Source of the DNA: Pseudomonadales bacterium
GTDB taxonomy: Bacteria > Pseudomonadota > Gammaproteobacteria > Pseudomonadales > DC-out160
Assembly (NCBI GenBank): GCA_019090455.1
Contig: JAHRWA010000077.1
Location: 1-64,000, forward strand
Direction: 5' to 3'
DNA length: 64,000 bases
Part shown: positions 1-64,000 of the stretch, in pieces
Position numbering within the stretch: the stretch's first letter is position 1
How the letters are laid out: each line of letters starts with the position of its first letter
The notes under the pieces: model-generated
What the model saw: the letters and a program-made list of their open reading frames with translations, nothing else
The model's database searches: none
Told to the model about the DNA's origin: nothing
Position numbers and translations under genes: made by a program

Positions 1-548
1 GAGTCAGAACTGCATTCTTACTGGTGCCTACAAATGATTTGATTTTCAGGTTCTGCTTGATCCATTTAAAAAATAATTCCACCTGCCATCTCGCTTTATA
101 AATGTCGGTAATCGTCTTTGCGCAAAGCATTAATTGGTTGGTGAGAAATAACTAATGTTTTCCTGTTTTTTCGTCGTGGTATCCCATACGACGAAGCTGA
201 ATCGGACATTTTTTTGCTGTTTGTAAGCCAGTGAATTCGATGAGTTGATCTGATGTAATTCCCTTGGACTTCATAATATCTCGATGTTCAATGATCCGAT
301 ATTTAGCATTACTCTTTAGACGTGTTACGAAGAAAAAACCCTTGTCTGGTAGCGTATTATACCATTCAAAGTTGTTATAGGCCTTCTCTACAACAACGAT
401 ACTTCCTTTTGGAAAGTTCATTTCCCTACCGGCGGTAATGCTATGGGTTTTACCATCAGTCACCGTTACAAACTCTGGTAAGTAACCGGCATGATTCAAT
501 CCAACATGAAGTTTAATAGCGCCTTTTCTCGAGCGAAACTCAGGCCTT
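1..548 (-). pseudogene. IS4-family transposase, decayed and partial
   Basis: This is a DDE transposase remnant read on the minus strand. The segment from about 548 (FRSRKGAIKLHVGLNHAGYL) down to 153 matches the middle of IS4-family transposases. An in-frame TAG at 152-154 follows GKH where relatives continue. Beyond it the same frame stays open to the left edge and contains the IS4 YREK signature Y-(2)-R-(3)-E-(6)-K (YKARWQVELFFKWIK). The N-terminal part, including the first catalytic Asp region, is absent upstream of about 548, where the sequence becomes unrelated. The gene is therefore 5'-truncated and interrupted by a nonsense codon, and its 3' end lies outside the window. It should not be active. 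Confidence 0.85.
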
Positions 549-661
549 CTTTTTTCATCTCTTAACGGGGCAGCAGTGAAAAGGTTTCTTAAAAGATGAG
601 GCTTTTTTATGTCGTTATAGAGCTACTCCTGTACGTATAACTCATTGGGGAAAAAAACAGA

Positions 662-1729
662 TTAGAGGCGATACCAAGTTGCACGCCCTTTCCCATGCCG
701 TTGAAGCCGCCCAGCATTCACCAATTCTCGCAATCTAACTTTAATCGTATTCTGATTTGCTCCACTCAGTTCAACGATGTCCGCAATAGTTAGTCGGTCA
801 TGTTTGTTAAATAATTTCAGTATCTGAACAGATAGGGTGGGCAGATCAGAATCGCTATTTGTGGGTGGCTGCTCTTTATCTAGCTTCTCTTTATCTAGTT
901 GAATAGAAAGATTGGTTTTTTGTTTTTTCAAACAGTGCAGGAAAAAAACAAGCCAGGGTTGCCAGTCCGTCACTTCGGTTTTTAGGGTTGTTTGCGTGCG
1001 TCTTAAGGCTTTGTAATACAGGTCTTTGTTTTCTTCAATTATGCTCTCAAGTGACGCATAAGGCACATAGTCATAACCAGCACGTAGTAGCATGAGTGTT
1101 ATCAAAATACGAGACAGCCTTCCGTTACCATCCTGAAAGGGGTGAATAGCGAGAAAGATGACATTAAACACGGCGATAATTAGCAAAGGGTGCATTGATG
1201 CTTCAGCAATGGCTTTGCTTGTCCAACGAATGAGTTCTTCCATTTCCTTTGGCGTATCAAAGGGTGTGGCGGTTTCGAAAACAATGCCGATTTCTACGCC
1301 CTGTTCATCCATGGCGACAACCTGATTGGAAAGTGTTTTGTAAGCCCCTCGATGGCGATCGTCTTTAGTGCTGTGTCGTAATAAAACTTGATGTAATTGT
1401 CGGATATGGTTTTCAGTGATGTGTAAATCTTCATAGGCTTGGAATACTAAATCCATGGCTTCAGCATACCCAGCCACTTCTTGCTCATCGCGGGTTTTAA
1501 AAGCAGTGGATGTCAGCTTGGATAGCAGCGTTTCTATTTGAACATCTGTTAGCTTTGCGCCTTCAATTCGCGTGGATGAGCCAATGCTTTTTATCGTCGC
1601 GACTTTGCGTAGCTGATGAAGTCGCTCGGGGGACATTGTCTTAAGAAATTCCCACTTGCCTTTGAACTCATCCAGCTCTGCTATTAGCTGTAGTAGTTCC
1701 TGAGTAATAGCTATTTTAGGTTCTTTCAT
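662..1729 (-). CDS. fic: Fic family AMPylase with C-terminal winged helix
   Basis: Fic proteins usually transfer AMP from ATP to hydroxyl side chains of target proteins. The 355-residue product carries the full catalytic motif HPFQDGNGR at residues 196-204. Near the N-terminus, STRIEG (52-57) fits the inhibitory-helix pattern (S/T)xxxE(G/N), which places it in the self-inhibited class II. The last ~60 residues (TIADIVELSGANQNTIKVRLRELVNAGR) look like a winged helix-turn-helix, so the protein may bind DNA and control its own promoter. It is a single gene with no obvious antitoxin partner. A phased 10-bp repeat array lies 48-97 bp upstream. The target is unknown. Confidence 0.9.
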   Translation of the reverse strand: MKEPKIAITQELLQLIAELDEFKGKWEFLKTMSPERLHQLRKVATIKSIGSSTRIEGAKLTDVQIETLLSKLTSTAFKTRDEQEVAGYAEAMDLVFQAYEDLHITENHIRQLHQVLLRHSTKDDRHRGAYKTLSNQVVAMDEQGVEIGIVFETATPFDTPKEMEELIRWTSKAIAEASMHPLLIIAVFNVIFLAIHPFQDGNGRLSRILITLMLLRAGYDYVPYASLESIIEENKDLYYKALRRTQTTLKTEVTDWQPWLVFFLHCLKKQKTNLSIQLDKEKLDKEQPPTNSDSDLPTLSVQILKLFNKHDRLTIADIVELSGANQNTIKVRLRELVNAGRLQRHGKGRATWYRL

Positions 1730-1776
1730 TTCAGTCTCTAGCGGCTTCGCCTATAAAGTCTTGTCATCCGGAATAG

Positions 1777-1826
1777 ATACCTAATTATATCTGTAAATAC
1801 CCGATTATACCCGAAAATATCCGATT
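1777..1826. repeat. Five contiguous 10-bp repeats upstream of fic
   Basis: Five head-to-tail 10-bp units fill this stretch: ATACCTAATT, ATATCTGTAA, ATACCCGATT, ATACCCGAAA, ATATCCGATT. The period is close to one helical turn, so a protein could bind every unit on the same face. The array sits 48-97 bp upstream of the fic start, where operators or activator sites are expected, and the rest of the 1730-2030 intergenic region shows no gene. Operator function is inferred; the repeat is directly visible. Confidence 0.6.
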
Positions 1827-2030
1827 TCGTTGGCTTCCCCTCAAATCCCTCGGTTAGCTTAATTTCAAAGGCACCCATAAGAAATACAATATTATTAGGC
1901 TGATTTACCAGGCTTTTATATGACAGATGCTCCTAACTTTTCCTTATACTGACGCCCAAAACAATCCATAATTATCTGGACTGACAAACCGACCTTATGA
2001 CGAGAGCGACCTTATGGCTATGCAGACCCT

Positions 2031-3002
2031 ATGACTAAAAAGACCTTAAGTTTAAAAGTAAAAAGGAAGCAGGCTAAGCCATTAGAAAACGCGGCTACCC
2101 TGAAACAGGACGATGACGAGTCTAGCGGCGATCCGAAAAAGCGTTTCTTCAATGGTATCGCCATCAATCCTTCTCCCTGTATTCGACTAGAAATGGGTTC
2201 TCAACAGCTGACCACGCGCGCAATAGATTTGGTGTCCCCCATTGGTATGGGGCAACGAGGTTTAATTGTGGCACCACCGGGCTCAGGAAAAACGACTTTT
2301 CTAAAACATATCTGCCAAGCGGTGGGGAAGGCATATCCTGAGATCAAGCTGTATGCTTTGCTCATCGATGAGCGGCCAGAAGAGGTGACGGATTTTAAAC
2401 GTAGCGTGCCCGCAGAAGTGCATTCCTCCTCCTCGGACGAAAGTTATGAGCAACACATTCGCGTGGCGAATAACCTATTGGACACCGCTTGCCGGGAAGC
2501 GGGCGAGGGCCGCAATGTGATGATCGTGATTGATTCTCTTACTAGACTCTCCCGTGTCCATAATGCAGAGCGAAAAAGTAGCGGTCGTACCCTTTCCGGT
2601 GGCGTCGACGCCAGAGCGATGGAGATACCGCGAAAATTGTTCGGCGCAGCGAGAAATATTGAGAATGGAGGTTCCCTTACGATTCTCGCGACCATATTAA
2701 TTGATACCGGAAGTCGAATGGATCAGGTGATTTTTGAGGAGTTTAAGGGCACAGGTAATATGGAATTAGTCTTATCAAGGGAGATTGCGAATCAACGAAT
2801 TTTTCCCGCGCTGGATATTGCGAAAAGTAGTACTCGGCATGAAGAGCTTCTGCTACGTTCTCAGGATATCGAAAAGGTAAGAGTGTTACGTAGGGCGCTT
2901 TCCAATCTCAATCCCGCTGACGCGGTAAAGAAACTCGTGGAGTTACTTGAGGAATACCCGTCAAATGAAGAATTGTTGAATAGCTTGGGTGATCGAAAAT
3001 AG
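2031..3002 (+). CDS. Short Rho-like hexameric ATPase
   Basis: The 323 residues align with the C-terminal ATPase half of transcription termination factor Rho (about 419 aa in E. coli). Visible are Walker A APPGSGKT (81-88, Rho usually APPKAGKT), LIDERPEEV with the catalytic Glu (111-119), Walker B MIVIDSLTRLSR (164-175), the Q-loop region LSGGVDARAM, and the R-loop FKGTGNMEL (238-246). The N-terminal helix bundle and cold-shock RNA-binding domain are missing, replaced by ~45 basic/acidic residues. It is probably a second Rho-like protein with an altered RNA-loading mode or regulatory role; a housekeeping full-length rho is expected elsewhere. It converges with exbD, and no good ribosome site is seen before ATG 2031. 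Confidence 0.8.
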   Translation: MTKKTLSLKVKRKQAKPLENAATLKQDDDESSGDPKKRFFNGIAINPSPCIRLEMGSQQLTTRAIDLVSPIGMGQRGLIVAPPGSGKTTFLKHICQAVGKAYPEIKLYALLIDERPEEVTDFKRSVPAEVHSSSSDESYEQHIRVANNLLDTACREAGEGRNVMIVIDSLTRLSRVHNAERKSSGRTLSGGVDARAMEIPRKLFGAARNIENGGSLTILATILIDTGSRMDQVIFEEFKGTGNMELVLSREIANQRIFPALDIAKSSTRHEELLLRSQDIEKVRVLRRALSNLNPADAVKKLVELLEEYPSNEELLNSLGDRK

Positions 3003-3046
3003 AATTCGATTTTGTATAAGCCATTTATTTTTTATTAAAACCCAGA

Positions 3047-3466
3047 TTAAGAATCAGGTTCGGTCACAAACCCGAGTTTGGTAATTCCCGCCCGCTGCGC
3101 TGCGGCCATTACTTTAACCACGTGTTCGTATTCAACCCTACGGTCCCCCCGGAGGTGAATTTCTGGTTGTGGTTGCTGCTGGGCCGCCGTTTGCAACGCT
3201 TGATTGAGGGCATCTTCCAAGAGGGGTTTCCCGTTCCAATGGCTTACCCCATTGGCGGTTACCGATAGCGTCACGCTTTCAGGTTTTGCTTGATGAGGAC
3301 TGCTGTCTGCGGTCGGTAGGTCAATTTGTATCGTGTGCGTTAACAACGGCATAGCGATAATAAAGATAATCAGTAGCACTAACATCACATCCACCATCGG
3401 TGTCATGTTAATTTCGCTCATTTCCTCGTCGTTTACACTATTGTCTAAACCATTGCCGAATGCCAT
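3047..3466 (-). CDS. exbD: ExbD-type biopolymer transport protein
   Basis: ExbD sits in the inner membrane with ExbB and uses the proton gradient to energise TonB. The 139-residue product has the normal topology: a short cytoplasmic N-terminus (EEMSEINMTPMVDVMLVLL), one membrane helix (about 25-45) containing the conserved Asp of MVDVMLVLLIIF, and a periplasmic domain (DRRVEYEHVVKVMAAAQRAG). It is the last gene of the receptor-tonB-exbB-exbD operon, 1 bp after exbB, and converges with the Rho-like gene. Confidence 0.92.
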   Translation of the reverse strand: MAFGNGLDNSVNDEEMSEINMTPMVDVMLVLLIIFIIAMPLLTHTIQIDLPTADSSPHQAKPESVTLSVTANGVSHWNGKPLLEDALNQALQTAAQQQPQPEIHLRGDRRVEYEHVVKVMAAAQRAGITKLGFVTEPDS

Positions 3467-3467
3467 G

Positions 3468-4217
3468 TTAGGAAACCTCCAGTTCGGGTCGCAATTGACT
3501 CACCGTTGTTTTGCTCGTGTCCTGTCTTTTAATCAGGGGGGCACCGGTAAGGAAATAGGCATGTAGCTCGTAGGCAAAACGATTCAGTTTACCCAGTATG
3601 CTTTTATTTTTACGCACCAAAGCGTTGTAACCCAATACGGCAGGAATGGCGACGGCCAAACCGAACGCAGTCATGATTAATGCTTCTCCCACAGGCCCCG
3701 CGACTTTATCGATACTAGCCTGACCTGATACTCCGATGTTCACCAGTGCATGATAGATACCCCAGACTGTCCCGAGTAAGCCAACAAAAGGCGCCGTTGA
3801 TCCCACTGATGCTAACACTGACAAACTTCGTTGCATCCGCTCGGCACATTCGTCCATGCCCCCCCGAAGACTAGTGTTCAACCAGTCGGCTACGGGCAGT
3901 GTGCTTTGCAAGTTGTGTTCTAGGGTTTGGCGAGTTTGGTAATGCACCATCGCTGAATGGCATTCTTTTGCAAGATAATAATACGGGTTGTTCGGATCGT
4001 TGGCACCCAGCTCTTCTACGCCGGCAGAAAAATTTCTCGCAGTCCAAAAGTTTTCGAGTTTGTGTCTACGCTGATGTAAACGCCAGATTCGCCAGGAATG
4101 AATCACAATGACGCTCCATGAGGCAATAGACATTATCAAGAGGGCCAGGGTGATGGCCACAATCATTGGATCGCTTTGTTGCCACAAGGCTTCGATTCCA
4201 TAGGGGTTTACTTGCAT
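3468..4217 (-). CDS. exbB: ExbB-type proton channel protein
   Basis: ExbB forms the pentameric scaffold of the TonB motor. The 249-residue product has an N-terminal membrane helix (about 17-40), a cytoplasmic stretch, and the MotA/TolQ/ExbB core with two helices. SVGSTAPFVGLLGTVWGIYHAL and GPVGEALIMTAFGLAVAIPAVLGYN are diagnostic. It lies 11 bp downstream of tonB and 1 bp before exbD, so the three are surely co-transcribed. It serves the receptor encoded just upstream. Confidence 0.93.
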   Translation of the reverse strand: MQVNPYGIEALWQQSDPMIVAITLALLIMSIASWSVIVIHSWRIWRLHQRRHKLENFWTARNFSAGVEELGANDPNNPYYYLAKECHSAMVHYQTRQTLEHNLQSTLPVADWLNTSLRGGMDECAERMQRSLSVLASVGSTAPFVGLLGTVWGIYHALVNIGVSGQASIDKVAGPVGEALIMTAFGLAVAIPAVLGYNALVRKNKSILGKLNRFAYELHAYFLTGAPLIKRQDTSKTTVSQLRPELEVS

Positions 4218-4228
4218 CTTTGGGCTCC

Positions 4229-5050
4229 TTATTTGCGTAACGCAAATACGATGGGTTGTTCATACCAAAATTCAATGGTGCGATTTCCTTGCTTGGCGGG
4301 TAGATAACGCCAGCGTTTCACCGCTTTCACGGCAGCTTTGTCGAGACGCGAATGGCCGCTCGATACTTTGACGTCGACTTCGGCAACCGTGCCGTCGGGA
4401 CGAATTAACAGTGTCAGGATAACAGTGCCTTCCTGACGTAGGCGTTGTGATGTTCTTGGATAGACTGGAGCTGGGTTTTTTGAACGACTCGCATCCAGTC
4501 TCGGTGCGGATACAGGATATTTTGGTCCACCAATCGGCTGATCGGTGGAGGATTGCGATAGCTCATCAGTGATGGGTTCCGGCTGGGTGATTGCCTTTTC
4601 TGAAGTTTGGCGTATAGGCACTGGTGGAGGCAACACGGCTTTGGGCTTTAACTTTAGTTTCGAGCTTGGTTTCGGCTTTGGTATTGGTTTAGGTATTGGT
4701 TTTAGTATTGGTTTAGGTATTGGTTTCAGTTTCGGGATGGGTTTTGATTTTTGTTTTAGTTTAGGCTTCGCTTTCGGGACAGGTGAAATGGGTGTCGGAT
4801 CGGCTTTAATCAGCGTACCGGAAATAGTGGGCAGTGCGGTGATTATTTCGTTGTCCGATGATGAACGATAAAAGAGGATCAGTAACACAGCGATGTGTAA
4901 ACCAAGCACCAACAGGACTGCGTTGAATACGGGATTGAAGCAAGAAGGAATGAAAGTCGATAGAGAAGGAATGACAGCCCTACGCGAATTGCTAAGGGCA
5001 GCAGAATCTATTAGCAAGGTCTGTTCCTGTATAGGCGCGGGGTTTGCCAT
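4229..5050 (-). CDS. tonB: TonB energy-transducing protein
   Basis: TonB spans the periplasm and passes energy from ExbBD to the outer-membrane receptor. The product has a single N-terminal membrane helix (NAVLLVLGLHIAVLLILFY), a Pro/Lys linker built from short PKPI/PKLKP repeats (coded around 4660-4780), and a C-terminal TonB domain (YPRTSQRLRQEGTVILTLLI ... KRWRYLPA). I chose ATG at 5050 (MANPAPIQEQ, 273 aa). The longer reading from 5113 would overlap the receptor 3' end, and its first 21 residues look like antisense of that gene. It lies in the operon between receptor and exbB. Confidence 0.9.
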   Translation of the reverse strand: MANPAPIQEQTLLIDSAALSNSRRAVIPSLSTFIPSCFNPVFNAVLLVLGLHIAVLLILFYRSSSDNEIITALPTISGTLIKADPTPISPVPKAKPKLKQKSKPIPKLKPIPKPILKPIPKPIPKPKPSSKLKLKPKAVLPPPVPIRQTSEKAITQPEPITDELSQSSTDQPIGGPKYPVSAPRLDASRSKNPAPVYPRTSQRLRQEGTVILTLLIRPDGTVAEVDVKVSSGHSRLDKAAVKAVKRWRYLPAKQGNRTIEFWYEQPIVFALRK

Positions 5051-5067
5051 TTCTAGTGTTCGGCTTG

Positions 5068-7464
5068 TCACAGATCGTAAGAGGCTGTCAGATAAAAGGT
5101 TCGCCCAGGCCAAGGATGGTGGACATAGGCAACCTCATTGGTCAGGTTGTCCACGCCAAGTCCAATGCTAGAATTTTTATCCAGCTTGTAGGAGGTCTTT
5201 AGACCGAATCGGGTATAATTGTCCTGCGAACCAATTACGTTGTCCTCTTCGTCTTTATTATCCAGCCTCCCAAAGCTATCACTCGCGTATTGAATGCTGC
5301 CGCCCACATCCCAGGTGTTGGATATATGATAAGTCGCTAACAAATTGCTGCGCCACTCAGGCATGCGTGGAAAGTGGTTCCCTTCAAGGCTGGTGTCTGC
5401 ATCATTCTTGATAATTTCAGAATCGGTGTACGTCACGTTGTAGCGAATATCGAGCGCATCAATAAATACATTTTCCGCATTCACAATAAATTCGATGCCA
5501 GTGGTTTGTACTTCATCTACCGGGATAAAGGTACGCAGTGAGACACCACCATCCAGTAACGTAGTTTGAGATTCGATGACGTTATCGATGTTCTCACGAT
5601 ATAAGTTCACCCGAACATAACCCTGATCCAGGCCTCGCTCGATCATGACGTTGTGGTGCAATCCTTCTTCAGGGTCGAGATCGGGATTGGCTAGATTCTT
5701 GGAAGCGAAGGCTTCAAACTGGCTGTAAAGCTCCTCCACAATGGGGAAACGATAAGCTTTCGCCAAGGAGTAACGCACGATCCATTCGTCAGCAGGTTTA
5801 AGCCCGAGTGAGAATTTAGGCGAGAAGTGATTCTCAGATCGAGAAGGGGTGTTAACTAAATCCAGCTCCGGTGTACCGGCATCATCATCAACATAATAGC
5901 CATTTTTGCTTTTCCATGATTCGTATCGTAAGCCCACCGAGCTATCCCAGCGTTCATCGATTTCCCAGATAAACTGAGCAAAGGCCGCTGTTAAGCTAGA
6001 CTCACCTCCGCTACTGTCAGAGAGCGTGTCTTTGCTACCCGTTGCATAATTCGTAGAATCAAAGACATCAATGTTAAGTTCATAGGCTTCATGTCGTGCA
6101 CCTGTCACGAGGCTTAAATTCTCGACTCCGAGTTCATCCACGATCCATTTCACTTCCGCCGTTTTCCAACCCGTATTGCCGTAGTCCTCCACTGAACCCG
6201 CTCCGGTAAACGCGGGATCATTAGGATTAAAAGCGGAGGAGCGGGATTCGTCTTTCAGCACATCGAAAGAGCTGAGGTTGATTTCCATTTGAGTCGTCTC
6301 GCTTAAATCTCCCTTTAATCGTAAGCCTACATTTAAGCTATCTCGGTACATTTCTCTGCCATTGGTACTGCTGGCTTTTAGGGAATAGGATTGCCCGTTT
6401 TGGGTGACATCACCGCTCCAAAGACTGTTGCCACTGGCATCACGTATGTAGGAGTTACCGACGTTCTCTGAGTGACGATCTTCATAGGCAATATTGAGCA
6501 ACCCAAACCAATTGCCAAAGTCATAACCTAGCTTCACTTTATAATTGTCGGTATTGGTATCTACGACACCGCTATCACCGTAAAACATTTTCTCAACGCC
6601 TCTAGAATCATTGCCTATGATGCCGCCTGTAGCGGCTACTCCCGAGGGTGTACTATTGATAGCATTAAAGCGGAATGACTGCGGCTGCGCTTCGTTGTCC
6701 AAGTGGTTGTAGGAGAGGTAAATACTTAAGTCACCCATTTTATCGCCATATGACATAAAGCCTTTGTAGCCATTCACATCATCATCGAAACCATAATCGT
6801 CAAACGCTTGGGAGAACATCATGCCATCAAAATGAAATTCGCGTTGCTGTGGAATATTCGTTTCTATTAGCACGACACCGCCCATGGAATTACCACTGTA
6901 TTCTGCTGAAAAAGGGCCGTATACAACGTCGACCTGAGCAATCTCGCTGGAGGACACCATGGTCCAGCGTGGCGCTCCTGCCCAACGAGATTCTAATAAA
7001 TAATGCAGTGGTACCCCATCGGCAAAAACCATTGAACGAGAGGTCTGGAACATGTTTGAACCGCGCATCCCTAAAGTCCCATTGGAGTCCCCGATAAAAC
7101 GCCGCCGAATAACGATGCTGGGTTCATACTTTACCGAGTCTTCCGTCGTGGCCATATTAATGCTAGCCAAGTCCTCTTGAGTCAGCGTACTAACCGGGCT
7201 GGTATAGCCCGCTTGTTCACTCTTCTTCTGCTCACCCCAAACCATAACGGCATCTAAAGTCGTTTCAGTCTCTACAGCGTTAGCGATATTAATATTTGCG
7301 GATGCGAATAAAGCGAGTGATATAGCGGCGGCTAGGGGCCGTTGTCTTGGTGTAATCCGTTTGCAGCTACTAATTTTTTTAACGTTCGTTAATAACAAAC
7401 TATTCTTCCTCTGTTGGTTTTGAGTTATAGGTTTGGCACCGTGGTCATTTGATGGGGGCATCAT
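5068..7464 (-). CDS. TonB-dependent outer-membrane receptor
   Basis: This is a 798-residue ligand-gated beta-barrel receptor. It has a long basic N-terminus followed by a signal segment (AAAISLALFASANINIANA), a TonB-box-like start of the mature protein (ETTLDAVMVWGE), a plug domain (SIVIRRRFIGDSNGTLGMRG ... VDVVYGPFSAEYSGNSMGG) and a long barrel ending GRTFYLTASYDL. It is the first gene of the operon with its own tonB-exbB-exbD. The substrate cannot be read from sequence; siderophores, cobalamin or metal complexes are all possible, and I see no convincing Fur box. A perfect 14-bp-arm palindrome lies 133-161 bp upstream of the start. Confidence 0.92.
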   Translation of the reverse strand: MMPPSNDHGAKPITQNQQRKNSLLLTNVKKISSCKRITPRQRPLAAAISLALFASANINIANAVETETTLDAVMVWGEQKKSEQAGYTSPVSTLTQEDLASINMATTEDSVKYEPSIVIRRRFIGDSNGTLGMRGSNMFQTSRSMVFADGVPLHYLLESRWAGAPRWTMVSSSEIAQVDVVYGPFSAEYSGNSMGGVVLIETNIPQQREFHFDGMMFSQAFDDYGFDDDVNGYKGFMSYGDKMGDLSIYLSYNHLDNEAQPQSFRFNAINSTPSGVAATGGIIGNDSRGVEKMFYGDSGVVDTNTDNYKVKLGYDFGNWFGLLNIAYEDRHSENVGNSYIRDASGNSLWSGDVTQNGQSYSLKASSTNGREMYRDSLNVGLRLKGDLSETTQMEINLSSFDVLKDESRSSAFNPNDPAFTGAGSVEDYGNTGWKTAEVKWIVDELGVENLSLVTGARHEAYELNIDVFDSTNYATGSKDTLSDSSGGESSLTAAFAQFIWEIDERWDSSVGLRYESWKSKNGYYVDDDAGTPELDLVNTPSRSENHFSPKFSLGLKPADEWIVRYSLAKAYRFPIVEELYSQFEAFASKNLANPDLDPEEGLHHNVMIERGLDQGYVRVNLYRENIDNVIESQTTLLDGGVSLRTFIPVDEVQTTGIEFIVNAENVFIDALDIRYNVTYTDSEIIKNDADTSLEGNHFPRMPEWRSNLLATYHISNTWDVGGSIQYASDSFGRLDNKDEEDNVIGSQDNYTRFGLKTSYKLDKNSSIGLGVDNLTNEVAYVHHPWPGRTFYLTASYDL

Positions 7465-7596
7465 AAAAGGAAATTATTAGGGCGAATAGTGACTGATTGA
7501 CGCGCGACAATTTGTCCTGAGTCAATCCGTCGCAATAGATTCGGTGGTGCCGATAGAAAGAGGATATAGGTAAAAACATGATCGATTCTAAATAAA

Positions 7597-7625
7597 AGAT
7601 ATGCCAGACACTGTCTGGCATATCT
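7597..7625. promoter_or_regulatory. 29-bp palindrome upstream of the TonB receptor operon
   Basis: Arms AGATATGCCAGACA (7597-7610) and TGTCTGGCATATCT (7612-7625) are perfect complements around one central base. It lies 133-161 bp upstream of the receptor start in an otherwise non-coding stretch (7465-7782). No strong T-run follows on the plus strand; on the minus strand a modest T-rich tail (CTTTTATTT) follows. An operator for a dimeric repressor or a leader hairpin are the two readings. It does not resemble a Fur box. Confidence 0.55.
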
Positions 7626-7782
7626 CTAGATGATGCGAGAGTTGGGAAAGAATCGATAAATAACGGTCTAGATTGTTCAAGCGAGATTGACGTAGGCAAA
7701 AAATCATACACAATAACATCACTAAAGAGTTAGCTAATATTAATAGGCTTCAATACACGTAAAGAGCAGGAACCCCAGCCGA

Positions 7783-7971
7783 ATGGCCATAAAAAAAACC
7801 GAACTCTACTCCTCCCTCTGGACAAGCTGCGACGAGATACGCGGCGGCATGGACGTCGAAATCAAAGCCCTACAACAACGCTTCAACAAAACCCAACAAA
7901 TCAAACAAGGTATGATGCAGGAATTACTCACCGGTAAAACTCGTTTATTGAATTCCAATGGAGCCCGATAA
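7783..7971 (+). pseudogene. Type I restriction-modification scar: hsdM start fused to hsdS end
   Basis: The 62-codon frame begins MAIKKTELYSSLWTSCDEIR, the typical start of HsdM DNA methyltransferases, and switches after GGMD to EIKALQQRFNKTQQIKQGMM, followed by QELLTGKTRLL. That second part is the typical C-terminal end of an HsdS specificity subunit. One in-frame deletion has removed nearly all of hsdM and hsdS. The frame is still open and ends in TAATG overlapping the start of the next gene, so it may still couple translation to it. No hsdR is visible. It cannot encode a methyltransferase. Confidence 0.85.
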
Positions 7972-10655
7972 TGAATACGGATTTGAAGTTGCCAAACAAT
8001 CAATTCACCCAAGCCCGTTTTTGGAAGTGTGCGTTACAGGTAAATCCGGCAGCCTATATAAATTATCAAGGTCAATCTCAGCCATTATCGGAAACACAGT
8101 ACAACCAAGCCCTTTTGACTGCTTGTATCGAATCGAACATTTCGGTGATCGGATTAGCGGATCATGGCAACGTGGATGCAGTGGAGGCTATTCGTCAGTT
8201 GTTCTCAAGTAGTGGCATTGTGGTCTTTCCAGGATTTGAAATTTCTTCTAGTGAAAAAATTCATTTTGTCTGTTTGTTCTCTGAAGAAACAAGTACTCAG
8301 CTGCTAGAGCGCTACTTAGGGAACCTTGACCTGCTTGACCCTGAAAATGGAGTGCGTCCTTCTCGCTTGAGCGCTATACAATTGATAGAAAAAGTGGAGC
8401 AGTTAGGGGGCTTTATATACGCGGCTCACAGCACTAACGATAGTGGTTTGCTCAAAGCAAAAATGAATCATGTATGGCAGCACCCTCAACTTAAAGTCTC
8501 TCAAATACCCGGTGCAATAGAGGACTTGAAAAGTGTTGAAAATGACTTTTATCGCAAAGTATTCCTGAATAAGGATAATGCTTATAAAAGAGAACGGCCA
8601 ATGGCTGCGATTAATGCAAAGGATGTAGAAGCACCAGAGACGATTAAGAAAAAGTCGGCTTCTTGTTTGATAAAAATGACGAAGCCGAGTTTTTCAGCCT
8701 TTAAACAAGCCTTTTTAGATCCCGAATCAAGAGTTAGACTCAATAGTGATGTGCCAGAAAACTATGCGTCCTCGATTGAGTCGATACGTTTTGTTAGCGG
8801 TTATTTAGATGGTGTCAGCATTAATTTATCGGATCACTTAAACGCAATAATCGGCGGCCGGGGTACCGGTAAGTCTACCTTGTTGGAATGTATTCGTTTC
8901 GCCATGGGCATCAGACCGCAAGGCAAACAAGCACAAAAACAACACGATGAAATTATTAAAGAGAATGTGGGTAAAGAGAAAGGCTTGGTTGAACTGATTG
9001 TTCGCTCTAGCACCATGAACGGGCGGCGCTTTACCGTTTTAAGGCGTTATGGTGAGCAGACCGTTGTGAAAAACGATCAGGGTGAGCTGTCACCGCATAC
9101 AGCACAAGATTTATTGCCAAAACTGGAGATGTTTGGCCAAAATGAAATCTATGAAATGACACAAAACGTCGAGGGGAAGCGCTATCTTTTAAGTCGATTT
9201 CTTGAGGGTGATCATAACGAATATGAAACTGTTATCCAGGAAATTCTCGGAAAACTTAATGGCAATCGAACTGATATTCTTCGAGCTTACGGCCATAAAA
9301 ACGATATCGAGTCAGAGGTCGAGGCGTTGCCCAAACTACAGGATCAAGTCAATCAATTCCAATCGCTAGGTATTGAAGAAAAACTGAAGGTGGTACCGAA
9401 GTTAGAGAAAGAGAAGCATCTCGTAACGCGTGTGGCAGACGAAGTATCCCAGTTGAAAATTGCCTTGGAAACCGTAGCCGATAGCTTGCCTGACACGGCC
9501 TTTTTGAGTGAGGCCGCCATCGGTGACTTACCTCATGTAGAATTGTTACGCAAACAACGATCACTGCTTGAGAAGTTGAAGGCTGATGGAGATGTTTTCC
9601 TAAAGCAGTTTGAAAAAGCAATCGTTCTCGCGGAGCAGGCTAATCAAATGGTTTGTGATCCTCTGCTAGAAGGTATCAAAACCGAAGAGCTGACGTTGGA
9701 AAAGGCATTTAAAAATATACCGGCAAGCCAGGGTAGGTCTGGTCGTGAAATAGGTATGGAGTACCAAAAGCTACTTCAGAAAATAGAGAGAATTAAACCT
9801 AAGCAAATCACCTTAAAACAGCGTCAAGATTTGATCGTTGAGCTTGAGGTAAAACGTAAGTTACTTTTGACTAATTTGAGTGAAGCTAAAGCAAATCGTT
9901 CAGCTCAATTACAGCAAGCGGTAAAACATCTGAATAAAAAATTGGCAGGTAAATTAAGGTTAACTATAGATGTGGAAGGTAATAGAGAACCATTAGTTCA
10001 ATTTTTATTAGATAGCAGGCTCGACGGTGTTGGAGAGAAACGGCTTGCTTGGGTGCGTGATGAAGACTTCTCACCTGCGAATTTAAGCTTAACAATACGA
10101 CAAGGGGTTGATGCTTTAAGTAGTCAATTTTGGGATGCTGGTATTGCGCGAACAGTAATAAATTCTTTGATAAAACTTCCGTTTGAGCGACTACTGACGC
10201 TGGAAGAAATTGAGTTGCCTGACACCATTAAAATGGAGCTAAATGTTGCTCACGATGATGAAGTAGAAAATTATCGTGAACTTGAGCGTCTTTCCACAGG
10301 GCAACAATGTACGGCTATCCTTCATCTATTATTATTGGATAATCAAGATCCGCTGATCTTAGATCAGCCAGAGGATAATCTCGATAACGCGTTTATCGCT
10401 GATCGTATTGTCGCAGAACTGCGTACGGCAAAAGTGGCTCGCCAATTTTTATTTGCCACTCATAATGCTAATATCCCCGTTTTTGGGGATGCTGAATGGA
10501 TAGGGGTTTTTAATGTTGTTGATGGTAAGGGGGAGCTTCCTGATAATCAGCAAGGGGCTATAGACCAGCCGGAAATACAAAAACTAGCAGCCGATATATT
10601 AGAAGGTGGCAAGAGTGCATTCAACCAACGCCGAGAAAAATACGGATTTGAATAA
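7971..10655 (+). CDS. TrlF-type PHP-ABC ATPase, defence-associated
   Basis: The 894-residue protein joins an N-terminal PHP-like phosphoesterase region (GLADHGNVDA around 61-70, FPGFEISSS, AAHSTND around 151-157) to an SMC/ABC-type ATPase. The ATPase shows Walker A GGRGTGKST (295-303), a long helical coiled-coil middle, an ABC signature LSTGQQ (about 774), Walker B LILDQPEDNLDN (about 795) and an H-switch FATHNANIP (about 827). This matches the TrlF family often found in type I restriction-modification loci. Its start overlaps the hsd scar by one base (TAATG) with GGAG 8 nt upstream. The activity is probably DNA or RNA attack during infection, but this is inferred from context. Confidence 0.8.
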   Translation: MNTDLKLPNNQFTQARFWKCALQVNPAAYINYQGQSQPLSETQYNQALLTACIESNISVIGLADHGNVDAVEAIRQLFSSSGIVVFPGFEISSSEKIHFVCLFSEETSTQLLERYLGNLDLLDPENGVRPSRLSAIQLIEKVEQLGGFIYAAHSTNDSGLLKAKMNHVWQHPQLKVSQIPGAIEDLKSVENDFYRKVFLNKDNAYKRERPMAAINAKDVEAPETIKKKSASCLIKMTKPSFSAFKQAFLDPESRVRLNSDVPENYASSIESIRFVSGYLDGVSINLSDHLNAIIGGRGTGKSTLLECIRFAMGIRPQGKQAQKQHDEIIKENVGKEKGLVELIVRSSTMNGRRFTVLRRYGEQTVVKNDQGELSPHTAQDLLPKLEMFGQNEIYEMTQNVEGKRYLLSRFLEGDHNEYETVIQEILGKLNGNRTDILRAYGHKNDIESEVEALPKLQDQVNQFQSLGIEEKLKVVPKLEKEKHLVTRVADEVSQLKIALETVADSLPDTAFLSEAAIGDLPHVELLRKQRSLLEKLKADGDVFLKQFEKAIVLAEQANQMVCDPLLEGIKTEELTLEKAFKNIPASQGRSGREIGMEYQKLLQKIERIKPKQITLKQRQDLIVELEVKRKLLLTNLSEAKANRSAQLQQAVKHLNKKLAGKLRLTIDVEGNREPLVQFLLDSRLDGVGEKRLAWVRDEDFSPANLSLTIRQGVDALSSQFWDAGIARTVINSLIKLPFERLLTLEEIELPDTIKMELNVAHDDEVENYRELERLSTGQQCTAILHLLLLDNQDPLILDQPEDNLDNAFIADRIVAELRTAKVARQFLFATHNANIPVFGDAEWIGVFNVVDGKGELPDNQQGAIDQPEIQKLAADILEGGKSAFNQRREKYGFE

Positions 10656-10664
10656 GGGTAACCT

Positions 10665-11906
10665 ATGCTGAAGTCAGAATTGTTAGAGATTATCGCCAAT
10701 GGTGAAACCTCAGGCGTTGAATTCAAACGAGATGATGTTCGTCCTGAGCAATTGGCCAAAGAAGTGGTGGCGATGGCCAACTTAAAGGGAGGTATGCTTC
10801 TTTTAGGTGTAGAAGATGACGGGACTATTAGTGGCGTAAAGAAAGATAAACTTGAAGAATGGGTAATGGACGGCGTGTTTGGAGCCAAAGTTCATCCAAT
10901 GATGTTGCCATTTTATGAAGAAGTGAAAATTGAAGCTGATTGTCGTGTTGCGGTGATTTCTTTTACGCAAGGCACAAGTAAACCCTATGTCGTAAGAGAT
11001 AAAGGTAGGGAAGATGTCTATGTTCGCGTTGGCACTACATCACGATTGGCCAGTAGAGAGCAGCAGGCTCGACTGTTTGAGAGCGGTGGTATTTTACACT
11101 CAGAAGTACTGCCCGTTGCAGGGACATCTTTTGTGTCATTGAGTCAAGAGAGATTAAGTGACTATCTCAGTCATATTATTAATGATCCAGATGTACCGGC
11201 AAATGAAACTGAATGGATACAACGTCTAATAGGCTTGAGCTATATGGCAGAGGGGGTTGCTGATAAACCCGTCTGTACGATAGCGGGCCTAGTTTTATTC
11301 GGCCACTCACCGAGAAAGTCTCTTCATCAAGCGGGTATCAGACTTATGGTCTTTGATAGTGTCGATAAACAATACGAGGCCTTATTGGATGAAATACTAG
11401 ATAGCCCTATGGTTGGTTTGTGGCGTACTGATGAAGAAGGGCAACGTCAATTGGCTGACAGCGATGTTGGAATCATTGAACGCTTTATAGATAAAGTAAC
11501 TCCATTTATTAGTGACGAATCTGACGAAGTGGATGAGGGTTTTCGACGTGAAAAACAGTGGCATTACCCACGAGATGCGGTGCGAGAACTTATCATCAAT
11601 GCATTGGTTCATCGAGACTGGACACAATCAATTGATATCGAAATATGTGTGTATTCTAATCGAATGGAAGTCGTTAGTCCGGGTACATTACATAACTCAA
11701 TGACCATAGAAAAAATGTTAGCTGGTCAACGTTCACCAAGAAACCCTTTAATCGTTGAGCTGTTGCGGGATTATGGTTATGTAGATGCCAGGGGTATGGG
11801 TGTAAGAACGAAAATTATACCGTTAATGAAAACTTTCAACCAATCTGAGCCAGAGTTTGAACTCACCGATGATTATTTAAAAACAACTCTGTATAAAAAA
11901 ATATAA
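10665..11906 (+). CDS. AlbA_2/Schlafen-like ATP-binding protein
   Basis: The 413-residue product starts with an AlbA_2 (divergent AAA_4, Schlafen-like) domain, GETSGVEFKRD ... AMANLKGGMLLLGVEDDG (about 13-55). It ends in a GHKL-type ATPase domain of the HATPase_c_4 class, DAVRELIINALVHRDW (about 303-318), followed by a small C-terminal domain. It lies 9 bp after the TrlF-type gene with its own AGGG site, so the two form an operon. Such proteins occur in restriction and defence loci, either as putative regulators or as effectors. Both genes look intact while the flanking systems are degraded. Confidence 0.8.
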   Translation: MLKSELLEIIANGETSGVEFKRDDVRPEQLAKEVVAMANLKGGMLLLGVEDDGTISGVKKDKLEEWVMDGVFGAKVHPMMLPFYEEVKIEADCRVAVISFTQGTSKPYVVRDKGREDVYVRVGTTSRLASREQQARLFESGGILHSEVLPVAGTSFVSLSQERLSDYLSHIINDPDVPANETEWIQRLIGLSYMAEGVADKPVCTIAGLVLFGHSPRKSLHQAGIRLMVFDSVDKQYEALLDEILDSPMVGLWRTDEEGQRQLADSDVGIIERFIDKVTPFISDESDEVDEGFRREKQWHYPRDAVRELIINALVHRDWTQSIDIEICVYSNRMEVVSPGTLHNSMTIEKMLAGQRSPRNPLIVELLRDYGYVDARGMGVRTKIIPLMKTFNQSEPEFELTDDYLKTTLYKKI

Positions 11907-11939
11907 TATTTAGTGATTCAATATACTCGTAGCGTTTGA

Positions 11940-12326
11940 GATATAGGTGTTAGAAGCCCCCGTTGGATAATCAACTTCCCCACCAAACAGCATTGGCGTG
12001 CCAAATCTAAAATGGAGTGCAGCCTGTTGGAGATTCAAAAGCTAGCTTGGTTTTTAGATCGTGTCATTAAGGCGCAAGGTTTAGAGGACGTCCTTAAACT
12101 CAATTTCATAGCCAACGATTACGGCCCCTATGACAATAACTTAGACCACCTTCTGAATGCGTTGGACGGTAGTTATTTGAAAGCCGATAAGCGGGTGCCT
12201 GATAGCAACCCGCTGGACGTCATTTGGTTTAATGATGCGAAGAAGGAGTTTCTGAATACCTACCTCAACACCGAAGGACAACGTTACTTATCCGCGCTTG
12301 AAAAAGCGGAAATTAAAACTGTTTGA
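11940..12326 (+). pseudogene. DarG antitoxin remnant with terminal and internal deletions
   Basis: The frame starting at 11940 reads [17 protein letters not shown], a conserved macrodomain stretch of DarG, the ADP-ribosyl glycohydrolase antitoxin of DarTG. It then jumps directly to [15 protein letters not shown] ... [21 protein letters not shown], the DarG C-terminal domain. The macrodomain N-terminus is absent (a stop precedes 11940) and roughly 80 residues that normally separate the two segments are missing. No darT is visible. An ATG-initiated 104-codon frame exists from 12012, but it lacks the catalytic macrodomain. This is a toxin-antitoxin relic. Confidence 0.78.
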
Positions 12327-12563
12327 TGACCGCAGTATTCATATTGCATTGGATCGCTTGCAGAGCATGGCGGTGTAAAAGGGCGCGATAACAGAGTCTA
12401 AGGCAGTGGTTAATTGTGGCAAACGGGAGCGTTTCGCGACAAAATTGCGGCGTTCGGTTTTACGGCTGTCTGGTACGGTATTGTTTGCTTGGTTTGCGTA
12501 GGGGAGGAGCAGGTTTTTGTAGGGGCTAATGATGTAGTTAATCACATAACGCATTGATTTTAT

Positions 12564-12588
12564 TGGTGCCCCGGGCAGGTGTCGAACT
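12564..12588. repeat. Distal attachment-site copy of tRNA-Arg 3' end
   Basis: TGGTGCCCCGGGCAGG (12564-12579) is identical to the minus-strand 3' end of the tRNA-Arg gene at 22556-22571. The similarity continues with two mismatches to 12588. This is the duplicated core left by tyrosine-recombinase integration into a tRNA 3' end and marks the left boundary of a ~10-kb element. Between the DarG remnant and this site (12327-12563) I see no convincing gene. Confidence 0.88.
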
Positions 12589-12637
12589 GAAGACCTAACT
12601 AACTGTATTTAAAGATAATAAAATAGGATGAATTTCG

Positions 12638-12660
12638 TAGATACCCCCATAGATACCCCC
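12638..12660. repeat. Left-end TAGATACCCCC direct repeats, candidate integrase arm sites
   Basis: Two copies of TAGATACCCCC stand at 12638-12648 and 12650-12660, 50-75 bp inside the left attachment core. Closely similar motifs (AAGATACCCC and AAGTACCCCCTATT) lie inside the right end near the integrase start. The pairing fits integrase or excisionase arm-type sites. Function is inferred from position and similarity. Confidence 0.55.
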
Positions 12661-12718
12661 TATTTAATTTGCTGTAAAAGTGTACTGATGAGCTTTGTGT
12701 GCCTCGTTTACGCTCGAG

Positions 12719-13186
12719 TTAGATAATGAATTTATCAAACGGGTTTTTACCGACATCTCTACCGCCACCGATTAACCTACCCCTTGAAGCAGGATCAAGC
12801 CCAAGCATGCCGCCAAAGGTGGACATCTGCCTTAAGGATTCATTAGCCACGGTACAGGCTGGATTCTTAATTGCGCCGCCGGCGGCTGTTGCAATTGTTA
12901 GGCCAACTCTTGATATCTCGGCTTCCGCTTCACGCCATGTGGCATAAGAACTACAGAACGCTTCCAAGTTGTGTAAGTCAGTAACCGCCAATACCTTTTT
13001 CTTACAAAGGTGAGGGCAAACTGTATTCCATATATCAATGGCCAAAGGTCTGAGCCATTGAGGGGCTTCAACATCTGTGACTAAATCAAATTCAATGGCA
13101 TCCGAATTATAGTGCTTGCTACCTGATAGCTTCTTTTGCTGGTTAGGTTTTGGCTTTCTTCCACCGCCCGATCTTCTCTGTGTCAT
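12719..13186 (-). CDS. Phage terminase small subunit, P27 family
   Basis: The 155-residue product (MTQRRSGGGRKPKPNQQKKL, then WLRPLAIDIWNTVCPHLCKK and LDPASRGRL near the C-terminus) matches the P27 family of small terminases, which recognise cos/pac DNA and hand it to the large terminase. No large terminase, portal or capsid gene is present. A lone TerS in a ~10-kb element is the hallmark of phage-inducible islands that redirect helper-phage packaging. It is the last minus-strand gene before the left attachment site. Confidence 0.85.
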   Translation of the reverse strand: MTQRRSGGGRKPKPNQQKKLSGSKHYNSDAIEFDLVTDVEAPQWLRPLAIDIWNTVCPHLCKKKVLAVTDLHNLEAFCSSYATWREAEAEISRVGLTIATAAGGAIKNPACTVANESLRQMSTFGGMLGLDPASRGRLIGGGRDVGKNPFDKFII

Positions 13187-13323
13187 GTATAAATTTTAAC
13201 CTCTCTCAGTTTCTTATTTTGACCACGTAAAAATCTAATTACAGGGGCGGTCTTCCATTATGACATCATAGAGATTTAACCCCCCCCCTACCCCTTATCG
13301 TACTTGTGACAGGGTGATACTAC

Positions 13324-13578
13324 TTACTCTATCTCATCCTTCAGCTTTATTAAGTCTGAGCGGTTACAGTCGAACATGCTTGCCCAGTCATCAACTAAGC
13401 ACCTACCAATCCTAGCAAGGCCGGCAACCTGTGAAGGATCGTCTTTGCTTTTACTGATGGCATTAAACAAAGTACCTAAGTCTTGGACACAGTCGCTACC
13501 CAGAGCAGCAACATCAATCGAGGTACGACATAGCTCTGCTAGTTTGTTTGTTGGTACCGTCTTAGTGGGCTGACTCAT
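13324..13578 (-). CDS. Satellite small protein, third copy of tandem family
   Basis: This is an 84-residue protein of unknown function. Its sequence (NKLAELCRTSIDVAALGSDC, then VQDLGTLFNAISKSKDD) is paralogous to the two genes upstream: polar N-terminus, helical core with D-L-x-x-L-x-x-A-I, a GLARIG-type glycine segment, and an acidic tail. Its start overlaps the stop of the preceding copy by 4 bp (ATGA type), giving tight translational coupling. It is the most diverged copy. Confidence 0.65.
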   Translation of the reverse strand: MSQPTKTVPTNKLAELCRTSIDVAALGSDCVQDLGTLFNAISKSKDDPSQVAGLARIGRCLVDDWASMFDCNRSDLIKLKDEIE

Positions 13579-13847
13579 ATCAATTCCCCCTCTTTGTCAG
13601 AGATTTCTATAAGCTTTGTTTGTAGGGTCTCGTTGGTGGTGTCGATGTACTCGCGCCATTTGTTGGCTAAAGCCATACCAACACCAGCTAATCGAAAAGA
13701 TAAGGTGCCTTTGTTACTGGCATCACGGATAGCAATTAGTAATGCGCCTAGATCATCAATAGCATTAGAACTAAAGCAGGTGAGGTCTATTAAGTCGTTA
13801 ACGGCTTCATTGGTTTTTTTTGGTACTGCCTTAGTGGACAGGCTCAT
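13575..13847 (-). CDS. Satellite small protein, second copy of tandem family
   Basis: This is a 90-residue paralogue of its two neighbours (NDLIDLTCFSSNAIDDLGAL, LLIAIRDASNKG, LAGVGMALANKWREY). It overlaps both by 4 bp, so the three form one coupled unit. It is similar to the first copy through the IDDLxALxxAIRDASxK core and ends in the same GEL-type tail. No known domain was recognised. Confidence 0.65.
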   Translation of the reverse strand: MSLSTKAVPKKTNEAVNDLIDLTCFSSNAIDDLGALLIAIRDASNKGTLSFRLAGVGMALANKWREYIDTTNETLQTKLIEISDKEGELI

Positions 13848-14113
13848 TTCAACTCCCCCTCTTTACGAGAAAGTTCGCTAACCTTTCGCTGTAGGTTCTC
13901 TTTGCTGGTGTAGGCATGCTCACACCAATCATTGGATAGGGATATACCAATACCAGCCAACTGAAAAGGTATAGAGTTTTTGTCACTGGCATCACGAATA
14001 GCCGTGAACAATGCGTCTAGATCATCGATGGATGTAGCGCTAAAACTTGCGAGGTCGAGTGATTCATTAATAATATTGTTTGTTTTGGATGGTGCTTGAG
14101 TGTGATTTTGCAT
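13844..14113 (-). CDS. Satellite small protein, first copy of tandem family
   Basis: This is an 89-residue product if translation starts at MQNHTQAPSK (ATG 14113, with AGGA 11 nt upstream); a longer reading to 14164 is less likely. The core is DLASFSATSIDDLDALFTAI, then RDASDKNSI and LAGIGISLSNDW, almost the same as copy two. Short helical proteins made as a coupled trio next to terS suggest a dosage-sensitive or heteromeric role, for instance in helper interference, but this is only inference. Confidence 0.62.
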   Translation of the reverse strand: MQNHTQAPSKTNNIINESLDLASFSATSIDDLDALFTAIRDASDKNSIPFQLAGIGISLSNDWCEHAYTSKENLQRKVSELSRKEGELK

Positions 14114-14312
14114 ACTGAAGTGAATCCTGTAGTAAGTGATTTCTATCACCACCACTGATGCCAATCAGATAGGTGGCGAGCTGTGTAGAGTTGGCATTAC
14201 CGTCTACAGGAAACGGCGCGCTCGAAAGCGCCCCCACACAGCCCGCCATAACGCGGACACAAAAAAACGCCAGACGAGGCGCTTGTTGCGCCTGTAGATT
14301 TCCGGATGCCAA
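14067..14312 (-). CDS. Ash/Icd-like leader ORF, dubious
   Basis: A minus-strand frame with a TTG start at 14312 encodes ASGNLQAQQAPRLAFFCVRV, then MAGCVGALSSAPFPVDGN. This resembles the Ash/Icd-like small proteins annotated upstream of regulatory genes in P4-type satellites and prophages. It overlaps the start of the first tandem gene in another frame. The 14165-14500 stretch contains GC-rich inverted repeats and no other gene. It could be a real small protein, a structured leader RNA or both. Confidence 0.4.
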   Translation of the reverse strand: MASGNLQAQQAPRLAFFCVRVMAGCVGALSSAPFPVDGNANSTQLATYLIGISGGDRNHLLQDSLQYAKSHSSTIQNKQYY

Positions 14313-14501
14313 TCCGAGTTGCAGATTTTGCTACAACGGCCAAAGAATATAACGCTACTCTTTTTCATGTCAATGATATTACTTTGCCGTTTACCTCGCG
14401 CACTCACCACCAATGAAGCCTAGGGTGGTCTAGGAAGCTGTATAATTCAGGCTCCGTCATGTAAATTCATAACAATATTTTTATCAGATCGACGCTAATA
14501 A

Positions 14502-15050
14502 ATGAAAAGGTTCGAAGATATGAAAACCAAGTTCGATATATATGAAAGCCCTTTTTCTGAGGAAACAAGGAACATCAGAAGAAACTCACTGCTTGCTTGT
14601 GGGTTGTGTTTGTTTATTGGCTTGACTGAAAACTTACCAAGTAAATTTGGATTGCTTGGTCTTAGTTTTGACGTAAGGCAACAGTACGTTATTGGCTGGT
14701 TTATTCTTTCTGTAGCTCTGTATCATTTCCTTCATTTTCTCGCTAGCGGAGGCATTGAATTTGTGAACTGGATAAAACCACGCTTCATCGATTTAGTTAT
14801 GACGAAAAAAGCCAATGAGACCGGCTTATTTGACGACGATAGTTCAGGTGACTTTTACGAGGGAGGAAATGAACTAGACCCCTCTAAAATTGCTTCAGAA
14901 ATCAAACAGGCTTCACTGGTGAAAGTCGAACACCGTTTGAGGTATTTGTATAAAATAATCTTTCTCAAGTTAGTCATTGAGGTTTTGGTTCCCGTTGTCG
15001 TCGCTATTTGGGGTTTGACTGCGTTAGCATTATTTTTGGCCTGCCGATGA
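14502..15050 (+). CDS. Satellite cargo: membrane protein of unknown function
   Basis: This is a 182-residue protein with two hydrophobic segments in the N-terminal half (NSLLACGLCLFIGLTENLPS; VIGWFILSVALYHFLHFLAS) and one at the C-terminus (LVIEVLVPVVVAIWGLTALA), separated by a soluble acidic loop (about 105-150). ATG 14502 or the in-frame ATG 14520 could be the start. It is transcribed opposite to the replication genes, with the next two plus-strand genes, in the position where satellites carry accessory and anti-phage cargo. No family recognised. Confidence 0.6.
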   Translation: MKRFEDMKTKFDIYESPFSEETRNIRRNSLLACGLCLFIGLTENLPSKFGLLGLSFDVRQQYVIGWFILSVALYHFLHFLASGGIEFVNWIKPRFIDLVMTKKANETGLFDDDSSGDFYEGGNELDPSKIASEIKQASLVKVEHRLRYLYKIIFLKLVIEVLVPVVVAIWGLTALALFLACR

Positions 15051-15173
15051 AGCGCCCCTCCGCCGTCCCTATTATGCCATGTTTGGTATCGCTGGAAGGC
15101 GAGATTTTGAGATGTTAGAGTTCACTTTCTTTACGGTATAGCAACTGGCTCTACAAATGAGGAAAAAAGTATT

Positions 15174-15371
15174 ATGAAAAAAACACCTTCAATAGATTGG
15201 CATGACCTTTCAGAAGAAGAGCAGGAAATCGCCGATAGTGAATGTAACGATGGAGAACATGGTCGACTCACTCAAGAAAAGGGATCCGGTGGTGGTACAG
15301 GGGATTATATGTGTACGGAATGCGGAATTTTAAAATCTGGCCAACAATGGGAGAGTGAAGGGCTTCGGTGA
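15174..15371 (+). CDS. Small acidic protein with a CTEC pair
   Basis: This 65-residue protein is rich in Glu/Asp and Gly, with one Cys pair (MCTECGILKSGQQW) near the C-terminus and a further Cys at DSECNDGEH that could complete a metal site. AGGA lies about 10 nt upstream of the ATG. It sits between two membrane-protein genes of the cargo block. Function unknown; a small zinc-ribbon-like partner is conceivable. Confidence 0.5.
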   Translation: MKKTPSIDWHDLSEEEQEIADSECNDGEHGRLTQEKGSGGGTGDYMCTECGILKSGQQWESEGLR

Positions 15372-15444
15372 TCAATTAGTTTGATGTATGGGTTCGGTCG
15401 GGGAAGCCGCTAAGCCCTATAACTCTTATAAAATTAGTTGAGAA

Positions 15445-16311
15445 ATGATGGATATATCTAAAAAGGACAAAATTAAAACTCGAAGGCTATTGTTCGCAGC
15501 GATCGCTTCAATATGTGGATCTGTAGCATTATACGCGGCTATTATTATTTGCTTGTCTTGGCCAATTAGCGAGTTTTCAATCACTAAATCTGGAGCTTTT
15601 GGTGATAGTTTTGGTTTGTTGACATCTCTATTTTCAGGTTTAGCTTTCTCAATCTTGATCATCACCGTCACTCTTCAAAGGGAGGAGTTAGCATTGCAAC
15701 GTCAAGAGCTGATGTTAACAAGAGAGGTATTGGATGATCAAAAAGAAGAAATAAAGAAGCAAGGCCGTATTTTCGAAGCGCAAACTTTTAATAATCTTTT
15801 TTTTAGCATGAATTCATCGCGTATTGAGAGCATGAAGGGCTTAGAAATACCTCGCTCACAGATTTCTTGGGGGGCGGCTCCTGGCTATGTTTATGAGAAT
15901 ATTTTAAGGAATAGGTTCTACGCCCAGTTTCAGCAGCGTATAAAGCTTACTAGCGGGAAACGCAGAGATTTAATATTAGAAGAAGAGCTAGTTAGTAGGC
16001 TAAAAAATGAGTTTACGTCCAATAGCGTCTGTATGTCTTTATCAAATATAATGGCTATGTTTTATTCTCAAATTCTTCATGTTGAATTATCTTTCCCCAA
16101 AAATGAAGAAATATCTGGAGTATGGGAGGGAGAGGTATATATCGATATATTACGCCAACAGTTTGATCTAAACCTAAAAAGAATAGCAATATATATGCTC
16201 GCGTCAGGTGTTAATAAACAAATCAAGCAGAAGTTCTTAGATTATGGCTTTATTGATGTCGCGGATACATCTGTATTTAGTACTGATGCTGGAATATTGG
16301 ATTTTATATAA
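15445..16311 (+). CDS. Putative abortive-infection membrane protein, AbiC-like
   Basis: This is a 288-residue product. It has two N-terminal membrane helices (about 14-36 and 50-73) separated by a short loop ending KSGAFGDSFGLLTSLFSGLA. A charged coiled-coil follows (LQREELALQRQELMLTREVL) and then a soluble helical domain. This arrangement, especially GxFGDxFGxLxSLFSGLA plus LQREELxLQRxEL, matches the putative phage abortive infection family (putAbiC, PF16872). It is the best candidate anti-phage cargo of the element and points away from the replication genes. Alternative start ATG at 15448. Confidence 0.68.
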   Translation: MMDISKKDKIKTRRLLFAAIASICGSVALYAAIIICLSWPISEFSITKSGAFGDSFGLLTSLFSGLAFSILIITVTLQREELALQRQELMLTREVLDDQKEEIKKQGRIFEAQTFNNLFFSMNSSRIESMKGLEIPRSQISWGAAPGYVYENILRNRFYAQFQQRIKLTSGKRRDLILEEELVSRLKNEFTSNSVCMSLSNIMAMFYSQILHVELSFPKNEEISGVWEGEVYIDILRQQFDLNLKRIAIYMLASGVNKQIKQKFLDYGFIDVADTSVFSTDAGILDFI

Positions 16312-16375
16312 ATCGGGTTTTTCTCGCCCGTAAAATCAACAAAGCGGACTTTCTGCGACATATGTAAATTTAGCT

Positions 16376-17116
16376 CTATTGGAATCCATCAAGAGATACA
16401 TTAGCCGCCCTACGTCCGGTGCTTTGCTTACTGATCTCTCTCTCATCCTTGGCCATAGCGTCACACCACACTTCAGCGTACTTGATCAAAGCAGTCTTTT
16501 TCTCGCTGGGTATCATCCTAGCCAAGTGGTTTTTAATATATATCCTGTCTTCCGGAAGGAGCTCAAGCCCTCGATCAATCAGAATTTGAAGGTCATCAAC
16601 CGGGTTAATGGGTAGGGGTTTCTTTTCTGTAACCTTTGCCCACGTCCTAAGCTCTTGGTATAAATCCTTTCGGTGACTCATCCACCAATAGAGATACCGT
16701 ATCACGTCATCAGGCTTAGAAGCGCCTATGTAAATGTCGGCCAAACCATCAGAGCAAAAGGGCTGCTTCCACCGTTTAAACCCCTCCCAGATCATAGGTT
16801 CTGTTATCGGTGTGTCCTTCAGAAAACCAAAATCTAAAGGTTTACCCCTGTGCAACCTGTGCAATTCGTGCAAAGCCCCGTCATCTATAGGTTTAGGGAC
16901 TGTGCGCACGCTGTGCAAGCCTGTGCAACTTTTCGAATTATCGATGTTAAGTTGAGCATTCTCCTTTTTTGCACAGGCTTGCACAGGCCTTGCACAGAGG
17001 CTCTCCCTTAGTCCCCCGTGGGTTTGCACAGATTGCACAGATTGCACAGGTTGCACAGGGGTAGAATCTTTTTTCTGGCGTCTAAACGCCTCAACTTCAG
17101 CCATTAAATCAAACAT
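16376..17116 (-). CDS. Replication-region protein of satellite, unknown
   Basis: The start is MFDLMAEVEAF at 17116, with GGAGG 9 nt upstream and an 8-bp overlap with the DUF3987 gene. The 246-residue product has a low-complexity N-terminal part (PVQPVQSVQSVQ) encoded by the iteron cluster. A globular part follows (FKRWKQPFCSDGLADIYIGA; VIRYLYWWMSHRKDLYQELR). I recognise no named family. Its position as the last gene of the rep block suggests a replication or regulatory role. The repeat-rich part may exist because the DNA is an origin rather than for protein function. Confidence 0.65.
   Translation of the reverse strand: MFDLMAEVEAFRRQKKDSTPVQPVQSVQSVQTHGGLRESLCARPVQACAKKENAQLNIDNSKSCTGLHSVRTVPKPIDDGALHELHRLHRGKPLDFGFLKDTPITEPMIWEGFKRWKQPFCSDGLADIYIGASKPDDVIRYLYWWMSHRKDLYQELRTWAKVTEKKPLPINPVDDLQILIDRGLELLPEDRIYIKNHLARMIPSEKKTALIKYAEVWCDAMAKDEREISKQSTGRRAANVSLDGFQ
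16848..17058. repeat. Iteron cluster TTGCACAG/CTGTGCAA, candidate replication origin
   Basis: Seven perfect TTGCACAG copies begin at 16969, 16979, 16990, 17024, 17033, 17042 and 17051, the last four spaced exactly 9 bp. Four perfect copies of the reverse complement CTGTGCAA begin at 16848, 16857, 16911 and 16921, with near matches at 16866 and 16900. All lie within 211 bp, oriented towards each other, inside the 5' third of the gene downstream of the primase and DUF3987 genes. Direct and inverted iterons beside primase genes are what P4-type origins look like. Origin function is inferred. Confidence 0.65.
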
Positions 17117-18593
17117 TCCGCAGCCTCCACACTTCTTTATTAAACTCGCCTTCAATGACCAGGCCGCCTGGTATCGGTGCAACCCAACCATACTCAATGA
17201 GGGTAGAAATAACCTTTCTTGCCTGTGCAACGCTGCCCCTAACACCGGTTGAGCTAGGCCCGTTTCGGCTTATTTTTCTGACGGAGAAGTTTTTTGAGCC
17301 TGCTTTTTTCATCCACTCTAGCAATTCGTTTGCTTTGTTAAGTTCAGCACTAATGGCACTTACTTTTGATGCTCTTAAAGCCTCATTGATGAAATAGGTT
17401 TCTAGTTTGGCGGCGCTCTGTACGTGGTGGAGACGGATTTGTTTTGAGTCTGGGTTTTCCACTAGGGCAAGCACTCCTGCAATCCTAAGTAAGTAGTCGG
17501 GCGCTTTACCCGCGGCTGGTCTGATTTCTGAAAGGCTCCTATCTTCACCCAAATTACTTTCGATTGTGTTGTAAACTTCCACCCAATAATCTTTGGCATC
17601 TTTTTCAAGAGTGAGGGTAGGGCGTTTATCTTCATCCAGGTTAGGCGAAGGTATTCGCAATAATCTATTCATGGTGTCCCAGTATCGTTGCAACGCCGGC
17701 TCTTTGGTTGGGTCTCTGTAATTGTATAGCCGAGTACCCGCGATCGTCTTGGGTGTAGCAATCAAAAACCGTGGAACGAATCCTTGCCCCTGTAAAACTG
17801 GATCACTGAGTATTTTATTGACCACTACAGGCTGAACCATTAAATGAATAGTTAACCTCTTTCCGGTCAACATAACGTTTTCACCTTTGCCCCCTCTTGT
17901 ACGGACAATATCGGCGCCATCCCAAAAAAGGGAAAGGCCGCTAATCGATTTAAGCATGTTGTCAGAATTCATAGCATGGCCACCAAAGAACTGACCACCC
18001 TCATCATTGAACAGCCCCATAGAATCACGCCCTGATGCAAACGTTTTTTGCAGGCCTTCAAGGGTAGGCTCTTGGCAGATTAGGCAAGGCGTGGCGGGCT
18101 CACTTGGCTTTGTGACCTCCTTTAGTTTGGCTGTCCGTTCTGACTGGCTTAAACCTTTTTCTTTTTTGATGAATTCCTTTTCTGTTTTATATGAATCTAG
18201 CTCATCGTTAAAATCATCTGTCTGTATTTCATGTTCTTGATAAAGCTCTCGTTGGTACTCTTTGTGAATTTTTAGCGCGAGAGAATCCGCCGCCGATTTC
18301 CTATCACCCGATTCCGCAATGGTTAAACAAAAAAGGCTGGTAGGAGATTCGCGGCCATCAATCGCCACATCAGCAATAGATTGAACCGCAAGTGAAGCCG
18401 CCGCTAATACGCTTTGTCCAGCGATCGCACCAGGGACTTGAACGCATTCAGCGATAGCTTTGGCAGCACCCCCTAATATTTCCCCTAGAGCGTCTAGCGG
18501 GTATTCTGGCGCTTCATGTTCTTCCACCAATGGGATAGGTGATTCTTGCATAACTTCTGCTTTTGCCATCATGTCAGTGATTGAACCATCCAT
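17109..18593 (-). CDS. DUF3987 (YfjI-type) replication protein
   Basis: The 494-residue product matches the DUF3987/YfjI family of prophage and satellite proteins, thought to act as a replicative ATPase/helicase partner of Toprim primases. Visible are the family's early segment (VPGAIAGQSVLAAASLAVQS), a P-loop-like TIAESGDRKSAAD (about 91-103), GLFNDEGGQFF and LTGKRLTIHLMVQP. Its ATG overlaps the stop of the primase gene by one base, indicating coupling. Confidence 0.8.
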   Translation of the reverse strand: MDGSITDMMAKAEVMQESPIPLVEEHEAPEYPLDALGEILGGAAKAIAECVQVPGAIAGQSVLAAASLAVQSIADVAIDGRESPTSLFCLTIAESGDRKSAADSLALKIHKEYQRELYQEHEIQTDDFNDELDSYKTEKEFIKKEKGLSQSERTAKLKEVTKPSEPATPCLICQEPTLEGLQKTFASGRDSMGLFNDEGGQFFGGHAMNSDNMLKSISGLSLFWDGADIVRTRGGKGENVMLTGKRLTIHLMVQPVVVNKILSDPVLQGQGFVPRFLIATPKTIAGTRLYNYRDPTKEPALQRYWDTMNRLLRIPSPNLDEDKRPTLTLEKDAKDYWVEVYNTIESNLGEDRSLSEIRPAAGKAPDYLLRIAGVLALVENPDSKQIRLHHVQSAAKLETYFINEALRASKVSAISAELNKANELLEWMKKAGSKNFSVRKISRNGPSSTGVRGSVAQARKVISTLIEYGWVAPIPGGLVIEGEFNKEVWRLRNV

Positions 18594-19618
18594 TACACCA
18601 CCTCCTTAAAGTTTGTTAGCACATCACACCAATCAATAGACTTTTGATCATCCGGTATAGGTTGGGTGGGTAAGAGTGTTTTTATATTTAAATGTGGGTA
18701 ACGGTTTGCTAGTGCGTTAGCAGAATTTAACCCGGTATCGTTCCTGTCTTTGTCTGCCATGATGTAGAGCGTTTCAACCTGTTCAGGTATCACAACCCTT
18801 TCTAACATCCCAGCACTAACACAAGCCCATACAGGCCAGCCGGTAGAAAGATACACTGCTATAGCAGTCTCTATACCTTCAGTCACCGCCAAACAATCAG
18901 TAGCTTCATACAGTCGGATAGCACCCCCACGAGTAATCCCACTCATAATTGATGTCATCAGCTTTTTAGGACTTGGTACGTTTGCTTTGTTTCCGTGTTC
19001 GGTTAGGTACGTTCGGTGAAGCCCGACCACTACCCCTTCCGGATTAAATATTGGAGCAAGCAAACAAGGATAAGAACCAAGTGATTTACCCTCATGAAAA
19101 TATTTAAGACTTGGGTGAAAGCGTAAATTAGACGGTGGGGTTTTGATTGCGCCACAAAGCCCCCTATTAGCAAAATATCTGGCCACTGGTAAGGCGTCTA
19201 ACTTCAGATTGACGATAGGGTGTGATTCTTTGAACGCCTCGCCTAAAGCCTTAAACGCGTTTTTATTTAGTTCCTCCTTTTTCTTTGGGGGTGGTGTTCG
19301 TCGTACCGGCTCCACCGATGAAGCACCACATTGTAGGTAATCACCCACCGATTTCAGCGCCTCGAGAAAGGTCCACCCGTTGGCCCACATCAACAAAGCG
19401 AAACCATCATGGAATGGCCCGCACGTATTACAGATTCCACCCCCAACCTCTAAGAATTCCTTGGGTACCCTAAAACCATCTTTACCACCATGAACAGAGC
19501 AAGGTACATGCTTTCCTATTTTCTCAAAGGCGGGTATTAGCGGTGGGCATAGATCAGGGATAATCACCCCCCAGTTACCGAACGCTAAACATCGAACATC
19601 ATTAACGTCATAATTCAT
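18593..19618 (-). CDS. Toprim-domain primase of satellite
   Basis: I place the start at MNYDVNDVRC (19618), which has GGAGG 9 nt upstream; the longer reading from 19636 lacks a site. Putative zinc-ribbon residues are C40, H43, C63 and C66 (ICNTCG). The Toprim motifs are LAVTEGIETA (Glu247/250) and IMADKDRND (D289, D291). This is a short DNA primase of the P4/prophage type that would synthesise primers for the element. It overlaps both neighbours, so translation is coupled. Confidence 0.82.
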   Translation of the reverse strand: MNYDVNDVRCLAFGNWGVIIPDLCPPLIPAFEKIGKHVPCSVHGGKDGFRVPKEFLEVGGGICNTCGPFHDGFALLMWANGWTFLEALKSVGDYLQCGASSVEPVRRTPPPKKKEELNKNAFKALGEAFKESHPIVNLKLDALPVARYFANRGLCGAIKTPPSNLRFHPSLKYFHEGKSLGSYPCLLAPIFNPEGVVVGLHRTYLTEHGNKANVPSPKKLMTSIMSGITRGGAIRLYEATDCLAVTEGIETAIAVYLSTGWPVWACVSAGMLERVVIPEQVETLYIMADKDRNDTGLNSANALANRYPHLNIKTLLPTQPIPDDQKSIDWCDVLTNFKEVV

Positions 19619-19967
19619 CGTTGGCAGCCTCCACAATTTTTAGGCCTCTTTTACGCCTCATTTTGTGAAGTGATTTAATGGCTGGCTCTCGATCCTGTTC
19701 ATCTATCCAATACCTTGAACACGGGACAGGTTTACTTGTGTGCTTGCTGGGTACTGTTGTCCTCTCCCTGGATATTTTGAGGCCGCGTTTGTTTGTAAGG
19801 TCGCTAATAGTGGAATTTAGGCAGTGATCACCATACGGCTCAACGTCGAACCGTGTGTACTTTCCCCTTTTAAGTAACAGGGTAAGAATGGTTTCTTGTT
19901 TTGTGGGTTCTTTGGTAATATTGCTTTGTGATTTTGGGGGCTGCTTTCGAGCGGCTCTTTTTTTCAT
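19608..19967 (-). CDS. Satellite protein with HTH-like core
   Basis: The product is basic and 119 residues long. A Lys/Arg-rich N-terminus is followed by QETILTLLLKRGKYTRFDVE, ending in DHCLNSTISDLTNKRGLKI, which looks like a winged helix-turn-helix of the type found in prophage regulators. The C-terminal end is basic again. It sits between alpA (one-base overlap, TAATG) and the primase gene (11-bp overlap) in a single coupled operon. DNA binding is likely; the exact role is unknown. Confidence 0.62.
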   Translation of the reverse strand: MKKRAARKQPPKSQSNITKEPTKQETILTLLLKRGKYTRFDVEPYGDHCLNSTISDLTNKRGLKISRERTTVPSKHTSKPVPCSRYWIDEQDREPAIKSLHKMRRKRGLKIVEAANDEL

Positions 19968-20173
19968 TACGCGGTCCCTTCTTGGCCGTAGCCTTCAGGG
20001 TCATTCATCCAGGTTTGGATAGCCGAAAACTTCCACCCCACCGCTCTAGGGCCTATATTTATCCTCTTTGGAAACGTGTTAGATAATTCAAGGCGGCGAA
20101 TTGTTGATTTGCATAAGCCTGTCATTGATATTACGTCTGGCAATCGAATTATTCTTTCACTGTTGTGGGGCAT
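19967..20173 (-). CDS. alpA: AlpA-family excisionase/transcription regulator
   Basis: The 68-residue product is a compact MerR-like helix-turn-helix of the AlpA family: IIRLPDVISMTGLCKSTIRR followed by FPKRINIGPRAVGWKFSAIQ and WMNDPEGY. AlpA proteins activate integrase or act as excisionases and are standard in P4-type satellites and phage-inducible islands. It is the first gene of the rep operon. Repeated GGTGCG half-sites lie upstream at 20268-20345 and are natural candidates for operator sites. Confidence 0.88.
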   Translation of the reverse strand: MPHNSERIIRLPDVISMTGLCKSTIRRLELSNTFPKRINIGPRAVGWKFSAIQTWMNDPEGYGQEGTA

Positions 20174-20267
20174 TCTCTTTACTCCTTGTGTTCAATAGGA
20201 GTAAAGAAGGTTAGAGCGAGCCAGAATGCAAAAAAAGGGGCTAAAATATAGTGAATTATGAAATATA

Positions 20268-20345
20268 GCACCGGTGCGAATTAATGGGTATTACCTGGAA
20301 ATCGCAGGGGTGCGTTTTTTCGTGAAATGACAATAAAGCGCACCC
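20268..20345. promoter_or_regulatory. GGTGCG operator-like repeats upstream of alpA
   Basis: GCACCGGTGC (20268-20277) is a perfect palindrome containing a GGTGCG half-site that continues at 20278. A further GGGTGCG (20308-20314) and its complement CGCACCC (20339-20345) form a 7-bp inverted repeat. The three half-sites sit 95-172 bp upstream of alpA and directly after the stop of the 20357-21046 gene. They could be operator sites for an element regulator or a weak terminator. Confidence 0.4.
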
Positions 20346-20356
20346 TTCCTATTTTT

Positions 20357-21046
20357 CTATAATTTCGGGTGCCATCTTTTTATACAGTTTTTTACATATT
20401 CTTGATCAATTTCATCAGCAGGATTTGGAAATATGGCGTTAGTTATTTTTTCTATTACCAAATACATAGGTTGATCGAATTTGGTAATAAAAGACTTATA
20501 CAGAAATCTAACAAAATAAACTTTGTTTGCCGTGGCGCTGCCGGGGTGTAAAACCAACCGATCAAGCTCGCCAGACCGAACAACTCGATCTGAAACATCA
20601 TTTAAAAGGTCGTTCAGTGTAGGTGCGGGAGTTAATTTAATCTTATGTGGAGTTGTTAACGATACGAAACAGAGCAATGAGTAATCTGGTAGCCACTCTG
20701 TAATATTTCGGTCATAGCCCAGATCATGAAGCAGGGGTGTTAGCTTTTTTATCGCAGCATTAATAGCTTCAGTTTTTTCTTTATATTCGGTTTTGCTTAG
20801 CTTCTCTCGGTAGGGTGGGGATAAAGCCATTTCTAAGGTCACGCTTAACCAAGAAAAAGCCTTTAAATCGGATTCAAAAAAACCTCTTAATTTTTTCCAT
20901 GGCTTAGATAATGATTCATTGGTTGTGAGTTCTTCCCTAACTGTTATCGATAAATCGCTATCTACAACCTCTTTGTTTTTTATTCTTTCCTCTAATCTAC
21001 AGCATCTATTACGAATATCTTCCGGCACCCAGCTTGCAAAGTTCAT
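20357..21046 (-). CDS. Satellite protein of unknown function
   Basis: This 229-residue, mostly helical protein (MNFASWVPEDIRNRCCRLEE; LRGFFESDLKAFSWLSVTLE; EINQ-type end) has no motif I can name. It lies between the integrase and the alpA operon on the same strand, separated from the integrase by a strong hairpin and from alpA by the GGTGCG repeat region, so it is probably its own transcript. Proteins in this position in satellites are often accessory or regulatory. Confidence 0.6.
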   Translation of the reverse strand: MNFASWVPEDIRNRCCRLEERIKNKEVVDSDLSITVREELTTNESLSKPWKKLRGFFESDLKAFSWLSVTLEMALSPPYREKLSKTEYKEKTEAINAAIKKLTPLLHDLGYDRNITEWLPDYSLLCFVSLTTPHKIKLTPAPTLNDLLNDVSDRVVRSGELDRLVLHPGSATANKVYFVRFLYKSFITKFDQPMYLVIEKITNAIFPNPADEIDQEYVKNCIKRWHPKL

Positions 21047-21075
21047 GTATGGTACGGCTCCTTCTCACAACCCTT

Positions 21076-21144
21076 CAAAAAATAAAAACCAAACCAAGCT
21101 GGCGAAGGTGTCCAGCGTTTCAGGAGCTACCCTAGGTTTGGTTT
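21076..21144 (-). terminator. Nested hairpin terminator after integrase
   Basis: AAACCAAACC (21086-21095) pairs perfectly with GGTTTGGTTT (21135-21144). An inner stem GCTGG (21098-21102) pairs with CCAGC (21112-21116). On the minus strand the structure is followed by TTTATTTTTT, making a Rho-independent terminator for the integrase transcript just past its stop. Confidence 0.65.
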
Positions 21145-21162
21145 ATTCGGTTTAACTGTTCT

Positions 21163-22383
21163 CTATTTTTTTGCTCGAAAAGGAATAACCTTTCTTCCTT
21201 CCAATTGAGTATCCAAATAATCAGCCCACCATTGCATCATGTCTGTTCTGTCTTCTAGGTATTGGGCTTGGTTATAGGCGGCTCTTACTTTGTTTCTTTC
21301 GCCGTGTGCTAATTGACGTTCGATTACATCAGGGCGAAAGCCGGTTTCGTTTAAGATGGTTGAGGCCACGGTTCTAAATCCATGGGCGGTAGCATCAAAG
21401 TTAAGGCGCTTTCTGATTGCGAAGGTAAGTGTGTTTTCGCTCATAGGTCTCTTGAAATTGTGGTGACCAGGAAAAACGTATTCATAGCTACCCGATATTT
21501 CATAAGTCTTTTTTAAAACCTCAATACTTTGGCGTGATAGCGGTACAACGTGTTCCTCATTCATTTTCATGCGTTCAGCGGGGATTCTCCATTCCTGCTT
21601 TTCAAAATCGATTTCTGACCACATGGCCGCTCTAAGCTCACCAGGGCGAACAAAGGTTAAGACAATCAAACGTAAAGCTTGGCGGGTAAGTCCTGTTATA
21701 TGGTCGCTGGTGTTAACAGCATTTAAAAAGGCGGGTAATTGATTTGAGGGTAGGGCGGCTTGGTGGGTTACTTTGCGGGATTGAATAACATCAGCCAAAG
21801 CATCAGCCGGATTTTTTTCTGTATAACCCGTATAGATTGCGTATCGAAAAATAGAGGACATTCGTTGCTTTGCTCTACCGGCAACATCTAAAGCACCGCG
21901 CCCTTCAATCTTACGAATAACCAACAGGCAATCTTTGGCCTGTATGGTGTCGATGGGAATTAGGCCAATCGTTGGGAACACATCCACGACCAAGCTTTGC
22001 TTTACTCTTTTGGCGTGACCTGTGGACCATCGGCCTTTGTTTTTTTCAAACCAATCTAAGGCAACAAATTCAAAGGTGGTAGCGGAGATTTCAATCTTAG
22101 CGGTTTTCTTGTGGGCGCTAGGATCAGAGCCGTTTTCTAGTAGCTCTTTTGCCTTGGCGGTTTCTTTGCGAGCATCGGCCAGCGATACGTCAGGGTATAC
22201 CCCCAGTGCTAACACTTTTTCTTTAGAATTGAATCGATACTTTAAACGCCAGTAACGAGAACCGTTAGGGTTGACGAGAATATACATTCCACCCCCATCG
22301 CTTAGCTTGTAGGGCTTCTCCTTTGGCTTAGCTGTCTTTACAGCGACAGCCGTTAATTTGCCCGTTGTGCTTCGTCTTGCCAT
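21163..22383 (-). CDS. int: P4-type tyrosine integrase
   Basis: The 406-residue protein has the P4-integrase layout: an N-terminal DUF4102 arm-binding domain (AKPKEKPYKLSDGGGMYILV; YWRLKYRFNSKEKVLALG), a core-binding domain, and the catalytic domain. Catalytic residues are visible: R246 (FVRPGEL), K273 region, H334-xx-R337 (HGFR), H360 (LAHGERN) and Y370 (AAYNQAQY). It points away from the tRNA-Arg gene 172 bp behind its start, the standard arrangement. It should catalyse integration and excision at the tRNA 3' end. Confidence 0.95.
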   Translation of the reverse strand: MARRSTTGKLTAVAVKTAKPKEKPYKLSDGGGMYILVNPNGSRYWRLKYRFNSKEKVLALGVYPDVSLADARKETAKAKELLENGSDPSAHKKTAKIEISATTFEFVALDWFEKNKGRWSTGHAKRVKQSLVVDVFPTIGLIPIDTIQAKDCLLVIRKIEGRGALDVAGRAKQRMSSIFRYAIYTGYTEKNPADALADVIQSRKVTHQAALPSNQLPAFLNAVNTSDHITGLTRQALRLIVLTFVRPGELRAAMWSEIDFEKQEWRIPAERMKMNEEHVVPLSRQSIEVLKKTYEISGSYEYVFPGHHNFKRPMSENTLTFAIRKRLNFDATAHGFRTVASTILNETGFRPDVIERQLAHGERNKVRAAYNQAQYLEDRTDMMQWWADYLDTQLEGRKVIPFRAKK

Positions 22384-22384
22384 T

Positions 22385-22435
22385 TGGGGGTATGTTTCCA
22401 GTTCTTAACTAAGATACCCCTTAAAGTACCCCCTA
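22385..22435. repeat. Right-end integrase arm-site repeats
   Basis: GGGGGTAT (22386-22393), AAGATACCCC (22411-22420) and AAGTACCCCCTATT (22424-22437) cluster between the integrase start and the tRNA. They resemble the TAGATACCCCC pair inside the left end (12638-12660). The rest of 22438-22555 shows no gene. Matching ends of an element suggest arm-type recombinase sites; the integrase promoter must also lie here. Confidence 0.5.
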
Positions 22436-22555
22436 TTAAAATAACTCGCAAGCTATCTCTTGAATCGCTAAGGAGGCGTAAGTAAGGCTAAGGCTATGTT
22501 TCTAGTGATATATTAGGAGGAATGAATCGTTGTGGAATGTCTTGAAACAACTATG

Positions 22556-22580
22556 TGGTGCCCCGGGCAGGATTCGAACC
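22556..22580. repeat. Proximal attachment-site copy inside tRNA-Arg
   Basis: The 16-bp core TGGTGCCCCGGGCAGG (22556-22571) repeats at 12564-12579. With that copy it delimits an element of about 9,990 bp. The tRNA remains intact because integration regenerates its 3' end. Confidence 0.85.
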
Positions 22581-22632
22581 TGCTACCTGCCCCTTAGGAG
22601 GGGGCCGCGCTATCCAGATGTGCCACCGGGGC
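22556..22632 (-). tRNA. tRNA-Arg(CCU)
   Basis: This is a 77-nt minus-strand cloverleaf. The acceptor stem pairs GCCCCGG with CCGGGGC. The anticodon stem is GCCCC/GGGGC around loop CTCCTAA (anticodon CCU, reading AGG), the T-loop is GGTTCGAATCC, and CCA is encoded. The D-stem has one mismatch. It is the integration target of the adjacent element; its 3' end is duplicated at 12564. tRNA-Arg(CCU) is a known integration hotspot (argW in E. coli). Confidence 0.93.
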
Positions 22633-22752
22633 GAAGAATGGCGCTGATTATATACACTCGTTGTCATTGATTCCAGAAGAGTTTATTCTAGTTTGAATAT
22701 TGATCTTTAGCCCTTTCCCTCTTCCTGTTTCTTTGAGATGACCGCTTAATAA

Positions 22753-23538
22753 ATGAATCGTAAACAAGCGGATTTCGCCGCCGCACCTTCCTCGTTGTCC
22801 ATTATCATTCCCATGCTTAATGAAGCTGACGCTATTGTTCGTACTTTAACTAGCGCTGTGAATTCTATTCAGAAAAACATCTCAGATAGGGTTTCTGTGG
22901 AGTTGATTCTGGTTGATGGTGGCAGCGAGGATAATAGCGTGGAGTTGGCGCGTGAGCTTTTGGAAGCAATCCAGGATAGTGATTTTCGCTTTCAAATATT
23001 AAATTCGGTTTCTGGACGTACCGTGCAAATGAATTTGGGGGCGGAGAATGCGTCGGGGGATCTGTTGGTTTTTCTGCATGCGGATACGATTGTGCCTGCT
23101 GATTTTATTGCTGAGTTGGCAAAGGTTTTACGATTAGAGGTTTATGGCTGGGGGCGTTTTGATGTGGCTCTGTCAGGTTGGCATCCGATGCTGCGAATTG
23201 TTGAGTGGTTTATGAATTACCGTTCACGCTTAACTTCAGTGGCGACGGGTGATCAAGCCTTATTTATTCGGCGCGATATTTTTAAAGACCTTGGTGGGTT
23301 TGTTAATATTCCGTTGATGGAAGATGTGGAGATTTGTAAGCGATTGCGTGAGATTAGTTTACCTTATTGTTCTTCGTTAAAGGTGATCACATCTAGTCGT
23401 CGTTGGGAAAGCAACGGGATAATGAGAACGATTTTTTTAATGTGGCGATTGCGCTATGCCTATTATCGTGGGGCCGATCCGGATCTTTTGGCTCAACAAT
23501 ATGGGAAAGGAAAAACATATGGAAAAGAGAAAATATAA
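22753..23538 (+). CDS. TIGR04283-type family 2 glycosyltransferase
   Basis: The 261-residue GT-A enzyme matches the 'rSAM/selenodomain-associated transferase 2' group (TIGR04283). It shows SIIIPMLNEADAI at the start, LILVDGGSEDNSVELA, a DxD region FLHADTIVPADF, GWGRFDVALSG, and GDQALFIRRDIF. Members occur with a radical SAM protein and an organoarsenic or selenium-related pathway. Here it pairs with the next gene, 49 bp downstream, but no radical SAM/selenodomain partner is nearby. Confidence 0.82.
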   Translation: MNRKQADFAAAPSSLSIIIPMLNEADAIVRTLTSAVNSIQKNISDRVSVELILVDGGSEDNSVELARELLEAIQDSDFRFQILNSVSGRTVQMNLGAENASGDLLVFLHADTIVPADFIAELAKVLRLEVYGWGRFDVALSGWHPMLRIVEWFMNYRSRLTSVATGDQALFIRRDIFKDLGGFVNIPLMEDVEICKRLREISLPYCSSLKVITSSRRWESNGIMRTIFLMWRLRYAYYRGADPDLLAQQYGKGKTYGKEKI

Positions 23539-23587
23539 AAAAGCGAAATGATAAAAAGAAATTCGTTATGCAGTCAGGGTATTCAAT

Positions 23588-24292
23588 ATGGTAAATCCTA
23601 ATAAATCAGGAACGGTTATTTTACTGTTTTCAAAAGCGCCTATTCCGGGTGAGGTCAAAACCAGATTGATTCCGAAAGTCGGAGCCGATGGTGCCGCTAA
23701 AATTCATCAATTATTATTGGAAAAAGTACTGCAAACCGTGTTGAAAGTAACGGATGCAACAGTGCAATTATGGGTGGCGAATGATACGCAACATGATTTT
23801 ATAGTGCAGTTGAAGAATAATAAGAAAGTCGAAGTGTTTCCACAGAAGGGTCGTGACTTGGGTGAGAGGATGAAGTTTGCGGTGGGGCAGGCGTATTGCC
23901 AATATTCTCGAATTATTTTGATTGGCGGTGATTGCCTATCGGTTTCCTCTGACTATATACAACAATCTATCAATTTATTGACTGCGGGCGATGCGGATGT
24001 GGTAGATGTGGATGTAGCTAAAGTGGACATGGTCCTAGGTCCCGCGGAAGACGGTGGTTATGTGACGATGGGGCTGTCGACTGAAAAACCATTACCGTTA
24101 TTGGATACTTTGTTTGTTGATATAGAGTGGGGAGGAGAAAAAGTGTTATCGCAAACCTTATGCCAAGCAAGTGCAATGAATTTGAATGTAAAGCTACTTG
24201 ATAGTCGGTGGGATGTGGATCGTTGGGAAGATGTGGAGAGGGCAGTGGATTCCGGTTTACTGCCTTCTGAATTAAAGCTTATTATCTTCTGA
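23588..24292 (+). CDS. TIGR04282-type glycosyltransferase (DUF2064)
   Basis: The 234-residue product matches the 'rSAM/selenodomain-associated transferase 1' group (TIGR04282, DUF2064), a nucleotidyltransferase-like glycosyltransferase linked to arsenosugar synthesis. Visible are LLFSKAPIPGEVKTRLIP, IILIGGDCLSVSSDYIQQ and LGPAEDGGYVTMGL, with a final WDVDRWEDVERA. AGGG lies about 10 nt before the ATG. It converges with the flagellar brake gene, 8 bp apart. Confidence 0.85.
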   Translation: MVNPNKSGTVILLFSKAPIPGEVKTRLIPKVGADGAAKIHQLLLEKVLQTVLKVTDATVQLWVANDTQHDFIVQLKNNKKVEVFPQKGRDLGERMKFAVGQAYCQYSRIILIGGDCLSVSSDYIQQSINLLTAGDADVVDVDVAKVDMVLGPAEDGGYVTMGLSTEKPLPLLDTLFVDIEWGGEKVLSQTLCQASAMNLNVKLLDSRWDVDRWEDVERAVDSGLLPSELKLIIF

Positions 24293-24300
24293 ATTAGAAA

Positions 24301-25047
24301 TCACTTTTTCCCCTTAGATTGCAATGCCAATACCAGTTTGCTAATTGCTTGACCGCCATTTTTTTCAAATTTCGTAAAGTGCAGCCCTATGTATTTTCGT
24401 TCTTCAGAACGATGATTGCCCACGTGCTTTATTTGTGCAGAGAACCTAAGAGACTTTCCTTTGGCGATGGCAACATAGCAGTTTTGAATTATTTCGCCTT
24501 GTTGTAGCGGTGGATTCACCGATTGATATAGATCCACTCGCATCCCCGTATGGGATAGATCGCCTAAATTGCCTTTTATTGCGCTGCGATTGTCGCTCAT
24601 TAGCATCACAGGGAAATCGAGTTTATTTTGTATTTTAACGCGATAGGCTTTGCGTTGTTGTTGGTGGGATACGTGTTCCGGTAAGGTGCAATAGTAGAGT
24701 GCTGATTCTTGTTCATGTTCGACTCGAAGTATACGCGCCGCAAATTCAATGACTATTCCATTGGAATCTAGATGTACATTAAAATTGTCGCCTACTTTCA
24801 GTAAGCGGTTTCCTACTAGGGGAAATAGCTCATCGAAAACGAGTCGCGGTTGCGCCAATTGCCTGTCGATTTTCAACAGAAAGCTAGCAAACTCATGCTC
24901 TGTACCACGCCTGTCTTTCACCCTAATGGTTAAGTGAGCGCGAGATTTTTGGATTTTGGAAACCAAAGATCTGATTTGTTTGCTTTCCGTAATTTTCTTA
25001 TTATTGCTTTGTGTTGTAAATTTTTGACGTAAGCTGGTAAACCACAT
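24301..25047 (-). CDS. flgZ: Flagellar brake PilZ protein YcgR/FlgZ
   Basis: The 248-residue protein has an N-terminal YcgR domain and a C-terminal PilZ domain with the cyclic-di-GMP signature QRKAYRV plus DLSHTGMRV (RxxxR and D/NxSxxG). When loaded with c-di-GMP such proteins bind the motor and slow swimming. It lies 1 bp after flgN, giving the flgM-flgN-flgZ order seen in Pseudomonas and relatives. Confidence 0.88.
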   Translation of the reverse strand: MWFTSLRQKFTTQSNNKKITESKQIRSLVSKIQKSRAHLTIRVKDRRGTEHEFASFLLKIDRQLAQPRLVFDELFPLVGNRLLKVGDNFNVHLDSNGIVIEFAARILRVEHEQESALYYCTLPEHVSHQQQRKAYRVKIQNKLDFPVMLMSDNRSAIKGNLGDLSHTGMRVDLYQSVNPPLQQGEIIQNCYVAIAKGKSLRFSAQIKHVGNHRSEERKYIGLHFTKFEKNGGQAISKLVLALQSKGKK

Positions 25048-25048
25048 T

Positions 25049-25627
25049 TTATGCTCTAGCTAATGATCGGGTTGCAGCCTGATGTTGAGAGTGGCCATCG
25101 GCTTGATAAAGCGTTGCGCTCCTATCTTGTCCCTTAATAATAGACAATAAACGATCAATATGTCCTTTTGAGTGGTGAATTATTCGGCCGTTAATAGAAT
25201 TCAATTGTTTGCATAAACTGAGTTCTGATTTTAAGGCAATCCAATCCTTGCGAATCATCGATTGGTGGGAGGATGATATGGTGGCAATGAGGGCGTCTAT
25301 TTTAGCTGAATCTAGATTTTTTTTGATTGAATTAGGGTCTTTATTAGTTGAACCAAAATCTTTAATACCCATTTTTTTGAAAAGTAAAATAAGATGTTGT
25401 TCGGCTTGTCCTAGTCTATTCACGCAGTTTACTTTTTCATCCAATATCTTCTTGTGCCCTTCAAAATCTCTTTTGGATATACAGGCTCTTTCCTTCTTAA
25501 GGTGAGCAGACAGTGCTTGGGCCAAGCCATAATTCTCATGGATAATTTGGTAGAACAATCTGGCGGTGCTATCGGGCATCGCTTGAATAGGTTTAGCTTG
25601 CTTTCTATTGTTAGGTGTCGTCGCCAT
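25049..25627 (-). CDS. flgN: FlgN, chaperone for hook-associated proteins
   Basis: FlgN holds FlgK and FlgL for export. The 192-residue helical protein (LFYQIIHENYGLAQALSAHL ... ACISKRDFEGHKKILDEK) has the expected length and composition, and its place between flgM and flgZ confirms the call. It is separated from flgM by 255 bp that hold a short hairpin (CACTCT/AGAGTG, 25801-25820) and a 14-bp tandem array, but no gene. Confidence 0.85.
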   Translation of the reverse strand: MATTPNNRKQAKPIQAMPDSTARLFYQIIHENYGLAQALSAHLKKERACISKRDFEGHKKILDEKVNCVNRLGQAEQHLILLFKKMGIKDFGSTNKDPNSIKKNLDSAKIDALIATISSSHQSMIRKDWIALKSELSLCKQLNSINGRIIHHSKGHIDRLLSIIKGQDRSATLYQADGHSQHQAATRSLARA

Positions 25628-25834
25628 GATTGCATCAATCCTATAATGTTGTCTTTGTTATAGGATTAGTAGCAAGTTATATGCCTATTTTATTACGGCT
25701 TATTCTTAGAGCTAGGAAACTCTTAGGGTTAGGCGTTTTTCAGGTATCGGAAATGATGCAGTGTGGTGAGATATGCGCATACAACGGGAAAAAGAATACC
25801 CACTCTGCTTTTAGAGAGTGTATTCAATCGCGTT

Positions 25835-25890
25835 TGTTTTAAAAAATCAGTTCTTAAAAACCAATCTTTAAAAACAAGAGACTTAAAACA
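25835..25890. repeat. 14-bp tandem array starting at the flgM stop codon
   Basis: On the minus strand four contiguous 14-bp units run TGTTTTAAGTCTCT, TGTTTTTAAAGATT, GGTTTTTAAGAACT, GATTTTTTAAAACA (25890 down to 25835). The first contains the last sense codon and TAA stop of flgM (25883-25885). Every unit keeps a TTTTWAA core, so each carries a TAA. The same design recurs after flgE and flgF. Confidence 0.7.
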
Positions 25891-26200
25891 TGTTGTCAGC
25901 GTCCAGCATTTTTCTGGCGATGTCTTCAGGTTGAGGTTGATACGTGCCGTTGGCAATGGCACTCCGGAAATGGTTCACCTTTTCTTGATCCGTGACCGGT
26001 AATGACTTCATCTGCTCTTCTAGCTGATGTAGTGCTTTGGCCGTACCGCTAAGGGAGACCTTGTCCTCTAATCCTGTCTGTTTTTCGCTGCCGCCTTCCT
26101 TGACAACAGGCACCGCTGCCGAAGCATGACCCGATTCGGTCGCTTTGGTCCGGTTGTTCGTCGATGAATTCGACGATACTCCGTTGAAATCTATAGGCAT
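25883..26200 (-). CDS. flgM: FlgM, anti-sigma-28 factor
   Basis: FlgM blocks FliA until the hook is complete and FlgM is exported. The 105-residue product starts MPIDFNGVSSNSSTNNR, as in gammaproteobacterial FlgM, has a disordered Ser/Thr-rich first half, and ends in the sigma-binding helices (KVNHFRSAIANGTYQPQPED). A consensus sigma-28 promoter lies 41 bp upstream, so FlgM is also made under FliA control as usual. Confidence 0.92.
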   Translation of the reverse strand: MPIDFNGVSSNSSTNNRTKATESGHASAAVPVVKEGGSEKQTGLEDKVSLSGTAKALHQLEEQMKSLPVTDQEKVNHFRSAIANGTYQPQPEDIARKMLDADNMF

Positions 26201-26240
26201 GATAGAAATATCCTCTAAAATGTACTCTGCTCACTTATAG

Positions 26241-26267
26241 CTATCGGCCACTGGAACGTCACCTTTA
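26241..26267 (-). promoter_or_regulatory. Sigma-28 promoter for flgM
   Basis: Read on the minus strand: TAAAGGTG, 11 nt, GCCGATAG. This is almost exact to the FliA consensus TAAAGTTT-N11-GCCGATAA. It lies 41 bp before the flgM start codon and would drive flgM, flgN and flgZ. Confidence 0.88.
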
Positions 26268-26359
26268 GTTTTTATTTACCTGTTTTTTTATGTCACTGTT
26301 TTTCTATTTACTTCTTTTAGGTCACAGTCTTTAACGAAGACTCACCACTATTCGGTTCG

Positions 26360-27106
26360 TTATATTTGAATCTCTACTTTACCTGGGCCTTTGACTCGCG
26401 CTTGAATAATCTTCTTTGTTTTTTTATTTCGCACACTGATTTTTTCTCCGAGCAAGCCATCGCTGAGTGCGACTCCTCTGGCGCGTACTTTTAAACTGCC
26501 TGCTTTCGCTATGATAGTGACTTCCTCGTTGCGATAGACCACTTTCGGTGCGGTAAGGTTGCGGGGAGAAATGACGTCGCCCATTTTAATGGATCGAGTG
26601 GTCACTAATCCTAGCAACGTTTTTTGGTCGATGTAGTAGCCATTGTAGAGCATGGAAATATTTTTTTCCTCCAGCTGAAGGTGATGGCTTTGTAGCTTGG
26701 CTCCTCGTGGAATGGGAGCGCTGGCGACGGCGACGGTTTGGAATAGGTCGATAGTCATGGGTACGTACAGTGACCACATAGAACCGCTGGTGCAAGAGAC
26801 TTTTGTGGTGAGTCGCCCAATCGTCTTATTGCTACGCCGTAAATTGACTTCTAAAGGAGTTGTGCAGGGTTTTAAGCTTAACCTGGGATCAACATAGCCG
26901 ATTTTAATTTCAACACGCTTGTCTGGGCGCTTGTCTGAACGATCGCCTGAAGTTGCCTCAAGTAATACTGTGTTCTTATATTCCTGAGCAAACTCATTTA
27001 CTGCAAATTGAATCTGTTCGGATGATTCACTGGCTAAAATGGCGGAAGTAAAGCTGCTTATCCAACAGGTTACAAAAAAGGTAAGGGTAGTATTATGCAA
27101 TAACAT
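26360..27106 (-). CDS. flgA: FlgA, P-ring assembly chaperone
   Basis: FlgA acts in the periplasm to assemble FlgI into the P ring. The 248-residue product has an N-terminal signal (TLTFFVTCWISSFTSAILAS), an N-domain with two Cys, and the SAF domain at the C-terminus (AVASAPIPRGAKLQSHHLQL ... GVALSDGLLGEKISVRNKKT), where VRARGVAL and RVKGPGKVEI are conserved in FlgA. It is divergent from cheV. The 253-bp gap to flgM carries the sigma-28 promoter. Confidence 0.9.
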   Translation of the reverse strand: MLLHNTTLTFFVTCWISSFTSAILASESSEQIQFAVNEFAQEYKNTVLLEATSGDRSDKRPDKRVEIKIGYVDPRLSLKPCTTPLEVNLRRSNKTIGRLTTKVSCTSGSMWSLYVPMTIDLFQTVAVASAPIPRGAKLQSHHLQLEEKNISMLYNGYYIDQKTLLGLVTTRSIKMGDVISPRNLTAPKVVYRNEEVTIIAKAGSLKVRARGVALSDGLLGEKISVRNKKTKKIIQARVKGPGKVEIQI

Positions 27107-27416
27107 TTTTTCACCTATTCTAGTATATAGGCCCCTAGGTTTAGCTTGGTTGTAAAGGCGAAATCCCTAGGCTTTTTCCAGAATCCCTAAAAGAAAATGT
27201 CAGTACTGGATTCTTTAAAATGCTTAAGGTGTCAAATTGTTGTCTCGCTAATAGCGAATAAGGGTGACTATGCTAACTAAGCAATCCTCATGCCCATTTA
27301 AAATGCATTGGCAAACGGGTCGTTTTAGGGTGTGCAGTAAAACGAGCAGTAGAAATCGAGCAGTAGAGGGATACGGACAGAGACAGTACGTAATAGAGAG
27401 TTAGCAGGAGCGCTAT
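27107..27416. other. flgA-cheV divergent intergenic region with CCCTAGG motifs
   Basis: This 310-bp gap has no gene. CCCCTAGGTTTA (27132-27143), TCCCTAGGCTTT (27164-27175) and TCCCTAAAAG (27184-27193) resemble the repeated CCCCTAGGTTAT/CCTCTAAGTTAT elements upstream of the flgB sigma-54 promoter, suggesting a shared regulator. No good sigma-54 or sigma-28 promoter was found for either gene here. Confidence 0.4.
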
Positions 27417-28379
27417 ATGGCAGGTATTCTAGAGACAGTTGATCAGCGGACGCAGTTGGTTGGTCAAAACCGATTGGAGCTGTTGTTGTTCAGACTTAGT
27501 GACGATCAATTCTATGGTATTAATGTCTTTAAGGTCAAAGAAGTATTGAAATGCCCTAAGTTAACATTGCTACCCAAACGCAATCCTGTCGTGAGGGGAG
27601 TGGCGCATATTCGTGGTGGTACCATTTCTGTGTTGGATTTAAATCTGGCGACTGGCCACGAGCCCTTGGATGACTTAGAGAACTCTCTAGTGATTATTGC
27701 TGAGTACAATAGAGCCGTTCAAGGTTTTTTAGTTCGTTCGGTTGAGCGCATTGTTAATATCAATTGGGGAGCGGTACATCCGCCACCGAAAGGGTCGGGT
27801 AAAGATAATTATCTGACGGCAGTAACAGATATAGATGACAAAATTATTGAAATCATTGATGTTGAAAAAATACTATCTGAAGTGGCCCCGGTAGAGACGT
27901 ATTCAATATCAGAAGAGATAATCAGTCCGGCGGAAGTACAAGAAATAGAGAAGCATGAATTTAAAGTACTTGTTGCCGATGATTCCAGTGTGGCGAGAAA
28001 ACAAATTAAACGTTGTGTGGACAAAATGGGTATCACATCCGTATTGGTCAATGATGGAAAGCAGGCATTGGTTCATTTGCAGGAGCTGGTTAGCAAAGGT
28101 GTCGATGTTCAAAAAGAATATGTAATGATGATTTCTGATATCGAAATGCCTGAAATGGATGGTTACACCCTGACGGCGGCAGTCAGAGCCAGTCCGGATT
28201 TATGCGGTCTACACATTGTATTACACACCTCTTTAAGCGGTATATTTAATCAGGCAATGGTTGAAAAGGTGGGGGCAAATGACTTCTTAGCTAAATTTAA
28301 GCCCGAAGAACTCGCTGATCGCGTTTCCGTACGAGTGAAAAAGTACAGCGAAGAAAATAATATTCCACTTGATGAGTGA
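27417..28379 (+). CDS. cheV: CheV, CheW-receiver chemotaxis coupling protein
   Basis: CheV links chemoreceptors to CheA and is tuned by phosphorylation. The 320-residue product has a CheW-like domain (about 20-160; FRLSDDQFYGINVFKVKEVL) and a receiver domain (about 178-310; VLVADDSSVARK, phospho-acceptor Asp in MMISDIEMPEMDGYT near residue 240, HTSLSG, and Lys in AKFKPEEL). It has the classic place before cheR and flgB in polar-flagellate gammaproteobacteria. Confidence 0.95.
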   Translation: MAGILETVDQRTQLVGQNRLELLLFRLSDDQFYGINVFKVKEVLKCPKLTLLPKRNPVVRGVAHIRGGTISVLDLNLATGHEPLDDLENSLVIIAEYNRAVQGFLVRSVERIVNINWGAVHPPPKGSGKDNYLTAVTDIDDKIIEIIDVEKILSEVAPVETYSISEEIISPAEVQEIEKHEFKVLVADDSSVARKQIKRCVDKMGITSVLVNDGKQALVHLQELVSKGVDVQKEYVMMISDIEMPEMDGYTLTAAVRASPDLCGLHIVLHTSLSGIFNQAMVEKVGANDFLAKFKPEELADRVSVRVKKYSEENNIPLDE

Positions 28380-28425
28380 ACGATACGGATAGAGTTTATA
28401 TTTTTAACGTATCTTTTCACTCATC
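28371..28425 (+). promoter_or_regulatory. Long hairpin spanning the cheV stop codon
   Basis: GATGAGTGAA (28371-28380, containing the TGA stop) pairs with TTCACTCATC (28416-28425), and GATACG pairs with CGTATC, giving 16 paired bases with one internal mismatch. No T-run follows, so it is not a standard terminator. It may slow or process mRNA between cheV and cheR. Confidence 0.5.
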
Positions 28426-28461
28426 AAATAAAAGGTCGACCCATCGAGATAATAGAGCGGC

Positions 28462-29310
28462 ATGTTTGGAGACGGTTCCCGTAGTAAACAGGAAGAACAA
28501 AAGGACTATGAAGCTTTTCGTCTATTTCTCGAAAAAAGCTGCGGAATAATATTGGGCGATGATAAGCACTATCTGGTTCAGAGCAGATTAAAAAAACTCT
28601 TCAAAGATAAAGAAATTAGCAATCTCCAAGCATTAATTAGGGAAATCGAAAACAAGCCATTTTCTCCTCTGAAGCAAGCGACGATTGATGCCATGACCAC
28701 AAATGAGACATTGTGGTTTCGGGATCGTCATCCCTTCGAATATCTAGTATCAACACTCTTCAAAGAGCGGGCAAAAGTGAGCGGCAAGGATATCCGTATT
28801 TGGTCTGCCGCTTGCTCCTATGGGCAGGAACCTTATTCTTTGAGTATGTGTGCCGATGAGGCACGTAAAAGTGGCCAATTGCCTATTGGCTCTGATGTGA
28901 AAATTGTAGCCACCGATATTTCTAAAAGTGCGCTGGATAAAGCGAAGCGGGGGCATTACGAATCGCTGGCCTTGGGGCGTGGGCTTTCGCCCGAGAGATT
29001 GAAATTCAATTTTAAGGATTTAGGTGACGGAGAATGGGAACTGAATTCAAGAATAAAGGGCAAAGTTGATTTCCGTATCCTCAATCTACAGGATAGATAC
29101 AACTCGATGGGCAAGTTGGATATTATTTTCTGCCGCAATGTTCTTATTTATTTCTCAGCCGAATTTAAATCCGATATTCTGACGCGTATGCATGCCTGCT
29201 TAAAGCCCAATGGTTATCTCTTTCTTGGGGCTTCAGAAGCACTACCGGGATTAACCGATAAGTTTGAAATGGTTCCGACCAAACCGGGTATCGTTTACCG
29301 GGCAAAATAA
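28462..29310 (+). CDS. cheR: CheR, chemoreceptor methyltransferase
   Basis: CheR adds methyl groups from SAM to receptor glutamates. The 282-residue product has the helical N-domain (EDFRxF-type start, YEAFRLFLEKSCGIILGDDK), TNETLWFRD, the SAM-binding IWSAACSYGQEPYSLSM (about 113-129), IVATDISKSALDKAKRGHY and IIFCRNVLIYFS. It follows cheV by 82 bp. Confidence 0.95.
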   Translation: MFGDGSRSKQEEQKDYEAFRLFLEKSCGIILGDDKHYLVQSRLKKLFKDKEISNLQALIREIENKPFSPLKQATIDAMTTNETLWFRDRHPFEYLVSTLFKERAKVSGKDIRIWSAACSYGQEPYSLSMCADEARKSGQLPIGSDVKIVATDISKSALDKAKRGHYESLALGRGLSPERLKFNFKDLGDGEWELNSRIKGKVDFRILNLQDRYNSMGKLDIIFCRNVLIYFSAEFKSDILTRMHACLKPNGYLFLGASEALPGLTDKFEMVPTKPGIVYRAK

Positions 29311-29401
29311 GATGAATTTTATCCTAGATTTCGAGACCGGAAATCAGTTGCCACTTTGCCGTCTTGCTTTTATTTTTCATTCTTCTGAGTTCTTCAAAAA
29401 C

Positions 29402-29453
29402 CCCCTAGGTTATGCAGAATACCTCTAAGTTATTGATAATTCCTCTAAGTTAT
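29402..29453 (+). promoter_or_regulatory. Three 20-bp-phased repeats upstream of the flgB sigma-54 promoter
   Basis: CCCCTAGGTTAT (29402-29413), CCTCTAAGTTAT (29422-29433) and CCTCTAAGTTAT (29442-29453) repeat at exactly 20-bp steps, about two helical turns. They end 23 bp before the -24 element. They are likely binding sites of an enhancer protein such as FleQ or FlrC; that assignment is inferred. Confidence 0.5.
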
Positions 29454-29476
29454 TAAAACGCATTCTATTTTCACTA

Positions 29477-29492
29477 TGGCACGGTCGTTGCA
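29477..29492 (+). promoter_or_regulatory. Sigma-54 promoter for the flgB operon
   Basis: TGGCACG-GTCG-TTGCA matches the -24/-12 consensus TGGCACG-N4-TTGCW exactly. It lies 46 bp before the flgB start and should drive flgBCDE under RpoN and the flagellar class III activator. Confidence 0.93.
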
Positions 29493-29537
29493 ATATCTTC
29501 ATTGAGTCAATGTTGATTACTGTAAGAGGAACATTCC

Positions 29538-29936
29538 ATGCCAGCGCTTAGTCTTAATTTCGGAATCTATGAAGCCGCTCTTAACACCTCCATTAAACGA
29601 TCCGAGTTGTTAGCGAATAATATCGCTAATGCAGATACCCCTGGATACAAGGCGAGAGATCTCGATTTTTCAGAGGTAATGCGAGGTTATAGTAATCCAA
29701 ACTCTTCAGTTCGAATGACGACTAGCCAATCCCATCATCGGTCAGGTTTGATCGAATCCACCGGCATGGAAGGCTTAAAGTATCGCTCCTCCTCACAGGC
29801 CTCCGTTGATGGCAATACTGTTGATGCCGATAGAGAAAATTCAGAACACGCTAAAAATACGCTGCTCTACAATGCCAGTTTTCAATTTTTGAACGGAAAA
29901 ATAAAAGGCATGCTCGGTGCGATAAAGGGTGAATAA
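29538..29936 (+). CDS. flgB: FlgB, proximal rod protein
   Basis: This 132-residue rod subunit has the conserved rod motif LLANNIANADTPGYKARDLD near the N-terminus and a C-terminal helix (YNASFQFLNGKIKGMLGAIK). AGAGGA lies just upstream of the ATG. It is the first gene of the rod-hook operon. The flgB-flgC gap holds a small AT hairpin (CACTTATT/AATAAGTG, 29956-29974). Confidence 0.95.
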   Translation: MPALSLNFGIYEAALNTSIKRSELLANNIANADTPGYKARDLDFSEVMRGYSNPNSSVRMTTSQSHHRSGLIESTGMEGLKYRSSSQASVDGNTVDADRENSEHAKNTLLYNASFQFLNGKIKGMLGAIKGE

Positions 29937-30014
29937 TCATGTGGGTTCGATTAATCACTTATTAATAATAAGTGAACAAACTAATAATTAGACAAAAGAC
30001 GGGTCAGGAAAGAT

Positions 30015-30461
30015 ATGTCATTACTTAACGTTTTCGATATCGCAGGTTCCGCAATGAGCGCTCAAAGTGTTCGTCTCAATACAGTGAGTAGTAATCTTGC
30101 CAATGCGGAAAGTGTCAGTAGCAGTGTTGATGAAACCTATCGTTCAAGACATCCTGTGTTTTCTGTTTTGAAAGATCAGTACCAAAATAATGGCTTTGGT
30201 ATGGATAATTTTGGTCGCGGTTTATCGAGTGGGCAGGGAGTGGAGGTCAAAGGGATAGTAGAAAGCGATGCAGAACTGCCTCGCCGCTATCAACCCAGTC
30301 ATCCCATGGCCGACGAAGAGGGGTTTGTCACTTACCCTAATGTCAATGTGGTAGAAGAAATGGCGAACATGATATCTGCTTCCCGCTCTTTTCAAACCAA
30401 TGTGGAAGTGATGGATAATGCTAAGAAGATGATGCAGCAGTTACTGACATTAGGTCAGTAG
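30015..30461 (+). CDS. flgC: FlgC, proximal rod protein
   Basis: This is a 148-residue rod protein: NVFDIAGSAMSAQSVRLNTV, SSNLANAESVSSSVDETYRS, and the C-terminal FlgC pattern YPNVNVVEEMANMISASRSF followed by QTNVEVMDNAKKMMQQLLTL. Its length and order are standard. Confidence 0.95.
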   Translation: MSLLNVFDIAGSAMSAQSVRLNTVSSNLANAESVSSSVDETYRSRHPVFSVLKDQYQNNGFGMDNFGRGLSSGQGVEVKGIVESDAELPRRYQPSHPMADEEGFVTYPNVNVVEEMANMISASRSFQTNVEVMDNAKKMMQQLLTLGQ

Positions 30462-30517
30462 ATTTAGGCGAAAAGGTAGAGCAACAGATTGATATCAATG
30501 ATGAGTGGAGAAAATAG

Positions 30518-31195
30518 ATGTCTGATATAACCGGCGTACAAGCGAGTAATGCCGTACTCGATAGACTCTCGGTGAATAAGCAAGATGAGGTGAATGAGAA
30601 TCAAAAAAATAAGACTGATTTCTTAACGCTGATGATTGCTCAATTAGAAAATCAAAATCCGCTCGAGCCGCAAGAAAATGGCGATTTTCTTTCACAGTTA
30701 GCGCAATTCAATACGGTAGAAGGCGTTAATGATCTCAACGTTTCCATGTCGTCCATGGCTGAGAGTTTTCGATCCAGCCAAGCATTACAAGCGACTGCTT
30801 TGGTGGGGCGATCGGTGCAGATTCCCACTGAGTATGGTGAGTTAACGATGAATGAAGGCATGAAAGGCAGTATCGAATTACCTTTCACTAGTACTAATGT
30901 TGAGCTTGATATTTTTTCTGAAAGTGGAGAGTTGGTTCGATCGCTCCCCATGGGTTTCCAATCTTCGGGTGATGTCTCCTTTAGTTGGGACGGGTTTAAC
31001 AATAATAGCCAAGCGCTGCCGGTAGGTAATTATCGAGTGGAGGCGCGGGCGATGAATAACGGCGAAACAGTGCAGCTTAGTACTTTTATGAATGCCAATG
31101 TGGATAGCGTAACCGTAGGGCAAGGTGGTGGTGTGAGATTGAATATCGCAGGAGTGGGTGCGGTGTCCCTTGATGCGGTTAAACAAATTAATTAA
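30518..31195 (+). CDS. flgD: FlgD, hook-capping scaffold
   Basis: FlgD caps the growing hook and is later replaced by FlgK. The 225-residue product shows the export/cap motif KTDFLTLMIAQLENQNPLEP followed by LAQFNTVEGVNDL, then a FlgD Tudor/FlgD-like Ig domain (ALVGRSVQIP; FSWDGFNNNSQALPVGNYRV). Confidence 0.95.
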   Translation: MSDITGVQASNAVLDRLSVNKQDEVNENQKNKTDFLTLMIAQLENQNPLEPQENGDFLSQLAQFNTVEGVNDLNVSMSSMAESFRSSQALQATALVGRSVQIPTEYGELTMNEGMKGSIELPFTSTNVELDIFSESGELVRSLPMGFQSSGDVSFSWDGFNNNSQALPVGNYRVEARAMNNGETVQLSTFMNANVDSVTVGQGGGVRLNIAGVGAVSLDAVKQIN

Positions 31196-31277
31196 TGGCA
31201 CTGAGATAAAGAATAGATCGACCTTAGAGAAACTTTAGATAAAAACCAACTAGTAAGAATTAGGCAGGAGATAACTC

Positions 31278-33341
31278 ATGGCGTTTAATACAGCGGTATC
31301 GGGACTGAGAGCAGCGGGTGATGACCTCAGTGTCATAGGTAATAATATCGCGAATGCGAGTACCACCGGATTCAAACAATCCCGTGCTAATTTTGCCGAT
31401 GTCTATGCCGCATCCTCATTAGGGAGTGGTGGCAATCAGGTGGGTAGTGGCGTGTTGATGGCCGATGTGTCGCAACAATTTTCCCAGGGAAATATCTCGT
31501 TCACCAATAATGGCTTAGATTTAGCGATTAACGGCAATGGTTTTTTTAGGTTAGAAAATAATGGTGCCACGGAGTATACGCGAGCGGGTGTCTTTGGTTT
31601 GGATGCCGATGGTTTTATTGTCTCGTCGAACAACAGTTCGCTACTGGGTTTTCAAGCCACCGATGGTGTGATTTCAGATACCCCCACGACGTTGCAAATC
31701 AGTACGGAGAATTTACCTCCTCAACAAACTACGGCTGTAGAAACACAGTTTAACTTGGATGCCGGAGAGACGGCTCCTGCGGTGCGGGGTACGCTTTATG
31801 ATACCGGAGGCGCCATTATTGGTGATGTTCAGGCGGGTGGGACTAACGGCTATCGAGCCGAAATTGCCACCATTACATTACCCGATACCACAACCCGGAC
31901 GGTGACCACGGTGGCTGACGCGTCTGCTAACGCAACTGCGAGCCTATTTGCAGCGGAGAGTGGTATCGCCACTAATCCTTCCACCACGGCAACTATTTCA
32001 GCCGTCGCGGATAATGGGGGTTTGGTGGTGTCGCTAAATGGTGTGACGCTAGCCGACGCGACTAATTTTGGCGGTGTACCTATTACGGCGCAGGATATTG
32101 CGGTTGCGATTAACAATCTGACGAACAGTACGTTACCGGGAATTACTGCGGTTGTGAATGGAGCCGGTACTGAGGTAGCGATTACGGCCAATACGGGGGA
32201 TGATTTAACCGTGGTAGTCGGGAATTCTGGTGACCCTGCTGATGGTGTGACTGTATCGGGATTCACCTCCCGAATTATCGAGTTACAGGGGGATGGTTTG
32301 GGTGATCAAGATACCAATGGTAACGGTGTTATTGATGTCGGTGGAGAAGCTGCCACGAACAACGCGGGTTTAACCGCGACGATAGGAGGGACTATCGCGT
32401 TCACCTTCGATGAAGATATTACTATGGATACCACTCCAGTTGTGGGAGCAGATGATGGCTCTGGATTATTCGAAACGACTATTATTCCAGTGCCTTTTGT
32501 CAATAATCAGTTTGATGCCACTGATCAGGATACTTACAACCATGCCACTTCAGTGAATGTCTTTGATAGCCAAGGTAACTCCCATGTGATGACAATGTAT
32601 TTTGTAAAGGAGTCGGATTTACGAACTTGGACTATGCACGTACAAATCGACGGTCAGGATGTGGGTGATCCTAATACGGCATTGACTCCACCACTCAATA
32701 CGTTAGCCCAACCAGCCTCCTTTGAGTTGATTTACAATGACGATGGCTCATTAAACACAACGTCATCGGATGAAGTGGAGATAACCTATTGGAACCCCCT
32801 AAATTCAGACGGAGAAGATAATGGATCACGGGGTCCGTTAACGGCAGCGGAAAGAGCGGCAGCGGTCTTGTTAGGGACTGACATTGTAGAGTTAGACTAT
32901 TCCAACTTCACCGTAGATTTGGATGAAGCCACTCAATTCGGCGCCTCCTTTGGCGTCAATGATATGTCGCAAGATGGTTTTACGGTAGGTCGATTAGCTG
33001 ATGTGGATATCACCTCCGACGGACAAATTTTTACTCGGTTCACTAACGGACAATCTCAAGTGTTAGGCCAAGTGGCATTAGCTAACTTTAATAATGTACA
33101 AGGACTACAACCTTTAGGTGATTCCGCTTGGTCAGAGACATTTCTTTCCGGTGAAGCCCTGTTAGGGACGCCAGGCTCTGCCGCTTTAGGGGTGTTGCAG
33201 TCAGGCGCGTTGGAGGAGTCCAATGTAGATCTATCGCAAGAGTTGGTAGGATTGATCATTGCACAACGAAATTTCCAAGCCAATGCAAAAACCATTGAAA
33301 CCGCTGATGCGGTGACGCAGGCGATCATTAATTTAAGGTAA
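31278..33341 (+). CDS. flgE: FlgE, hook protein, enlarged
   Basis: The hook subunit has 687 residues against about 400 in E. coli. The N-terminal rod/hook motif (AFNTAVSGLRAAGDDLSVIG, NNIANASTTGFKQSR), the NFxNxxGL-type hook segment and the C-terminal helix (LSQELVGLIIAQRNFQANAK) are conserved. An extra segment at about 195-400 (TVTTVADASANATASLF, VVSLNGVTLAD, VAITANTGDDLTVVV, ATIGGTIAFTFDED) resembles an insert in FlgK (about 575-730) and lies in the surface-exposed part. The last codons seed a tandem array (33333-33446). Confidence 0.93.
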   Translation: MAFNTAVSGLRAAGDDLSVIGNNIANASTTGFKQSRANFADVYAASSLGSGGNQVGSGVLMADVSQQFSQGNISFTNNGLDLAINGNGFFRLENNGATEYTRAGVFGLDADGFIVSSNNSSLLGFQATDGVISDTPTTLQISTENLPPQQTTAVETQFNLDAGETAPAVRGTLYDTGGAIIGDVQAGGTNGYRAEIATITLPDTTTRTVTTVADASANATASLFAAESGIATNPSTTATISAVADNGGLVVSLNGVTLADATNFGGVPITAQDIAVAINNLTNSTLPGITAVVNGAGTEVAITANTGDDLTVVVGNSGDPADGVTVSGFTSRIIELQGDGLGDQDTNGNGVIDVGGEAATNNAGLTATIGGTIAFTFDEDITMDTTPVVGADDGSGLFETTIIPVPFVNNQFDATDQDTYNHATSVNVFDSQGNSHVMTMYFVKESDLRTWTMHVQIDGQDVGDPNTALTPPLNTLAQPASFELIYNDDGSLNTTSSDEVEITYWNPLNSDGEDNGSRGPLTAAERAAAVLLGTDIVELDYSNFTVDLDEATQFGASFGVNDMSQDGFTVGRLADVDITSDGQIFTRFTNGQSQVLGQVALANFNNVQGLQPLGDSAWSETFLSGEALLGTPGSAALGVLQSGALEESNVDLSQELVGLIIAQRNFQANAKTIETADAVTQAIINLR

Positions 33342-33446
33342 AGAGAACCTAAGGTAGAAGGACTTAAGGTAAAGAGAACCTAAGGTAGAAGAACCTAAGG
33401 TAAAGAGAACTTAAGGTAATAGGTAATTTAAGATAGAGAGAACTTA
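33333..33446. repeat. 15/16-bp (31-bp) tandem array starting at the flgE stop
   Basis: A 28-bp perfect repeat starts at 33333 and again at 33364, and a third diverged 31-bp unit follows at 33395. Each is made of two half-units such as TTAAGGTAAAGAGAACC and TAAGGTAGAAG. The first unit contains the last two sense codons and the TAA of flgE (33339-33341). Degenerate copies reach about 33446. Confidence 0.75.
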
Positions 33447-33474
33447 ATCATTTCTCCTTTTTCATTTCTAAATA

Positions 33475-33515
33475 GGCACGAGTCGGCCACTTTCCGTCGA
33501 CTCGTGCCCCTTTTT
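33475..33515 (+). terminator. Rho-independent terminator after flgE
   Basis: GGCACGAGTCG (33475-33485) pairs perfectly with CGACTCGTGCC (33498-33508), with a 12-nt loop, followed by CCTTTTT. It ends the flgB-flgE transcript just before a new sigma-54 promoter for flgF. Confidence 0.9.
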
Positions 33516-33550
33516 AATATTTTTGATAAATTCCGCGCTAGTAACCTCCT

Positions 33551-33566
33551 TGGCATTAAACCTGCA
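33551..33566 (+). promoter_or_regulatory. Sigma-54 promoter for flgF
   Basis: TGGCATT-AAAC-CTGCA keeps the invariant GG and GC of the -24/-12 consensus at the correct spacing. It lies between the flgE terminator and flgF, 62 bp before the chosen flgF start, as in other polar-flagellate gammaproteobacteria, where flgF begins a second transcription unit. Confidence 0.75.
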
Positions 33567-33628
33567 ACGTTAATTATATGGTAGAAAAACGGCAATGATT
33601 GTCGTTAGCCATTAGCGTAGAGGTTGCT

Positions 33629-34369
33629 ATGGATAAGATGTTGTACGTTGCGATGAGCGGTGCTAAGCAAACAATGCTAGCGCAAAATGTGCATTCCCAT
33701 AATTTAGCGAACGTAGCCACAACGGGATTTAAGGCCGATTACGCGCAGGCGCGATCGATGCCCGTTTTCGGTGGTGATTTTCCGACTCGAGTTTATAGCA
33801 TGACAGAAAATCCCGGTGTAAATTTCGAACCGGGTAATATGATTGCCACCAATCGTGATCTCGATATTTCCGTTCAAGGCGAAGGCTGGCTTACCGTGCT
33901 GGACAGTGAAGGCAATGAAGCCTTTACCCGTTCGGGGGAATTGGTGGTGGACGCCAATGGCCTAGTGAAAACCCGCGACAATCTTATTTTGATGGGCAAT
34001 GCTGGTCCTTTAGTTTTACCACCCTATGAGAAATTGGAAATTGGAGGCGATGGAACGATTACCGTTCAATCGCTGGGACAAGGTCCCGAAACACTAACCG
34101 AAGTGGATCGAATGAAATTGGTGAATCCCGAGGTGAGAGAATTGACCAAGGGAGCCGATGGCATGTTTCGTCGAAAAGACGGCAACATCGAGCCTCCCGA
34201 TAGTGTAGTGCGAGTACAGAGTGGCGTCTTAGAAGGCAGCAATGTAAATCCAGTGGAAGCGTTAATGGAAATTATGAGTCTGTCTCGTCAATTCGAACTA
34301 CAAATGAAAATGATGACCAAAGCCGAAGAGTTAGACGAGAACTCGGCACGACTTCTGCAAGGCAGTTAG
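33629..34369 (+). CDS. flgF: FlgF, proximal rod protein
   Basis: The start MDKMLYVAMSGAKQTM at 33629 has AGAGG 6 nt upstream and is the family's normal start; a longer frame to 33599 is unlikely. The 246-residue product has HNLANVATTGFKADYAQARS and the C-terminal NVNPVEALMEIMSLSRQFEL. It opens the flgF-flgL unit. Confidence 0.94.
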   Translation: MDKMLYVAMSGAKQTMLAQNVHSHNLANVATTGFKADYAQARSMPVFGGDFPTRVYSMTENPGVNFEPGNMIATNRDLDISVQGEGWLTVLDSEGNEAFTRSGELVVDANGLVKTRDNLILMGNAGPLVLPPYEKLEIGGDGTITVQSLGQGPETLTEVDRMKLVNPEVRELTKGADGMFRRKDGNIEPPDSVVRVQSGVLEGSNVNPVEALMEIMSLSRQFELQMKMMTKAEELDENSARLLQGS

Positions 34370-34443
34370 TAGAGGTTTAAGTTAGTAGAAGTTTAAGTTA
34401 GTAGAGCTCTAAGCTAGTAGGTCATCAAGTTAGACAATAATTA
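34364..34443. repeat. 16-bp tandem array starting at the flgF stop
   Basis: Five contiguous 16-bp units run AGTTAGTAGAGGTTTA, AGTTAGTAGAAGTTTA, AGTTAGTAGAGCTCTA, AGCTAGTAGGTCATCA and AGTTAGACAATAATTA (34364-34443). The first begins in the last sense codon of flgF, and its TAG is the flgF stop (34367-34369). A sixth degenerate unit follows. Confidence 0.8.
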
Positions 34444-34506
34444 AGTTAAAAATAAAATGATTAATAGCGGAAGTTTTTTGCCGATAATCGCAGTGAGGAA
34501 AGAGTA

Positions 34507-35286
34507 ATGCACGCATCATTATGGATAAGTCAGACAGGGCTCACCGCCCAGGACGCACGGCTCAATAGTATTTCGAACAACTTAGCTAACGTAGGTACCA
34601 CGGGCTACAAACGAGATCGGGCTGTTTTTCAAGATTTGTTGTATCAGATAAAACGTCAACCGGGTGCGCAATCTTCTCAAGACACCACCTTACCTTCCGG
34701 CCTACAGCAAGGAACTGGCGTGAGAACCGTAGCGACACAAAAAGTTTTTACGTTAGGTAATTTACAAGTGACCGAGCAGCCCTTGGATATGGCGGTTAAC
34801 GGTCGTGGTTTCTTCCAGGTGTTAACCCCTAGCGGAAATTTGGCTTACACCCGCGATGGCCAATTCCAAGTCGACTCAACGGGTCAGCTAGTGACGTCAT
34901 CGGGTTATGTTGTTCAGCCTGCCATTACGATTCCTACCACGGCATCAACCGTGACTATCGGTGCGGACGGAATTGTGACTACGGTAGTGGATGGCACCTC
35001 CTCTCAGGCGGGTCAAATACAACTTGCGGATTTCGCCAACCCGGCTGGGCTACAGGCACAAGGTGACAACCTATTTGGCGAGACCAGTGCCAGTGGTGCA
35101 CCGAGTACGTCTAATCCAGGGATTAATGGTATTGGTAGTGTGTTGCAAGGAACCTTAGAAAACTCCAATGTGAATGTGGTGGAAGAGTTAGTGAATATGA
35201 TTTCGACCCAGCGAGCCTATGAGATGAATTCGAAAGTGATTTCAACCGTGGATCAGATGCTGAGCTTTATTACGCAGAATATTTAA
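34507..35286 (+). CDS. flgG: FlgG, distal rod protein
   Basis: FlgG (259 residues) has the family start MHASLWISQTGLTAQDARLN, NLANVGTTGYKRDRAVFQDL and QPGAQSSQ, and ends NVNVVEELVNMISTQRAYEM, NSKVISTVDQM. The length matches E. coli FlgG closely. A GAGGAAAG site precedes the ATG. Confidence 0.96.
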   Translation: MHASLWISQTGLTAQDARLNSISNNLANVGTTGYKRDRAVFQDLLYQIKRQPGAQSSQDTTLPSGLQQGTGVRTVATQKVFTLGNLQVTEQPLDMAVNGRGFFQVLTPSGNLAYTRDGQFQVDSTGQLVTSSGYVVQPAITIPTTASTVTIGADGIVTTVVDGTSSQAGQIQLADFANPAGLQAQGDNLFGETSASGAPSTSNPGINGIGSVLQGTLENSNVNVVEELVNMISTQRAYEMNSKVISTVDQMLSFITQNI

Positions 35287-35312
35287 GGGTTGAATCGTTA
35301 GGGAGGGTTGGC

Positions 35313-36071
35313 ATGTTAGGTATTGTCGAGATTTTAAGAAGGGCTAAAAGCGTGCGGGTGAGTGGACTTCACAAAAAATCGAAAGCGCTAAAGGCTGCGA
35401 TTTTTTTGGCAGGATGTGTCCTATTGACAGGGTGTATCACTGCGCCGCACCCTTCACCTAACGATCCTAAGTTTGCTCCGGTATTACCGAGTTTGAGCGT
35501 CCCGCAATCATTGAATACCGGTTCGATTTATCAAGATGGTTTTGGTGTGCAGTTGTGGGAAGATAAAAGAGCGCGTCGTGTTGGCGACATACTGACGGTA
35601 GTCCTGTCGGAAAGTACCTCTTCAACAAAATCCTCAGCCACCACCTTAACCAAAGATAATTCCACTTCTGTCACAGCCCCTAATCTGTTAGGCCGAATCC
35701 CCCATCTAGGCGCGTCGGACGGTTCAGCGGAACTGGATACGAGCTTAAGTGCAACGCGAGAATTCTCCGGTGCGGCAGGCGCGGATCAGAGCAATAGTTT
35801 GAGCGGTAGTATCACAGTCACCATTACCTCGGTTTATCCTAATGGAGTGCTCTTCGTCAGAGGAGAGAAGTGGCTAACGCTAACTCAAGGTGAAGAATAT
35901 ATTCGAGTCTCTGGATTGGTAAGACCCGAAGACATTGAAGAAAATAATACCGTGACTTCGACGAAACTAGCCGATGCGCGTATCACCTATAGCGGCAAAG
36001 GAGAGCTAGCTGATACCAATCGTATGGGTTGGTTAGCGCGCTTCTTTGTCAGTCCATTTTGGCTGTATTAA
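35313..36071 (+). CDS. flgH: FlgH, L-ring lipoprotein
   Basis: FlgH forms the outer-membrane L ring. The 252-residue product has a rather long basic N-terminus before the lipoprotein signal (FLAGCVLLTGC, lipobox Cys about residue 41), then the family segments YQDGFGVQLWEDKRARRVGD, ILTVVLSESTSSTKS and VRPEDIEENNTVTSTKLADA with RITYSGKGELAD. An AGGG site precedes ATG 35313. Pairs of a 15-bp repeat (TAGGTTTGTAGTCAR) follow at about 36099-36128. Confidence 0.94.
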   Translation: MLGIVEILRRAKSVRVSGLHKKSKALKAAIFLAGCVLLTGCITAPHPSPNDPKFAPVLPSLSVPQSLNTGSIYQDGFGVQLWEDKRARRVGDILTVVLSESTSSTKSSATTLTKDNSTSVTAPNLLGRIPHLGASDGSAELDTSLSATREFSGAAGADQSNSLSGSITVTITSVYPNGVLFVRGEKWLTLTQGEEYIRVSGLVRPEDIEENNTVTSTKLADARITYSGKGELADTNRMGWLARFFVSPFWLY

Positions 36072-36149
36072 TGGTTTTTACTCAATAAACGGTACCCAAT
36101 AGGTTTGTAGTCAGTAGGTTTGTAGTCAATGAGGGTTACGAGGTACAAA

Positions 36150-37397
36150 ATGAAAAAACCTTACATCAACTCAATTATCAATACGGACATCATAGTCAAC
36201 AAAAAAATCGAAAGAGAAATCGACAGAGAAAACGAAAGGAATAAGGGCATCCGCATTATTGATACTTTGGGTCGAACCTCATTTGCGATGGCGTTAATCA
36301 TTTCGCTAATCATATCGATAGCGATTACGTTATTACTGTCAACACCTGCCAAAGCGGAACGATTAAAAGACATGGCATCCATCGCGGGTGTTCGTAACAA
36401 CCAAATAGTGGGTTATGGTTTGGTGGTAGGATTAAGCGGCACGGGTGATCAAACGAGTCAGACGCCTTTCACCATCCAGACCTTCAAAAATATGATGGCC
36501 CAGTTCGGCATCACAGTCCCGGACTCGGTAACTCCGCAGCTGAAAAATGTTGCCGCTGTCTCGATACATGCTGAGATACCCGCTTTTGGAAAACCCGGTC
36601 AAACCATTGATATCACCGTCTCCTCCATAGGTAACGCCAAAAGTTTGCGCGGTGGTAGTTTATTGATGACGCCTCTCAAGGGCGCTGATGGCAAGATATA
36701 CGCTATTGCACAAGGTAATTTAGTGGTCGGTGGTTTTGGCGCTGAAGGTGGCGACGGTTCAAAAATACAGGTGAATGTTCCCAGTGTGGGCCGTATACCC
36801 AATGGCGCTTATATTGAACGTAGTGTACCTAGCCCCTTCTCGAAAGGGGATAACCTGGTCTTCAATTTACATCAGTCCGATTTCACTACCGCCAAACGGG
36901 TGACGGATGAAATTAATCGTTTACTGGGTTCTGCTGTAGCGCATGCGATGGATGCAACGTCTATTCGAGTGTCAGCACCGCGAGATATGTCCCAGCGTGT
37001 GACCTTTCTTTCCGTTTTAGAAAACCTACATATCCAACCGGGTGAAGGCGCTGCCAAGATCATCATCAACTCCAGAACCGGCACCATTGTGATCGGCCAG
37101 CATGTACAGGTTTCTCCTGCTGCTGTGAGTCATGGCAGTTTAACCGTGACCATCTCAGAGAATCTCGATGTGAGTCAACCAGAACCCTTTTCGGAAGGGG
37201 AGACCGTGGTTACCACGGATTCAAACGTTACCGTGGAGCAGGATGACAATAAAATGTTTTTATTTGAGCCCGGTGTCAGTTTGGATGAAATTGTTCGGGC
37301 GGTGAATCAAGTGGGTGCTGCCCCTGGTGATTTGATGGCGATTCTAGAAGCGCTGAAACAAGCCGGTGCGCTACGAGCGGAAATAGTGGTGATATAA
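36150..37397 (+). CDS. flgI: FlgI, P-ring protein with extended N-terminus
   Basis: I place the start at MKKPYINSI (36150) with GAGG 7 nt upstream; an earlier ATG at 36129 is in frame. About 40 hydrophilic residues rich in [12 protein letters not shown]-type charged repeats precede the signal helix ([20 protein letters not shown]). The mature P-ring protein starts [20 protein letters not shown] with [13 protein letters not shown]. The C-terminal FlgI end ([25 protein letters not shown]) is normal. A Sec signal with such a long n-region is odd; a later start is possible but no ATG fits well. Confidence 0.92.
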
Positions 37398-38435
37398 ATG
37401 ATAGAGAACAAAATGCTAGAGCGGGCCTCTACCTATACAGACTTACAGAGTCTCGAAAAAATTAAGGTAATGAAAGATGATAAACAAGCGCTGACGCAAG
37501 TGGCGAAAAAATTCGAAGGCATTTTTTTGAATATGATGCTTAAGAGTATGCGTGCTGCGAATGAAGCGTTTAGCAAAGACAGCATGTTAAGTAGTGATGA
37601 TGTTAAATTTTATCAAAACATGCTGGATAACCAGTTAAGTCTTTCATTGAGTGAAGGGGAAGGCATGGGGCTAGCGAAAATACTCGTGAGACAATTAAGT
37701 GCTAGTTCTGACCCGATACCGTCCGTTTCTAGTCCGACTGTTTCTAACCGTATTGCAGAATCTAAAATAAATGAAAAGCCTAAGATAAATGAAAAATCTA
37801 AGATAATTGAACAGCCCAAGAGAAATGAAAAACCGGTTATTAGCGAAGAGAAATTAGGTTTAGCCTACGGGGTCAAGGTATCCGAACACATTGTAGAAAT
37901 ACCCGATACTGCATCAGATAACACTCAGTTTTCTTCACCCCAAGAATTTATTGATAGGATGCTACCCATCGCAACAAAAGTCAGCGAAAAATTCAATGTC
38001 GATCCGCGCTTATTAGTGGCGCAAGCCGCCCTAGAAAGTGGCTGGGGGCAGCATCAAATCGAGCATAAAAAGGGTGAGCCCAGTTTTAATTTATTTGGAA
38101 TCAAAGCTAACAATGGTTGGACTGGTGATCAAGTGGAAGTCCAGACAACGGAATTTATTGACGGTAAGAAAACGCAACAAAATGCCAACTTTCGTTCCTA
38201 TTCCTCCTATGAGGAAAGCTTTGAAGATTACCTACAGTTCATCAATAACAATGCGCGATATCACAATGCCAATGAGCACGCGAGCAATCCCGCTCGGTAT
38301 ATTAATGAATTGCAAAAAGCCGGATACGCGACGGACCCTAATTATGCCGACAAGGTAATGCGGATATTCTCAAGCGATGAGATACAAAGTGCATCGACTC
38401 GTGAACTCGACAATACCCTATCAGTAAGAGGATAA
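37398..38435 (+). CDS. flgJ: FlgJ, rod-binding protein with muramidase domain
   Basis: FlgJ caps the rod and cuts peptidoglycan. The 345-residue product has the rod-binding N-domain (AKKFEGIFLNMMLKSMRAAN) and a C-terminal glucosaminidase domain (LLVAQAALESGWGQHQI; FNLFGIKANNGW; FRSYSSYEESFEDYLQFI). The linker is a run of short repeats (SKINEKPKINEKSKIIEQPK). It starts directly after the flgI stop. Confidence 0.95.
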   Translation: MIENKMLERASTYTDLQSLEKIKVMKDDKQALTQVAKKFEGIFLNMMLKSMRAANEAFSKDSMLSSDDVKFYQNMLDNQLSLSLSEGEGMGLAKILVRQLSASSDPIPSVSSPTVSNRIAESKINEKPKINEKSKIIEQPKRNEKPVISEEKLGLAYGVKVSEHIVEIPDTASDNTQFSSPQEFIDRMLPIATKVSEKFNVDPRLLVAQAALESGWGQHQIEHKKGEPSFNLFGIKANNGWTGDQVEVQTTEFIDGKKTQQNANFRSYSSYEESFEDYLQFINNNARYHNANEHASNPARYINELQKAGYATDPNYADKVMRIFSSDEIQSASTRELDNTLSVRG

Positions 38436-38439
38436 GAGT

Positions 38440-41052
38440 ATGGCTGAATTAATACAGCTCGGTGTTTCCGCACTCAGAGCCAGTCAAACCCAGCTGTCCA
38501 CCACCGGTCACAATATCGCGAATGTGAATACGCCGGGTTACAGTCGGCAGCAGTCCATACTCTCTACCGTAGTACCCCAGCAAGTGGGGGCGGGGTATTT
38601 GGGTAACGGCGTAGAGGTAGAGGGTATTCGTCGTATTGTTGATGAATTTATTACTGCCGAGATGCGGGTGACCGGTGATAATTATTCTAGAGTCGATGCG
38701 ATTTATACCAATGCGGTGCGAATGGATAATTTGTTGGGTGACGAGACCACGAGCTTATTACCCACATTGCAGAATTACTTTGCGGCGATGCAAGCAGCGT
38801 CTGAAGATCCGGCCTCCTTGGCTACTCGACAAACGGTGATGAGTCAATCTGATTTGTTAGTGAGTCGAGTCAATGGAACCTATGATCAACTAGAGCAGCG
38901 TAATGCCGCGTTAAACGTTGAGTTGAAGACGGTGACAACCGAATTGACGACTTTGGCGGAAGGGGTTGCCCAGCTGAATGAACGCATTGCCGTTTTTGCA
39001 AATGTGGGTTTTGCTGAATTACCCAATGACTTGTTTGATGAGCGAGAGGTATTGATACAAAAAATATCTGAGATTGCCGGCGTTACCATAGTCGAGACCA
39101 GTGATCGAACGACCAATCTGTTTCTCGGTAATGGTCATGGGTTAGTAGTGGGCGCAGATTCTGCGGTTGTGGAGACGGCCACGGGTACGTTGGATGCCTC
39201 ACGTGATGATGTTATTTTTCTCTCTGCGGGTCGTAGACAGGTTGTTACTGACGATATTAGCGGGGGAACCATAGGCGGCATTCTCGAATTTAGAAATAAC
39301 ATTTTAGATCCTATTTACAATCAGTTGGGCTTGCTTGCGATTTCCATCGCGGATGTGGTTAACGATCAGCATCATTTGGGGATGGATCTGGATAATAACT
39401 TAGGGCAGGATTTTTTTCGTGATGTGAATGATTCCACTTGGTCCTTACTGCGTTCCATTCCTGATAGCAATAATGCGTTGCCTGAAGACAGAGTGTTGAC
39501 CGTGGAAATTACGGAAGTGGGAGAGTTGGTGGCTGACGATTATGAATTGGAGTTTTCCACTACCGTTTCGGGTCAGTACTCCATCACGCGAGAAAGTGAT
39601 GGGCAAATAGTAGCGACAACCACCTTTAGTGGATTGTTTCCGTCGACCACTGAATTTGATGGATTGACGGTGACATTGCAGAGCGGTTCCTTCCAAGGGG
39701 GGGATAGTTTTGCATTACAGCCTTTTAGAGCAGGGGCGAGAGAATTAGAGTTAGAGCTGGCCAATATACGCAATCTTGCATTAGCACAACCTGCGAGAAT
39801 GGAGTCAAATTCCACTAACGTAGGTACGGGTACCATTTCACAAGGTGAGGTGCTCGACACGACCACGAGTTATTTTGATACAGCGGGGGCGCTTGCACCG
39901 CCGCTACTGATACGTTTTATTGATGCAACGACGTATGAGGTGCTAGACAACTCCGATGAAACGAGCCCGCAAATGCTGGCTCCGCCACTGACGAATCTCA
40001 ATTTTGTGCCGGGTATTGAAAATACGATGTTCCCTATTGATGATAATAGAACGGCGGTGTCTAGCGATGGGTCGGCAATCGGTATCGCGCAACGTCATAT
40101 CTCTGATAATAATTACGCATCGGAGGATATCGAATTCATCACGATTGATCCCGATACACAAATCATCACCTCTCAAACTCATACTACCGTAGCGAATGCC
40201 AGTGCGGACGCGACGGCCACGGCATTGAATTTGTTAACCGGCATTGAAGCCACTTCTCGAAATAGCGCCGTATTGTCAGGTTTTAACAGTGCGTCACCCC
40301 TGAGTGTGTCCCTCAATGGTCAGACTCTCACAGGGACAAACGCGGATACCATCACCGATAGTATCAATAGCAACGCGACGTTGACCGGTAACGGCATCAC
40401 TGCTTCGAGCAACGGTATTGAAATTACCGTTAGCGCGACAACAGGCATTGATTTTGTGTTTGCGGTAGCGGCGGGCTTGGCTACCGATAGCGTGGTGGTG
40501 ACCGGTGATAATGGTGCAAGCTTAACGCTAACCGGTGTTGACGCCGTGCCTTCTGCCACGGTGGGAGGCACGATTGATCTTATTCTTAACGAGGGTGTGA
40601 GTCTCAATGGCACCTCGTCGGTATTTTCTAATTTGCCCACATTGACACAGCGTTTTATGGGATTTCAAGCGACTATCACGGGGCGTCCCTCATCGGGTGA
40701 TACGTTCTCAGTGAATTATAATACTGACGGTTTTTCAGATAACAGAAACGTATTGATGTTATCGCAACTGCAAACATTAAAAATATTAAATAACGGTGAA
40801 TCGACCCTTAGAGATACCTACGCCAATATCGTTGATGACGTGGGTACCAACACGATGAAATATGAAATAAGCCGAGAGGCTGCGTTAACGTTATTTGATC
40901 GCGCAAAGAGTGAGAGAGAATCTACCTCTGGTGTGAGTCTCGACGAAGAAGCGGCAAATCTGATTAAGTATGAATTGCAATACAATGCGGCAGCGCAATT
41001 GATCACTGTGGCAAGGGGTTTATTGGATACGCTAATCAATGCTGTATCCTAG
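38440..41052 (+). CDS. flgK: FlgK, hook-filament junction protein, enlarged
   Basis: FlgK has 870 residues against about 550 in E. coli. The N-terminal (ALRASQTQLSTTGHNIANVN, TPGYSRQQSILS) and C-terminal parts (GVSLDEEAANLIKYELQYNA, AAQLITVARGLLDTLINAVS) are canonical. The extra middle includes a segment at about 575-730 (TTVANASADATATALNLL, PLSVSLNGQTL, IEITVSATTGIDFVFAVAAG, ATVGGTIDLILNEGVSLNGT) similar to the FlgE insert. It lies 4 bp after flgJ. Confidence 0.93.
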   Translation: MAELIQLGVSALRASQTQLSTTGHNIANVNTPGYSRQQSILSTVVPQQVGAGYLGNGVEVEGIRRIVDEFITAEMRVTGDNYSRVDAIYTNAVRMDNLLGDETTSLLPTLQNYFAAMQAASEDPASLATRQTVMSQSDLLVSRVNGTYDQLEQRNAALNVELKTVTTELTTLAEGVAQLNERIAVFANVGFAELPNDLFDEREVLIQKISEIAGVTIVETSDRTTNLFLGNGHGLVVGADSAVVETATGTLDASRDDVIFLSAGRRQVVTDDISGGTIGGILEFRNNILDPIYNQLGLLAISIADVVNDQHHLGMDLDNNLGQDFFRDVNDSTWSLLRSIPDSNNALPEDRVLTVEITEVGELVADDYELEFSTTVSGQYSITRESDGQIVATTTFSGLFPSTTEFDGLTVTLQSGSFQGGDSFALQPFRAGARELELELANIRNLALAQPARMESNSTNVGTGTISQGEVLDTTTSYFDTAGALAPPLLIRFIDATTYEVLDNSDETSPQMLAPPLTNLNFVPGIENTMFPIDDNRTAVSSDGSAIGIAQRHISDNNYASEDIEFITIDPDTQIITSQTHTTVANASADATATALNLLTGIEATSRNSAVLSGFNSASPLSVSLNGQTLTGTNADTITDSINSNATLTGNGITASSNGIEITVSATTGIDFVFAVAAGLATDSVVVTGDNGASLTLTGVDAVPSATVGGTIDLILNEGVSLNGTSSVFSNLPTLTQRFMGFQATITGRPSSGDTFSVNYNTDGFSDNRNVLMLSQLQTLKILNNGESTLRDTYANIVDDVGTNTMKYEISREAALTLFDRAKSERESTSGVSLDEEAANLIKYELQYNAAAQLITVARGLLDTLINAVS

Positions 41053-41066
41053 GGAGGTGATGTAAT

Positions 41067-43367
41067 ATGAGAATTTCCACATTACAGTATTTCAGGGATG
41101 GGGTATCTAATATCCAGAATGCCCGAAACAGCTTAGGACTAACACAGCAACAAATTGCAACGGGTAAGAGCATATTAACGCCTTCGGATGATCCGATACG
41201 CTCTACGCAAATTCTCAAAGTGGATGAAGAGTTATCCATGAATGAGCAATTTCAAAATAATATCTCTTTTGCGGTTAGTAAAAATCGAATGGAGGATAGC
41301 ATACTGGGTAGTACCGTCGATTCCATACAGCGCATTCGGGATCTCACAGTGCGTGCGAATAGTGGGGCGCTCAGTGACGATGACATCAGAGGGATAGGCG
41401 TGGAGGTAGAGGCGATCATGGATCAGATGGTCAGCCTACTCAATACGACGGATGGTACTGGAGAATATATCTTTGCGGGTTTTCAAGGCTCGACCAAACC
41501 CTTTGTCACCCAGGCCGGTGGTGGCTATGAGTATGTGGGTGACGATGGATATCGGTCAGTGGAAATCGCCGCAGGCGATACCATTGAAGTGAGTGATTCC
41601 GGTAAGGCGATATTTGTCGACGTGAGCAGTGCCAATAATACAATCTTAACCTCAAAGTCTTCTAATAATTCAGCGGATTCCTCTGCCAATATATCAACCG
41701 GCATTATTGTGGATCAGGAGGCGTTTGATGCGGTCTATCCAGAAGATTTTGTAGTGGAATTCAACGACCCTTTGCTCAATCAAAATCAGAGAACGCTGAC
41801 AGTGACGCAACGCAGTGATGGTTCTCCTGTAATGGGTACTCGACCGGGTGGCTATTTGATTAATGTGCCTTATCAAGAGGGACAGATTATGGAGTTCAAT
41901 GGCATCGAGTTTTTTGTCGCGGGTTCCCCGGTTGCAGGCGATACTTTTTTTATTGAATCCAGTGGTACTGAAAGTGTATTAGATACCGTTGATCGTTTGG
42001 CAACGGTATTAAAGTTGGAAGATAGTAATAGCTTAATTCTAGCGACAGAGGTAGAGGTCATCGGTCGTGCGACTCCTGGCCGACCGACTACTACTTTGGC
42101 TGGCAATTATGTGGCGGCTCAGCGGATTACGGTAGAAGATGCGAGTACAGTTCAAAATGTGGATATTGCCGCGAATGCCACGGCTCCCGCTATTGCGTTA
42201 GCGCTTGATGCGTTAAATGGTATTAGTGCCTCGGCTCTTCCCACTGTCGCAACGCTGGATTTAACACTAACTCCGTTGAATGTGGGTGATTTAATCGAGT
42301 TCGAATTGAATGGTACTCAGATAAGTGCGGTAACGGGAGCCACCAATGCGGCTACTTGGGCAAATGTGCAAACTGCTGTCACCGGTGCTGTAGCAAATTT
42401 GACCTCGATTAATACCAGCGGTGTTTTTGAGTTCACTGAATCACTGGGTAACAATATTGAAATACAAAATTTTCAAGTGGTAGACGTACCCGGTATTTCC
42501 ATGGATGTCTCATCGGGAATTATAAATGGTGACACGGTGAGTTTTACTATAACGGGTACCGATGGTGAGAGTGTCGATATCGTTTATGCGGCAGGTGCGG
42601 GGGATACCAATGATCAGTTACTTGCGGAGATTACGACGGACCTAGCCGCTGATCCGGATGGTCCGGCTTTTACGGTGTCGCAGGCTGTCGCAGGGGGCCC
42701 CGTGGAGTTGCGTTATACCGGCGACACGGATGGCTCGTCTAATTTTCAGATCACCACTTTTACGGATACGGGTGGCGATGGCCAGATTGCTTTAACTTCG
42801 GTTACTGGCTCCTCTGTGATTAATACTGCAACCTCAGTGGCAGCCACTAGTTTAGTGAATGGGACGGATGTCACGGTGTTAGCAACTGATACCAATTCGA
42901 CGGCGAGATTCACAGGTTTCATCGGTGATCCTGTCACATTACTCGAGGGTAGTGGTGACTCAAGCACGGTAGCGGGTCGGTTGAATATCAGTGCCCAGGT
43001 GGGATTTGAAATTTCCTCCAATGTTGTGTCCGGATTTGGTGGGCTGTTTACCGAGGCGGCCGCTGATGATGAAGTTGTGAATGATCGATTTCAAGAGTCA
43101 ATATCCCGAGTGTTAGCTAATATAGATCAAGCGATGGAGAGTATCTTAATTACTCGATCGGGCGTCGGGGCAAGATTGAATACTTTGGATTCGACTTTGG
43201 ATTTGAATGAGGGTATTAACATAGAGTTGCAGACCTACTTATCAGATCTTGAGGATTTAGACTATGCCGAAGCCATTACAACGATGAATATGCAAACCCT
43301 AATTTTGGAAGCATCACAGAATAGTTTTGTAAAAATTTCTAGCTTGTCATTGTTTGATTTTATATAG
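41067..43367 (+). CDS. flgL: FlgL, hook-filament junction protein, enlarged
   Basis: FlgL has 766 residues, roughly twice the usual size. The ends are standard: MRISTLQYFRDGVSNIQNAR, QQIATGKSILTPSDDPI and a C-terminal EAITTMNMQTLILEASQNSF. The added middle is Thr/Ala/Gly-rich and contains repeats of beta-rich type (NVDIAANATAPAIALALDAL, SGIINGDTVSFTITGTDGES). GGGAGG precedes the ATG. It ends the flgF-flgL unit. Confidence 0.93.
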   Translation: MRISTLQYFRDGVSNIQNARNSLGLTQQQIATGKSILTPSDDPIRSTQILKVDEELSMNEQFQNNISFAVSKNRMEDSILGSTVDSIQRIRDLTVRANSGALSDDDIRGIGVEVEAIMDQMVSLLNTTDGTGEYIFAGFQGSTKPFVTQAGGGYEYVGDDGYRSVEIAAGDTIEVSDSGKAIFVDVSSANNTILTSKSSNNSADSSANISTGIIVDQEAFDAVYPEDFVVEFNDPLLNQNQRTLTVTQRSDGSPVMGTRPGGYLINVPYQEGQIMEFNGIEFFVAGSPVAGDTFFIESSGTESVLDTVDRLATVLKLEDSNSLILATEVEVIGRATPGRPTTTLAGNYVAAQRITVEDASTVQNVDIAANATAPAIALALDALNGISASALPTVATLDLTLTPLNVGDLIEFELNGTQISAVTGATNAATWANVQTAVTGAVANLTSINTSGVFEFTESLGNNIEIQNFQVVDVPGISMDVSSGIINGDTVSFTITGTDGESVDIVYAAGAGDTNDQLLAEITTDLAADPDGPAFTVSQAVAGGPVELRYTGDTDGSSNFQITTFTDTGGDGQIALTSVTGSSVINTATSVAATSLVNGTDVTVLATDTNSTARFTGFIGDPVTLLEGSGDSSTVAGRLNISAQVGFEISSNVVSGFGGLFTEAAADDEVVNDRFQESISRVLANIDQAMESILITRSGVGARLNTLDSTLDLNEGINIELQTYLSDLEDLDYAEAITTMNMQTLILEASQNSFVKISSLSLFDFI

Positions 43368-43477
43368 CTATTTTAATTATTAAACGTTTTTTTATAGTTC
43401 TCAATAATAAACTCAATCTCCACAAAATTACGCTAAAGAAAGTGAGACGCGAGGCGATATAGATAGGGAGAATGTTA

Positions 43478-43655
43478 AACTTAGATTAAGTAGAGCTTAG
43501 ATTAAGTAGAAATTGGATTAAGTGGAACTTGGATTCAATAGAGCTTAGATAAAGTTTAACTGAAAGAAAGTAGAACTTAGATGACATTGATCTTAGATAA
43601 AATCAAGCTGAAATGAAGTCGTTAGAATTTTGAAGCTAAGTCGATTTTGAAGCTA
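43478..43655. repeat. Nine-unit 16-bp tandem array between flgL and fliS
   Basis: From 43478 to 43621 nine contiguous 16-bp units can be laid out, e.g. AACTTAGATTAAGTAG, AGCTTAGATTAAGTAG, AAATTGGATTAAGTGG, AACTTGGATTCAATAG, AGCTTAGATAAAGTTT, AACTGAAAGAAAGTAG, AACTTAGATGACATTG. It is followed by two copies of ATTTTGAAGCTAAGTC. The 322-bp gap 43368-43689 otherwise shows no gene or clear promoter. Unlike the flgE, flgF and flgM arrays it begins 110 bp after the stop. Confidence 0.78.
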
Positions 43656-43689
43656 AGTCAATGACACGAATTAGGGAAGGTTAGGTCTT

Positions 43690-44133
43690 ATGTCTTATAC
43701 AAGAAACGCAGCCCAGCAGTACCGAAAAATGAATGCCCAGAGTGCGGTGGAGTATGCGGATTCTCATCAGCTTATTACCATGTTGTTAGAAGGTGCCATG
43801 GAGAGAATTGCGGCGGCGAAAGGCGCAATGGCGAATAAAGATATCGCTAATAAAGGAACCCTAATCAGTAAAGCCATTCTCATTGTTGATGCACTAAGAG
43901 CTTATCTCGATATGGAAAAGGGCGGTGAAATATCGAAAAATTTGAAGGATTTGTATGACTATATGGAACTGCGATTGTTTGAAGGCAATATAGAAAATGA
44001 TGAGAGCATGCTTGAAGAGGTGTTTTCTCTTTTAGAAGAAATTAGATCGGGCTGGATCCAGATTAACCCGAATAAGCCGTTAGAGACATCATTGCCTAGT
44101 CAGGATGTAGCGGGTATTAGTATAAAAAGTTAG
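43690..44133 (+). CDS. fliS: FliS, flagellin export chaperone
   Basis: FliS keeps flagellin unfolded for export. The 147-residue helical product has QYRKMNAQSAVEYADSHQLI, TMLLEGAMERIAAAKGAM and YDYMELRLFEGNIENDESML, all family features. Here it lies upstream of flagellin, not after fliD as in many relatives. It forms a pair with the next gene. Confidence 0.92.
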   Translation: MSYTRNAAQQYRKMNAQSAVEYADSHQLITMLLEGAMERIAAAKGAMANKDIANKGTLISKAILIVDALRAYLDMEKGGEISKNLKDLYDYMELRLFEGNIENDESMLEEVFSLLEEIRSGWIQINPNKPLETSLPSQDVAGISIKS

Positions 44134-44202
44134 TGATACAGATAAAGCGGTTATACCCCTTTGGTAAAAAATTAAGTTGAGTAACATAAGTAAGGTACAG
44201 TC

Positions 44203-44514
44203 ATGAATGCTTTTGATTCGGTTGTTGGTAGTGTTAGTGCGCTCAATGCAAAAATGAAAAAAGCCGCTTTGTCTAATCATTGGGATTCTTTCAAAGGTTT
44301 GGATCACGAAAGGCAGTCCATGTTACGGCTATTGCGCTATGAAAATTATCGCAATCTTGTATCAGTAGAAAAGTTCTCGAATTCTATTGAAACCTTACTC
44401 AATGACAATAGCGAGTTAGTCGCTATTGTCGAATCCCATCGAAATGATGCGGCGGTCGGACTGAAAGAAATCCGAAATAATCGTCATGCATCGGATGCCT
44501 ATAGCAATATCTAG
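44203..44514 (+). CDS. fliT: FliT-like flagellar chaperone
   Basis: This 103-residue helical protein (ALNAKMKKAALSNHWDSFKG; LDHERQSMLRLLRYENY) directly follows fliS. Its size, helical nature and place fit FliT, the chaperone for the FliD cap, but sequence similarity is weak and I rely on position. Confidence 0.62.
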   Translation: MNAFDSVVGSVSALNAKMKKAALSNHWDSFKGLDHERQSMLRLLRYENYRNLVSVEKFSNSIETLLNDNSELVAIVESHRNDAAVGLKEIRNNRHASDAYSNI

Positions 44515-44750
44515 ATTCTTGTGAAAAAAGGGGAATGTCGGCATTAGCTAATATTCCTTTGCACCGCACTCAATTTTTTATCCTCCATTGCTTTCACAGC
44601 CGAGTTAATACTTGGGTTTTCATACGGTTTTAGGTTTTCATTCAACATTAGGTTTGTATATCTGGCTCCCAGTCTTTATATGACGAGAAAACCTGATTTA
44701 GGTGAATGTTATAACATTTTCAAAACTGTTCAAAAAAGTACAAAAAATGT

Positions 44751-44777
44751 TAAAGATAGTCAATTGAGTGCCGTTAT
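44751..44777 (+). promoter_or_regulatory. Sigma-28 promoter for flagellin
   Basis: TAAAGATA (44751-44758), 11 nt, GCCGTTAT (44770-44777) closely matches the FliA consensus TAAAGTTT-N11-GCCGATAA. It lies 86 bp before the flagellin start in the 349-bp gap 44515-44863, which holds no gene. Confidence 0.88.
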
Positions 44778-44863
44778 AGTTTTTGTAGACAGATCAGAAT
44801 GCTACTTAAGGAAGCGTTTTACAAAACGCAAAATGAGTTGTTCAGAAAGGTAGGAGAGTCACA

Positions 44864-47257
44864 ATGGCCCAGGTCATCAATACCAATATTTCATCCATCA
44901 ACGCTCAGCGTAACTTAAATAAGTCACAGAGCATGATGTCAACGGCCATGGAGCGACTAGCATCTGGTCTTCGAATCAACAGTGCGAAAGACGACGCGGC
45001 GGGTTTGGCAATATCAACTCGTTTCGATACTCAAATTCGAGGTTTGAACCAAGCGGTTCGAAACGCGAATGACGGTATCTCTTTAGCGCAAACCGCTGAA
45101 GCATCCATGGCGGAAATGACAAATACGCTACAGCGTATGCGAGAGCTGGCAGTGCAGGCTGCGAACTCCACCAACTCCGACGCGGATAGGGCGTCCATAC
45201 AATCTGAGATAGATCAGCTTTATTCAGAACTGGACAGAATCGCCGAGGAAACCTCATTTAACGGTACATCCGTATTAAACGGAGGTGCTGAAGATCTAAC
45301 GTTCCAAATTGGAGCGAACTCCGGTCAGACATTATCATTCTCCATCGACGCAGTTACCACGCGTGACCTTAACCTAAATGCGTCATCTGGATTAGGTGAG
45401 TTGAATGGTGGTCGAGTATCCACCTTAGGCCTTGCAATGACGTTAGGGGATATGGAAATCAATGGTATCGCGATGGCGACCACTGGTGCTCTTACTAGTG
45501 CTGGGGCCATTGAAACCTATATAAATGCACAGTCAGGTCAAACTGGTGTGACAGCGGATTCTTATAACACCGTGACGGGTTTAGGTGGAGTGAGTGGTGT
45601 TACGACAGGGGCACTAACGATCAATGCAGATACTGTTGCCGCTAGCGGTAGTATGTCTGAGTTAGTGGAGAACATTAACCGTGATGCCGCAGGTGTTTCA
45701 GCAATATTGAATGCCGATGGCTCCATTACGTTAAGTAATGATACGGGGAATAACATAGATGTTGGCGGTACTGTCACGAATACGGGATTAACGGTTGATA
45801 ATTATGGTGGATATGTGGGGCTAACCTCAACTGATGGGGAGGCTATTGACTTGGGTCTAGGCAGTGCCGGGGCTGCAGCTGACATAAATGTTCTAGGCTT
45901 CAATGTGAGTACAGGATCAGACAATGTGAGTGGGGGTGTTGTGGCATCCACGGCTTTGAGCTCGGGATCCGATATTACGATAAATGGAGTGTCGGTTGGT
46001 TCATCGGACTCTGAAAGTGCAGCGGATAAAGCTGCAGCGATTAATGCAGTTTCGGGTGAGTCAGGTGTTGAAGCTGATGCCTATTCGGTTGCTACTTTCT
46101 CAGATCTAGACTTTAGCAATACCGTATTTAATGATGATGATATTCAAATTAATGGTGTGGATGTTGATTTGCGTGATATGTCGAATACGGATGCGGTGGT
46201 TACTGCAATCAATAATACCGCTGGTTTGCAAGGTGTTGTAGCGAGTACCAATGGCTCTGGTGAGCTGGTGTTAGAATCTGAGGGTGGGTTGAATATACAG
46301 GTTTCTATGTCTGCTGGAGCAAGGAGCTTTTTTGGTACGACAGATATGGGGTCTACGGGTGGTATCAGTGAAGCGAGATTGAATTTAACTACTATCGCCT
46401 CCACAGCTGCTGCATTTTTTGCTCCACCAACTTCTCAAGTTGTAATGTTTTCATTGCAGAGCACGGCGGCCGCTCAGCGTTTGACAATAGAGCTGGGTGG
46501 TACGCAGGTAATGTTAGCTGGATTTTACTCCCAGACTGGGTTGGCTGTATCAACTGCATCGACCACGATGACTGCGGCTGATATAGCAGAGTTTTTGGAT
46601 GGGCAGTCTGTTATCGGTGGTGGAACACAGATATCAGCATTTATGTCTGCGGGTCAACTTATTATCCGTGAAGCGGGTGGAGGGACTGCAGCCATTACTG
46701 TTCAAATTGGCTTTGATTCCTTAACAGCAGCGCATAATGTCTTTACCGATTTGAGTGCTGGGGATAGGTCAGTTTTTCAAGATAATGCAGCGTCATTGCG
46801 TGGGTCAGCTTCGTTAATGTCTGCGAATACGACGAGAGGAAGTCTAGATCTGACTTCGAGTGACGGCACTGACATTATCATTGATGGTACGGCGGCTGAT
46901 GTGACTCAGCTTGGATTCACGTCTCAAGGTGGATCAGAAGATGCCACGGGCATTGGTCTTAGTGTGACGAGTCTAGCCAACGCCAGTAACTCCATCGAGC
47001 GCATTGACGATGCGTTAGATCAAATTTCAACGGTACGGGCAGGATTAGGTGCGGTACAAAATAGGTTAGGTACTACTATTTCCAACTTGGAGACGGTATC
47101 TCAAAACCTGGCAGCTGCAAACTCGCGAATTAAAGATGCGGATTTCGCTGCGGAGACTGCGCAAATGACGAAAGCACAAATACTGCAACAAGCGGGTATT
47201 TCAATCTTGGCACAAGCGAATGCTGGATCACAATCAGTACTATCCTTACTCGGATAG
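44864..47257 (+). CDS. fliC: Flagellin, very large
   Basis: The filament subunit has 797 residues. The D0/D1 ends are canonical: MAQVINTNISSINAQRNLNK, SGLRINSAKDDAAGLAIS at the N-terminus (1-165) and VQNRLGTTISNLETVSQNLA, ILQQAGISILAQANAGSQSV at the C-terminus (from about 705). The ~540-residue centre is Ser/Thr/Gly/Ala-rich and contains flagellin-IN-type repeats (LTINADTVAASG; DITINGVSVGSSDSES; DIQINGVDVDLRDM). Such surface domains are typical targets for nonulosonic-acid glycosylation by Maf proteins, two of which are encoded downstream. Strong RBS GGAG. Confidence 0.96.
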   Translation: MAQVINTNISSINAQRNLNKSQSMMSTAMERLASGLRINSAKDDAAGLAISTRFDTQIRGLNQAVRNANDGISLAQTAEASMAEMTNTLQRMRELAVQAANSTNSDADRASIQSEIDQLYSELDRIAEETSFNGTSVLNGGAEDLTFQIGANSGQTLSFSIDAVTTRDLNLNASSGLGELNGGRVSTLGLAMTLGDMEINGIAMATTGALTSAGAIETYINAQSGQTGVTADSYNTVTGLGGVSGVTTGALTINADTVAASGSMSELVENINRDAAGVSAILNADGSITLSNDTGNNIDVGGTVTNTGLTVDNYGGYVGLTSTDGEAIDLGLGSAGAAADINVLGFNVSTGSDNVSGGVVASTALSSGSDITINGVSVGSSDSESAADKAAAINAVSGESGVEADAYSVATFSDLDFSNTVFNDDDIQINGVDVDLRDMSNTDAVVTAINNTAGLQGVVASTNGSGELVLESEGGLNIQVSMSAGARSFFGTTDMGSTGGISEARLNLTTIASTAAAFFAPPTSQVVMFSLQSTAAAQRLTIELGGTQVMLAGFYSQTGLAVSTASTTMTAADIAEFLDGQSVIGGGTQISAFMSAGQLIIREAGGGTAAITVQIGFDSLTAAHNVFTDLSAGDRSVFQDNAASLRGSASLMSANTTRGSLDLTSSDGTDIIIDGTAADVTQLGFTSQGGSEDATGIGLSVTSLANASNSIERIDDALDQISTVRAGLGAVQNRLGTTISNLETVSQNLAAANSRIKDADFAAETAQMTKAQILQQAGISILAQANAGSQSVLSLLG

Positions 47258-47277
47258 TCGAAAGCTAAAGCGAACAA

Positions 47278-47302
47278 GGAAGCCAAAAATGGTTTGGCTT
47301 CC
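47278..47302 (+). terminator. Hairpin after flagellin gene
   Basis: GGAAGCCAAA (47278-47287) pairs with TTTGGCTTCC (47293-47302) around AATGG, 20 bp past the flagellin stop. It is weakly followed by T but lies just before a second, longer hairpin; together they would stop or stabilise the flagellin mRNA. Confidence 0.7.
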
Positions 47303-47308
47303 TAAAGT

Positions 47309-47354
47309 AAACGCGAAAAATCTCTTTCCTTTTGGAAAGGGATTTTTCGCGTTT
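47309..47354 (+). terminator. Second, 46-nt hairpin after flagellin gene
   Basis: AAACGCGAAAAATC (47309-47322) pairs with GATTTTTCGCGTTT (47341-47354), and CTTTCC pairs with GGAAAG inside, loop TTTT. It is a near-perfect long stem 20 bp before flaG, so it likely separates abundant flagellin mRNA from flaG-fliD expression. Confidence 0.8.
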
Positions 47355-47374
47355 GACAGTAGGAGGTAGGGATA

Positions 47375-47845
47375 ATGGTCAACATTACAGTGGGACCAAA
47401 TGACTCTTCGAGAACCACATTAAACAAGGAGGTGATACTGAACCGCAAGGATTTGAAAGTGGCGTCGGAAGAGAATCAACTGGCTGACAAAATTGTAGGA
47501 TCGGAAAATTCAAAGCTAAATTCCGCGGTATTGCTAAATGAGCCTGAGCCAAATATGAATGTTGATGCAGAATCAAGTATTCAATCAAACGGTGATGCCG
47601 AATCAGATGCTGATCTCAAATCAAAAAATGGTCTCGAAGAAGCCGTTGTGAAGTTAGAGAGCTTTACACAATCGATAGAGCGAGATCTATCCTTTAGCGT
47701 GGATCAATCCAGCGGCAAGACAGTGGTCTCCGTTATCGATACAGAAACACAGGAAGTGATTCGTAAAATTCCAGGAGACGCAGCCTTAAAGTTAGCAGAA
47801 GAGATTGATCAGCTGAGAAGTCTCGTTTTTAGTGCAAAAGCCTGA
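47375..47845 (+). CDS. flaG: FlaG family filament-length protein
   Basis: This 156-residue protein has an acidic disordered N-terminal two-thirds and the FlaG domain at the end (LSFSVDQSSGKTVVSVIDTE, TQEVIRKIPGDAALKLAEEI). It sits between flagellin and fliD, the standard place. FlaG affects filament length in Vibrio, Pseudomonas and Campylobacter. Confidence 0.9.
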   Translation: MVNITVGPNDSSRTTLNKEVILNRKDLKVASEENQLADKIVGSENSKLNSAVLLNEPEPNMNVDAESSIQSNGDAESDADLKSKNGLEEAVVKLESFTQSIERDLSFSVDQSSGKTVVSVIDTETQEVIRKIPGDAALKLAEEIDQLRSLVFSAKA

Positions 47846-47986
47846 TGAGAATTGGCAGATAACTAGGCCTGTATTTTGCTTGGATATTAGAATGGACTCA
47901 AGATTGGTCAGATATTGCCGATAGGTAATGTACTGGCCATTGGTCATGCTTGTGTCGCAGGTTTTTTCTAGAGAGAGGTGTTTAAC

Positions 47987-50047
47987 GTGTCTACCATTAC
48001 AACATTAGGGATAGGCTCTGGAATCGATATTGCTAACTTGGTCGATACTTTAGTGGCGGCAGAGAGAGCACCTGAAAAATTGCGTTTAGACAATTTAAAT
48101 GAAACGGTGGATGCGAAGATTTCGGCATTTGGTTCCATTAAGAGTAAATTGTCATCTGTAGAAGACGCGTTGTCCTCTTTGAAATCGATTTCGACCTTTA
48201 CGAGAAGGGAAGTCTCGACGACTGAATCTGGCGGTGTGTCTGTTTTGACGGGAACCGCGACATCAACGGCTAGTTTGAATTCTTATGAGATCAGCGTATC
48301 GGCTTTGGCTAAATCACATTCTTTGTATACCGCTGGATTCGATAGTCTTAATGACACCATTGGTACCGGTTCGTTGGCAATACGCTTTGGTACGACAGAC
48401 TATACCGAAGACCCAGAAAGTTATGATGGTTTTATTTCTAACGGAAGTTCGACGGTGAATATAACGGTAGATAGCACCAATAATACCGTGACAAGTATGC
48501 GTGACTATATCAATGCAAATGATCTGGGGTTTACCGCGAGCATCGTGGATGATGGCAGTAGCTCTTCTAATTTCATTTTGGTTTTTACCAGTGAAAATAC
48601 GGGTGCTGAGAATAGTATGGAAATCGTTGTTACGGATACGGGTGATGGCAGTGGTACAGATACCAATGGTTTGTCACGTCTCGCGTTCGAAGGGAATGCC
48701 ACTAACTTACAAGAGGGGCGAGCAGCAGCCGATTCGGCTTTTACGATTAACGGTATAGATATGACTCGTTCATCAAACACGGTGGTAAGTGCTATGGACG
48801 GTGTGACTATGACATTGTCCGATGTCACCAGTGGATCAAGTACTGTTTCGTTGACGGTTTCTCGTGATTCGAGTGGCATTGAGGATTCGGTCAACGCGTT
48901 TGTCGATAGCTATAATGAGTTTATTGGGGAATACAATGAGCTTACTGCATACGATAATAGCTCAGGGGAGTCTGGCCTGCTATTGGGGGATGCGACATTA
49001 GGTAATATCGCAAATCTATTGAGGACCAATGTTGGTACCGTTGTTGATGGTGTCTCATCTGGCGTTAGGGCGTTAAGTGATATTGGTATCTTGGCGAACG
49101 TAGACGGTACGTTGGGGCTCAATAGTACAAAGCTGGCCTCTGCACTTAAGGATAACTTGGATGGCGTGGGAGTCATGTTCGCCCCTATTGGTGTGCCAAG
49201 TGACGCCTCCGTTACCTTTTTGAGTAGTAACTCGCTAACAAAACAGGGAAGCTACGCGATTGCGATTACACAGGCTGCAACGCAAGGGACTTTGTCAGGG
49301 GCTGGTGTATTGCCAGCGACATTTGGTTCTGTTGATATCGACGCAAACAATGACGATTTTCTCGTTAGGATAGATGGAGTTGCGAGCGCAAACCTGTCTT
49401 TGACCCAAGCTACGTATACATCTGGCGCAAGCCTAGCTGCGGAGATTCAGTCAAAAATTAATTCCGACAGTAATATTAGTGACGCCGGATTGTCGGTGAG
49501 TGTCGTTTACAATGATACCGATGATCGTTTTGATATTACCTCTTCAACGTACGGGACAGGTTCGACTATCGCCTTTAGCAGTGTGGATACCAATACCGCT
49601 GCAATATTGGGCTTTTCAGTAGCGGGCGGTACTGCAGGGCTAAATGTGGAAGGTACGATTAACGGTGTAGCGGGTATTGGTGTTGGTCGTGAATTGGTTT
49701 CGACTTCTGGTGATACAACAGGATTAAAGTTGCTAATAAGTGCGACGACAGTTGGGAGTTTAGGGAGTGTTGTATTTACTCAAGGAAAGGCGACGGAATT
49801 AGGTAATATTCTTTCCGGAATTCTAGATAAGGGTGGCATATTGCCAGAGCAAAGCCTGGGGTTTTCTAAAACTTTGACGAGGGCTGCAGACGATTTGGTT
49901 ACCTTAGATTATCGAATGGAGATATTTGAGGCGCGATTACTTGCCCAGTTTAATGTCATGGATTCTTTGGTATCGAGTTTGCAAGCGACGAGTTCTTACC
50001 TAACGCAAGCACTAGATAATCTTCCTGGAACGGTGAAGAAAAATTAA
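47987..50047 (+). CDS. fliD: FliD, filament cap
   Basis: The cap protein promotes flagellin polymerisation. I favour GTG 47987 (MSTITTLGIGSGIDIANLVD), 8 nt after AGAGG; an in-frame GTG at 47978 is too close to that site. The product of 686 residues (E. coli 468) has FliD_N at the start, a flagellin-IN-like centre (TINGIDMTRSSNTVVSAMDG, VTMTLSDVTSG) and FliD_C (ALSDIGILANVDGTLGLNST). It is enlarged like the other axial proteins. Confidence 0.93.
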   Translation: MSTITTLGIGSGIDIANLVDTLVAAERAPEKLRLDNLNETVDAKISAFGSIKSKLSSVEDALSSLKSISTFTRREVSTTESGGVSVLTGTATSTASLNSYEISVSALAKSHSLYTAGFDSLNDTIGTGSLAIRFGTTDYTEDPESYDGFISNGSSTVNITVDSTNNTVTSMRDYINANDLGFTASIVDDGSSSSNFILVFTSENTGAENSMEIVVTDTGDGSGTDTNGLSRLAFEGNATNLQEGRAAADSAFTINGIDMTRSSNTVVSAMDGVTMTLSDVTSGSSTVSLTVSRDSSGIEDSVNAFVDSYNEFIGEYNELTAYDNSSGESGLLLGDATLGNIANLLRTNVGTVVDGVSSGVRALSDIGILANVDGTLGLNSTKLASALKDNLDGVGVMFAPIGVPSDASVTFLSSNSLTKQGSYAIAITQAATQGTLSGAGVLPATFGSVDIDANNDDFLVRIDGVASANLSLTQATYTSGASLAAEIQSKINSDSNISDAGLSVSVVYNDTDDRFDITSSTYGTGSTIAFSSVDTNTAAILGFSVAGGTAGLNVEGTINGVAGIGVGRELVSTSGDTTGLKLLISATTVGSLGSVVFTQGKATELGNILSGILDKGGILPEQSLGFSKTLTRAADDLVTLDYRMEIFEARLLAQFNVMDSLVSSLQATSSYLTQALDNLPGTVKKN

Positions 50048-50091
50048 TTTCAGTTCTTTCTACTCAAATAGCAGTTGCTATCGAAATCATT

Positions 50092-50107
50092 TGGCATTTT
50101 TATTGCT
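50092..50107 (+). promoter_or_regulatory. Sigma-54 promoter for the maf genes
   Basis: TGGCATT-TTTA-TTGCT fits the -24/-12 consensus TGGCAYR-N4-TTGCW with correct GG/GC spacing, 104 bp upstream of maf1. It would place the glycosyltransferases under RpoN and a flagellar activator, independent of the sigma-28 flagellin promoter. Confidence 0.72.
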
Positions 50108-50210
50108 ACTCTCTCTATCAATAGATAAAGCGCCAATAACTCGTCGTTTCCTAAACTGGTGTGTTTTATCGGTGTTCCTTAAAGTGATGTAAGGTGAGAT
50201 AGGTGTTTCG

Positions 50211-52283
50211 ATGGATGACGTGCAGCGTGGATTAAGGAAGAAAATACTCGAAGTGCAAGAAAAGATATTGGGAGCCGAGTTGGACGCACGGTTCTCTGCC
50301 AACATGATGGCCTTTAAGAAATATTACAATACCATCTATACCGAATTCGTGTCATATACACCTAAAACCAAAAGACTCTTTTCCGATCCATTAGGGTTTG
50401 TCAATTTAAGTGATGAGGGTGTTGCTGTTTATACCGGTGATCCCAAAAAGGATTCAAGAGTACAAGTTGAATATTATTTACAAAACCCTATGGTATCGAA
50501 CGGGTGTATGGGTAAGGTGACGGATGAGCAGACTTTAAAACGATTTGCCGGAATTGGATTAACCAATAAATTGGTGGATATTGGCCATAAATATAATGCT
50601 GAAAGGACGGTGGTTTTGGGAGGGCGTAAGGTGCCCGAAAAAATACCTTTCATGATGATGCTGGGGTTGGGGTTGGGGTATCATTTAGAGTCGTTATTAG
50701 AGGAGGTGGATGTTAGATCTTTGTGTATTCATGAAATGGATATGGATGTGTTTTACGCCACATTGTATACCATTGATTGGGTCTCCATTATTGAAAGATA
50801 CCGGGTTGGGGGGAGAGTTCTGCTACTAGAAATAGGGGGCACTATTTCGAGTTACTCGAATAATGTGGCAAAACTGTTTGAGTCCATTGGAATGTTTAAT
50901 GCGGCTAAAATCTATATTTATAAACACTGTGATAGCAATGAATACGATAAAGCATTAGAGAAATTGAACGAGATCATTAGGCTGTTTTATGCAGGCTGGG
51001 GCTTTTTTGAAGATGAACTTATCAGCGTTGCACATACCCTGACTAATATGTCGAATAATGTGAAATTATACGACAATACAGCCTCTCTTGATGAGGATGT
51101 ATTGGGTATCCCGGTAATACTGGTGGGGAATGGACCTTCATTGGATGATACATGGAAGATTGTAAAATCGATGGAGGGCAAGGCGATAATTATTGGTTGC
51201 TCACAGTCTAGCTTAAAAACTCTATATGAATATGGCATTAGACCTGACTTTTTTTGTGTGATGGAACGCCTCAGATGCATTAAAGATTGGTTAGATGTCG
51301 TGAAGGATGATGAATATAAATCGAAGATAAAATTTATTAGCGTTAATCATGTTCACCCGGAGGTGGGGCAGGGATTTTCTGAGTGGGGGATGGCCCTAAA
51401 AACATTTGATTCGGGAGCTCGATTGATATCGCAAATTCATGATGATGCGGAAAAGCATATTGTACAACATGCGGCAAATGCGGGAGTCAATACTGCCATT
51501 TCTATTGTGGGTGAGCTGGGGTTCAAATCTTGTTATTTGTTTGGTCTTGATTTGGGGTATCGAAATAAGAAAAATCACCATTCGAAGAATAGCGCTTATT
51601 TCGAGAAAAACCGGAACAGTGAGAGTAAAGTCGATTTGAAGAGGCATGTTCCAGGGGATTTGGAAAGACCCGGTAATTTCGGAGGTACTGTTTTCACTGA
51701 ATCAGTGATGGAGGCCAGCCGGATGTCAATGGAGTTTTCGTTGATGGGGAATAAGCAGTTGCGGTGTTACAACTGCAGTGACGGTGTTGCTATCAAGGGA
51801 GCCGAAGCTCTTGATCCTTATGCTGTCAATTTTGAGCAAGAGATTGAAAATAAAAAAAGTACCGTCGAATATGTTTTTCAAAATGGTTTTCCGCATAAAA
51901 CCTTATTTAGTCATGATACGTTAAGTGCTAAATTTGATGTGCTGTGGCCTTTGTTTGACGAATTGATAGTAGAGATACGATCCTGTTTGGATATGCCGGC
52001 TGGGTCCTTAATGGAAGTGGCTGATTTACTGTTGGCTCAGCATAATATACTTCGGCGAACGGGAAAGTCTGGTCAGAGTATGTTTAGGACTATGATGTCG
52101 GGAACCATGTCGACACTACAAACACAGACACTTTTTTTATTAAGTAGTATTGCATCAGAAGATAATTATGACGAAATGTGGGCGGAGATTAAAGCAGTAT
52201 TTGTCGAGTATTTGGATATGTGTCGCAAGAAAATGAAACAAGATTATAGGACTCTCGATAGCTCTAGACGGTTTGAAGCATGA
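50211..52283 (+). CDS. Maf-type flagellin nonulosonate transferase 1
   Basis: Motility-associated factor (Maf, DUF115/MptE-like) proteins transfer pseudaminic or legionaminic acid to Ser/Thr of flagellin in the cytoplasm. The 690-residue product shows the DUF115 core: IPVILVGNGPSLDDTWKIVK (from about 298), IIGCSQSSLKTLYEYGIRPD, FFCVMERLRCIKDWLD, HAANAGVNTAISIVGELGFK and FGLDLGYRNKKNHHSKNSAY. It overlaps the next maf by 4 bp. Confidence 0.88.
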   Translation: MDDVQRGLRKKILEVQEKILGAELDARFSANMMAFKKYYNTIYTEFVSYTPKTKRLFSDPLGFVNLSDEGVAVYTGDPKKDSRVQVEYYLQNPMVSNGCMGKVTDEQTLKRFAGIGLTNKLVDIGHKYNAERTVVLGGRKVPEKIPFMMMLGLGLGYHLESLLEEVDVRSLCIHEMDMDVFYATLYTIDWVSIIERYRVGGRVLLLEIGGTISSYSNNVAKLFESIGMFNAAKIYIYKHCDSNEYDKALEKLNEIIRLFYAGWGFFEDELISVAHTLTNMSNNVKLYDNTASLDEDVLGIPVILVGNGPSLDDTWKIVKSMEGKAIIIGCSQSSLKTLYEYGIRPDFFCVMERLRCIKDWLDVVKDDEYKSKIKFISVNHVHPEVGQGFSEWGMALKTFDSGARLISQIHDDAEKHIVQHAANAGVNTAISIVGELGFKSCYLFGLDLGYRNKKNHHSKNSAYFEKNRNSESKVDLKRHVPGDLERPGNFGGTVFTESVMEASRMSMEFSLMGNKQLRCYNCSDGVAIKGAEALDPYAVNFEQEIENKKSTVEYVFQNGFPHKTLFSHDTLSAKFDVLWPLFDELIVEIRSCLDMPAGSLMEVADLLLAQHNILRRTGKSGQSMFRTMMSGTMSTLQTQTLFLLSSIASEDNYDEMWAEIKAVFVEYLDMCRKKMKQDYRTLDSSRRFEA

Positions 52284-54382
52284 AAGCCGGTATTGATGAA
52301 AAATTTCAATCTGAGGTGGAAAGCAGGCTTGCCCAAGCGGAGTTGGCGTTAAAACGGCACGCGGCAGAAACATTGTTTCTTCGTAATCTCAATTTTTTCA
52401 AAGCCAATGATGCGTTTGTCTATGAGGTGTTTCGAGATTATCGGGTTGTGGGGAAAGGTCTTGAAGTGGATAGCTCTGGGCATGCCAATGTAGTTCAGAA
52501 TGGTGATTTTTTGTATGCCGAAAATCCAGAGTTAAGTGCTCGAAAACAAGTGGATAGTTTTGTAAAGAGTCCCGTCAGGTGTAGCTATTACTTTCCTTCG
52601 AATCAAGATAAAACGATTCGGGATCACTTTCTTCATTTTGAACATTTATGCCAGATCACTGAGTGTATTGAGGCAAAAGAAGCCACGCCGGGGTTTAATC
52701 AGCCTTTCCCATCTGACTTAAGTTCATTTGTGATGTTTGGTGTTGGGTTGGGTTACCATATTTGGGACATCGTTGATCGCTATGAGGTAGATCAGTTGAT
52801 CGTTTATGAGCAAGATAGCGATATGCTCTACTTTTCACTGTTCTGTATCGATTGGTCCTTGGTGTATGAGAAGGTAAAAGGTGTTTTCTTTCTTGTGGGC
52901 GATAGAGCAAATAAGTTTATTGAAACGTTACAGGTACAATTTAGCAATGTTGGTTTTTGGCATTTTTCAAATACTTACTTCTATTGTCACTACAATGATA
53001 AAAAATCCTTAACGGGTGTTGAGCAAAAAATCGCCCTGTATCATTCCTTGTTTTTGGGATGGGGGTTTATTGACGATGAGCTGATTAGTATTCAACATAC
53101 ATTTGCCAATCTCAAAAACAACAGGGCGATGCTTAATCTTAAGGGGAACGGTTTTTCCGATGCAATTCGAGAGGTTCCATTCTTAGTTGTGGGAAATGGA
53201 CCTTCGCTGGATAACGATATCGAAACGCTGTTAGCGTTAGCGCCAAATTGCATGATCATCTGTTGTGGATGTTCTACACTGAAATCGCTTTATCGATATG
53301 GGATTCAACCGGATTTTTTGACGGTGATAGAACGTGGTCGTGGTGTCGTTGAGTGGATAGAAGAGGTGGGGGATAAAGCGTATTTATCGGGTATTCGAAT
53401 ATTAACGATTAATAACACACATCCTGATGTCATACAGTATTTCAATCAATGCGGTATCGCGATTAAACCCAATGATTGTGGAGGTGAAATCCTGAAGCGG
53501 CATTTAGTTGAGGCAGCCAATTCTGAGTTACCACTATGTTGCCCCAATGGCGTGAATGCGGCCATTTCATTTTTGGTGGAATTTGGATTTAAAACGGCGT
53601 TTATGTTTGGTATGGATTTGGGGTTTAGAGACAAGACACATCATCATTCAAAGAAAAGCGCTTATTATAGCGAATCGGGAAATCACGAATATGATAAATT
53701 CGATCGCTCTGATGATGAGCTGGTCGAGAGAATTGCTAATTTTGGCGGAAAAGTTCAAACCAATCATTCGTTTGATATCAGTCGAGTTAATCTCGAGAGG
53801 CGCCTTTCTTGTGGCACGGCACTATCCTGCTTTAATTGTAGCGACGGTGTGCTGATCGGTGGAACGAAGCCGCTTCGACCGGAAGACGTTTCTGTCACAC
53901 AATTGTTAAAGAATAAGAGTGTGCTGTGCGACGAAGTGATGAACGTGGCTTTTCCTACGGTGACGCGAAATGACATCAATTGGTGTGATGTGGAAGAGGA
54001 ATTAAGAGCGGACTTTAACGAGTATTTGAATGATATCAATGCTGTTGGAGAACATTTAAAGTCAGCATTACTTGAAGAGATCTCTTCAGTTTCAGAAATC
54101 TATCCTATTTTTGAAAGGCAGAAGGAGATGTTAGATCAGCTTAGAGTAGGGCTATCTCCTGATCATGCCATGTATATCTTATTTTCCGGGTCTGTCATGC
54201 ATACGCAAATGATTATTGCCAGAGGGCTAGGATTATTAGGCGATGACGTAGTCAGAATGCAGTTTTGGACAGAGGCGAAGTCGATATTTATTCAGTTTAT
54301 AGACGCTGGTGTGATAAAAATTAAAACTAAATGGGAAGACGTCGATGGTCTTGTTATGTGGAGCGATAGAAAGGTTATCTAG
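52280..54382 (+). CDS. Maf-type flagellin nonulosonate transferase 2
   Basis: This 700-residue paralogue of the previous gene is coupled to it by an ATGA overlap. DUF115 motifs: VPFLVVGNGPSLDNDIETLL (about 298), IICCGCSTLKSLYRYGIQPD, FLTVIERGRGVVEWIE, CPNGVNAAISFLVEFGFKTA and FGMDLGFRDKTHHHSKKSAY. N- and C-terminal domains differ from Maf1, so acceptor or donor preference may differ. A 40-bp stretch near its 3' end has a diverged copy at 56792. Confidence 0.88.
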   Translation: MKAGIDEKFQSEVESRLAQAELALKRHAAETLFLRNLNFFKANDAFVYEVFRDYRVVGKGLEVDSSGHANVVQNGDFLYAENPELSARKQVDSFVKSPVRCSYYFPSNQDKTIRDHFLHFEHLCQITECIEAKEATPGFNQPFPSDLSSFVMFGVGLGYHIWDIVDRYEVDQLIVYEQDSDMLYFSLFCIDWSLVYEKVKGVFFLVGDRANKFIETLQVQFSNVGFWHFSNTYFYCHYNDKKSLTGVEQKIALYHSLFLGWGFIDDELISIQHTFANLKNNRAMLNLKGNGFSDAIREVPFLVVGNGPSLDNDIETLLALAPNCMIICCGCSTLKSLYRYGIQPDFLTVIERGRGVVEWIEEVGDKAYLSGIRILTINNTHPDVIQYFNQCGIAIKPNDCGGEILKRHLVEAANSELPLCCPNGVNAAISFLVEFGFKTAFMFGMDLGFRDKTHHHSKKSAYYSESGNHEYDKFDRSDDELVERIANFGGKVQTNHSFDISRVNLERRLSCGTALSCFNCSDGVLIGGTKPLRPEDVSVTQLLKNKSVLCDEVMNVAFPTVTRNDINWCDVEEELRADFNEYLNDINAVGEHLKSALLEEISSVSEIYPIFERQKEMLDQLRVGLSPDHAMYILFSGSVMHTQMIIARGLGLLGDDVVRMQFWTEAKSIFIQFIDAGVIKIKTKWEDVDGLVMWSDRKVI

Positions 54383-54542
54383 AGGGTACTAACGCTAACA
54401 CTGGAAAAATTTGTAGGTGGAATGATATTGCCGCTTTGTTGGGACTGATGACAATCAGTTAATATCTCTGTCATATTTTTAAAGAACTTCCAATGGCTAA
54501 CAGCGTCGAGGATTATGAGTCCGCAACTAAATTAACTGGCGC

Positions 54543-56573
54543 CTAATTTATTAATCTAACTATTTTTTCATTAGGTAGTTTATCGTAATAGGATTGTAGA
54601 GTAGCGTCATCATTTACATTCACCTGTCGAATGACTTCGAGAGTGGAAAAATCCACATTCCCTTCTAACATAATTGCTTTTTCTAAAACCAATTGCTGTA
54701 CATTATCAAATGATTTATCTAACCATTGATTATAATTAAACTGTGAACTGAATGTAATTCTAGGTTCAATCGCTTGTGCTATAGGTAGGATTCGATGCGG
54801 TAATACATCTCGTATATAGGTTAAAACAGCGTTAGCTTCAATGTTATTGGCTTTTGACTCAAAACTAATAAAAGACTTTATCTCTTGTAATATCTCAATC
54901 ACAGCATCTTCATCGGCCATCACTCTACCCAAATAAACGAGATTTAACTTAAGGCCACCTAGCTTTGATCCATTTTGTAATTTGGATTTAACATCCTCAT
55001 AAACAGCCTCTTTTGACTCATGAAGTTCGCTCTCGGCATCCCGTGAAAACTTTGAAAGAATATCATCCATATGGGGATGACAGTGCCAATCAAGGGTACC
55101 TAGATGCCTTACTAATTTTGTCATTTGAAAACCAGCTAAATTACCTAGCTGTATCAATTCATAAAAATAAGCTCTCCCCAATACCATCATCAGGAAGAAG
55201 CTGTAACGCCGAAACTTTAAAAAGTCATCAAAGGTAGACCAATTTGTGCCTACAACAACTTCTTCCATTTCAACAGAAATAAGATCTCCATCTTGATATA
55301 CACCAAGAGCACCCTCAGCCGCACGAAAACGAGTTTTAAGTCCAAACATCTCACGGGACCTCTTTTGGTAAAGGTCAATTCCTGGGAATAATTGTAAAGG
55401 ATACAAAACTATTCGATCGATACCTTTGCCCATCAATACTTCAACGCCATCCATTATAGATTCAGGTGTCTCATGAGGAAAACCGTAAATCAATTCCGAG
55501 ACTGTTTCAATAGCATTTTCTTTTGCCCAAGCAGTATGAATTTCCAACTTATCCAATCGCGTATTCGTGCGCTTAATAGTCTTTCTAGCTTCTGGATTCA
55601 ATGTCTGGTAACTCATTCCAAATTCACCTATCCAAGCGATAGGTGCGACAAGTTTTGCAACCTTATGTACTGTCTCTGTGATTACTTTTGCAGTGTAATA
55701 GTATAAACGTTGGGGGTAGCCTTTTTCACGATGAAGCTTCATTACAAATTCGGCTAATTCTAAATCTCTATCACGCAGCACTCCCCAATTTTCATCTGTG
55801 AATATAAGATCCTTAGTGGGGCTGTGATACATAATGTATTCAATTTCTTCGTATACACGTTCTAAAGGGTAGGGTCTTACTTTGTTCCAGTCCATTGAAC
55901 CGCTTACACAAAATGCACACTGATATGGACATCCACGCATAGACTGCAATATAGGTACGGCGCCCTGCTCCAGAAACGGGTCAAGTAATCCAGTCAAATA
56001 AGGGGATGAAATATTTTTAATGTCTGGCTTTTCATATGTACCCCATATAAGCCTAGGAGGCACATCAAAAGGTATACGTTTATTGCTTCTTTTGGGATCA
56101 TTCGAATCAGAAAATAAATAGGCAACACCATCAATAGGCTCTGAAATTTGATTTCCACTTTCAATCACTTTCACCAGCTCAACAATGCCTTTTTCACCTT
56201 CGGATGGAACAACAAAATCCACTTGAGAATATCTCTCAAAAAAGTATATTATTTCTTCTTCTGTATTATCAACACAAGGTCCACCAACAACGATAGGGAT
56301 ACTCGGATCGTATTTCTTAGCCAATGTCATAGCCCGGTCCGTTAAATCCATATTCCATGAGTTCATGGAAAAACCGAGCAAGTTTGGTGTTGTCTGTTTA
56401 AGTTCTTCGAGAAAAACATCCACTGATCTAAACAGTTGCACATCGATATTAGCCCACTGATCAACTAGCGCAGCACCCAAATACCCAATACCTAATGGCA
56501 CCGTTCGAGGAGTACAGTCCACATTTTGCATGTCTGGATTGTCGTGAAATAAATCAACTAAGAATACCTTCAT
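54543..56573 (-). CDS. Cobalamin-binding radical SAM protein
   Basis: The 676-residue protein has an N-terminal B12-binding fold (LGIGYLGAALVDQW; LLGFSMNSWNMDLTDRAMTL; IPIVVGGPCVDNTEEEIIYF) and a radical SAM domain with the cluster motif CPYQCAFC (about 214-221), then LIFTDENWGV and SELIYGFPHETPESI. It has a ~250-residue C-terminal extension. Such enzymes perform methylation or rearrangement on unactivated carbons. Standing alone on the minus strand between maf2 and a glycosyltransferase, it may modify a glycan precursor or a lipid; the substrate is unknown. AT-rich compared with neighbours, suggesting recent arrival. Confidence 0.82.
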   Translation of the reverse strand: MKVFLVDLFHDNPDMQNVDCTPRTVPLGIGYLGAALVDQWANIDVQLFRSVDVFLEELKQTTPNLLGFSMNSWNMDLTDRAMTLAKKYDPSIPIVVGGPCVDNTEEEIIYFFERYSQVDFVVPSEGEKGIVELVKVIESGNQISEPIDGVAYLFSDSNDPKRSNKRIPFDVPPRLIWGTYEKPDIKNISSPYLTGLLDPFLEQGAVPILQSMRGCPYQCAFCVSGSMDWNKVRPYPLERVYEEIEYIMYHSPTKDLIFTDENWGVLRDRDLELAEFVMKLHREKGYPQRLYYYTAKVITETVHKVAKLVAPIAWIGEFGMSYQTLNPEARKTIKRTNTRLDKLEIHTAWAKENAIETVSELIYGFPHETPESIMDGVEVLMGKGIDRIVLYPLQLFPGIDLYQKRSREMFGLKTRFRAAEGALGVYQDGDLISVEMEEVVVGTNWSTFDDFLKFRRYSFFLMMVLGRAYFYELIQLGNLAGFQMTKLVRHLGTLDWHCHPHMDDILSKFSRDAESELHESKEAVYEDVKSKLQNGSKLGGLKLNLVYLGRVMADEDAVIEILQEIKSFISFESKANNIEANAVLTYIRDVLPHRILPIAQAIEPRITFSSQFNYNQWLDKSFDNVQQLVLEKAIMLEGNVDFSTLEVIRQVNVNDDATLQSYYDKLPNEKIVRLIN

Positions 56574-56666
56574 AAACCTTTCCGCCTATAACTAAAATGC
56601 TATCTATTACACGACTTTATTTACAGCGTCAGTAAACTATCACTTGTCATTAAGATTAGTAATCAA

Positions 56667-56682
56667 AGCAAATATCAGGCCA
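56667..56682 (-). promoter_or_regulatory. Candidate sigma-54 promoter for the radical SAM gene
   Basis: Read on the minus strand: TGGCCTG-ATAT-TTGCT. GG and GC are at sigma-54 spacing and only the CA of TGGCA deviates. It lies 94 bp upstream of the radical SAM start codon. If real, the gene belongs to the same regulon as flgB, flgF and maf1. Confidence 0.45.
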
Positions 56683-56791
56683 CTCGAACAAGCGTGATAT
56701 ACCTTTCACCATTTAATGCTTCTGCCTTTAAAGCCAGCAGTGGCTATTATTACCTTTGCTATCTTTGAGCCTATAAACCTCTACGTATTCC

Positions 56792-56831
56792 GGCGAAGTT
56801 GATATTTATTCAGTTTATCGACGCAGCCGTG
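56792..56831 (+). pseudogene. Fragment of a third maf gene
   Basis: Thirty-five of 40 bases match 54274-54313 in the last codons of maf2. In frame it reads AKLIFIQFIDAAV against AKSIFIQFIDAGV. No longer maf homology is evident on either side. The fragment overlaps the 3' end of the following glycosyltransferase gene (opposite strand). It is likely a scar left by a rearranged or lost maf paralogue. Confidence 0.6.
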
Positions 56832-57919
56832 CAACGCTTTTGTATGAACTGAGCCGCTTTGCTCGCTGCATTGTTCCAGTTCCAGTTTGCCTTGATGAGG
56901 CTAGCCGCGCTAATGCCCAGTTCTTTGGTTTTCTGTTGATCTTTATAACAATCGAACATTATTTCCTTCAATTGATCGAAGTTGGGTTCTGCCCATTGGC
57001 CCCATTGTTGATTGCGGGATTGAAATAAAGGTGACTTGATGTCGACCAAAGTATAGTCCAATAGTAAATTGCTAGACGGTGAAATATAGTCCGTAGGTGC
57101 ACTATAGTTTGTTACTACTGTGGCGAGCCCGCAGGCCATGGCTTCGATAATGGGTAGCCCCCAACCTTCGGCAGCCGTTGGAAATACTGCACACTGACAG
57201 CTACGAAGAATAGAGGCGATGGTTTGGTGATCCTTAACGGGGTTGATGGAAAGTATGCGCTCTTTGGTTTTGGGTGCAATTTGGTTTAGGTGTTTTTCAA
57301 TGTTGAATTTTGGTCTGAAAGGGTTGTGGCATAGTAAGACTAAATAAACGTCTTTAGTATCAAAGAAAAGGTTTTCAAATGCGGAGACCACTAAATCAGT
57401 GCCTTTTCTCTCTTCCCATTTTCCAATATGAACGAATTTAAAGCCTTCGTATTGTGTTAATGCGGGCAGTAGGGGTGTTTCGATATTAAATTGATGTGTA
57501 TCGACGCCTTCAGGGATAACACCAAGTTTATTTTTCGGTACCCCATTCTCTCGTAGAATTTTTTCTCCCCAGTGGCTAGGCGTCCAGATAAAATCGACTT
57601 TCTTAAGGTTTTCTAACCAATTTCCTGGGTATAGCGTTGACTCCCAAATGGAAAAAGCAATGTGTATTCCTGGTAGTCCGAGGTACTCATTGATTCGATC
57701 AGGCTGGTTTATATGAACAATAATATGCGTTGTCTGTGGGTTTTCTTTTGAGGATGATACCCAAAGATCAATGCCCTTTTTTATGGTTCGTTGCGTATCT
57801 TGTAGATCGATTTCGAGGACGGGGAAATGATGGCGTAATGCTTGGAAAAAATATTGTGTATGAATGTTGTAGCCCGTTATACCGTTGAAATAGCCTAATC
57901 CGAGAATGGTTACATTCAT
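56810..57919 (-). CDS. Family 4 glycosyltransferase
   Basis: The 369-residue GT-B enzyme has the GT4 C-domain signature EGWGLPIIEAMACGLATVVT (about 251-270) with the E-x7-E pair, LGVIPEGVDTHQF and FVHIGKWEERKGTDLVVSAF. The N-domain lacks a signal peptide. It lies in the glycosylation locus, divergent from the TPR glycosyltransferase, and might extend or cap the flagellar glycan or another surface sugar. Its last codons lie over the maf fragment, so the C-terminal end may be altered. Confidence 0.85.
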   Translation of the reverse strand: MNVTILGLGYFNGITGYNIHTQYFFQALRHHFPVLEIDLQDTQRTIKKGIDLWVSSSKENPQTTHIIVHINQPDRINEYLGLPGIHIAFSIWESTLYPGNWLENLKKVDFIWTPSHWGEKILRENGVPKNKLGVIPEGVDTHQFNIETPLLPALTQYEGFKFVHIGKWEERKGTDLVVSAFENLFFDTKDVYLVLLCHNPFRPKFNIEKHLNQIAPKTKERILSINPVKDHQTIASILRSCQCAVFPTAAEGWGLPIIEAMACGLATVVTNYSAPTDYISPSSNLLLDYTLVDIKSPLFQSRNQQWGQWAEPNFDQLKEIMFDCYKDQQKTKELGISAASLIKANWNWNNAASKAAQFIQKRCTAASIN

Positions 57920-58037
57920 TTTTCCTACCTTTTACTGGAGTGTGTGAGTCTCAATCAGCGGTGTTTTCTGTGCTGTGGTATCGATAGTGGTGAGTCGTCT
58001 TCAATTAGGGTAGATCCACTTCACTATTTAAAGGTGA

Positions 58038-58079
58038 AGATTAGAGGTGATGATTAAAGGTTGATGATTAAAGTGAATG
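58038..58079. repeat. 14-bp tandem array between divergent glycosyltransferases
   Basis: Three contiguous 14-bp units, AGATTAGAGGTGAT, GATTAAAGGTTGAT, GATTAAAGTGAATG, lie in the 335-bp gap 57920-58254. That gap shows no gene and no confident promoter. The style is the same as the arrays in the flagellar locus. Confidence 0.55.
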
Positions 58080-58254
58080 TTAAAAGCGGTTTGATAAGAA
58101 AAATATTATTTTATAGTAGCAGATCAAACTAATAGTGTTTTTTTTTGGATACTAGCTAAAATTTCAGGGATCTTGTTTTGTAGGATCTGATTTTTTTCGG
58201 CGTGCTTTTTTAAGTGAGGCATGGGTATCGGTTCGGTAAAAAAGGGCTTTTTGG

Positions 58255-59847
58255 ATGAGTGATAATGGCGAGATTCAACGACTCCTAGAGGCGTCTCGTG
58301 TAGAAGAAAAAAAGGGGAATCTTCACGGCTCAATTCGACATTTACAGGTGTTAAGTGATCTGTTACCGAATAATGCATCCATTTTCAATAAGCTTGGAAT
58401 AATGAATTATGGCGTCGGTGAACTCAATCTGGCAGAAAAAAATACGTGTAAAGCACTCGCCTTGAGCCCCAATGTATCTTCCTACCACAATACGCTGGCA
58501 TTGATATTCAAAAAAAAGGGCGACTTAGCGTCCTCTCTGGAATCCTTACAACAGGCATTACGAATTGACGACAAGAATGCCCAAGCCTGGAATAATTTAG
58601 GGTTAGTGTATAAGGATCAACAAAATCTAGAAGAAGCAGAGCGCTGTTTTAAGCGAGCAATTGAAATTGTACCTCAGTTTTTCCAGGCACTTACTCACCT
58701 GGGAGGCGTGTATAAACTGATGTCTAAGCCTTCTATGGCGACACAGTTTCATTTGAAAGCGATAGAAGCAAACCCCAACGATACGGATGCTCGCTTTAAT
58801 CTGGGTAACTCGCTCAAGGAGGAGGGCCGTTATGAGGATGCGTACCACACTTTTGGCGAGGTATTAGATCGGGATAAGCAGCATGTAGGGGCGCTCTTAG
58901 GGCAGGCATTAATTGAGTTGGTGGGTGGTAATTATAACGCTGGTTTTGATAAGTTGGAGCTTCGATTTCAGCACCCTTTGGAATTACAGCCGGTATTGCC
59001 CAATGACATCGCTTATTGGCAGGGAGAGAACTTAGATAACAAAACGCTGCTGATTACTTGGGAGCAAGGCTTAGGGGATCAGATTCAATTTGTACGCTAT
59101 GTGGGGCTAATTGTTGCGGGAAGGTATGGAAATAATGTCCGTGTTTTAGTGCAAACTCCTTCTGCGTTATTGCGTTTGTTTGAAACGAATGGTGAGTTTT
59201 CAACAGTACCCCAGAGCGATATACCGAAGACCTCTGATTTTTATTGTCCTATTATGAGTTTGTCCCGAGTATTGGGTACGGCGTCAGATACGATTCCGCA
59301 CCCTATACCCTATTTCAGTGTGCCGGAAGCGCTTGTCGCTTCATGGGGTCATCGGCTAGACGATAGGGCTATGCCTAAGACAAAAAAAGTGGGGTTAGTT
59401 TGGCAGGGAGATCCGAAAAACCAAACGGATCATAAGCGGTCGATTTCTTTTGATTTGCTTAAGCCTCTATTGTGTATTCAAGGAGTTTCATTTTTCTCTT
59501 TACAGTTTGATGGTGACTTTATTGAAAGCTGGGGCCTTGTGGCGGGTAGCGAGAATACTTATCTAGCGCCAGAAATCGAAGACTTCATGGATACAGCCGC
59601 GATACTTCAGAATATGGATCTCCTTATTTCTGTGGATACTTCTATTGTCCATCTAGCGGGTGCGTTAAATCGACCTGTTTGGACTTTAATATCCTATGTG
59701 CCGGATTGGCGATGGATGAAAAGTGGAAGTCACACAGCCTGGTATCCATCGATGAGACTCTATCGACAGATAGTACTCAATGATTGGGAGAGTGTTGTGA
59801 GTGAGGTCGAGCAAGATCTTTTAGCGTTGGTGGCCTCCGAGAATTGA
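58255..59847 (+). CDS. TPR-containing glycosyltransferase-like protein
   Basis: The 530-residue protein starts with about six tetratricopeptide repeats (e.g. NAQAWNNLGLVYKDQQNLEE; DARFNLGNSLKEEGRYEDAY) over residues 1-230. It continues with a GT9/GT41-like domain (ITWEQGLGDQIQFVRYV; KVGLVWQGDPKNQTDHKRSI; LISVDTSIVHLAGALNRPVW). Proteins of this design occur in flagellin glycosylation islands (FlbA-like). Here it starts the plus-strand sugar block. Confidence 0.82.
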   Translation: MSDNGEIQRLLEASRVEEKKGNLHGSIRHLQVLSDLLPNNASIFNKLGIMNYGVGELNLAEKNTCKALALSPNVSSYHNTLALIFKKKGDLASSLESLQQALRIDDKNAQAWNNLGLVYKDQQNLEEAERCFKRAIEIVPQFFQALTHLGGVYKLMSKPSMATQFHLKAIEANPNDTDARFNLGNSLKEEGRYEDAYHTFGEVLDRDKQHVGALLGQALIELVGGNYNAGFDKLELRFQHPLELQPVLPNDIAYWQGENLDNKTLLITWEQGLGDQIQFVRYVGLIVAGRYGNNVRVLVQTPSALLRLFETNGEFSTVPQSDIPKTSDFYCPIMSLSRVLGTASDTIPHPIPYFSVPEALVASWGHRLDDRAMPKTKKVGLVWQGDPKNQTDHKRSISFDLLKPLLCIQGVSFFSLQFDGDFIESWGLVAGSENTYLAPEIEDFMDTAAILQNMDLLISVDTSIVHLAGALNRPVWTLISYVPDWRWMKSGSHTAWYPSMRLYRQIVLNDWESVVSEVEQDLLALVASEN

Positions 59848-60019
59848 CGTAGAAGGGATAGTGAACTACTTAACAGTGAGTTGTTTAATTAAGTTATTTA
59901 ATTTTGAAGACGGATAAATCTAATGCAAGTTAATGGGAACGTTATTTAGTGCACAGGTGAGATCGAATTGGATGAATGCATGAGTAATACAACTTTGGTT
60001 AAACCATTCAGAGGTCATT

Positions 60020-60685
60020 ATGTCTTGGGATGCAGTATGGGAAAAAATATTTAGTTCACGATCCTGGGGTAAGTACCCAGGCGAAGATTTGATTCGATTT
60101 GTTGCCAAACATTTTTACAAAGCAGCGGATAGAAGCCAGATTAAAATCTTAGAAATAGGGTCTGGCCCAGGGGCCAATCTCTGGTTTATGGCGCGAGAGG
60201 GTTTCACGGTATATGGGGTGGAAGGTTCCAGTACGGCAGTTCAACAATCATTGGCTTACTTGGATTCGAATGTTCCGAATTGGCAAGGTGAGGTGGTGCA
60301 AGGGGACATTGTTAAACTTGATTATGATGATTGTTTATTTGACGCAGTGATCGACATAGAGGCTGTTTATTGTAATTCTTTTGACGCATCTAAGATCATT
60401 TACCAAGAGGCTCTTAGAGTATTAAAACCGGGAGGGTACTTCTATAGTCGTACTTTCGCAAAGGGAACTTCCGGCGATGAAACCGGTGAAACTGTGAGTT
60501 ATAACGCCTATAGGCCGTTAGAAGGTACTTTAGTGGATGTAGGGCTGGTCCGCTTTACTTCGAGAGAAGACATTGAGCCGCTTTTTGCGGGTTTTGAAAT
60601 AGTGGAAGTCGATCAAATGGTGAGAACCTCTAATCCTGGAAAGTTGGTTAAGGAATGGATGATAACAGCGAAAAAACCAGAGTGA
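60020..60685 (+). CDS. SAM-dependent methyltransferase
   Basis: This 221-residue class I methyltransferase has motif I ILEIGSGPGANLWFMAREGF, VYGVEGSSTAVQQSLAYL, and VIDIEAVYCNSFDASKIIYQ with ALRVLKPGGYFYSRTFAKG. AGAGG is 6 nt upstream. Its place before the nonulosonate cytidylyltransferase suggests it methylates a sugar precursor, as PtmH does in Campylobacter; this is inference. Confidence 0.8.
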   Translation: MSWDAVWEKIFSSRSWGKYPGEDLIRFVAKHFYKAADRSQIKILEIGSGPGANLWFMAREGFTVYGVEGSSTAVQQSLAYLDSNVPNWQGEVVQGDIVKLDYDDCLFDAVIDIEAVYCNSFDASKIIYQEALRVLKPGGYFYSRTFAKGTSGDETGETVSYNAYRPLEGTLVDVGLVRFTSREDIEPLFAGFEIVEVDQMVRTSNPGKLVKEWMITAKKPE

Positions 60686-60724
60686 TGGCTTACGAATATT
60701 AGATGGAAAGGGTATAGAAGATAG

Positions 60725-61459
60725 GTGGTATCCAAAGTGGGAAAAGTGATTGCATTTGTTTTTGCAAGAGGGGGCTCTAAAGGTCTGCCCGGAAAAAATA
60801 TTAAACTATTAAAGGGTATTCCATTACTTGCCTACTCCATTCGAATAGCGAAGAACCTGAATTTAATTGACTCGGTTTACGTCTCGACCGATTGCAGTGA
60901 TATTGAAAAAGTGGCTGTTGAAAATGGAGCGAAGGTGATCAAGAGGCCGCGAGAATTGGCGAGTGATACCGCCAGCGAGTGGGATGCGTGGCAGCATGCG
61001 GTAACGTACCTGATGGGGCAAGGTTGTATGACCCAGGACGACTTGTTTTTGAGCTTGCCGGCGACCGCTCCACTGAGAAAAGAAGAGGATGTGCGAGCCT
61101 GTATCGATGAGTTTAGACGAGCAGAGGTGGATATTGTCATCACCATTCGTGATGCCGAACGTAGTCCGTATTTTAATATGATGAAATATAACGATGATGG
61201 AAATTTGGATTTAGTGATAACCCCCGACAAGGTGTTATCTCGAAGGCAAGAAACGCCGAAGGTGTTTGATGTCACGACAGTTGCATATGTTACGACGCCT
61301 AGTTATATCTTTAATTGTCATAGTGTATTGGAAGGCATCGTTGGTGGTGTCAAGGTACCGAATGAGCGATCGATTGATATTGATACCCTATACGATTTTA
61401 AAATTGCAGAGGCACTGGTCGAGGACGTTGATCCCCTCGGTTGTCTATCAGGGGGTTAG
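60725..61459 (+). CDS. CMP-nonulosonate synthetase (LegF/PtmB-like)
   Basis: The enzyme activates a nonulosonic acid with CTP. The 244-residue product has IAFVFARGGSKGLPGKNIKL, VSTDCSDIEKVA, LSLPATAPLRKEEDV and RSIDIDTLYDFKIAEAL, typical of acylneuraminate cytidylyltransferases of the PtmB/LegF branch. The start may be GTG 60725 or GTG 60737; the latter has AGGTGG 8 nt upstream. The presence of LegB and LegC downstream argues for legionaminic rather than pseudaminic acid. Confidence 0.88.
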   Translation: MVSKVGKVIAFVFARGGSKGLPGKNIKLLKGIPLLAYSIRIAKNLNLIDSVYVSTDCSDIEKVAVENGAKVIKRPRELASDTASEWDAWQHAVTYLMGQGCMTQDDLFLSLPATAPLRKEEDVRACIDEFRRAEVDIVITIRDAERSPYFNMMKYNDDGNLDLVITPDKVLSRRQETPKVFDVTTVAYVTTPSYIFNCHSVLEGIVGGVKVPNERSIDIDTLYDFKIAEALVEDVDPLGCLSGG

Positions 61460-61492
61460 TTTAATCGTCATCACATTTAAGTAGAGAATCGT

Positions 61493-62296
61493 ATGAAATC
61501 CATTTCAGCATTGATGAACTTGAGTGGGAAAATTGGGCTTATTACCGGTGGTGCAGGTCATATTGCGCTGGCGATGTCTGAGGCTTTGGCGGAGCAAGGA
61601 GCGAATTTAATACTGATAGATTTGGATCATGCTGGGCTTATTCAACGTCAGTCCGATTTGGAGTCTCGCTACCCGATTACGGTTTCAATCTATGAATGTG
61701 ATTTTGATGACCGCGATAGCACAAAGTATTGCTATGACACGATTCTTAAAAAGCACACGGTTTTGGATTTTATCATTAATAATGCAGCGTTTGTGGGTAC
61801 CCGCAATTTAGAGGGTTGGTGTACCGCTTTTGAAGACCAGTCTATTGATACTTGGCGCTCCTGCTTGGAGGTGAATCTGACGGCTCCTTTTTTTATCGTG
61901 CAGTCTCTACTGCCGTTGTTACAACAATCGAGTCAATCTAGCATCATTAACATTAGTTCCATTTATGGAATTTTGGGGCCAGATTATAGTCTTTACAGTG
62001 GTACAGATATGGGTAATCCCGGTGCTTATGCCGCGAGTAAAGGAGGTTTATGCCAAGTTACTCGATGGATGTCTACAACACTGGCTCCGAAAATTAGAGT
62101 CAATAGCCTTGTGCTGGGCGGTATTGCAAGAGGCCAGGATCAGACTTTTGTGAATCGCTACGAAGCGAAAACACCATTACAACGAATGGGTACAGAAGAA
62201 GATATTAAAGGGGCTATCGTTTATCTCGTTTCCAGTTTGTCGGCCTATGTGACAGGGCAGCAGCTTGCCATTGATGGAGGTTGGAGTGCTTGGTAG
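61493..62296 (+). CDS. ptmA: PtmA-like short-chain dehydrogenase
   Basis: The 267-residue SDR has GKIGLITGGAGHIALAMSEA (NAD(P) site), INNAAF, catalytic SINISSIYG and YAASKGG (Tyr about 180), and ends with YVTGQQLAIDGGWSAW. It resembles PtmA, which lies next to ptmB in Campylobacter legionaminic-acid loci and is needed for flagellin modification. It is 33 bp after the cytidylyltransferase. Confidence 0.85.
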   Translation: MKSISALMNLSGKIGLITGGAGHIALAMSEALAEQGANLILIDLDHAGLIQRQSDLESRYPITVSIYECDFDDRDSTKYCYDTILKKHTVLDFIINNAAFVGTRNLEGWCTAFEDQSIDTWRSCLEVNLTAPFFIVQSLLPLLQQSSQSSIINISSIYGILGPDYSLYSGTDMGNPGAYAASKGGLCQVTRWMSTTLAPKIRVNSLVLGGIARGQDQTFVNRYEAKTPLQRMGTEEDIKGAIVYLVSSLSAYVTGQQLAIDGGWSAW

Positions 62297-62398
62297 CGGT
62301 AACCCGAGGATAGCGAAAATGAGAAGTCGACGTTGATCAAAGAAATGGTAAGAAGCGCAAAAAGAAAGTTGATTGAACTGAAGTTTGGAGACTAACAG

Positions 62399-63409
62399 GT
62401 GGATTTGAGTAATAAACGCGTATTAGTGACTGGTGCTGATGGATTTATTGGATCGCATTTGGTTGAAAGGCTAATGGGGGTCTGCGGCTCGGTCAAAGCC
62501 TTTGTGCAATATAATTCTTTTAATACTTGGGGTTGGTTGGATCAATGTAGTGAGTCGTTAAAGAAGGAAATTAAGGTCTTTGCCGGCGATATTCGTGATC
62601 CCTATGGTGTGAATAAATCCATGGAAGATGTGGATGTGGTTTTTCATTTAGCGGCACTGATCGCTATTCCCTACTCTTATCATTCGCCTGATACTTATGT
62701 GGATACCAACGTGAAGGGTACGCTGAATGTAGTGCAAGCCGCTCGTGAACGGCAGATTGATAAGGTATTACATACCTCCACGAGTGAGGTGTATGGCACG
62801 GCGAAATTTGTGCCCATTACCGAAGCGCATCCGTTGCAAGGACAGTCTCCTTATTCCGCATCGAAAATCGGCGCGGATCAAATGGCCTTGTCATTTTATC
62901 GCTCGTTTGAAACTCCGATTGCAGTGGTTCGCCCATTTAATACCTACGGTCCTAGACAGTCCGCGAGAGCGATTATCCCTACCATTATTACGCAACTACT
63001 CGCGGGCCGAAAGGAAATTAAGTTAGGGTTGTTGACGCCAACTCGAGACTTGAATTATGTGGAAGATACAGTAAATGGATTTATTGCCATGGCAGAAAGC
63101 GACGCGGTATTAGGGGAGGTCGTCAATATTGGTTCAAATTTCGAGATTAGTATGGGTGAAGTTGTGGATTTATTGAAAAAAATTACCGGTAGTGAAGCAA
63201 GAATAATAACAGATGATGAACGAGTGCGTCCGGTAAAAAGTGAAGTGGAGCGGCTTTGGGCAGATAACAGTAAAGCGTTGAATATGCTGGATTGGAGTCC
63301 TTTATACGCAAGTCGAAAAGGCTTGACCTGTGGGCTACAAAAAACAGTGGATTGGTTTAGCAAAGAAGAGAATTGCAGTGTTTACAAAAGTGATATCTAC
63401 AATATATAA
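62399..63409 (+). CDS. legB: LegB-type NAD-dependent 4,6-dehydratase
   Basis: The 336-residue extended SDR has the Rossmann motif RVLVTGADGFIGSHLVERL, VFHLAALIAIPYSYHSPDTY, STSEVYGTAKFVPITEAHPL and YSASKIGADQMA (Tyr about 152), and ends like LegB. LegB dehydrates NDP-GlcNAc in the first step of legionaminic-acid synthesis. GTG start with GGAG 9 nt upstream. Followed 43 bp later by legC. Confidence 0.88.
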   Translation: MDLSNKRVLVTGADGFIGSHLVERLMGVCGSVKAFVQYNSFNTWGWLDQCSESLKKEIKVFAGDIRDPYGVNKSMEDVDVVFHLAALIAIPYSYHSPDTYVDTNVKGTLNVVQAARERQIDKVLHTSTSEVYGTAKFVPITEAHPLQGQSPYSASKIGADQMALSFYRSFETPIAVVRPFNTYGPRQSARAIIPTIITQLLAGRKEIKLGLLTPTRDLNYVEDTVNGFIAMAESDAVLGEVVNIGSNFEISMGEVVDLLKKITGSEARIITDDERVRPVKSEVERLWADNSKALNMLDWSPLYASRKGLTCGLQKTVDWFSKEENCSVYKSDIYNI

Positions 63410-63452
63410 AATGAGGTTTACCCTCTTGATAAAATGGGATTAGCTAAAATAC

Positions 63453-64000
63453 ATGAGTGGTATTAATCGGCAAGGGTTGGGTCAGTCTATTGTCGCAGGC
63501 TTACACCAGGTGTTAGGGCCTAAAATGTTGAAGGGAAAAAAATCAGAGCTCTCTCTTCATGAACCGTTTTTTAAAGGAAATGAACAACGGTATGTGGCCG
63601 ATTGCATTAGTAGCGGTTGGGTGTCTTCTGTGGGACGCTACGTCGATGATTTTGAATCGGCGCTGGGTGAAGTTTGTGGTACAGGCGATGCGGTTGCAAC
63701 GGTTAATGGAACGGCGGCTTTACATATTTGCCTTTTGTTAGCAGGCGTGAAACCAGGAGATGAAGTGTTGATGCCAACACTCACCTTTGTTGCCACCGCC
63801 AATGCGGTGCGATATGCCGGCGCCGAGCCCCATTTTTGTGACAGCCAACGTGGCGGAATCGGTATCGATATTCCTCGCTTGGATGAGTACTTGCGTGACA
63901 GCTGCAAAATCAAAAATGGGGTCTGCATTAATAGTCGAACGCAAAGGGCTATAAGAGCGTTAATCGTGATGCATACCTTTGGTCATATTCAACAGTGGGA
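63453..64000 (+). CDS. legC: LegC-type aminotransferase, cut by window edge
   Basis: A frame from ATG 63453 stays open to the right edge (182 codons). It reads LHEPFFKGNEQRYVADCISS, GWVSSVGRYVDDFE, VATVNGTAALHICLLLAGVK and PTLTFVATANAVRYAGAEPH, the start of the LegC branch of DegT/DnrJ PLP aminotransferases. It makes the 4-amino sugar after LegB. The C-terminal half, including the PLP lysine, is outside the window. Confidence 0.88.
   Translation, partial: MSGINRQGLGQSIVAGLHQVLGPKMLKGKKSELSLHEPFFKGNEQRYVADCISSGWVSSVGRYVDDFESALGEVCGTGDAVATVNGTAALHICLLLAGVKPGDEVLMPTLTFVATANAVRYAGAEPHFCDSQRGGIGIDIPRLDEYLRDSCKIKNGVCINSRTQRAIRALIVMHTFGHIQQW

Follow-up and report, generated by a model that had tools for sequence, protein, structure and literature searches.

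The 64,000-nucleotide stretch of a Pseudomonadales genome analyzed here (the window) contains a 9,992-bp element, lying between identical 16-bp copies of the 3' end of tRNA-Arg(CCU), that is probably an integrative, cos-packaged phage satellite, using its own small terminase (TerS) together with the large terminase (TerL), HNH nuclease, capsid, and tail of a helper phage. The evidence lies in the ends of the element, its gene content, a cos site, the match in class between this cos and the adjoining TerS, a C4 antisense RNA, and a phage with matching parts in the same genus (Table 1).

Table 1. Features of the element and its attachment site, in window coordinates.
Feature	Position	Strand	Evidence or remark
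Distal attachment-site core, tRNA 3'-end copy	12564-12579		exact 16-bp repeat of 22556-22571
GATACCCCC-type repeats, distal end	12639-12667		79% identity to 22412-22440
terS, P27-family small terminase (155 aa)	12719-13186	-	PF05119 1.5e-23; phrog_83 8e-45
cos of HK97-like phages	13226-13294	-	G-rich tract, cleavage block, beginning of TerS-side half
rC (84 aa), last of three paralogues	13324-13578	-	33% identity to rB
rB (90 aa)	13575-13847	-	paralogue
rA (89 aa), adjoins C4 RNA	13844-14113	-	52% identity to rB
C4 antisense RNA	14169-14253	-	RF01695, 77.8 bits, E=2.9e-14
Cargo ORF, 182 aa, hydrophobic segments	14502-15050	+	no family match
Possible small cargo ORF, 65 aa	15174-15371	+	ORF list
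Cargo ORF, 288 aa, hydrophobic N-terminus	15445-16311	+	phrog_8999 1.2e-11
orf289	16376-17245, likely start 17116	-	phrog_852 6e-06 at C-terminus
Iterons (CCTGTGCAA / TTGCACAGG)	16843-17063		7 copies
DUF3987 replication protein (494 aa)	17109-18593	-	PF13148 3.9e-85; phrog_2373
Toprim/zinc-ribbon primase (347-aa ORF)	18593-19636	-	PF13362, PF08273, phrog_510
119-aa gene	19608-19967	-	kept in sister element
alpA	19967-20173	-	PF05930 2e-16
229-aa gene, int-alpA interval	20357-21046	-	24% identity aligned to L023 7069-7881
int-alpA RNA	21072-21142	-	RF02996, 52.5 bits, E=8.8e-09
int, tyrosine integrase (406 aa)	21163-22383	-	PF13356, PF22022, PF00589
GATACCCC-type repeats, tRNA end	22412-22440		counterpart of GATACCCCC-type repeats at 12639-12667
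tRNA-Arg(CCU) (anticodon CCT in DNA)	22556-22632	-	attachment-site core at 22556-22571

A first-pass annotation of this DNA had described a complete element of about 10 kb at tRNA-Arg(CCU), flanked by direct repeats of the tRNA 3' end, and the exact ends bear this out. A 15-mer from the tRNA 3' end (GGTGCCCCGGGCAGG) has exactly two copies in the window, the second at 12564, against a chance expectation of 0.02 with up to two mismatches allowed; read as 24-nt copies, the end repeats are 92% identical at the same 9,992-bp spacing. The paired GATACCCCC- and GATACCCC-type repeats near both ends are likely integrase arm sites, judging from their placement. In the only same-genus genome examined (G001), an identical tRNA is present but adjoins another integrase on a short contig, and counterparts of the genes on the right flank of the window lie at the end of a separate contig. 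A search of a plasmid collection gave no DNA match.

The integrase, alpA, Toprim primase, and DUF3987 genes named at first pass agree with the gene calls and with Pfam and PHROG families, and the iterons it reported are likewise present: CCTGTGCAA, counted on both strands, has seven copies in the 600 nt past the DUF3987 gene and at most two in each of the other stretches tested. These iterons, presumed to be the replication origin, sit within coding sequence, in the N-terminal half of orf289, the gene after DUF3987, which has a 61% identical counterpart in the sister element L023. As a general rule for relatives, the placement of iterons after DUF3987 was set aside: of 50 loci, just 12 had their most repeated word, strictly counted, in this region, so the rule is not general as tested. 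The 229-aa gene has no family match, and the L023 segment aligned with it is possibly its distant counterpart.

Matching elements in relatives, a search suggested as a check at first pass, proved numerous, and the replication core recurs in more than 40 named genomes. The int-alpA-primase-DUF3987 core is common to many elements of marine-type Proteobacteria from many genera; they occupy tRNA or tmRNA genes, have repeats at their ends, and in some cases carry cos. The sister element is a second copy of the core in the same genome; it includes a type I restriction system and lacks both a cos match and a P27 terS. Most DUF3987 relatives also have no cos match and no P27 terS, and therefore the core by itself does not imply a cos packaging route. 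The sister element would be in keeping with a reading of the present element as an integrative island that is not packaged and spreads by conjugation in trans or by transformation, terS and cos being passengers. We consider this unlikely, as a class-matched TerS and cos side by side are hard to explain without packaging, and no relaxase-type gene was recognized in the element.

The first-pass annotation had also reported a lone terS and the absence of capsid and tail genes. The latter stands, since capsid, tail, portal, TerL, HNH, and lysis genes were not recognized in the element with Pfam, PHROG, and NCBIfam. The former is right in that no terL or structural genes accompany terS, but it is incomplete, because the module consists of terS and cos, behind a C4 antisense RNA. 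The cos lies just upstream of terS, its TerS-side half extending to about 13210, and is the sole match in the 5.55-Mb genome (31.1 bits, E=1.1e-6) to a profile made without the window. Against a 12-phage profile, also without the window, it scored 26.4 bits (E=6e-6 in 1.25 Mb), with shuffled sequences reaching at most 12.5. The likeness was first noticed on visual comparison of the regions and then tested with profiles; comparing the cos regions by shared words showed little. Phages of Vibrio anguillarum (TerS 45%) were excluded from the cos model, their HNH-TerS gap being too short for cos. In the HK97 record, the two ends of the sequence join inside the cos motif.

The element TerS shares 45-50% identity with TerS of HK97-like phages and has no match in the PDB. 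Its N-terminal arm and the TerS-side half of cos belong to the same minority class, which accounts for 2 of the 80 phage loci sampled and is common to phages L115 and L116. With an own cos and a matching TerS side by side, the sequence itself suggests both a packaging route and the kind of carrier phage. As terS and cos are clearly of the HK97-like phage type, the element could be read as a decayed HK97-like prophage that retained int, terS, and cos by chance. This appears very unlikely: the replication core is that of an element family that occurs together with int and alpA at tRNA and tmRNA genes of many genera and has its second copy in this genome; the reading frames of terS and of every core gene are open and complete; and no remnants of HNH, TerL, portal, or capsid genes were recognized.

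Other genomes of the same order also proved to have orphan cos sites when searched with this profile. Three weak candidates in relatives are not claimed: one in Haliea (L054; 7.5 bits with a phage-only model) and two that are borderline against the 13.7 bits reached in shuffles, in Billgrantia (L076; 13.8-15.0 bits) and Aestuariicella (L052; 13.6-16.6 bits).

The genus has one other genome, G001, which carries a prophage with the order HNH-cos-TerS-TerL. The prophage TerS has the same arm class as the element TerS and is 74% identical to it over 153 aa; in the right part of cos, 32 of 42 positions agree with the element. Between the two terS genes, dN is 0.18 and synonymous sites are saturated. 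An HK97-like phage of this sister-species prophage type is thus a candidate helper; a search for the PF03354 family found no resident prophage with such a TerL in the host assembly.

The satellite TerS may replace the helper TerS or just duplicate it. With a helper TerS of the same class, the element's own TerS may be dispensable, and a TerS of that arm class might alone recognize the satellite cos, the satellite copy adding dosage or widening the choice of helpers. This is possible, if rather doubtful. The G001 prophage, whose TerS shares the arm class and whose cos half is nearly the same, is consistent with it, as are the few relatives, such as Chromohalobacter L061, that have cos without a P27 terS. 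However, terS adjoins a class-matched cos and has been kept under constraint, as the dN indicates, and a useless copy would not explain this retention.

Upstream of terS and cos are the three tandem paralogous genes rA, rB, and rC (13324-14113, minus strand), preceded by the C4 RNA, which scores above the Rfam gathering threshold and has a folding z-score of -4.9. On the same transcript, complements of its loop words occur in the leader and around the start of rA, one of them directly before the rA start codon. An ORF of a G001 prophage is 45% identical to rC. Structure prediction for rA-rC, from three sequences, reached a pLDDT of 62, too poor for a fold search. The cos, the C4 and int-alpA RNAs, and rA-rB-rC had all been overlooked at first pass. 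In the cargo, PADLOC gave no convincing match, including none for the 65-aa ORF.

If the element is a cos-packaged satellite, Int would recombine the 16-bp ends, with AlpA promoting excision, and the excised circle would replicate to concatemers by means of its own primase, the DUF3987 protein, and the iteron origin. Lifting of the C4 antisense RNA block would allow expression of the rA-rB-rC-terS unit. The element TerS would then attach to its own cos at the TerS-side half and recruit helper TerL and HNH nuclease; with these acting on the conserved cleavage half, satellite DNA would enter helper capsids. The expected helper is an HK97-like phage of the type lysogenic in the sister species.

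Somewhat short of even odds, in our judgment, is the broader proposal that a cos-type satellite re-specifies the helper terminase through its own TerS, combining a generic cleavage half with a class-matched TerS half, that a wider set of HK97-cos satellites exists in marine-type gammaproteobacteria, and that an arm-cos-half code predicts their helpers. Re-specification of the helper terminase at cos by an own TerS was not found as a packaging strategy in the literature searched. If true, the code between the TerS N-terminal arm and the cos half would allow helpers to be predicted from sequence. The cos profile and TerS arm offer a sequence-only route to recognizing HK97-cos satellites and proposing helpers, here with one concrete satellite-phage pair within one genus, and, given the match between arm and site, the rule by which P27-type small terminases recognize their site can be put to the test.

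The element had been called a P4/PICI-type satellite, and its gene content and packaging signal place it in the broad PICI kind; a strict likeness to P4 does not hold, given its separate primase and DUF3987 proteins and no match to P4 capsid-control proteins. P4 integrates at a tRNA gene and has an AlpA-type regulator, a Toprim-domain replication protein, and a C4-class antisense RNA, all features shared with the element. By contrast, the Pfam, PHROG, and NCBIfam matches of the ORFs scanned include neither a fused alpha primase-helicase nor genes for capsid size or polarity, and the C4 RNA of the element precedes the rA-rB-rC-terS unit rather than replication genes.

Gram-negative PICIs are defined by an integrase with an attachment site, alpA, replication genes with a repeat origin, and the absence of tail and lysis genes and of TerL, and also by phage-dependent induction, high-frequency packaging, and helper interference (PMC6092414). 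The element has int with a specific attachment site, an alpA-type regulator, and replication genes with a predicted repeat origin, and no tail, lysis, or TerL genes. It resembles EcCICFT073 in its int-alpA-primase order, its size of about 10 kb, and the lack of structural genes (PMC6092414; PMC6739421). EcCICFT073 is packaged via cos with TerL borrowed from the helper, and Gram-negative PICIs can have a TerS-side half of their own next to a shared cleavage half (PMC6092414; PMC6739421); in the element, cos is present and borrowing of TerL would be expected. However, EcCICFT073 has a lambda-type cos, lacks a TerS, and uses Rpp proteins to redirect the helper TerS (PMC6092414; PMC6739421), whereas the element has an HK97-type cos with its own P27 TerS and would replicate with a separate primase and DUF3987 protein.

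PICMI satellites of Vibrionaceae, defined by int, alpA, and a DUF3987/DUF5906 primase, a position adjoining fis, and no recognizable packaging genes, share with the element int, alpA, a DUF3987-type replication gene, and the lack of capsid-remodelling genes (PMC10803314). In PICMI115, neither a terS nor a cos or pac site was identified, and its packaging seems to be headful (PMC10803314), whereas the element carries terS and cos and lies at tRNA-Arg(CCU), with no fis site. The cf-PICIs also use HK97-type packaging components but encode TerL, HNH, portal, protease, and capsid, of which no own copies were recognized in the element (PMC10690885). Among SaPIs, packaging is taken over either by an own TerS (pac SaPIs) or by a helper-matching cos (cos SaPIs such as SaPIbov5), one or the other (PMC5052747). 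The element resembles them in this takeover, but SaPIs belong to Gram-positive hosts and involve other terminase families, whereas the element unites an HK97-type cos with a complete TerS (PMC5052747).

The element is bounded by exact 16-bp copies of the tRNA 3' end spaced 9,992 bp apart, and 'GATACCCCC'-type repeats, which we infer to be integrase arm sites, lie close to each of its ends. From the tRNA outward, the minus strand carries int, an int-alpA RNA, a 229-aa gene, alpA, a 119-aa gene, and genes for a Toprim primase and a DUF3987 protein, followed by an iteron-holding ORF (orf289); next comes a plus-strand block of three cargo ORFs, after which the minus strand carries a C4 antisense RNA, the tandem paralogs rA-rB-rC, cos (the DNA cutting/loading site), and the small terminase gene terS. 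No capsid, tail, portal, large-terminase (TerL), or HNH nuclease genes were recognised within the element. Both the tRNA-derived direct repeats and the gene content without capsid or tail genes described in the first-pass annotation are thus borne out.

Positions of the element and associated features (window coordinates)
Feature	Position	Strand	Remark
Two-gene cassette	7971-11906	plus	left of element
DarG antitoxin (DarTG) fragment	12012-12326		immediately outside distal end of element
Element	12564-22571		adjoins tRNA-Arg(CCU)
cos profile match	13226-13293	minus	
CTACAGG	14132		just before rA start codon
CTACAGG	14297		leader
Promoter-like site	14373		precedes C4 RNA
tRNA-Arg(CCU)	22556-22632	minus	

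The flanking cassette encodes an 894-aa protein resembling a PHP/SMC-like ATPase and a 413-aa AlbA_2-type protein with a weak match to PADLOC pAgo-associated models, and these are possibly defence genes. Within the element, and in the related loci L051, L054, L056, L057, and L080, the gene after DUF3987 contains element-specific short repeats that encode Pro/Gln-rich low-complexity peptides, as if a replication origin were embedded in the coding sequence.

The interval preceding terS was compared with that between HNH and TerS in phages whose TerS is related. Most of these intervals have in common a G-rich tract, followed about 25-30 nt on by a GACCGCC-like block, and then a short TerS-side motif approached through a T-rich stretch; the start and end of the HK97 record join within this shared motif, which is therefore the cos region. 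A profile of 12 phages, excluding the window, scored the element at 26.4 bits (E = 6e-6 over 1.25 Mb), against a maximum of 12.5 bits in 50 simulated windows of equal dinucleotide frequencies, and the score was 29.1 bits with four prophages added and 32.6 bits with a further two phages. In a separate sequence model, the element cos was the sole site in the 5.55-Mb genome (31.1 bits, E = 1.1e-6), and the next best match in the window, with filters off, reached 4.5 bits. The first profile also located prophages outside its training set, each beside its own terS, which validates it. In the Vibrio anguillarum phages L101 (3611-3976) and L105 (211-576), which have related TerS, just 6 nt separate the HNH gene and terS, and therefore cos must lie elsewhere.

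In HK97 (PMC11331095), the TerS binding site lies 15-29 bp beyond the cut, and binding uses an N-terminal arm together with a C:G pair and an A-tract; since HK97 TerS is only 15% identical to the TerS family of the element, the proteins are compared by analogy. Among 80 virus loci with P27-type TerS, cos lies alongside in 79 and TerL adjoins in 78, the remaining two stopping near a contig edge. Of 77 loci whose TerS has the arm NPGKR, 76 show a CCGCGAA-type half-site, and the exception differs by one base. The half-site is GTGTAC(A/G)AAATT in the two phages with an SGSRH arm, and two prophages pair a third arm type, RGNPSKK, with GCGGGAAAAATGG. The element has the arm SGSKHYN and the half-site GTGGTCAAAATAAG, and its best TerS-half matches are the two SGSRH phages (21/26 and 19/26, vs. 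a mean of 15.6). All these classes were noticed post hoc among related phages, such that the numbers do not represent independent trials.

HNH, cos, TerS, and TerL occur together on a prophage contig of G001, the only other genome of the same genus in the comparison, and this prophage is a candidate helper type. Its TerS, with the arm KLAGSKHYKS, is 74% identical to the satellite TerS across 153 residues, and the two cos sites have CCTGTAATnAG and ACGnGGnCnAAATAAGAAA in common, with 32 of 42 positions identical. Between the two terS genes dN is 0.18 and synonymous sites are near saturation, which indicates strong constraint, as an average over both lineages. As no PF03354 large terminase was found in the host assembly, a helper would have to come from outside.

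At the head of the rA-rB-rC-terS stretch, the C4 antisense RNA (77.8 bits) folds far better than shuffled sequences (z -4.9), and CTACAGG, the complement of its loop word CCTGTAG, occurs in the leader and before rA. The promoter-like site upstream is of a kind also expected by chance. Because this layout is that known in phages P1 and P4, the packaging unit is, by analogy, likely to be silenced in the manner of immunity until a trigger, and we infer that a helper would lift the silencing. Another G001 prophage has an rA homolog behind a C4 RNA, and rA-rB-rC are therefore probably phage-derived C4 targets. The same-genus prophage L256 carries two isrK/C4 RNA pairs (852-1022 and 10185-10673), one of which precedes an rA/rC homolog (phrog_27414).

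The search for matching elements proposed at first pass returned DUF3987 relatives in 42 named loci, mostly of marine/saline Gammaproteobacteria and Rhodobacterales, many at a tRNA or tmRNA gene with int alongside; those with measurable end repeats are mostly 6.6-14.6 kb. The genome also contains a sister element (L023, contig 80, ~29-41 kb) with the alpA-primase-DUF3987 core (DUF3987 80%, primase 77%, and orf289 61% identical), an integrase unlike that of the element, and type I restriction-modification cargo; neither P27 terS nor cos was found in it. A 51-bp stretch after its int is 88% identical to the int-alpA RNA region of the window. PF05119 (TerS family) matches in genomes with DUF3987 relatives fall outside the DUF3987 elements. 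Few relatives have cos: it is clear, at 30.8 bits, in Chromohalobacter L061 and, at 26.8 bits, in the Aeromonadales MAG L051, and borderline in Billgrantia L076 and Aestuariicella L052. In L061 the TerS half of cos is still the one common among phages (CCCGCGAAATT), as reliance on a phage TerS would predict.

Strong cos sites occur in 25 of 240 genomes of the order, mostly adjoining HNH, TerS, and TerL. Ten sites, spread over seven loci, lack these neighbours; since several of the seven have int, alpA, or a solitary capsid gene, orphan HK97-type cos seems to recur as a feature of satellites. Among these loci, L233 also encodes a short protein of the element's TerS family (PF05119, 26.8 bits); therefore, the combination of terS and cos is rare in the sample, yet not restricted to the window. 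Its 6040-14935 region holds three cos-like sites in 9 kb, int, an AlpA-like gene, the short TerS, and an HK97-type capsid gene, with TerL and HNH not recognised there. A tail tape-measure-like gene adjoins cos in two orphan-cos elements, L226 (5902-8121; also with a capsid gene) and L051 (3455-5411), and a satellite bringing its own tape measure could change helper tail length or block tails. Capsid genes without terminase occur in some int-bearing relatives or orphan-cos loci (L059, 12527-14599, with a head protease; L076, 11854-13011; L247, 6693-7964), possibly for capsid-size control. Paired cos-like sites within one element, as reported for EcCICFT073, are present in L243 (7724-8041) and L076 (6622-6699 and 14002-14078).

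Satellite packaging routes in the literature include a helper-type cos with helper TerS, an own TerS for pac sites, and Rpp proteins redirecting lambda-type TerS (PMC5052747, PMC6092414, PMC6739421, PMC10690885). An HK97-type cos with an own class-matched TerS had no precedent in the literature surveyed, the coverage of which was incomplete, so that absence is unproven. The element shares its core with PICMIs but differs in two PICMI features, the fis site and the absence of a packaging module, and it is not a capsid-forming satellite. The initial assignment to a P4/PICI-type satellite holds for PICI and not for P4: the element is not P4-like and, as judged from its sequence, combines the gene-content features of Gram-negative PICIs with both a packaging signal and a TerS.
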